Virus record (IMG/VR): IMGVR_UViG_3300018424_000222 | Span: 1-25,698 of that record | DNA length: 25,698 bases | Source of the DNA: a virus | Direction: 5' to 3' (one strand) | Shown: one piece after another, positions 1-25,698 of the stretch | How the letters are laid out: every line of letters begins with the position of its first letter | Position numbering within the stretch: position 1 is the first letter of the stretch | Notes under the pieces: model-generated | Seen by the model: only the letters and a program-made list of their open reading frames with translations | Databases searched by the model: none | Told to the model about the DNA's origin: nothing | Translations under genes and position numbers: made by a program

Positions 1-981
1 AGGATCCTTGTAGGAGATCTTATATACACGAAGGTTCTCATTCTCTTGGAAAGATCCATCACTGATGACCGACAGGGCATTAATGTTGTTCAGGTTGCCT
101 GCATTAATTGCAGTGGTAGCAATCGCAGTCAGTGTATCCAAAGCAGCCTGCACGTCAGCACAGTTAGCAGCATCTTGGTTATTGCCCTGAGAGTAGTTGG
201 GATCGTATGTATGACCTTCACTGGAAGAAGTCAGATAAGGACCAGGATATGTGGTGGGATCATAGAGTAAGGTCAGATCCTTGTCATACAGCAGGTTGTT
301 GATGGCAAGTTTTGCCATGTCTCTTGCCTTATTGAAGGCAGTGATGGACTCAGCAGTCTCACCAACCAGACCATTGCTGATAGGAGTGCCGCTGGCATCA
401 AAGTAGAATCTAGTGAACTTGACAATACCATAGTTACCATCGCCCTTGATGTCCTGAACCAGAGCATCAACAAAGTATCCAATATCACGACGACACTTGG
501 TCTCGTTGCTGCTATATGTGCTGGGTTCGGAGAGTTCGATCAGATCGGAGAGAGATCCAGCAAGCAGAACCTCAGACACGTTGTCGAACAAGGTTTGCAG
601 GGCAGACTGAACATCAGAGCAATTTGTAGCCCCATAGTTAACAGTATTGCTACCAGCAGTACCATAAGGATTTCCAGGGGAAGGATCAGCAGTGATACCA
701 GTTCCACTAGAACCACCAGTGCTGCGCTCATCGTACAGATTATAGACAGTAGCACCAACAGTATCAGTGCCCGTCAGCATGTTGGTCAGAGCATTCTTCA
801 TGTATCCAAGTGCTTGCTCGAATGCATACTCAGTTGCTTCTGCTTCGTTGTTGATGTACAGGAAAGTCAGACCATCATCACTGAAATACATCTGCAAGAA
901 CTTGCGAGTGTAGACAGTGCCACCTTGGAACATATCCATCGAGATTGCATCGATGAAGTGACCGATATCACGCTGACACTT
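1..981 (-). repeat. C-terminal tandem repeat of the giant protein (KCxRDIG units)
   Basis: Two units of roughly 160 residues follow each other. Each opens with K-C-x-R-D-I-G-x-F-x-D-A (K codons at 979-981 and 496-498) and continues with an aromatic-rich strand. A helical stretch with N-N-L or N-x-L follows, then N-C-x-D-V-Q-x-A-L (asparagine codons at 622-624 and 163-165). The second unit runs close to the window edge and more copies may follow. I have seen this signature in other large cyanophage structural proteins, but its function is unknown to me. Confidence 0.75.
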
Positions 982-3900
982 AGTCGGAGAGGGAATCGGT
1001 AGTGCAGGATACTCAACGGTCATGTCCTCATAGGACTTGGCAATGATGTAATCCTTATTGCGATGGATGAGACGATATGCATCAGCATATCTGCTGAACT
1101 GATCAGTCTGGTTATCACCAGGATAGTAGAATCCAGGATGCTGAACAGCGATTTCAGCATTAGCAAAGTCAACGATCTCTTGCTTATTAGCAGCGATTCT
1201 GTTGGCAGCGTCAAACCATCTGTTCAACGCATCAGTTGCGGGATTACCATAAGTAACGGTAATAGAACGAATTACATCACCAACTGCGATAGTTCCACCA
1301 GTCAGATTCTCATATTCAACTTCTGTCGAGCGAACTTCTTCAAAGTCGAGGAAGTCTGCGTTAACACGATCGTCGCTGTCGAGGATTTCAACGGGCGTGA
1401 TTGTGGTCTTAGAAATGTCATCTAGAATGACATTCTGATTAGTCAAGGAAATGAGACGCTCGAAGATCATACCAAAGAAGGTAGATCCTTTGTTAATTAC
1501 CAGGGTATCGACTACATCACCCAGTCTGACTTCACCAGACACAGTTTCAGTAGTAGCAGTATAAGTTCTAACACCTGCAAATTCGGTATAGCCTTGAACA
1601 GTTTCGCCATCGGTTAAATCAGTCTCACTACTCTTCAAGTAATACAGAACAGGAGGAGATGCCTCAAAGTCAATCTTGACAACTTCACCAGTAGCACCAG
1701 ACGTAAGACCTTCAAACTTATCACCTTCAACCATAGTGGACCATGCGCCAGTAACAGCAGAAGGTCTTACCAGATTGATGCTGACGATAGGATCTCTGTA
1801 AGGTGAAATGCTAGTAATCTTTGCAGCAATATTAGATGCAGCAGAATAGAAGATGTCATTCAGGAACAAGTTATACTGACCTGTCTCAAACTCAGCAGTA
1901 CCAGAAGTCTTAGACAGAACCAGTGCGTCAGAAATGTTGCCATCCAGGTCGAGGTTTGTTTCTTCAATGACGGCAGTGTCGCCATCCATGTTAGTGACAG
2001 TCTCACCAAACTCGAAGATAGTCTTATAGTTGACACTATCAATGTTCAGGATATTTGCATTATATCCAGCATTGAAGAATCTGATATCCTCACCACGATC
2101 AAAGAATCCGTTGGACATATCTGTCACTTGGATGCTGCTATCAGTCAAGTCGATGGAGGTAATCGTTGCTCTCGCACCTGTGGTTTGACCAACGATAATG
2201 TCACCGATAAGAACTGTACCGAATGTGCCACCAATGTTTTGGAGGAACAATTTGGTGAAGGACTTGTCAATGCTTCCAATCAGGGCACTAAATCCAGTTC
2301 TACTAACATCAACGCGCTCGTTCAGAGCAAATGAACCATTGATGTCAACAACATCAATGCTAGTGGCACCTGTTGCAACAACCTTGGCGCTAGTTTCAGT
2401 TTCAAAACCAAAAACGTTGTCACCGATGGAGGGGAAAATACCAGCAATAGTATTCAAATTCAATCTGGTGATAGGCATGAAATCGAACTTGATGTTGCGA
2501 TACACAACCTTAGAGTCAGGTCTCGGTGCCTCAGAGAATACAATCTGGTTACCAACCACCTGATAAGAACTACCAGGAGACTGAATAACACCATTGATGG
2601 TCACGAGCAGTTGGTCATTCTTAACAATGACTTGCTGCCCTTCAACTGTCAGTGGGAATGCTTTGGTGACACCATCGAACTGAGAAGAAATATCATCAAT
2701 CTTCTTAACGATAGAGGTCAGAATTTCCTCAGAGTTGGTCAGTCTCTTCTTACGGAAGAGAACTTCGGAGTTGTTGAAGGTCGAGTAGATCGGTTGAGCA
2801 GCACCGAACGAGGTAATCTCGTTGACGTTAGTGTACTCATTGATGTTCACCTGTTTGGTAAAGTCAGCGGCAACCTTACGACCAGAGATATCTTTACCAC
2901 CAGTCAGTGACAGCTGACCGAACATATTAAAACCAACAGGGTGGTTGTTTTGGAGAATCTGGGACTTCCATCTGTTAATGGGAATCTCAGACTTAATCAC
3001 ATAGGAGAAGTTTTGATAGAAGAAGGAATCTTGAATCTTCTGAACGATCTCGGATGGTTTACCAACGTCATCAGTAAATCTACCAGCAGTCTTGGTAATA
3101 GCATCAATGTTCAGAACACCCTTAGCAATATTGATGTTGTCGATGACACCAGATGCACGAGAGATAACACCCTGCACCTTACCACCAACAACGAAGTCTC
3201 CTTTGGGGTTAGTGACTTTCAGGATCTTGGGTTCGATCTGCCAACCATCGTTGGTTGAAACAATACCAGTGGCAGTTGAAAGTTCTTGTGATTCGCCTTG
3301 GAAGACTTCCTCGCCTTCCAGGAAGCGAGAAGTTTCGACCACTGCTTCTGCTTTACCACCGAAGACCTCAGTGAGCAGCACTTGACGACCAGCACCCTGA
3401 GTTAGGAAGGTAATGAAGTTACCAGACTCAGCGTCAACTGGGGTCAGTGCAAAACGCAGCTGGTCAGATTCGAGACCATTAACTTCACCAGCGATAGCAT
3501 AATAGGTCTGAGTAGCAGACAGACTGGTCAAACCGACGCTGCTGGGTTTCGGCAGTTCGCCAACGGTAGAACCAATCGCGTCAGCACGGAATTGAACCTC
3601 AGCACCAGTGGTAATACCATGAGGGAAGTTAAACTGCAAGTAGTTCAAATCGAGGTTCACAACATAGGTGAACTCAGATTTCAGGGTGACGACTGGTTGC
3701 GAAGAGTAACCAGAACCAGGGTTCTTGATCAGAATCTCAGACAGTCTGTTGTTCTTAACAACTGCTTCTGCCTCAGCACCAGTTCCACCACCACCTTGGA
3801 TGATAACAGCAGGTGCAGAGGTGTAACCAGCACCAGGATCGGTGATGGTGATCTGAGAAAGAATAGAGGTGTTGAAGAGTTGCAGGTTGATTGGGAATGC

Positions 3901-6900
3901 AATCTCAGGACGCAGAGTGTAGTCATGGGAGTAACCGTAACCAAACTCATTATTTTTCAGAGTCTTGATCTTACCGATCTGTCTACCAGTGAGGAATACA
4001 GCAGCGCCAGTACCCTCAGCAGGGATAACAACCTCAATCTCAGCACCAGAACCAGACAATGTAGGTCCGAGGATACCTTGAATGGCATCAATGTCAATAG
4101 AACCAAATGTGTAACCCTTACCAGGATCAGTCAAAGAAACCTGAGTGACAGTTCCAGATCCAATAATATCATCATTCTCAACAGTGATATTACAAAGACC
4201 ACCTTCACCATCACCCAAAATAGGAACCTGTGTATATACGCCAGGTGCATATTCAGTACCACCCGAAAGGATACGCAGTTTCTCAATCTTACGATCAGAT
4301 GCAATATCAGAAATGATAGGTAGTTTCTTGTAGAATCCACCAGGAGAGATCAACTTAATAGAGTTGATAGGACCAATTGCTTTCTTAGAAGTGGTGGAGT
4401 AGATCGTATTGGGTTTGTCTTGGTCATCGAGACCGATCTCAGCATTGTTGAATTCAGGTTCATGCAGCAGTGGGAATCTGAACTCAGTATCACTAATAAC
4501 TTCGCTAATCTGGAATCTACCATCATAGGGAGTCTTGATAACGTCAATAAACGAATTAGATCCCACAGGAGACGTTGAATCAGTTCTGGACGGGTCGAAG
4601 TAGTAAGTAATGTTAGTAACCTCACCACCGATCGTAAACTTGACCACAGGAGTCTCTGTGGCGGAAGAAAGACCAGGAGTGCCTTCACGTTCGATTACGT
4701 TGAAAGAATATTCCAGTTTGTACTGGTTGTCTTGTGCAAACGACAGATAGTAACCAAAGTTGGAAGCATCACTCATATCGAAGATGTAGGAGTGATTTCT
4801 AACCAGAAGCAGTGTTGGGTGCTTGGAAGAGATCTTCACACGAGAAATAGCACCCTGTGCAAATGCAGGATCAGCAGTAGCAGTTGCTCTCAACTTGTAG
4901 GTGAAATCTCTGGAAGAGAAGACTTCCTTAACAAAGAACGAACCATTGAATTCGGCAGTAGTGAATCCTTCAACAAAGAGGATATCATTGTTGGAGAAGT
5001 TGTGAGGAGTCAGTGCAGAACAGTAAATCAGGTCAGTTCTGTTGTCAGCAGTTCTAATGATGTCCTTATTGAGATTTACAGTCAAAGTAATCTCTTTGAC
5101 ACTTGCGAGACCAGAGACCTCGGCAATCTTATTATCAGTATCTTCCTTAGGACCAGCATTGATGCTATTGCCCAAAGAAACAACGTCACCAATAATAAAG
5201 TCAGAACCAGCATATGTATTGACAATTGCTACTCTATAATCTGCCAATGCAAATGGACGGAATCTTGCATAGTCGGAAAGGGGATCATATGTACTAACGA
5301 AGTCCCAGGTGACTGTTCCATCAGCAGCACTACCTGTGGTGTGTGTTGGTCCAACAGTGCCCGATACACCGCCAGTGGCACATTGATACTTGTTTCTACC
5401 GTAGAAGACAACATCGCCAGCAACGTATGTAGTGGTTGCGATCCATTCTGGGTCGGTGGGAGCAGGCCATGGGAAATCTGCAAGATCAACTTCAATATTG
5501 GGCGCTGCACTGATATAAGACCAAAGAACAGCGCCATCAGTTACGATGCCAATTTCATGAGTGGGTGCGGTGGAACCAGATGTTGCATTGTTTGTAGCAG
5601 AGTAAATCTTACCATCGCTCCAAACTTGATCATTGACGGAATATGCCTTACCTGCTTCCCAAGCATTCTGAGAACGCTTTACAGTAAAGGAAATTTCATC
5701 AATGGTATTCTCTTCCTCTTTATCATTCTTGAAGAGATCATCGTCGTTGAAAGTTCCATAGATTTTACCGACCTTGTATGCAGTTCCAAGACCAGGAGTG
5801 TTAACACCACCAACAGGAACTTCTACAATAGTGCCATATGCTTGAACAACGCCATTGTCGTTATACTGTTGAATAATGGACCCCTTCTCAAACTTAACGT
5901 CCTGATTGAAAACAAATTCCCTAACAGCATCGATCTTCTGATAACCAGCATCTCTGATGTAATATTTTGGTACAACAACAGGATCAATTTTCAGTTTTCT
6001 ACCCAGAGGGGTAGGAATGGTCGATGTTTTAGTTGAGTAGGTGTGTCTATTAGTGCTGAATGTATATGTACCAGGTGCAAGAGTAGAAACGACATCAGAG
6101 AAGTCAAGAATTTGCAGACCAGAAGGACCCTCATTCCAAACAGTAATTACAGGATTGGAGAGTGTATTGACATTGAGAGTTGTGTTTGCTGTAAAAGCAA
6201 TACTCTCGGTGTAGTTACCATCATATCCAGCGAAGGTTGTATTGTAATCGCCTCTCTTACTGTGCAGACGATCAAACTTAACCAAATCAAGCGCAGAATC
6301 CTGAGTTGTAATTGTATAACGCTCAGTGGGCACTTGCAGAGAAGAACCACTATAAACTGCACGAGATTCAATAACAATATCATCGATGTTGCCAACAAAA
6401 CTATTGCCCACAAGAGGACCTGCTTCTTGACCACCAACAATCAAGTCATTCATCGAAATTTCATCAACAACTGTTGCAGTTGCAACATTTACACCATCAA
6501 AATAGCAAGAATACACATAGGAACCAAGACTGGGCTCTTCTTTAACCAAAGCAATATGGTGCCAATCACTATCAGCCAAAGTAGTAGCATAAGTCGAACC
6601 AATCGACCAAACAGTAGTTGTGCTACCACCAGAAGGTGCAATTTCAAGTGCAATCTTACCAAAGTTACCATCACCAGAATCGAGGTTCATGATGTACTGA
6701 ACGGTGCTGCCAGAATCATCTTTGGCAGTAATCATCTCAATTCTAGGATTGTTGGTTCCATGAGTAGGTGCCATACGCACCCACATCACATTTGTCCACT
6801 GTTCAGTCAAATTCAGATCTGTCCACTTCACATAGTTGGCATCTGCAACATTTAGCGAATTTGCGCCAAATTTGAAGATAGAAGAATCCTGAGAAACAGC

Positions 6901-9900
6901 ATTGCCATCATATACGCTAATTGTGGACTTATTCTGCTTAGTATCGTCAAAAGTGAGCGTAGCGTTCTCAAATCTATGTACAACCTCTTGAATGGGGTTT
7001 TGGAGGTTCAGTGGGAGGAGAATATCACCAGAGTTGTCAACAGCATGAGTATTGAGTGTGAAACCGATCCCATTATCACTGCTAGTACCATTCCACTGCC
7101 CACGGATCACATTTGTGGAGTAGAGAGTAGTTCCATCATATTTGAATCCAGAAATGACTGCTTGGCGATCATTATCTTCATACGCAACCTCAGTGACAAC
7201 GTTAACGTTGCCAAATACGTCCACAGTGATTCCAGCGTGCTTAATTGACTCAAAATTAACTGTGGGTGCCATGATCTTGGCAAAATCCCACTGAGGAGTC
7301 GCAACAGTCAGTCTAATCTGGTCCAGAGCGATCTTGAAGAAGGCAACACCATAATTCTTGGTGCCATTCCACATATCGCAGACAAAGAACAGATCGTTGT
7401 ACTCATCTAGCACAAATTGAGGTCTTTGAACGTCACCACCAGAAACTGCAAGACGTTTGACATATTGAAGTTCAATATTCGCACCGTCATACTCCATGAC
7501 GCCAAATAGAAGGTCATTATTGTCTTCATCAATGCCACAGAAGGCAACTTGGTTGTCACCGAGGTAATACAGTTGATGCATCTGCTCACCTTCGGTCTCA
7601 GAAGCAAACTTACGCTTCTCTACAACGTCACCTTGGTTATTGAGCTGCATGACCCAGATATCATCAGGATCGGGCGAGTTGGTATCGGTCCAACCACAAA
7701 TATAGACTCTTTGCTCTTCATCCAGGTAAATATCACCAGCATAATCGCGACGAGTCGTACCAGACACACCAGCGATCTCTTTCTGGAACCTTACAATACC
7801 TTCTGGGTTGTTGCCATTATCCAGACCAGACTCATACTTAGCAACCAGGATGTCAGGATTGTAATTAGCAGTTCCTTGGGATTCTGTTTCACCAATCAGG
7901 TAAATGAGGTGGTTAGTTTCGGATGTTTGGTCAAGATACATCTTTTTCCAACGTGCCGTCTTGATGGACGCACTAGGAAGCAAGGATCTGTCCCAAACGA
8001 GACTACCAAGGTCATTATATTTGGCAAGGAATGCTGCACTGTCGCCATTTGGTTGAACGATCTCGCCACAAACATACAGGTTACGATCATCAGCAACTGC
8101 CGAGTCGTGAATCTTGATCTGACAGTTTGTTTGAGTCTCAGAGTAGATTGTGGACCAATAATAAGTCTTCTTAAACTTCTGAGGGTGAGATACACGAATT
8201 TGAGGAGGAAGGTCGGTATCGTAGTTATAACCAGAGTTGATGATGTTTACTTTATCGATCTTACCTGTCGTCACATCCAAATCAATGTCAAGTTCAACGT
8301 CTTGACCAGTAGTTGTGATGATTTCGTAGGTCGGAGGAATCGACTCGTTGTAACCAATACCAGTTTGCAGAACATTAATGGAATCGATGCCTGTAACCAC
8401 AGACATGTAGAATCTCTTGTTCGTATTCTCCGTAATGACTCTGGAACTGACGATAACTTCGTCTTGGGCAATCAGTTCGTGGTCTGTTTCGGTTGTAATT
8501 CTTCCATAGGGGATGTCGTTGATGACTTCCTTTCTATATTGGGAAATGCTGGCACCTTGAACAGATTCAACTTGTGCGCTAGCACCAAAACCGTCCGTTC
8601 CAGTATTATCGAAGAAGAGAGTATCAGAAACCTGATAGGATACACCAGGATTCTCAATAACAAATCCATCGATCTGAGCATTCTCAAATTTCGTTGTCGT
8701 CTCAACTTCGATATCGACTCTGGACTCTGTTGAAACTCTTGGGAAGTAATCATAGATTTGAAGTGCTGCTTCTTCTGTCATCGCCTGTTGTGTGGCGATT
8801 TCATTAGGAGAAATGATACCATCATTATCTATATCCTCTGTTTCAAAGAGAATCAAGAATCCTTCTTTCTCAGTGACCAACTGATCCGACTGTTGGTTTG
8901 GTTGACGATCAATGTCGATATCAACATCCTCATAAGGATCTCTATAACGAGAAACGTCAGAAGGAATGTTTTCCTGAGTTGCGTTCAGACTGAGGTTCCA
9001 AGTATCAACAACAGAGTTGAACTCAGGACCAATAATATAGGGGAATACGGGCAGACCTGCTTCCGATGCATCAATAGTGATGAAGTATGCATAGATGCCA
9101 TCAGGATATTCAGGTGTTTTACAGAAACGTCCGTTATATGGGTCAAGGTCACCCTCTTGGAAGGTATATTCATAGTCATCAATGAATTGACCAGCAGGAT
9201 ACTCGCTCAGAGGAGGTCCATCAACGCGAGCGGGGTTTGGATTAGTATCAATATCATATACAACGTTTGCTTTTAGTTTATAGGAAGAACGCATTCTTCT
9301 GATACCACCATTCTGATCGGTAGGATCAATGTAACCATATGGACCATAGATCGGGTTACCATCAAACGCCCAACCAATAATCGGGGAGTGGGTGATAGAC
9401 GCACCAGTCTCAGTACCTTCCTCAATGAATTGATTGTTCTCGGGGTTCAGAATAACATTGTCACCAACCACATAACGCAGTTCTTTCGGGTCGGAAACGT
9501 GTGCATACTCACCACCATACTGGTTGTTGAAACCAGTGAAGACATAACCGCGAGCAACGTCATACTTACTGCTAAGTTCATATTCAACGTTTTTGTTCCA
9601 TTGGAAGACAGATGCTTCAAACGTTGCAAGTTGACCAACCGCTTCTAGTCTGACAGTAGTATTACCTTGGGTATAACCAACACCTCTGTTGGTAATTTGA
9701 ATAGAGATAACCTTACCCTTATCTTCACCCAAAGTACCGATGACCGCTTTTGCTTGGGCACCGAAACCATCACCATTAATATATACAGTGGGTGCAGTGG
9801 TATATGCAGCACCAGAGTTAATGATAGCGATAGAAACGATACGACCATTAATGACAATTGGTTGTGCCAGGGCACCTTCACCCGAGTTCAGTTTAATATC

Positions 9901-12900
9901 GGGGGTAGAAGTGTATCCACTACCTCTGGCAGTGAGAGTAACGCCAGAGATTTTACCACGGACTTGTGCAGTGGCAGTAGCGCCAGAACCGCCACCACCA
10001 GTAATGGAGATGGTAGGTTGTGATGTATATCCAGTACCAGGGTTACCAACCAGAACACGAGTCACACGACCGTTGGTAACAACTGCTTGTGCGGTAGCAC
10101 CAGATCCACCACCACCAACAATAGAGATCAAAGGTTGTGTGGTATAACCACTACCCTGATCGGTCACTTCAATGGCACTCAGAGCGCCATTAACAATTAC
10201 CTCAGCAGCAGCACCAGAACCACCGCCACCAGTAATTTCTAGTTGTGGTTTGCTGCCAGCATCATAGTCAATACCACCATTAGTGATAGTGATTCCAGTT
10301 ACAGGACCATAAGTAACATAATCTTGATCCTTGTAAGACCATGCAGCAACACCATTGACCCATGCACCGATCGGGGTATTCGGTTTGACGGTAGTTCTAG
10401 TAGATACTGTATTTACATTTCTAGGGAATCTCAGCAGTTTACGCTGGTTACCAGGAATCAGAGCAGATCCTTGGAACGGACCAATCTTATAGTTGGGCAG
10501 ACCAGAGGCAGCAACGTAAACGTAGTCATTATTGAAGAAAGAGTTCTGAACGTTAGAAGTAAACAGAGAGATAACTTCATCAATAGTGGTCTGGGTAGAC
10601 TTACCTCTGTTTAGGTCCACAGACAGGAGGATGTTACCCTGAGGTTCGATGTCAGTGGGAACAGGGATCAGATAAGAGAAAGTAAACTCATCCAGACGTG
10701 CAGTAACCTCAAATGTGCCGTTATACACAGCAGGGTTTGCACCATAGATGGTCACAGCGTCTTCAACGAGCAGACCATGGGGGTTAGAGCAGGTAACAGT
10801 AGCAGTTCTGTTCAGACCACCTGGTTCAATACGATCAACACGGATCAATTTCTTGACGTTGTACAACCAAGACTGCAAACGTTCATCATCGGCAGTAGAA
10901 CCCAGAGCAGCAACATTCAGTTTGTCGCCAGGCAGATAATAGGATCCACTGTCTTCAAGAACAGTTGTTGCCGCCTCAGCAATACCCAGAATACGAAGTT
11001 TAACTTCTGTACTCAGTCCTTTGTTGACATATACAAAAATATCAGAATGAATCGTTGTACCAGGATCCCAGTCCTCTACAACGCCATTCTTGGAACGAGT
11101 ACACTCGATGAATTGGTTCAGAGACTTATCTTTATACTGAACAACCTCTTGATCATCAATAATGATTGTACCGTTCTTTTCTGGCCATCCAATAGTGGAG
11201 TCAACGGTAATAATTCCCTCTGTGGTATCCAGAGGTTCAACTAGGACTGTTTTATAGGGAATCTTAAATTCACCACTCAGAGTTTCTTCGGAAATTGCAA
11301 GTTCGTAAATAACATCAGTACCTTCGATGATCGAAATGACGTTTTCGATCAAAACTGATGCATCTTTGATATTTTGGTCAACAGGATCGGCAATTTGAAC
11401 CAACTGAGCGTTAGTTAAGTTGACGGGATCACCAGAAATCAGTTCTGCACGCAAAATGGTGTCTACGACCCAAGATGCCGCAGACGGAGTGATCATTTCA
11501 TCCTTAGGATAGAAAACATCAATCTCTTCACCGAACAGAATCTTAAATAGATACTGTGTGGCAACTTTTGTACCTTTGGAGAGGTAGAAATCCTTAATAT
11601 CTCTAATAACACGAACAGGATTGACCTGAGAATAGTCAATCTGGATCGTGGGCATATATTGACGACGGAACTTGTCAAATACCTCACGAATAATTTGAGA
11701 ATCGAGGTTATGGACTACTGAACCAGAACTGTGACTTGTTTGAGACAGTGCAGACTCTGGTGCATACACCTGATTACCATAATTATCAAATTCGACAACA
11801 TCAGAGACGCCACGAGCACATCCACGCAGCGAAGAGGGTTCATAATTACGACCACCAGAGAGAATGTTGAAACCAGTAACCTCACCGAAACCAACATCGC
11901 ATGATGCTTGTGCCGAAAGAGGTTCAGCAATGTATACCTTCGGTGGTTGAGTGTCAGAATACCCAGAACCAAAGCTGACGATGTTAATGTCGGTGATCTC
12001 ACCGTTAAAGATGGTAGCAACTGCCTGAGCACCAGTACCACCGATCGATTCGCCCAGAGGACCCTTACGATCGTCTACAATGTAGACAGAAGGAGCGTCG
12101 GTATAACCAGAACCACCTGTCAGCAGGTTGATATTAGTTACATTACCGTTCGCAACGGTCACATCAAGCACCTGTGCGCCCACAGGTTGAATAATACGAG
12201 CACGAGGGGCAGTCAGATACCCTCTACCTCTGTTTATGATAGTTACGCTGACAACTTGACCATCAGGTGATACAGAGCAAGTTGCTTCGGCATTGATGCC
12301 ATCCTCAGGGGCGGGATCAATGTAAATTTCAGGGGGATTGCTATACCCAAGACCAGTCTTGACCACAGAAATCGAATTAGCAACGAGACGACCCTCAGAA
12401 TCGATTACAGGGTCGCTGATCTCAGCACCATTAGGATTGATGAATGAAATGGCAGGAATGAAGTCATATCCAGATCCAGAGTTGGTAATCTCAATACCAG
12501 AAACCTGACCAGTGGTATCATCAACAGTAATTTTCGCTGCTGCCTGAGATCCATTGATCAAATCAGACGGAGGAGTAATGCTAATAACAGGTGGGTTATA
12601 CGAATTATAACCTTGACCACCATTGATCAGTTTGGCATCCTTGATGCCATTGACAAGAGTACGACCAGCGGCAGCTTCACCAATACCAGTCGAAGAAAAG
12701 ATGGAAAGTTTGGGGGCAAAGTTTAGTTCATATCCGCTACCGCCATTTTTAACAATAATTCTATCAATCTCACCATTATCACCAACACGAGCAACTGCCT
12801 CAGCACCTTGACCAACAGTCGGAGACACATATTCAATAGAACGAATATGGAATGTGTCCTGAGTGGAGATATTGATAAAATACTTGATTCTAGTATTATT

Positions 12901-13710
12901 ATCAGTCAGAACATAATCAACATAGGGACGTTGAAGCACACCATTCCTATTAATGATCAGACCAATCTCGGCAATCGGTGCATATTCAAGATTCTCATAC
13001 TGCATGGTCATAGAATCTTGACCTTGCAGATCGCTAACCGAAGGTAGAACCAATTCCTTAATGATCGAATCGGCAAAACCAATGTAATATAGGATCTGAG
13101 TCAGTTCTACCTGATCATTACCTGTACGGGCACGAGGTGCCTCTGTAAAAATGATCTCAGACCCATTGATCGTGTAGTCTACCTGGGGGACCAAAAGTTC
13201 CCCGTAGATCGTTACAGCGAGGTGTTCGGCAGATACAGGGGATACGGGTGTACCGAGGAATTTAAGATCAAATGTTCTACGAGTGCCGTCAAAAAATTCC
13301 CAGGGAGATTCAAGTGCCTGTCTTTTCTTATTAAATTCTTCGAGAGAGATACCAGGGGTCAGAATAGCATCAGGACCACGAACTGTATTCTCATAGTAGA
13401 TAACTTCATTATCAATCATCACCGAACCATTGTTCGGTATAAAACCATCAATCTGTTCGACTTCGATTAGATCATTAATGGGATCAACGTCCTTGATCAA
13501 CACTGTCGAGGACGTTAAAGTCTTCTGGTCGTAAGCATCAATATCCAGATATTTCAGGATATTGTTCAGAACATTATAGGCGCGACCTGTCTTCTCCTGA
13601 GACTTATAGTATTCAACTAAAAAGTTAATCAGTTGTTCATCTTCATTACGGATGAACTCTGGGAGTTGATTAGCAACTCTATCAGAAACGTTGATCGTAT
13701 TTGCGAACAT
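1..13710 (-). CDS. Giant multidomain baseplate/tail-adhesin-like structural protein (3' end outside window)
   Basis: I read every triplet of this phase from 13710 to base 1 and found no stop, so at least 4570 codons are open and the C-terminus lies beyond the window. The ATG follows the gp6 stop by 7 nt, with an AAGAG ribosome-binding sequence in the gap. Modules from N to C: a phage-structural domain (residues about 1-65, resuming about 664-745), eight G-x-G-Y repeats, a second set of six, a YHYH domain, a beta-propeller-like stretch, a LamG/concanavalin-like domain, two chitin-binding-type modules, a third G-x-G-Y set, and a tandem repeat with K-C-x-R-D-I-G. Position after gp6 suggests a baseplate-attached protein, perhaps replacing T4 gp7/gp8 or acting as a host-binding fibre; that role is inferred. 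The modules are read by eye, without profile searches. Confidence 0.93.
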   Translation of the reverse strand, partial: MFANTINVSDRVANQLPEFIRNEDEQLINFLVEYYKSQEKTGRAYNVLNNILKYLDIDAYDQKTLTSSTVLIKDVDPINDLIEVEQIDGFIPNNGSVMIDNEVIYYENTVRGPDAILTPGISLEEFNKKRQALESPWEFFDGTRRTFDLKFLGTPVSPVSAEHLAVTIYGELLVPQVDYTINGSEIIFTEAPRARTGNDQVELTQILYYIGFADSIIKELVLPSVSDLQGQDSMTMQYENLEYAPIAEIGLIINRNGVLQRPYVDYVLTDNNTRIKYFINISTQDTFHIRSIEYVSPTVGQGAEAVARVGDNGEIDRIIVKNGGSGYELNFAPKLSIFSSTGIGEAAAGRTLVNGIKDAKLINGGQGYNSYNPPVISITPPSDLINGSQAAAKITVDDTTGQVSGIEITNSGSGYDFIPAISFINPNGAEISDPVIDSEGRLVANSISVVKTGLGYSNPPEIYIDPAPEDGINAEATCSVSPDGQVVSVTIINRGRGYLTAPRARIIQPVGAQVLDVTVANGNVTNINLLTGGSGYTDAPSVYIVDDRKGPLGESIGGTGAQAVATIFNGEITDINIVSFGSGYSDTQPPKVYIAEPLSAQASCDVGFGEVTGFNILSGGRNYEPSSLRGCARGVSDVVEFDNYGNQVYAPESALSQTSHSSGSVVHNLDSQIIREVFDKFRRQYMPTIQIDYSQVNPVRVIRDIKDFYLSKGTKVATQYLFKILFGEEIDVFYPKDEMITPSAASWVVDTILRAELISGDPVNLTNAQLVQIADPVDQNIKDASVLIENVISIIEGTDVIYELAISEETLSGEFKIPYKTVLVEPLDTTEGIITVDSTIGWPEKNGTIIIDDQEVVQYKDKSLNQFIECTRSKNGVVEDWDPGTTIHSDIFVYVNKGLSTEVKLRILGIAEAATTVLEDSGSYYLPGDKLNVAALGSTADDERLQSWLYNVKKLIRVDRIEPGGLNRTATVTCSNPHGLLVEDAVTIYGANPAVYNGTFEVTARLDEFTFSYLIPVPTDIEPQGNILLSVDLNRGKSTQTTIDEVISLFTSNVQNSFFNNDYVYVAASGLPNYKIGPFQGSALIPGNQRKLLRFPRNVNTVSTRTTVKPNTPIGAWVNGVAAWSYKDQDYVTYGPVTGITITNGGIDYDAGSKPQLEITGGGGSGAAAEVIVNGALSAIEVTDQGSGYTTQPLISIVGGGGSGATAQAVVTNGRVTRVLVGNPGTGYTSQPTISITGGGGSGATATAQVRGKISGVTLTARGSGYTSTPDIKLNSGEGALAQPIVINGRIVSIAIINSGAAYTTAPTVYINGDGFGAQAKAVIGTLGEDKGKVISIQITNRGVGYTQGNTTVRLEAVGQLATFEASVFQWNKNVEYELSSKYDVARGYVFTGFNNQYGGEYAHVSDPKELRYVVGDNVILNPENNQFIEEGTETGASITHSPIIGWAFDGNPIYGPYGYIDPTDQNGGIRRMRSSYKLKANVVYDIDTNPNPARVDGPPLSEYPAGQFIDDYEYTFQEGDLDPYNGRFCKTPEYPDGIYAYFITIDASEAGLPVFPYIIGPEFNSVVDTWNLSLNATQENIPSDVSRYRDPYEDVDIDIDRQPNQQSDQLVTEKEGFLILFETEDIDNDGIISPNEIATQQAMTEEAALQIYDYFPRVSTESRVDIEVETTTKFENAQIDGFVIENPGVSYQVSDTLFFDNTGTDGFGASAQVESVQGASISQYRKEVINDIPYGRITTETDHELIAQDEVIVSSRVITENTNKRFYMSVVTGIDSINVLQTGIGYNESIPPTYEIITTTGQDVELDIDLDVTTGKIDKVNIINSGYNYDTDLPPQIRVSHPQKFKKTYYWSTIYSETQTNCQIKIHDSAVADDRNLYVCGEIVQPNGDSAAFLAKYNDLGSLVWDRSLLPSASIKTARWKKMYLDQTSETNHLIYLIGETESQGTANYNPDILVAKYESGLDNGNNPEGIVRFQKEIAGVSGTTRRDYAGDIYLDEEQRVYICGWTDTNSPDPDDIWVMQLNNQGDVVEKRKFASETEGEQMHQLYYLGDNQVAFCGIDEDNNDLLFGVMEYDGANIELQYVKRLAVSGGDVQRPQFVLDEYNDLFFVCDMWNGTKNYGVAFFKIALDQIRLTVATPQWDFAKIMAPTVNFESIKHAGITVDVFGNVNVVTEVAYEDNDRQAVISGFKYDGTTLYSTNVIRGQWNGTSSDNGIGFTLNTHAVDNSGDILLPLNLQNPIQEVVHRFENATLTFDDTKQNKSTISVYDGNAVSQDSSIFKFGANSLNVADANYVKWTDLNLTEQWTNVMWVRMAPTHGTNNPRIEMITAKDDSGSTVQYIMNLDSGDGNFGKIALEIAPSGGSTTTVWSIGSTYATTLADSDWHHIALVKEEPSLGSYVYSCYFDGVNVATATVVDEISMNDLIVGGQEAGPLVGNSFVGNIDDIVIESRAVYSGSSLQVPTERYTITTQDSALDLVKFDRLHSKRGDYNTTFAGYDGNYTESIAFTANTTLNVNTLSNPVITVWNEGPSGLQILDFSDVVSTLAPGTYTFSTNRHTYSTKTSTIPTPLGRKLKIDPVVVPKYYIRDAGYQKIDAVREFVFNQDVKFEKGSIIQQYNDNGVVQAYGTIVEVPVGGVNTPGLGTAYKVGKIYGTFNDDDLFKNDKEEENTIDEISFTVKRSQNAWEAGKAYSVNDQVWSDGKIYSATNNATSGSTAPTHEIGIVTDGAVLWSYISAAPNIEVDLADFPWPAPTDPEWIATTTYVAGDVVFYGRNKYQCATGGVSGTVGPTHTTGSAADGTVTWDFVSTYDPLSDYARFRPFALADYRVAIVNTYAGSDFIIGDVVSLGNSINAGPKEDTDNKIAEVSGLASVKEITLTVNLNKDIIRTADNRTDLIYCSALTPHNFSNNDILFVEGFTTAEFNGSFFVKEVFSSRDFTYKLRATATADPAFAQGAISRVKISSKHPTLLLVRNHSYIFDMSDASNFGYYLSFAQDNQYKLEYSFNVIEREGTPGLSSATETPVVKFTIGGEVTNITYYFDPSRTDSTSPVGSNSFIDVIKTPYDGRFQISEVISDTEFRFPLLHEPEFNNAEIGLDDQDKPNTIYSTTSKKAIGPINSIKLISPGGFYKKLPIISDIASDRKIEKLRILSGGTEYAPGVYTQVPILGDGEGGLCNITVENDDIIGSGTVTQVSLTDPGKGYTFGSIDIDAIQGILGPTLSGSGAEIEVVIPAEGTGAAVFLTGRQIGKIKTLKNNEFGYGYSHDYTLRPEIAFPINLQLFNTSILSQITITDPGAGYTSAPAVIIQGGGGTGAEAEAVVKNNRLSEILIKNPGSGYSSQPVVTLKSEFTYVVNLDLNYLQFNFPHGITTGAEVQFRADAIGSTVGELPKPSSVGLTSLSATQTYYAIAGEVNGLESDQLRFALTPVDAESGNFITFLTQGAGRQVLLTEVFGGKAEAVVETSRFLEGEEVFQGESQELSTATGIVSTNDGWQIEPKILKVTNPKGDFVVGGKVQGVISRASGVIDNINIAKGVLNIDAITKTAGRFTDDVGKPSEIVQKIQDSFFYQNFSYVIKSEIPINRWKSQILQNNHPVGFNMFGQLSLTGGKDISGRKVAADFTKQVNINEYTNVNEITSFGAAQPIYSTFNNSEVLFRKKRLTNSEEILTSIVKKIDDISSQFDGVTKAFPLTVEGQQVIVKNDQLLVTINGVIQSPGSSYQVVGNQIVFSEAPRPDSKVVYRNIKFDFMPITRLNLNTIAGIFPSIGDNVFGFETETSAKVVATGATSIDVVDINGSFALNERVDVSRTGFSALIGSIDKSFTKLFLQNIGGTFGTVLIGDIIVGQTTGARATITSIDLTDSSIQVTDMSNGFFDRGEDIRFFNAGYNANILNIDSVNYKTIFEFGETVTNMDGDTAVIEETNLDLDGNISDALVLSKTSGTAEFETGQYNLFLNDIFYSAASNIAAKITSISPYRDPIVSINLVRPSAVTGAWSTMVEGDKFEGLTSGATGEVVKIDFEASPPVLYYLKSSETDLTDGETVQGYTEFAGVRTYTATTETVSGEVRLGDVVDTLVINKGSTFFGMIFERLISLTNQNVILDDISKTTITPVEILDSDDRVNADFLDFEEVRSTEVEYENLTGGTIAVGDVIRSITVTYGNPATDALNRWFDAANRIAANKQEIVDFANAEIAVQHPGFYYPGDNQTDQFSRYADAYRLIHRNKDYIIAKSYEDMTVEYPALPIPSPTKCQRDIGHFIDAISMDMFQGGTVYTRKFLQMYFSDDGLTFLYINNEAEATEYAFEQALGYMKNALTNMLTGTDTVGATVYNLYDERSTGGSSGTGITADPSPGNPYGTAGSNTVNYGATNCSDVQSALQTLFDNVSEVLLAGSLSDLIELSEPSTYSSNETKCRRDIGYFVDALVQDIKGDGNYGIVKFTRFYFDASGTPISNGLVGETAESITAFNKARDMAKLAINNLLYDKDLTLLYDPTTYPGPYLTSSSEGHTYDPNYSQGNNQDAANCADVQAALDTLTAIATTAINAGNLNNINALSVISDGSFQENENLRVYKISYKDP
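3700..4335 (-). repeat. G-x-G-Y beta-repeat cluster C in the giant protein
   Basis: Six degenerate repeats carry glycine-rich turns ending in tyrosine: GGFY, GGTEY, GKGY, GYGY, GAGY and GSGY. The tyrosine codons begin at 4330, 4249, 4111, 3931, 3823 and 3706. Several are followed by P-x-V and then by GGGGTGA-type glycine turns. The last three are the closest to clusters A and B. They probably form short beta-hairpins in an extended shaft; that fold is inferred. Confidence 0.7.
5296..5661 (-). repeat. Two CBM5/12-like (chitin-binding-type) modules in the giant protein
   Basis: Two 50-residue modules, 5661-5512 and 5445-5296, share the pattern W-x5-Y-x2-x-D-x-V-x4-x-Y-x-A/C-x-N/G-x2-S-G-x2-x-P-T-H-x3-x-x-x-D-G-x-x-x-W. 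Aromatic residues at the start, after the first loop and at the end are typical of the small carbohydrate-binding modules of families 5 and 12, which are common on phage tail proteins and chitinases. Both copies are 150 nt and sit 66 nt apart. Binding to a host surface glycan is inferred. Confidence 0.65.
6340..6970 (-). other. LamG/concanavalin-like domain in the giant protein
   Basis: The stretch begins with a short beta segment ending in F-K-F-G-A-N-S-L and then reads W-T-N-V-M-W-V-R. Next come D-S-D-W-H-H-I-A-L-V-K, Y-F-D-G-V-N-V-A and finally F-V-G-N-I-D-D-I-V-I-E-S-R-A-V-Y. The order of the W-H-H-I-A-L, F-D-G and G-x-I-D-D signatures is that of LamG-type jelly rolls. Such domains usually bind carbohydrate or protein ligands. 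The boundaries are approximate. Confidence 0.75.
7250..8185 (-). other. Beta-propeller-like (SBBP-type) domain in the giant protein
   Basis: About 310 residues repeat a blade-like pattern: a hydrophobic strand of the form V-Y-I-C-G-W or L-Y-V-C-G-E, a polar turn rich in D, N and S, then a strand such as D-I-W-V-M-Q-L or A-A-F-L-A-K-Y, and a turn with N-x-x-G-x-V-V. At least five such units are visible. This resembles SBBP/YVTN-type propellers, which act as binding platforms. The blade number and exact family need a structure prediction. Confidence 0.6.
9070..9400 (-). other. YHYH domain in the giant protein
   Basis: The stretch reads T-H-S-P-I-I-G-W-A-F-D-G-N-P-I-Y-G-P-Y-G-Y and later G-D-L-D-x-Y-N-G-R-F-x-x-T-P-E-Y-P-D-G-I-Y-A-Y-F. 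The first part (G-W-A-x-D-G-x-P-I-Y-G-P) and the second (L-D-x-x-N-G-R, T-P-E-Y-P-x-G-x-Y-A-Y) are hallmarks of the YHYH family, found in bacterial secreted proteins and cyanophage structural proteins. Its biochemical role is not known to me. The closing Y-A-Y-F replaces the Y-H-Y-H that names the family. Confidence 0.85.
9670..10270 (-). repeat. G-x-G-Y beta-repeat cluster B in the giant protein
   Basis: Six units have tyrosine codons starting at 10264, 10144, 10027, 9913, 9802 and 9673, a spacing of 111-129 nt. The middle units are the most regular. They read G-S-G-Y-T-T/S-x-P, a short strand, G-G-G-G-S-G-A, a strand rich in A-x-A-x-V, then N-G-x-V/I and a return strand. The regular unit of about 40 residues suggests recent internal duplication. 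Confidence 0.85.
11840..12735 (-). repeat. G-x-G-Y beta-repeat cluster A in the giant protein
   Basis: Eight units have tyrosine codons starting at 12730, 12607, 12466, 12343, 12217, 12103, 11959 and 11842 (spacing 114-144 nt). The last unit has drifted to G-G-R-N-Y. Each unit has a G-x-G-Y turn, an N/x-P-P-x-I strand and a return strand containing G-x-V or G-x-I. This block separates the two halves of the N-terminal phage-structural domain. Confidence 0.85.
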
Positions 13711-13717
13711 TTATCTC

Positions 13718-15880
13718 TTAGAAACAGGTTTCCGTTTCGGGATACACAAAGGCATCCACGGGGTAGTTGATTGTATTTATGCCACCGCCACCATAGTTCC
13801 AACCGTCGAAATTGAACGGATCGAAGTTAGCGATAGCGACATCATCCACATTAATATCTCTCGGATATACCTCTGGGTTGAAGAGTGTCGGATCAACCCC
13901 AGCAGGGATTTTGATAGATCCAGGTCCAGGGAGAACAACCACAGGAACTCTTGTAGTTCCGTCAGGAGTGTCTGCAATATTCAAAGGACCAACACAAACT
14001 TGTCCAGTTGAATAATTAACCGTACCGACAGAGTTGTTCAGGATGACTTCTTTTTCGTTTCTGTTAGTAACCATCATCATATTACCGAGTCCATCATCAC
14101 GAAGATTGACAGGAACCAAGGTAGATGTACTAGATGTGGTTGCATTGAAGAGGACATTTTCAAGGGCACTGTTACCACCCGCCAGAACGGCATCTGTTCC
14201 AGTAGTCCCTGTCAGGAGAGATCCTGCTGCTTCGCCAGCACCAATCAAATCGGCAACCTCTTCGGTATAACCAGTAGCGTAGAATGTTCCACTCTTAACC
14301 GAGGAGAACTTAGGTTTACAAACGCCACCGCCATCAGTGCCGTTGCCACCATCACCAGTGCCATCACCAGCACCGCCATACTTGTTAGGATCAGTGATGG
14401 GGTTATCAAAGTCCAAACATTGTGTGAATTGATTGCCAAATGTGAATTGGTCAAGATTTTGTCCCAAAGACATGTGTGTAGTTGTACCAGCAATCGAAGT
14501 ATCTGACGAATCAATCATAGAATTGAATTTCGACAGTTCCAAGCGACCACCAAAGCGATCGTTTCGGTTTTGAGAGTTGAATTGATCAACAGACTTCAAA
14601 ATTGCAGATGCAAGTTCATTGGAAGAACGAGTAGTATCGTTTCCGTTGAATGTTGGGTATACTTTTGGAGAAATATAGAAAATTCTGGGATCGACGATGA
14701 TCGGTTCGATCGATGCCATCGAATAATTCAGTAATTGGTTCTTGATCCTCTTCTTGGTAGTGGTATTGAGGTTAACACCTGTCTTGGATCTTACTGAAAT
14801 GTAAACTTTGCCGTATTCTGGGGGAGACAACTTCTCACCACCATATGCAGTGACAGATGCTGCCTGAGGATAAAGTTCAGACACTAGATATGCGTAGTCT
14901 GCCTCAGTCACTGCTCTGTTTTGGACAGAAAAGGACTTAGGGGCACGATATTTGATGCTTAGACCAGTTTCTCGGTCTTCTCCATCTGCCGCATTCTCAG
15001 TTGTCTGCATAGTGAGAGATGCAGGCAGCACAATACGACCAGAATTATCGATCAGACGACCAATAAAGTTGAACTTAGTCGCACCATTCGCCTCTGGACC
15101 ATCTGTGTCAAGATATTCAATAGTAATGAACTCATTATCGATCAATTTGCGCCCAAGAACACCATCACCGAAGGAAATCTTGTATCTGAGATCTTCCGTC
15201 TCTTCCAGGAAGTAGACACGAGAGGTAGAATCGAGTGCCGTGATGTTTTTAGCCAACGAATATTCGTCAACTTCGACAGACTGCTCGTTGGGACGCACTA
15301 AAACTTTGATTCTTTCAGTATCTACGTTCTCTGAGGGTATAATGTACTCAGGTCTAGCAGTATCATCAACTGTGTAACTATATTTGAGCAGGTTGCCTTG
15401 ATAAATTGTAATTTTTGAAAATGTGGCAATACCAGTATTCTGATCAACGTTACTTTCGACGGTACTTAACAGTGCATAGGTGTAAGATTCGCCATCAACG
15501 TTGGTGACAAAGACATCACCCTTCTCAATTTTAACTGTGTCGGGATATGACTGCCCACCAGGCAGTGTTGCCGCCTGTACGGTCATTGAAACGCACGCTC
15601 TGGACGATTTCTTAGACCTAGGAGTGTATCCAATCTGCTTGGCAATCCTTACGATGTTGTCTCTAACAGTCGCAGATTCAAGGAACGCCTCATTCATCGA
15701 CATGTTTGCCGTGAATGCAGCATAATATGTGTTGTATGCTAAGATATCGATCAAGTATGAGGCAGCAGAACCCTCAAAATCATAATCCGTGAACTCTGAA
15801 CGAGTTCTTAGATAAGATCTGATAGATTCTTTGATCTCAAAAAAGTCTAGTGACGTTAATTCTGACGGAAGTGCTGCCAT
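13718..15880 (-). CDS. gp6: Baseplate wedge protein gp6
   Basis: This 720-aa protein matches the T4 gp6 family, which forms the inner ring of the baseplate wedge and links neighbouring wedges. T4 gp6 is 660 aa, so this copy is a little longer. The N-terminus is typical: F-F-E-I-K followed by L-R-T-R-S-E-F-T-D-Y-D-F-E-G-S, then Y-L-I-D-I-L-A-Y-N-T-Y and N-E-A-F-L-E-S-A, with T-P-R-S near residue 90. The middle contains the baseplate-J-like region, including R-A-V-T-E-A-D-Y near residue 330. A glycine/aspartate-rich linker at about 14380-14323 separates a C-terminal beta-rich segment. It starts one base after the gp25 stop (TAA-A-ATG) and precedes the giant gene by 7 nt, so the three are surely co-transcribed. 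Confidence 0.93.
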   Translation of the reverse strand: MAALPSELTSLDFFEIKESIRSYLRTRSEFTDYDFEGSAASYLIDILAYNTYYAAFTANMSMNEAFLESATVRDNIVRIAKQIGYTPRSKKSSRACVSMTVQAATLPGGQSYPDTVKIEKGDVFVTNVDGESYTYALLSTVESNVDQNTGIATFSKITIYQGNLLKYSYTVDDTARPEYIIPSENVDTERIKVLVRPNEQSVEVDEYSLAKNITALDSTSRVYFLEETEDLRYKISFGDGVLGRKLIDNEFITIEYLDTDGPEANGATKFNFIGRLIDNSGRIVLPASLTMQTTENAADGEDRETGLSIKYRAPKSFSVQNRAVTEADYAYLVSELYPQAASVTAYGGEKLSPPEYGKVYISVRSKTGVNLNTTTKKRIKNQLLNYSMASIEPIIVDPRIFYISPKVYPTFNGNDTTRSSNELASAILKSVDQFNSQNRNDRFGGRLELSKFNSMIDSSDTSIAGTTTHMSLGQNLDQFTFGNQFTQCLDFDNPITDPNKYGGAGDGTGDGGNGTDGGGVCKPKFSSVKSGTFYATGYTEEVADLIGAGEAAGSLLTGTTGTDAVLAGGNSALENVLFNATTSSTSTLVPVNLRDDGLGNMMMVTNRNEKEVILNNSVGTVNYSTGQVCVGPLNIADTPDGTTRVPVVVLPGPGSIKIPAGVDPTLFNPEVYPRDINVDDVAIANFDPFNFDGWNYGGGGINTINYPVDAFVYPETETCF

Positions 15881-15881
15881 T

Positions 15882-16295
15882 TTACGTTCTTTCTAAGAGG
15901 AATTCGATTACTTGAACTAATTCTTCACCGATAATGCGATATTCAATAGCAACGTCAACGGTGTGTTCATCATCAGAAAGACCAACCACAACATCTTCAA
16001 CCTCAACACGCGGTTCAAGTCGCTCAATCGTGTTGATAATTTCATCCCTAATGTCCTCGGACGTAAAAACGTCGAAAGGTTCAAACAAAAGTCCTGTTAC
16101 GCGAGACCCGATGTCAAATTGAAAGGGTCTATCACCAAAATTTGTCAAGATAAGGTTCCGAACGGACTGCTTGATAGCATTCTCGTTCTTGACAGTGCTG
16201 AAATCCTCCGTATTGGGGTTCTGGTTAAAGGACATAGAGAAATCCTTGTACCCCCGTGAGAGAAATTGCTCTGATCGGAACCTATACCTTGACAT
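15882..16295 (-). CDS. gp25: Baseplate wedge protein gp25 (lysozyme-fold family)
   Basis: This is a 137-aa member of the gp25/IraD family, the wedge component next to the sheath that starts sheath polymerisation in contractile tails. The family core is clear: S-R-G-Y-K-D-F-S near residue 14, V-K-N-E-N-A-I-K-Q-S-V-R-N-L at 36-49, then G-D-R-P-F-Q-F-D-I-G-S and I-E-R-L-E-P-R-V. T4 gp25 is 132 aa. The ATG at 16295 gives the expected N-terminus; no good Shine-Dalgarno sequence is visible. A T4-type late promoter lies 30 nt upstream, inside the end of the preceding gene, so gp25, gp6 and the giant gene can be expressed as a late unit. Confidence 0.93.
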   Translation of the reverse strand: MSRYRFRSEQFLSRGYKDFSMSFNQNPNTEDFSTVKNENAIKQSVRNLILTNFGDRPFQFDIGSRVTGLLFEPFDVFTSEDIRDEIINTIERLEPRVEVEDVVVGLSDDEHTVDVAIEYRIIGEELVQVIEFLLERT

Positions 16296-16310
16296 TATGA
16301 CTGATATTTA

Positions 16311-16526
16311 TCAGTGGTCTGGATTATTTATAGTGTCAGTGGGAATATTATATTTTAGAAACTCGCGAAATGTCATTTTCATCTCGCGTTGAGACATGCC
16401 ACAGTGTGCAGCAGCGTGGGGAAGGTTCATCGTCGCATGAAAAAGTCCAAGATTTGACTCTTGGACAAGTTCTGGCGTCGTTTCTACCTTAGGATCCTTG
16501 ACCACGGTAACGTTTTTGTTTGCCAT
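16311..16526 (-). CDS. Small conserved phage protein, 71 aa, possible helix-turn-helix
   Basis: The protein begins M-A-N-K-N and has a polar, acidic first third. The helical C-terminal half contains L-P-H-A-A-A-H-C-G-M-S followed by M-T-F-R-E-F-L. The A-A-x-H-C-G-M-S core looks like the turn of a helix-turn-helix, but this is only a resemblance. The frame is open far upstream into the PAAR-like gene. I chose the ATG at 16526 because the upstream part is out-of-phase coding sequence of other genes. A later ATG at 16430 would avoid a 38-nt overlap with the 49-aa gene. The last codons overlap the late promoter of gp25. Function unknown. Confidence 0.68.
   Translation of the reverse strand: MANKNVTVVKDPKVETTPELVQESNLGLFHATMNLPHAAAHCGMSQREMKMTFREFLKYNIPTDTINNPDH
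16325..16332 (-). promoter_or_regulatory. T4-type late promoter ahead of gp25
   Basis: The minus strand carries an exact TATAAATA, the T4 late promoter consensus read by gp55-family sigma factors, 30 nt before the gp25 ATG. It sits within the last codons of the 71-aa gene. A second, weaker GATAAATA lies just downstream in the palindromic sequence at 16303-16312. Confidence 0.7.
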
Positions 16527-16638
16527 TTCGTGAAGTTGCGCTAAGTGAGGTGTTTTTCGACCGACCCTGACGAGTCTTTTTGGGTTTACCAGGTTGCCAG
16601 TCGTTCTTGACCAGACCAACTTTTGCTCGTGCTGCCAT
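16489..16638 (-). CDS. Small basic cyanophage protein, 49 aa
   Basis: The protein starts M-A-A-R-A-K-V-G-L and is very rich in lysine and arginine (K-P-K-K-T-R-Q-G-R-S-K near the middle), with a polar, probably disordered tail. The ATG at 16638 has GGAG 5 nt upstream, the best ribosome-binding sequence in this part of the window; the longer open frame starting at 16692 lies inside the PAAR-like gene. I recall near-identical small proteins beside gp25 in other cyanophages. The function is unknown. Its charge would suit binding nucleic acid or an acidic structural partner, which is inference. Confidence 0.75.
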   Translation of the reverse strand: MAARAKVGLVKNDWQPGKPKKTRQGRSKNTSLSATSRNGKQKRYRGQGS

Positions 16639-16657
16639 TTTTCTCCGTTTTGGGACC

Positions 16658-17200
16658 CTAAGATGATAGCACATTGGGGGACCCATACGCAACTACGCTG
16701 TTGCAAGGATATGACCACCCCATCCAACCAGGAGTTCCGATGCCAAGGGGATCTAGAACTCGTCCGACAGGTAATTTGTTGGCAAAAACAGTTAATGTTG
16801 AAGAGAATAAGAACCTGATATGCCCTGTTCCTGCATTATCTTCGATTGTTAGGATTGAACAAGGTTCAGGAGTTGGCACTGGGCACAGAGCATTTTGGCA
16901 AGGGCACATGTAGATAACAATATTTGTACATACTGAGACGTGTGGAGTAAACTGATCACCAAAAGTCATTGCAGGAAGACCATTCACAAGCACAGTCGCC
17001 TTAATTGGGTTGAGTGCAGTGAGAGGAACTAATGGTTGTGGTGGCCACCAGCATGTCCATTCCTTAATAACGATGCTATAAGGGATTGGAGGAGTCTTGC
17101 ATGGTTGTACAGAGTGTACCGTAGGAGGCACACAGATGCCGTGTCCCGAGTCTGGAAGACCCGTGACGGGTGCAATTGGTAGTAGGAGACCGAATGCCAT
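16658..17200 (-). CDS. PAAR-like tail-spike tip protein
   Basis: This 180-aa protein looks like a PAAR-family tip, the small cone that caps the central spike of contractile tails (T4 gp5.4). The N-terminus has the P-V-T-G-L-P-D-S-G-H-G pattern. A central V-L-V-N-G-L-P-A-M-T-F-G-D-x-F-T-P-H carries the G-D and histidine that in PAAR proteins lead to the metal site, and T-V-F-A-N-K-L-P-V-G-R follows near residue 135. Unusual is the richness in proline, cysteine and tryptophan, including C-P-C-Q-N-A-L-C near residue 112. It begins 3 nt after the 1430-aa gene stops and ends 19 nt before the 49-aa gene. DUF4280-type PAAR relatives are the alternative family. The spike-tip role is inferred from motif and context. 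Confidence 0.7.
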   Translation of the reverse strand: MAFGLLLPIAPVTGLPDSGHGICVPPTVHSVQPCKTPPIPYSIVIKEWTCWWPPQPLVPLTALNPIKATVLVNGLPAMTFGDQFTPHVSVCTNIVIYMCPCQNALCPVPTPEPCSILTIEDNAGTGHIRFLFSSTLTVFANKLPVGRVLDPLGIGTPGWMGWSYPCNSVVAYGSPNVLSS

Positions 17201-17203
17201 GTA

Positions 17204-20200
17204 TTATCCGTTAAAGAGGTTGTCTACGTCCGTAGAGAAATCTGAGATAGTAGTGTTGACTTCATCTTGATAGTCAAAATCAGCATCATAGAATTCCTCC
17301 CAAGAGTCATCAGTGTACTTAATATCCTTTGCACTACTGTATTGCTTCCTAAGGAGTTTCTTATCGCCAGGATCATAACTAGAATTATGTATCTTTCTTT
17401 GTTGAATTGGTGGATTAGAATTGATCACCTCAATTCTATTAGCAAAGACACCACCAGAACACTCATCAAAGAAAGGATTGCCCATCTGCTTGGCAGTTTG
17501 ACCAAAGACCATAGCTGATCCAGCACTCCAATTCTTAATTCCAAGTACACCTGAGTATGGTCCCATCTTAATTCCAAACTGATCCATCACCTGAGGGTCA
17601 ATAGAGATAGACAAATCGTTCACATATTCTAAACAGAACTCATTTGCGTTAGCAGCACTGTTGCTACCAGTGCCAAACAGCAGTGCATAGAGGTATGAGA
17701 CACCAAAGAAGCATGTTGCAGTGACAGGATATCCTTGATAAATCTGAGATTCCCAGAAAGTTTCGCCATTAGTCCTCCCCTGGGTGTTGGATTGTCCAGA
17801 TCCATCCACATAATATGCGCTATACACATCAAGAACTCCATTAGAGTTGCCATTTCCGCCAGTTCTTTTCACATATGTGTCCCAACATTCATGTTTTGGC
17901 ATCCCATTCTGCAATCTTTCGACGGATGCAGTGTAAAATGTGGGGTTTGTGAACGTTCCGCCAGGAGTTGTAGTGGTTTGACCCGTATTTGGATCAGTTG
18001 TTGATGATGATGGGACAGTATATGAGTCCGCTCTGGTGCGATATGAGAACAAATTGTCCCCCAACCACACAGCAAGTTGATCCAACTCACTAAATCCACT
18101 CCTCTGCCAGTCAAAAGTGTTCTCTTCTAGTCCAACAGGGACAAAAACGATGTCATTTCCGCCCGAAGGATCCCAATAACAACGCCCTTCAACTACCTGA
18201 CCACCTCCTGCAAGCGATCTGCGGCACTTCCAGCACTTCTTTTTATCCCCAATGACCACTGGACGAGGTTCTGTAAGTGTTGGACGTGGTAATCCATGCA
18301 GAAAATCCATAAAATCTTCACCAGATGGACCAGTTGTCTTACCTCTGATGGATAAATTGATCTTCAAGTTGGCATCATCGGCGGTAGAACCGCAATATTT
18401 GTAAACAATCCAACCAAATGCCCTACCAGTTTGCTCATCAATGTATGGACAAGGTAGGTCAACGAACCTAGTTACGTTGTAAAACTTCGGTTGAGGTATA
18501 TTAATGCACTCTTGACCGTTGTTCCATCCAAAGAAACTAGACAATCTACCCGCAGTGTTGTCAGCTTCCGCTGCTGCACTCTGAACCAGTGGGTACTGAG
18601 TGCTCATCATGTCCTTAAACTGCTCATTATGTGCCGTAATATTCTTCACATCCTTGCCTGTGAATAAAGAACCAGACACTAATTGCGGAAATTGAATCTG
18701 CACACAGGTCGATGGGAGGTTACTGCACAAAGATGTGACCTCAACATCATCAACCTCACCAATTTTGATGTACCCAGTGGGGTAAGTTGCGTTGAAACCA
18801 TTCATCATTGTCTTGAAAGACCCGATAGTTCCATCCTCCATGACGGAAAGGAACCCATCGATGTCATCACCTTCCTTCACTTTACCTTTGAGGACATCTT
18901 TTAGCGTCTGTCTATTGGCAGTAACCGTATCTTGACCTTCAATTTTGTAGTCTTGCTTGTTACTATTGGGGTTGAACGTGTCAGCAACAGCAGCTTGTGC
19001 CTTAGTAGTATTAGGTCCACGCATCTTATACTGTTCATTTTCTACTTCAACCACAAAGATCTTAGGAGGATTGTTGGGATTGGTGTCATAACCTCTACCT
19101 CTATCCTTGATTAGAACCTCAACAATAGATCCGTCCTTGTTCACCTTGGTAATTTCGAGGACAGCGGGTTTCATTTTACCCTTACGACGAGACTCGCTAC
19201 TAGATACTCGGAGTTGCTTGTCTTTGATTTTTAGTCTTTGTAGAACTTTTTTGTTCTTGTTCTTATCAGAACCCTCAATTTTGATCTCACTATCGTTGGC
19301 ATAGGGATACTCTTCCCTACGTTCCTGCATATTGCTCTCGTAGTCATCACGCAGAACTGCCTGAGTGTTCTTCTGAATCCTCTTGAATCCAAAGTTCAGG
19401 TCTTCCCCATCATAGTTTTCAAGTTTGTTGGTGGGTGATCTGAACTTAGGTGCGTCAAATTCAAACTGTTGCGCCACTTCTCGTGCCATATCCATAGCAC
19501 CATACTCACTGAGTAGAGTAGGTTCTTGAATATGTGCCACAGGATTCTTATATCCAAACCCAGCATTATCGATAATGACGGATTCAATACGTCCATCCTC
19601 ATCAACTGTGCAACTAAGTTCTGCTTGGTCGATCGTCCTTTGGTGTACCAATGCAGAACTATCAATCTCTACCTTGTAGTAACTTAGTTTCTTAGGGAAT
19701 TCATATACACCAAAGAACCCTGCCTTGTCCTTAATCCCGTATCCAGCAAGGACTTCAATGGATGCAGCATCTCTACCTGCTGGTGTAAACACCTGTCCTG
19801 CGGTAAATGCCTTTCCCTTGCCTTGCAGTTCCATGTAACCACAACGCAACTTGTTACCAAAATAGGCATATTCCGCAATCTCCCATCCATTGATGACATC
19901 ACCTGCCTTAAATCTATCCAATCCGCCACTGGTGTACCTAAACAAGATAGTCTTAGACTCGGTGTCTACGGGTTTGAATGAGTTCTGTACGGACTCATTA
20001 GAGAAATCGGTGAGTTGTAGTTTAGTTTGTGTGGTCTTCCAAGAGTCTTCGCGGATCTCATAGAAGTGTGAGAAGTATTCTTTGGTGATAAGGGACTCAT
20101 CACACACACATCTCCTCAATGCAGGGTTACCACTGGGGTCATTGTGCGATCTATTAGGGCACTGATTACGGTCACTGATAGAATATTGCACAGAAAAGAT

Positions 20201-21496
20201 AGGACCCTTCCATGGATATGAGGTATCAAAGATATAATATACGAACTGAGAGTCGAATGCAGAGTGGAATTCCAGATACTTCGGCACAGATCCCTTGACA
20301 GCACCTGCTTTTCCGTATGCCCACTCAAATAATGCATCAGTATTCAGGATCTCACAGTAGTCTGGGTTGCCCCATCTAGAATCTGGGTGCTGAGTAACGG
20401 AATATGTTTTCAGTCGATAGAACGAATTGCGGAAAGCAGTGACAGCAGTAGACAACATTCCATACTGGTCGTATGCTCTGAGCGGTCCTGCATCAGCATC
20501 AAACTGATATTCATAGTTCTCATGAGTAAAGATGCCAGGCGATGTGCCAGGTAATAGATAGTGACCTGCAAGATCAGGCGCTTCCCAGTCATACCAACCC
20601 GCACGAGTCGCATAACTTACAGGAGCACCATAACCAGTAGGACCAATGATACCAACATCCTGATAGATTTTTCTGTTACCAGAGTCAGAGTCACTCAGAA
20701 AGACATAACCTACGATACCAACGTACTGGTATTCCTCACCACGAGGATCCTTACAGTCAGGAACACCAGCAACTCCTGTTTGAAGATTTACCTCTGTGGC
20801 AGGGTTTGCAGTATAGAAGTGATCTCTCTTGCCGCTAGACGATGATCGATAATACTCATACAGTGGTACAGCAGTCTCTCCACTCTCTGCATAGACATTA
20901 GCATTAGAAAGAGATGAGTAGATATGTCCAATCGTCTCAATAAAAATATATCCACTACCAGGAGACGAACTACCTGTCGTCAACCATGTGTCATTCTTAT
21001 CATTGTTGTACCAATGATTTAGAGGATTTGTATAACTGCCCTTGTCGTTTCTAGAAACATAGAATACTGGATCGCCACGACGAGGTTCTCTGTTATATTT
21101 TTTTGCTACACCACTACCTTTACCTGTCTGTTCACCAGTAAAGTCAGCAGGCCAACGTAGAGCGGATCGGGGAGTGTACTTATGGTCTCTATTATCTTCG
21201 CCACCACGGAACCAACGATAGATTGGTTGTCTGAAAAAATCACATTCATCGATCTGTCCTACGCCAGGGATAAAGCATGACTCGTCATTATCCCCAATGT
21301 AGAACACACGGTCCTGACCAAAAACACTGCCCCCAGGACCATCGTCATCAAACGTGATGCGATAGTTAGTCCCAGGACCAGAGTGATGTTGGTATGATTC
21401 ATAATCGCCACTAGGACGCTGCCAAGTTTTCTGATATTCCTTGCCGTCGTCAATGTTCGGAAAACTTCTCGCAGTGTCACTAATATAAATGCTCAT
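17204..21496 (-). CDS. Large virion structural protein (1430 aa) with DUF5648-like repeats
   Basis: Residues about 89-270 contain three related units. The first is P-I-Y-R-W-F followed by R-D-H-K-Y-T. The second is N-P-L-N-H-W-Y with I-E-T-I-G-H-I-Y. The third is V-P-L-Y-E-Y-Y with R-D-H-F-Y-T and V-G-I-V-G-Y-V-F. This is the DUF5648-type pattern, often on secreted or surface proteins and suspected to bind glycans. Two G-x-G-Y units (near 19550 and 19090) match those of the giant protein. A strongly basic segment lies near 19165-19265, and C-W-K-C near 18230 could bind metal. The ATG overlaps the previous stop (TAATG) and the PAAR-like gene follows after 3 nt. It is probably a tail or baseplate protein; I do not recognise a T4 equivalent. 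Confidence 0.85.
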   Translation of the reverse strand: MSIYISDTARSFPNIDDGKEYQKTWQRPSGDYESYQHHSGPGTNYRITFDDDGPGGSVFGQDRVFYIGDNDESCFIPGVGQIDECDFFRQPIYRWFRGGEDNRDHKYTPRSALRWPADFTGEQTGKGSGVAKKYNREPRRGDPVFYVSRNDKGSYTNPLNHWYNNDKNDTWLTTGSSSPGSGYIFIETIGHIYSSLSNANVYAESGETAVPLYEYYRSSSSGKRDHFYTANPATEVNLQTGVAGVPDCKDPRGEEYQYVGIVGYVFLSDSDSGNRKIYQDVGIIGPTGYGAPVSYATRAGWYDWEAPDLAGHYLLPGTSPGIFTHENYEYQFDADAGPLRAYDQYGMLSTAVTAFRNSFYRLKTYSVTQHPDSRWGNPDYCEILNTDALFEWAYGKAGAVKGSVPKYLEFHSAFDSQFVYYIFDTSYPWKGPIFSVQYSISDRNQCPNRSHNDPSGNPALRRCVCDESLITKEYFSHFYEIREDSWKTTQTKLQLTDFSNESVQNSFKPVDTESKTILFRYTSGGLDRFKAGDVINGWEIAEYAYFGNKLRCGYMELQGKGKAFTAGQVFTPAGRDAASIEVLAGYGIKDKAGFFGVYEFPKKLSYYKVEIDSSALVHQRTIDQAELSCTVDEDGRIESVIIDNAGFGYKNPVAHIQEPTLLSEYGAMDMAREVAQQFEFDAPKFRSPTNKLENYDGEDLNFGFKRIQKNTQAVLRDDYESNMQERREEYPYANDSEIKIEGSDKNKNKKVLQRLKIKDKQLRVSSSESRRKGKMKPAVLEITKVNKDGSIVEVLIKDRGRGYDTNPNNPPKIFVVEVENEQYKMRGPNTTKAQAAVADTFNPNSNKQDYKIEGQDTVTANRQTLKDVLKGKVKEGDDIDGFLSVMEDGTIGSFKTMMNGFNATYPTGYIKIGEVDDVEVTSLCSNLPSTCVQIQFPQLVSGSLFTGKDVKNITAHNEQFKDMMSTQYPLVQSAAAEADNTAGRLSSFFGWNNGQECINIPQPKFYNVTRFVDLPCPYIDEQTGRAFGWIVYKYCGSTADDANLKINLSIRGKTTGPSGEDFMDFLHGLPRPTLTEPRPVVIGDKKKCWKCRRSLAGGGQVVEGRCYWDPSGGNDIVFVPVGLEENTFDWQRSGFSELDQLAVWLGDNLFSYRTRADSYTVPSSSTTDPNTGQTTTTPGGTFTNPTFYTASVERLQNGMPKHECWDTYVKRTGGNGNSNGVLDVYSAYYVDGSGQSNTQGRTNGETFWESQIYQGYPVTATCFFGVSYLYALLFGTGSNSAANANEFCLEYVNDLSISIDPQVMDQFGIKMGPYSGVLGIKNWSAGSAMVFGQTAKQMGNPFFDECSGGVFANRIEVINSNPPIQQRKIHNSSYDPGDKKLLRKQYSSAKDIKYTDDSWEEFYDADFDYQDEVNTTISDFSTDVDNLFNG

Positions 21497-21747
21497 TAGG
21501 GTTCGAGGACCTTGATTCTATCTTCCAACATATTTAGGCGGACATATAGATCATCGAAGAGTTCCCGCATGTTGAGATAATCCTCATACCCTTCTGGTTT
21601 ATATTTGAGCATATCGGGACCAGGCTGCGGCATGTGTCCAAATGCCTTCTCCAATACACCAATTCTATTGCCAAGATTCTCTAACCCTTTGGCAATCATC
21701 TCCATGTGCTCTTTATACACATCAAGGAATTCTTCTTGTTGATTCAT
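21496..21747 (-). CDS. Small coiled-coil protein, 83 aa
   Basis: The protein is helical at both ends. An N-terminal helix has leucines and isoleucines in heptad spacing (residues about 5-35). A proline/glycine-rich centre follows (H-M-P-Q-P-G-P), and the C-terminal helix ends in L-N-M-L-E-D-R-I-K-V-L. The start overlaps the oxygenase-like gene by ATGA and the stop overlaps the 1430-aa gene by TAATG, so translation of the three is probably coupled. It may be a chaperone or trimerising partner of the large protein; that is a guess from the coupling and the coiled coil. I do not recognise a family. Confidence 0.82.
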   Translation of the reverse strand: MNQQEEFLDVYKEHMEMIAKGLENLGNRIGVLEKAFGHMPQPGPDMLKYKPEGYEDYLNMRELFDDLYVRLNMLEDRIKVLEP

Positions 21748-22379
21748 AAGAATGGTACTGATAACATCATTTCATTGTTTGGGTCATGTTCCTTACAATA
21801 CATCATTGCTTCCGTAGTGTAAAGATCCCAGGCAAGTGCAATACGATCATCGTCAGATTCATTCGTATCTACCTTATGCTCTACCCATGATGGGAAGAGT
21901 GTCACTGTGCCTGCTTTCGGCATTGGTCTGAAATTCCCACCATATGTAGAATACCCTGGTATTACATATTCTGTGTGAATCTTACTATCAGTCAATAACA
22001 TGTTACCTGATAGAAATGTATTCTCATGTATTGAATGATGATGAATGGGTAATGCTTCCCCTGGTTTCAATACATTGAACCATCCACGAATCCATATTCC
22101 TGTGGGCATCTCATATACAATCTGACTCGCAAATTGTGTATACATGCTTTCAAGAATATCAAGAAGACCATGAACGTCCTCCTGAAAATAATTTTGCTCG
22201 TACCATGGAGTGTTGGGATTCTGGGAAAGAATTTTTTCCACAAGTTCAATCCGAACATTATCTACCCACATCGGTACATCTACCAATGGTGCGAAGCGAG
22301 TATTAGGTTCCCAACTCCGCCACCAATATAACTTGTCGGAAGTACCGTAACGCCTCCCTGGACAATCCTCAATACTCAT
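21744..22379 (-). CDS. 2OG-Fe(II) oxygenase-like protein (TIGR02466-type) in the tail operon
   Basis: This 211-aa protein has the layout of small double-stranded beta-helix oxygenases that use Fe(II) and 2-oxoglutarate. A histidine cluster H113-H114-H115 is followed by F-L-S-G-N-M-L. A second strand reads G-T-V-T-L-F-P-S-W-V-E-H with H168, and R179 lies in D-R-I-A-L-A-W. The likely iron ligands are two of the 113-115 histidines and H168, with R179 for 2-oxoglutarate. The usual acidic ligand is not obvious. It is coupled by ATGA to the coiled-coil gene and heads the tail operon, which suggests a virion or tail substrate rather than a metabolic one. That role is inferred. Many cyanophages carry several such genes of unproven substrate. 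Confidence 0.78.
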   Translation of the reverse strand: MSIEDCPGRRYGTSDKLYWWRSWEPNTRFAPLVDVPMWVDNVRIELVEKILSQNPNTPWYEQNYFQEDVHGLLDILESMYTQFASQIVYEMPTGIWIRGWFNVLKPGEALPIHHHSIHENTFLSGNMLLTDSKIHTEYVIPGYSTYGGNFRPMPKAGTVTLFPSWVEHKVDTNESDDDRIALAWDLYTTEAMMYCKEHDPNNEMMLSVPFL

Positions 22380-22415
22380 AAGTGCTCACGCGGATTTTTT
22401 CGGAATTTTTTTGCC

Positions 22416-22583
22416 TTAAAGGTCCTCGGATTTTTTCAGAAGAATAGTACCGTCAATATCTTCACTCCATTCGAGAACATCCCCTTCGACCCATCCGAGT
22501 TCCTCAATGAGTTCCTCTGGGAAGGTGATGAAAGGATTGTCCGATTCGTCTACCTGGACTGGGATAGTATATCTCTTTGACAT
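22416..22583 (-). CDS. AbrB/MazE/SpoVT-type small protein, 55 aa
   Basis: The protein reads M-S-K-R-Y-T-I-P-V, a short acidic turn, then F-I-T-F-P-E-E-L-I-E-E-L-G-W and G-D-V-L-E-W, ending I-L-L-K-K. The order strand, P-E-E-L-x-E-E-L-G-W, G-D-x-L-x-W, strand is the swapped-hairpin AbrB/MazE pattern, where the P-E-E-L helix follows the first strand and G-D-x-L starts the next. Such proteins dimerise and often bind DNA or act as antitoxins. No toxin gene sits beside it, so a regulator is more likely than an antitoxin. Upstream lies a terminator-like hairpin and an AT-rich stretch (22590-22617) that could hold a weak promoter. The stop lies 36 nt before the oxygenase-like gene. Confidence 0.75.
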   Translation of the reverse strand: MSKRYTIPVQVDESDNPFITFPEELIEELGWVEGDVLEWSEDIDGTILLKKSEDL

Positions 22584-22635
22584 GGGAATAAATCTCTAAT
22601 ATTTGTATATATGAGCATTCCCCCCAATACTGAGA

Positions 22636-22670
22636 AAGAACCCCCTTGTAGGGGATTCTAGGGGGGTCTC
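22636..22670 (-). terminator. Terminator-like hairpin after the 45-aa gene
   Basis: Directly after the 45-aa gene's stop codon, the minus strand has a C-run (22666-22661) that pairs with a G-run (22645-22641). A second possible CCCCT/AGGGG stem lies inside. TTCTTTCT follows. The stem is short but all G-C, and the tail is pyrimidine-rich rather than pure T. Confidence 0.5.
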
Positions 22671-22806
22671 ACTGTTGTTTCTCGGCACTCTCTCCTTCGG
22701 GAGGTGAACCAATGAGAGGTTCTGTGCCGTACTCCCAGTCATCGTAGTCCTCATCATTACGAATCTTTTTGTGAATTTCGTTCTGGTGCTCGAAGTCGTG
22801 TGTCAT
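22669..22806 (-). CDS. Small acidic/polar protein, 45 aa
   Basis: The protein begins M-T-H-D-F-E-H-Q-N-E and has an acidic core D-E-D-Y-D-D-W-E-Y, then a proline/glycine tail ending E-K-Q-Q. The ATG at 22806 has GAGGAT about 6 nt upstream, a good ribosome-binding sequence. A sigma70-like promoter lies about 190 nt further upstream and a hairpin follows the stop, so it may form its own short transcript. I do not recognise a family. The charge pattern is common among small early cyanophage proteins that bind host factors, but nothing in the sequence proves that. Confidence 0.65.
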   Translation of the reverse strand: MTHDFEHQNEIHKKIRNDEDYDDWEYGTEPLIGSPPEGESAEKQQ

Positions 22807-23035
22807 AGATAATCCTCACAGTTTCTCGTAGACATAACCATATGTATCCTAACTCGTCCCTCAGAGTAATATTTCTATACTCAGAAATTTTTTGAGGTAG
22901 GGGGAAACGAAACATTGAATAATATATCGAGGTCGGTGGGATACTGTTGTAGGTTAGAAAGACGGTACTTTTTAATATACCGCTACCGCGATATAACATA
23001 ACGGGGCAACGGTAACTGTCAAATAGAGGGAGAGA
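22807..23035. other. Gene-free stretch of 229 bp with a promoter and hairpins
   Basis: An 80-codon open frame here looks like chance. The visible elements are a promoter with an exact TTGACA -35, a 7-bp stem at its right edge (23029-23047) that encloses the stop codon of the 64-aa gene, and an imperfect GAGTA/TACTC inverted repeat near 22865-22885. It reads as a leader and control region for the 45-aa gene. Confidence 0.45.
22993..23022 (-). promoter_or_regulatory. Sigma70-like promoter ahead of the 45-aa gene
   Basis: On the minus strand an exact TTGACA (23022-23017) is followed after 18 nt by TGTTAT (22998-22993). A TATGTT in an alternative register gives a 16-nt spacing. The -35 is perfect and the -10 matches four of six bases. 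It lies just past the end of the four-gene cassette and would drive the 45-aa gene. Confidence 0.45.
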
Positions 23036-23230
23036 TTAACTCTCTCCGACTACTACATCATAGCACAATCCTTCAAGGATTAGATAGTCGCACCACTGTG
23101 TATATTGTGTGAGTTGTTCATTCAAACCAGTGTCAATTAGGAACTGTGCTAACTCTACTTGTTCGTCAGGTGGGAGTGAACCATTGTCGTAAAGATCAAG
23201 CAATAGTTCATACTTAGCAGGAATGCTCAT
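23036..23230 (-). CDS. Small conserved cyanophage protein, 64 aa
   Basis: The protein begins M-S-I-P-A-K-Y-E-L-L-L-D-L-Y-D-N and continues L-P-P-D-E-Q-V-E-L-A-Q-F-L-I-D-T-G. It then has a Q-Y-T-Q-W-C-D-Y-L-I-L-E-G-L-C-Y-D segment. It looks like two or three amphipathic helices with a tryptophan/tyrosine-rich C-terminal half, acidic overall. I recall close relatives among cyanophage hypothetical proteins but know no function. Its start overlaps the 55-aa gene by ATGA, making it the last of four coupled genes. The stop codon lies in the loop of a 7-bp hairpin at 23029-23047, which may act as a weak terminator or protect the transcript end. Confidence 0.8.
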   Translation of the reverse strand: MSIPAKYELLLDLYDNGSLPPDEQVELAQFLIDTGLNEQLTQYTQWCDYLILEGLCYDVVVGES

Positions 23231-23394
23231 TGTGTAGAATAGTGGAGGGAATCAGTGAGTGCTTGTTGATAGTTAGGGAATGGTCCATTCTTAGGGCAAC
23301 CGTCGTAATCGTATCGCCAGAAGTGTTTACGACGGTCCTCCCAGATCTTTACATTTACTGGGGGATGTGTGTCTAGTTTGATAGTCTTACTCAT
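23227..23394 (-). CDS. Small protein, 55 aa, third of the coupled cassette
   Basis: The protein begins M-S-K-T-I-K-L-D-T-H and is rich in aromatic and basic residues in the middle: V-K-I-W-E-D-R-R-K-H-F-W-R-Y-D-Y-D-G-C. It then has P-F-P-N-Y-Q-Q-A-L, which suggests a small beta-sheet followed by a helix. Both ends overlap neighbours by ATGA (start with the 42-aa gene, stop with the 64-aa gene). No ribosome-binding sequence is needed if translation is coupled. The even codon pattern and tight packing argue that it is real despite its length. I do not recognise a family. Confidence 0.72.
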   Translation of the reverse strand: MSKTIKLDTHPPVNVKIWEDRRKHFWRYDYDGCPKNGPFPNYQQALTDSLHYSTQ

Positions 23395-23519
23395 GACCAA
23401 TCGCCTCTGACATCCTCGGCAAATTCAGTGGGGGCACTATCATCGTAGAGGTCAAGATCAGGGAGGTCAGTGTCGTCAAGTAGGGCATCAATCCAATCTT
23501 CATTTAATACATCATTCAT
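23391..23519 (-). CDS. Very acidic small protein, 42 aa, second of the coupled cassette
   Basis: The protein begins M-N-D-V-L-N-E-D-W-I and contains L-L-D-D-T-D-L-P-D-L-D-L-Y-D-D-S. More than a quarter of its residues are aspartate or glutamate, and only one is basic. Such acidic peptides can mimic DNA or bind basic host proteins; that is speculation. Its start overlaps the 59-aa gene and its stop the 55-aa gene, each by ATGA. The 59-aa gene before it ends in G-A-G-G-A-G-G-A, which places a strong ribosome-binding sequence (GGAGGA) just ahead of this start. Confidence 0.7.
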   Translation of the reverse strand: MNDVLNEDWIDALLDDTDLPDLDLYDDSAPTEFAEDVRGDWS

Positions 23520-23695
23520 CGGTAATCCTCCTCCAAGTCTTGTGCATCAAACTGTCGGTTGCGTTGTTGCTTATCAGGGGCAGAATAATCATCGAGTTCT
23601 TGATACTTTTTGTTGGAACCAAACTGTCTCTTTTCCCGAATAGATTTGGGGCGTCGAGAGTTATGCAGATCGTTGCGTTTGTATGTGCGACCCAT
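23516..23695 (-). CDS. Small basic protein, 59 aa, first of the coupled cassette
   Basis: The protein begins M-G-R-T-Y-K-R-N-D-L and its first half is rich in arginine and lysine (R-R-P-K-S-I-R-E-K-R). The second half is acidic and glutamine-rich (D-K-Q-Q-R-N-R-Q-F and L-E-E-D-Y-R at the end). It is likely flexible. The ATG at 23695 lies about 39 nt after the -10 of a strong sigma70-like promoter, with only a weak ribosome-binding sequence. Its stop overlaps the acidic 42-aa gene by ATGA, so a basic and an acidic peptide are made together. No family is recognised. Confidence 0.7.
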   Translation of the reverse strand: MGRTYKRNDLHNSRRPKSIREKRQFGSNKKYQELDDYSAPDKQQRNRQFDAQDLEEDYR

Positions 23696-23733
23696 GAGAT
23701 GTTGTGATGTGGTTGTTATCGAGGGACTGTGTA

Positions 23734-23762
23734 ATTATGTATGATCTTGGGGTAAAAGTCAA
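23734..23762 (-). promoter_or_regulatory. Strong sigma70-like promoter of the four-gene cassette
   Basis: The minus strand reads TTGACT (23762-23757), 17 nt, then CATAAT (23739-23734). Each box matches five of six consensus bases at ideal spacing. Transcription would start near 23727, leaving a leader of about 32 nt before the 59-aa gene. A host-sigma promoter points to early expression. Confidence 0.75.
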
Positions 23763-23782
23763 GAGGGTTTGTGAGGGTTTGT
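23763..23782. repeat. Tandem 10-bp repeat next to the -35 box
   Basis: Two perfect copies of GAGGGTTTGT (plus strand) lie head to tail and abut the -35 hexamer. A third copy of the first nine bases stands inverted at 23866-23874. The placement suits binding of a regulator or an iteron-type protein. Confidence 0.7.
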
Positions 23783-23799
23783 GATGTGTCCCCTATGTG

Positions 23800-23828
23800 T
23801 TGACAACTCGGTGGTGATAGGTTACACT
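23800..23828 (+). promoter_or_regulatory. Plus-strand sigma70-like promoter facing the box cluster
   Basis: The plus strand reads TTGACA (23800-23805), 17 nt, then TACACT (23823-23828). No plus-strand gene follows. A transcript would run through the AT-rich tract and the TTTTCCACA boxes and then antisense to the oxygenase-like gene at 23961-24587. Confidence 0.45.
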
Positions 23829-23850
23829 CCAAGGCAACAACAAAACAGGG

Positions 23851-23858
23851 TATTTATA
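23851..23858 (-). promoter_or_regulatory. T4-type late promoter in the control region
   Basis: An exact TATAAATA on the minus strand lies 156 nt before the four-gene cassette. Together with the sigma70-like promoter downstream, it would allow both early and late expression of the genes that follow. Confidence 0.65.
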
Positions 23859-23888
23859 TCACTTTCAAACCCTCAATCTAGAACACAC

Positions 23889-23956
23889 AACTATATTAAA
23901 TTAACCATTTAATTAACTGTGGAAAATGTGGAAAACTTCCGCATATCTGTGGAAAA
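23889..23956 (-). other. Three TTTTCCACA (DnaA-box-like) sites beside an AT-rich tract; possible replication origin
   Basis: The minus strand carries three exact TTTTCCACA copies, all in the same direction, at 23956-23948, 23935-23927 and 23926-23918. TTTTCCACA is the DnaA-box form reported for cyanobacteria and differs from the E. coli TTATCCACA at one base. Next to them, 23889-23917 is 25/29 A+T and contains a repeated AATTAAC. Boxes plus an AT-rich unwinding tract is the layout of bacterial origins. Whether DnaA binds here is untested. Confidence 0.6.
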
Positions 23957-23960
23957 AGTA

Positions 23961-24587
23961 TCAGACAGGGATGACATTGAATGTAAGAGTGACTCGTTCA
24001 TCTGACTGATTTGATTCATATCCATGAGTGAGATTTGAAGGATAGATGAGTACATCACCTTGTGCATATGGGACGGTTGCCTCTTGCAAATTGAATGCAG
24101 TCATCTGTTGGAAAGGTAACATCATGACAGGGAACATTTGAGACATGACATTACGTTTGAATTTAAGATATGAATGTTGTTTTACATCATAGTTGATGAA
24201 CATTGTGCCCGAGAAGAGACAGTTACTGTGTTCATGTGGTGCATAGATAGCACCCCTAGAAGCGAGTTCAATGTATGCATCAGAGATACCGAAGTTCGAT
24301 GCATAAGAGAGACCAGAATCGTTGTGCTTACGGGCAACATCAAGGAGTGCAGATTTGAGGTTTGGGAGATCTTCAAGGATCTTATTTGTGGGACCGATTT
24401 GTTGAACATTGTGGCAGAGTTCATGTCGATTATGTTCAACGAAATCTTCATTTTGCATCCAACGAAGTATTTCAGGAATGAAATCAGAGAGGTCGTATTT
24501 AGTGACAGGTGTCATGAATAGACCATACGTTTCAAACTGAATTGCATCGTCTAGATTAGGAGAAAGATTGATTTCTTGCTCTGCCAT
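23961..24587 (-). CDS. 2OG-Fe(II) oxygenase-like protein (TIGR02466-type), 208 aa
   Basis: The C-terminal half has the oxygenase pattern. A-P-H-E-H at residues 116-120 is followed by F-S-G-T-M-F-I. The strand G-D-V-L-I-Y-P-S-N-L-T-H ends at H188, and E-R-V-T-L-T-F-N contains R198. H118, H120 and H188 are the likely iron ligands, and R198 should hold 2-oxoglutarate. The N-terminal third is helical, as in other members of this family. It is a distant paralogue of the 211-aa gene in the tail operon; the two share the S-G and P-S-x-x-x-H signatures but little else. An extended -10 lies 30-40 nt upstream. The substrate is unknown. Its stop lies 5 nt before the first TTTTCCACA box. Confidence 0.8.
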   Translation of the reverse strand: MAEQEINLSPNLDDAIQFETYGLFMTPVTKYDLSDFIPEILRWMQNEDFVEHNRHELCHNVQQIGPTNKILEDLPNLKSALLDVARKHNDSGLSYASNFGISDAYIELASRGAIYAPHEHSNCLFSGTMFINYDVKQHSYLKFKRNVMSQMFPVMMLPFQQMTAFNLQEATVPYAQGDVLIYPSNLTHGYESNQSDERVTLTFNVIPV

Positions 24588-24618
24588 TGTTTAATTAGTG
24601 TTGGGGGTTGTATTATGT

Positions 24619-24627
24619 ATTGTAGCA
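24619..24627 (-). promoter_or_regulatory. Possible extended -10 promoter of the 208-aa gene
   Basis: The minus strand reads TGCTACAAT, an extended -10 (TG-n before a TATAAT-like hexamer), about 32 nt before the ATG at 24587. No good -35 box is visible at the right distance. Confidence 0.35.
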
Positions 24628-24661
24628 CAAAATAGGGGCGTTGTGGGGTATTGTAGAGGGG

Positions 24662-24805
24662 TCACAGGTTATGTGGATTCAGGTAGCGAACTTCGCCATT
24701 GAGAATATCATCGAGAGCAGTGAGAAGTTCGTTACCGTTAGTGGGGAATGTGTGCAGGAAAGAGATAAAGAATTGACGCTCGGCAGTGTTGTATTCGGTG
24801 CTCAT
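24662..24805 (-). CDS. Small protein, 47 aa, last of a coupled microgene string
   Basis: The protein begins M-S-T-E-Y-N-T-A-E-R-Q-F-F-I and continues F-L-H-T-F-P-T-N-G-N-E-L-L-T-A-L-D-D-I-L, ending Y-L-N-P-H-N-L. It appears to be a two-helix, slightly acidic, soluble protein. Its ATG overlaps the stop of the 19-aa frame by ATGA, so it probably belongs to the transcript that starts before 25354. A gap of 74 nt with a possible promoter separates it from the oxygenase-like gene. No family is recognised. Confidence 0.65.
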   Translation of the reverse strand: MSTEYNTAERQFFISFLHTFPTNGNELLTALDDILNGEVRYLNPHNL

Positions 24806-24861
24806 TTGTGAAATTCCAGAATGTAAGTGAACGTGATGAGAATGACGAGAGTTGGTATCAT
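24802..24861 (-). CDS. Hydrophobic micropeptide, 19 aa
   Basis: The frame encodes M-I-P-T-L-V-I-L-I-T-F-T-Y-I-L-E-F-H-K, almost entirely a single membrane-spanning helix with a charged tail. It is far below normal gene length. What supports it is position: both its start and its stop overlap neighbouring genes by ATGA. It also fills the gap between them without loss of frame. It could be a membrane peptide or only a relay that carries ribosomes to the 47-aa gene. Confidence 0.45.
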   Translation of the reverse strand: MIPTLVILITFTYILEFHK

Positions 24862-25022
24862 CGTGGGCGGATTACATCTGCGGCATTGTTGATCGTATCA
24901 GCAGTGAAATGTCGGGCGTCATGTGATGTATAGAATAGAATGCCGATGAGAATGAGGAGCAGAACTTTCACTTGATTTGAGTAATAGTTTGCAGGACGTG
25001 ATTTGGTCAGTGATGATAACAT
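24858..25022 (-). CDS. Small single-span membrane protein, 54 aa
   Basis: The N-terminus is basic and polar (L-T-K-S-R-P-A-N-Y-Y), followed at residues about 18-32 by V-K-V-L-L-L-I-L-I-G-I-L-F-Y, one membrane span or an uncleaved signal anchor. A soluble tail with A-D-T-I-N-N-A-A-D-V follows. Positive residues before the span predict an outside-facing tail. The ATG at 25022 overlaps the stop of the 110-aa gene by one base (TGATG), and the stop overlaps the 19-aa frame by ATGA. An internal GTG at 24971 would give a 37-aa form starting at the span. Cell-envelope work is inferred, not proven. Confidence 0.62.
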   Translation of the reverse strand: MLSSLTKSRPANYYSNQVKVLLLILIGILFYTSHDARHFTADTINNAADVIRPR

Positions 25023-25354
25023 CAACCGAGACGCATGGAAGAGAAGAACGGAACGGTGGAAATACCCTGAACAGTGTTCATATCAACGAACCAAGTCCAG
25101 TCTTTCTGGAATACACGATCGCCTGCCTCTCCGTGCTCTTTCAGAATAGCATTCAGGCGAGATTTGGTGGTGTTGGTCTGATGATCACCATCAAAAAGGC
25201 GGATGAAGTTATCACCTACCTCGGCAATCTTGTTGCCGTGCAGACGAACAACAGAGACCTGATCTTCTTCGTTAAAGTGAACAGAAGTGTTGCCAGATTG
25301 CCAATTGGACTTGTTAGCGATGGCAGTGTTCATTGCCTGCTCGATTTTACGCAT
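25022..25354 (-). CDS. Conserved phage protein of unknown function, 110 aa
   Basis: The protein begins M-R-K-I-E-Q-A-M-N-T-A-I and continues S-N-W-Q-S-G-N-T-S-V. Then come V-V-R-L-H-G-N-K-I-A, L-F-D-G-D-H-Q-T-N-T-T-K-S-R-L-N-A-I-L, and V-F-Q-K-D-W-T-W-F-V, ending in M-R-L-G. The N-T-T-K-S-R-L-N-A and F-Q-K-x-W-x-W-F-V stretches are conserved in a family spread among diverse phages, annotated only as hypothetical as far as I know. The frame is open 26 codons further upstream; I chose the ATG at 25354 because family members start M-R-K-I-E-Q and the upstream part runs through a hairpin. It heads a string of coupled microgenes. Confidence 0.8.
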   Translation of the reverse strand: MRKIEQAMNTAIANKSNWQSGNTSVHFNEEDQVSVVRLHGNKIAEVGDNFIRLFDGDHQTNTTKSRLNAILKEHGEAGDRVFQKDWTWFVDMNTVQGISTVPFFSSMRLG

Positions 25355-25393
25355 GGTGTCGTGTGGTTTTCTGAACTGAGAATAGAATAGCAA

Positions 25394-25435
25394 AATTTGG
25401 GAGGGGTGGGGAGCATGGTAGACACTCCCCAAATT
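25394..25435 (-). terminator. Terminator-like hairpin downstream of the edge gene
   Basis: Arms at 25435-25425 and 25403-25394 pair as AATTTGGGGAG with CTCCCAAATT (one bulge) around a 21-nt loop. On the minus strand the stem is followed by TTTTGC. It lies 16 nt past the stop of the gene cut by the right edge, where a terminator is expected. Confidence 0.5.
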
Positions 25436-25450
25436 GTCACCCCAGGATTG

Positions 25451-25698
25451 TCATGTGAAGACTTCCAACCAGTCGACGCCATCACGCTGCACTACCATAG
25501 TCGCCCCACCACGGTCGACCGACCAGTCATAAGCAACGTCGACGGCATGATGCTCACTTGTGAAGAACTCAGCATCATGCTCTTCACCCTTAGGAAAGAC
25601 GGACCAGGAAACGAAAGGCATCGGTTTGGTTTGAACTGAGGCAACTATGACCCATTTCCGCCGCTTGTGCCAGAAAAGTGGACAGTCTGCAAAGTGGC
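25451..25698 (-). CDS. Small conserved cyanophage-type protein, 5' end outside window
   Basis: The open frame enters from the right edge and runs 82 codons to a TGA at 25451. The visible part contains C-P-L-F-W-H-K-R-R-K-W-V-I, then F-V-S-W-S-V-F-P-K-G-E-E-H-D, F-F-T-S-E-H-H-A-V-D-V-A and G-G-A-T-M-V-V-Q-R-D-G-V-D-W-L-E-V. It looks like a compact alpha/beta protein with a helix at F-T-S-E-x-x-A-V. An internal ATG at 25621 could start a 56-aa version, but the upstream codons are plainly protein-like, so the gene most likely begins beyond the window. No function is known to me. Confidence 0.7.
   Translation of the reverse strand, partial: HFADCPLFWHKRRKWVIVASVQTKPMPFVSWSVFPKGEEHDAEFFTSEHHAVDVAYDWSVDRGGATMVVQRDGVDWLEVFT

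Follow-up and report, generated by a model that had tools for sequence, protein, structure and literature searches.

A stop-free cyanophage frame that probably encodes a giant gp7-type baseplate wedge protein with inserted arms and phycobiliprotein-like repeats

The stretch of viral DNA analyzed here (the window) is an entire IMG/VR contig of 25,698 bases, and it raises the question of what protein is specified by a minus-strand open reading frame that begins with an ATG at position 13710 and continues as far as the contig's left end (1–13710), through 4570 codons that contain no stop and no N. The first-pass annotation had claimed that this frame is uninterrupted, that it leaves the window still open, and that standard ORF listings miss it; each of these claims was borne out, as gene callers that ignore open ends would skip such a frame. 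At the given base composition the probability that a stop-free run as long as 1–13710 on the minus strand would arise by chance is ~10^-116, and codon usage within the frame is position-specific. Over 25 kb the contig shares 95.3% identity with Synechococcus phage S-WAM1. Across 4,569 aligned codons the frame and its S-WAM1 counterpart are collinear, with 2 gap columns; differences at the first, second and third codon positions number 125, 63 and 510, respectively, such that third positions dominate, and dN/dS is ~0.10 (~0.018/0.178). The collinearity, the third-position bias and the dN/dS together indicate that the frame is real, and the collinearity and dN/dS rule out an assembly artefact or read-through. 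The S-WAM1 version of the gene reaches its stop and specifies 6,737 aa, so that ~2,168 codons, or roughly one third, are missing from the copy in the window. The window therefore contains the N-terminal 4,570 residues of what is probably a gp7-type giant baseplate wedge protein, the 3' end of whose gene is cut by the contig edge.

Proteins of this kind belong to a family that is known and annotated, and a giant frame by itself is ordinary for cyanophages. In particular, 476 phage records contain a match, and orthologues measure 6,619 aa in S-SZBM1, 6,737 aa in S-WAM1, 7,351 aa in P-TIM40 and up to 8,573 aa in P-RSM6, where a single frame of 8,573 codons (8907–34628, minus strand) takes up 13% of a 192 kb genome. 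The earlier suggestion that the window protein is among the largest phage proteins thus holds for its size but not for its singularity, as such proteins are standard in the Kyanoviridae. Several relatives already bear the name gp7 or baseplate wedge initiator in their annotated records; those of P-SSM4, P-HM2, S-SZBM1 and S-WAM1 (phrog_701) are direct orthologues with the same architecture, and the window protein differs from them in no essential respect, being a further member, here cut short, of the clade of P-RSM6 and S-WAM1. Because relatives are already called gp7, the novelty of the gp7 part lies in its architecture of insertions. In the overall reading developed below, the frame probably belongs to a Sokavirus-like marine cyanomyovirus.

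The extreme length of the frame might suggest a polyprotein that is cut into several structural proteins at assembly. However, the S-SZBM1 orthologue (S-SZBM1_208), a virion component, was identified in CsCl-purified particles as one entry of 724 kDa (6,619 aa, 71 peptides, 13.5% coverage; PMC9146016), which renders a polyprotein quite unlikely. A 1,937-aa version of the protein, ORF122 of S-CREM2, was likewise detected in virions (91 peptides; PMC10665884).

Several lines of evidence suggest that the frame probably encodes a baseplate wedge protein of the T4 gp7 type, in which a conserved core of three segments (A, B and C) is separated by long inserted arms that carry additional modules. As the first-pass annotation had indicated, the frame lies downstream of gp6: a gp6-like baseplate wedge gene occupies 13718–15880 and a gp25-like baseplate wedge gene 15882–16295, both on the minus strand (as are all features of the window given below), so that the order gp25–gp6–gp7 is the same as in T4. 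A phmmer search of the PDB with the whole frame returned no match. BLAST with T4 gp7 (1,032 aa; 5iv5, 5hx2) revealed two collinear stretches, with T4 residues 733–758 corresponding to residues 707–732 and T4 residues 866–897 to residues 3572–3603, and iterated profiles over 16 proteins encoded in the gp7 slot resolved three collinear core segments. Segment A (residues 3–75; 13486–13704) is helical and common to all gp7-slot proteins examined, and its T4 equivalent is weakly placed at ~644–697. Segment B (residues 655–798; 11317–11748) is homologous to T4 gp7 residues ~733–758, and segment C (residues 3532–3628, RWKS...HPVGF; 2827–3117) to residues ~866–897. Profiles built without T4 recovered T4 gp7 with E-values of 1.7e-8 for B and 3e-5 for C (Z=300), whereas the corresponding profile for segment A pointed to the right place in T4 gp7 but at a non-significant E-value of 1.7. 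In a blind search of 177,635 PDB sequences, T4-type gp7 ranked first for both B (9.9e-6) and C (0.006, a marginal value).

The fold was assessed in a compact homologue of 896 aa from viral contigs (L131) rather than in the window protein. The model of this homologue was closest to gp7 structures (9f4a, Z 11.5; 5iv5, Z 11.1), with the next row that was not gp7 at 8.6. Its confident barrel was best matched by T4 gp7 residues 762–852, and the matched span of the model, residues 231–617, places the barrel on both sides of what we refer to as insert 2. In the AlphaFold model of the compact homologue the core segments on their own had pLDDT values below 50, and only the barrel and the beta-repeats were usable; low confidence for A, B and C alone would be expected if their folding requires gp6. 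The core sequence searches and the fold of the compact homologue thus bear out the earlier description of the product as baseplate-linked. The likeness to T4 gp7 therefore comprises the position after gp6, the collinear segments B and C, and the beta-barrel fold as seen in the compact homologue. Unlike T4 gp7, however, the giant protein has no counterpart of T4 residues 1–640, it has extra stretches of 579, 2,733 and ~3,109 residues, and the lectin-type and phycobiliprotein-like modules are its own.

Database labels suggest other identities for gp7 homologues. Among the labels given by PHROG and by the records are head closure Hc2, gp14 neck, gp8, YadA and short tail fibre (for example, at positions 33435–36485 of L096), and these would place the giant in a tail fibre, in the neck or in the head. 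The head closure, short tail fibre and YadA labels of PHROG were traced to shared repeats, and the homologues have apparently been mislabelled on account of GSGY repeats and other modules that are common to unrelated structural proteins. What is unique to these proteins is the core, which agrees with gp7 in sequence, position and fold, and we consider a fibre, neck or head protein very improbable.

Comparison across the family reveals where the protein has grown. Compact gp7 homologues (Melnitz, HTVC008M, phiN3 and BUCT-ZZ01) share segments A, B and C with the giant but are only 607–1,016 aa long, have few or no extra modules and are without phycobiliprotein-like repeats. The number of residues between B and C is 18 in T4, 121 in BUCT-ZZ01, 322 in Melnitz, 446 in HTVC008M, 737 in phiN3, 1,572 in S-CREM2, 2,090 in ACG-2014f, 2,117 in S-SSM7, 2,280 in P-HM2 and 2,733 in the window. 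Between A and B there are 0–71 residues in most members and ~575 in the group to which the window belongs, and after C there are 0 in phiN3 and S-CREM2, 112 in T4, 3,109 in S-WAM1 and 4,942 in P-RSM6. This graded series, from 607 to 8,573 aa, reveals the sites of growth: a wedge core that is small and conserved, with arms inserted into it, accounts for the great size of this virus protein. Judged from its sequence, the giant is a T4-type wedge protein enlarged ~sevenfold through inserted modules of predicted sugar-binding type.

The inserted stretches consist of recognizable modules. Insert 1, which is missing from compact relatives, contains beta-repeats of the GSGY type (residues ~300–628; 11827–12813). 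Within insert 2, GSGY beta-repeats at residues 1124–1355 (9646–10341) and 3135–3344 (3679–4308) flank a YHYH domain (PF14240, E 9.5e-29; residues 1398–1548; 9067–9519), a beta-propeller-like region (residues ~1860–2230; 7021–8133), a concanavalin/laminin-G lectin-type module (residues ~2275–2475; 6286–6888) and a tandem CBM5/12-like pair that falls slightly under the Pfam cut-off (residues 2690–2853; 5152–5643). The lectin-type module matches domain 4 of the arabinanase AbnA (Z 17.6) and also a phage tailspike structurally, and a second copy of it in S-WAM1 is PF13385. In an AlphaFold model of window residues 1391–2530 only the lectin module was confident and the YHYH domain was unfolded; the propeller, with an SBBP-like repeat below threshold and a model pLDDT of ~50–65, is weakly supported by structure.

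In the mechanism that we propose, the A/B/C core would grip the gp6 dimer in all six wedges, as it does in T4, most likely with one copy of the giant protein per wedge by analogy with T4. Arms are inserted at three sites, namely between A and B, between B and C (inside the beta-barrel of gp7) and downstream of C. They are chains of beta-repeats bearing the YHYH, propeller, lectin-type and CBM-like modules, with tandem phycobiliprotein-like domains on the C-terminal arm. The types of module suggest that the arms extend outward from the baseplate and would bind glycans on the cell surface at adsorption, and they make plausible the part of the earlier reading that envisaged a very long adhesin. 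Such arms might stand in for long tail fibres, which are reported to be absent from S-SZBM1, S-WAM1, P-RSM6 and P-TIM40 (PMC9146016). In a chemostat coevolution experiment with S-PM2d, mutations arose in very large ORFs of 3,338 and 3,779 aa (PMC9910659), which fits a role in host contact; repeat-bearing frames of S-PM2 agree in size with these ORFs, the phage and the sizes being the sole basis of the match.

Two things raise the frame above an ordinary cyanophage giant: its split-core architecture and, still more, a set of domains that the earlier reading had overlooked. The C-terminal arm contains two phycobiliprotein-like repeats in the window, copy 1 with the motif KCQRD (residues 4198–4331; 718–1119) and copy 2 with the motif KCRRD (residues 4354–4500; 211–651), and seven copies in S-WAM1; the repeats are helical and related to the pigment proteins with which the cyanobacterial host harvests light. 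The S-WAM1 protein scored 52.5 bits against PF00502 (cut-off 22.2), and the window protein alone scored 22.0, just under the cut-off. When a profile of 31 phage repeats was searched against the PDB, the best 60 of 149 matches were phycobiliproteins or their close kin (top 3.8e-8), and the phage C-x-R-D motif aligned onto the chromophore cysteine site of phycocyanin. A second profile, made from 18 non-overlapping copies of S-PM2, S-RSM4 and S-WAM2, retrieved phycobiliproteins first (2.3e-5) and nearly exclusively; the same 18 copies in reverse gave three chance matches in the PDB, at E-values of at least 0.46, and no phycobiliprotein. The chromophore residues Cys84 and Asp87 are each kept in 30/31 and 18/18 copies, and Arg86 in 17/31 and 15/18. 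At the level of sequence, the repeats are thus homologous to phycobiliproteins and have kept the chromophore site.

The likeness to phycobiliproteins (PF00502; phycocyanin alpha) resides in the globin-like core, over the helices around the Cys84 site, and in the C-x-R-D chromophore motif. Profile similarity begins at about phycocyanin residue 37, and the first ~36 residues, the region of the N-terminal X-Y helices (alpha-beta dimer), are unmatched. Unlike phycobiliproteins, the phage copies are arranged in tandem and fused into a tail protein: across 30 phage genomes, every match to PF00502 falls within frames of 3,226–8,573 codons, with none a separate subunit of 160–180 aa, and we therefore refer to the repeats as phycobiliprotein-like rather than as phycobiliproteins. 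A 453-aa repeat stretch used as a query matched 348 phage records, all of them from cyanophages. We found no account of phycobiliprotein-like phage tail domains in the open-licence literature.

Do these repeats carry pigment? They might bear bilins linked to them covalently by CpeT, a bilin lyase that the phage itself encodes, such that the virion or the assembling tail would be a bilin-protein. The profile matches and the conservation of Cys and Asp described above speak for this reading, as does the distribution of CpeT (PF06206, a T-type bilin lyase). The repeat is present in 18/26 cyanophage genomes examined, and CpeT scored above its family cut-off in 17/18 genomes with the domain and in 0/8 without it; ACG-2014d and P-SSM7 were counted as positive only with fragments summed, and the one exception, ACG-2014f, has a weak domain match. 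All five genomes picked after the prediction had been written down agreed with it (5/5). Furthermore, in S-PM2, S-RSM4 and S-WAM2 cpeT lies 1.0–1.5 kb upstream, on the same strand, of a repeat-bearing tail gene of 3.8–4.8 kaa. However, the Fisher p value for the association (5.8e-6) is not to be read at face value given shared ancestry. A portal-protein tree implied ~4 changes of the domain trait, and independent pairs gave 2 agreements, 0 disagreements and 1 tie (p 0.5); with so few changes common descent may explain the association, and shared ancestry is at least part of the reason for it. A scan for further complete genomes of the Bellamy/S-SM2 clade yielded mostly fragments.

The association also has counter-examples. 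An S-type lyase is present in S-CREM2 and other cluster C phages, and bilin reductases in P-SSM2 and S-SSM7, in each case without the domain, and among the cyanophage genomes examined there was no clear association between the domain and ferredoxin-dependent bilin reductases. Moreover, T-type lyases usually act on the beta Cys153/155 site and not on Cys84 (compare PMC10452541). Taken together, these observations leave bilin carriage a possible but rather unlikely reading. In the P-SSM7 genome (13416–14535), cpeT adjoins a ferredoxin-dependent bilin reductase gene.

The repeats might instead have a structural role alone, as a helical fold put to new use as a spacer or oligomerization unit, in which case Cys and Asp would have been retained because folding needs them. 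Giant phage tail proteins often recycle repeat folds and the arm is a tandem array; just 17/31 copies retain the Arg, and bilin genes occur in some phages that lack the domain. Set against this are a near-invariant Cys-x-x-Asp in repeats that are ~25% identical, within a protein with 0.4% Cys, and the co-occurrence of the domain with CpeT. On balance we consider structural reuse somewhat more likely than true carriage of bilin by way of CpeT.

Even so, true bilin binding by the repeats of baseplate and tail giants, with CpeT loading the C-x-R-D cysteine with host or phage PebS/PcyA bilins, deserves to be stated, if only as a tentative and doubtful proposal. In the work of Gasper et al. in 2017, the PEB complex of phage CpeT reportedly did not transfer to host phycobiliprotein. 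The acceptor that phage CpeT serves may be the phycobiliprotein-like domain, and the repeats, which place an intact chromophore site in phage tail proteins and tie it to the phage's own lyase, are a concrete candidate substrate. According to a 2023 review, CpeT attaches bilins to host phycobiliproteins, to a benefit that is a matter of speculation (PMC10452541). If the repeats are loaded with bilin, then the tail proteins made by marine cyanophages would be pigmented, and the purpose of the "auxiliary" bilin genes would lie in assembling the virion or in interacting with the host and not in the harvesting of light by the host.

The remainder of the window also contains tail genes. Upstream of the gp25-like gene, a PAAR-like spike-tip protein (phrog_281) is encoded at 16658–17200; the matching stretch of S-WAM1 has no annotated PAAR gene. 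Between this gene and a small upstream ORF lies an ORF of 1,430 aa (17204–21496, minus strand) whose entire length matches phrog_22792 (unknown function) and which also gives a partial match to phrog_719, a baseplate wedge subunit. Next to the tail genes are two look-alike ORFs (21744–22379 and 23961–24587, minus strand), and the S-WAM1 counterpart of the first of these is annotated as a 2OG-Fe(II) oxygenase.
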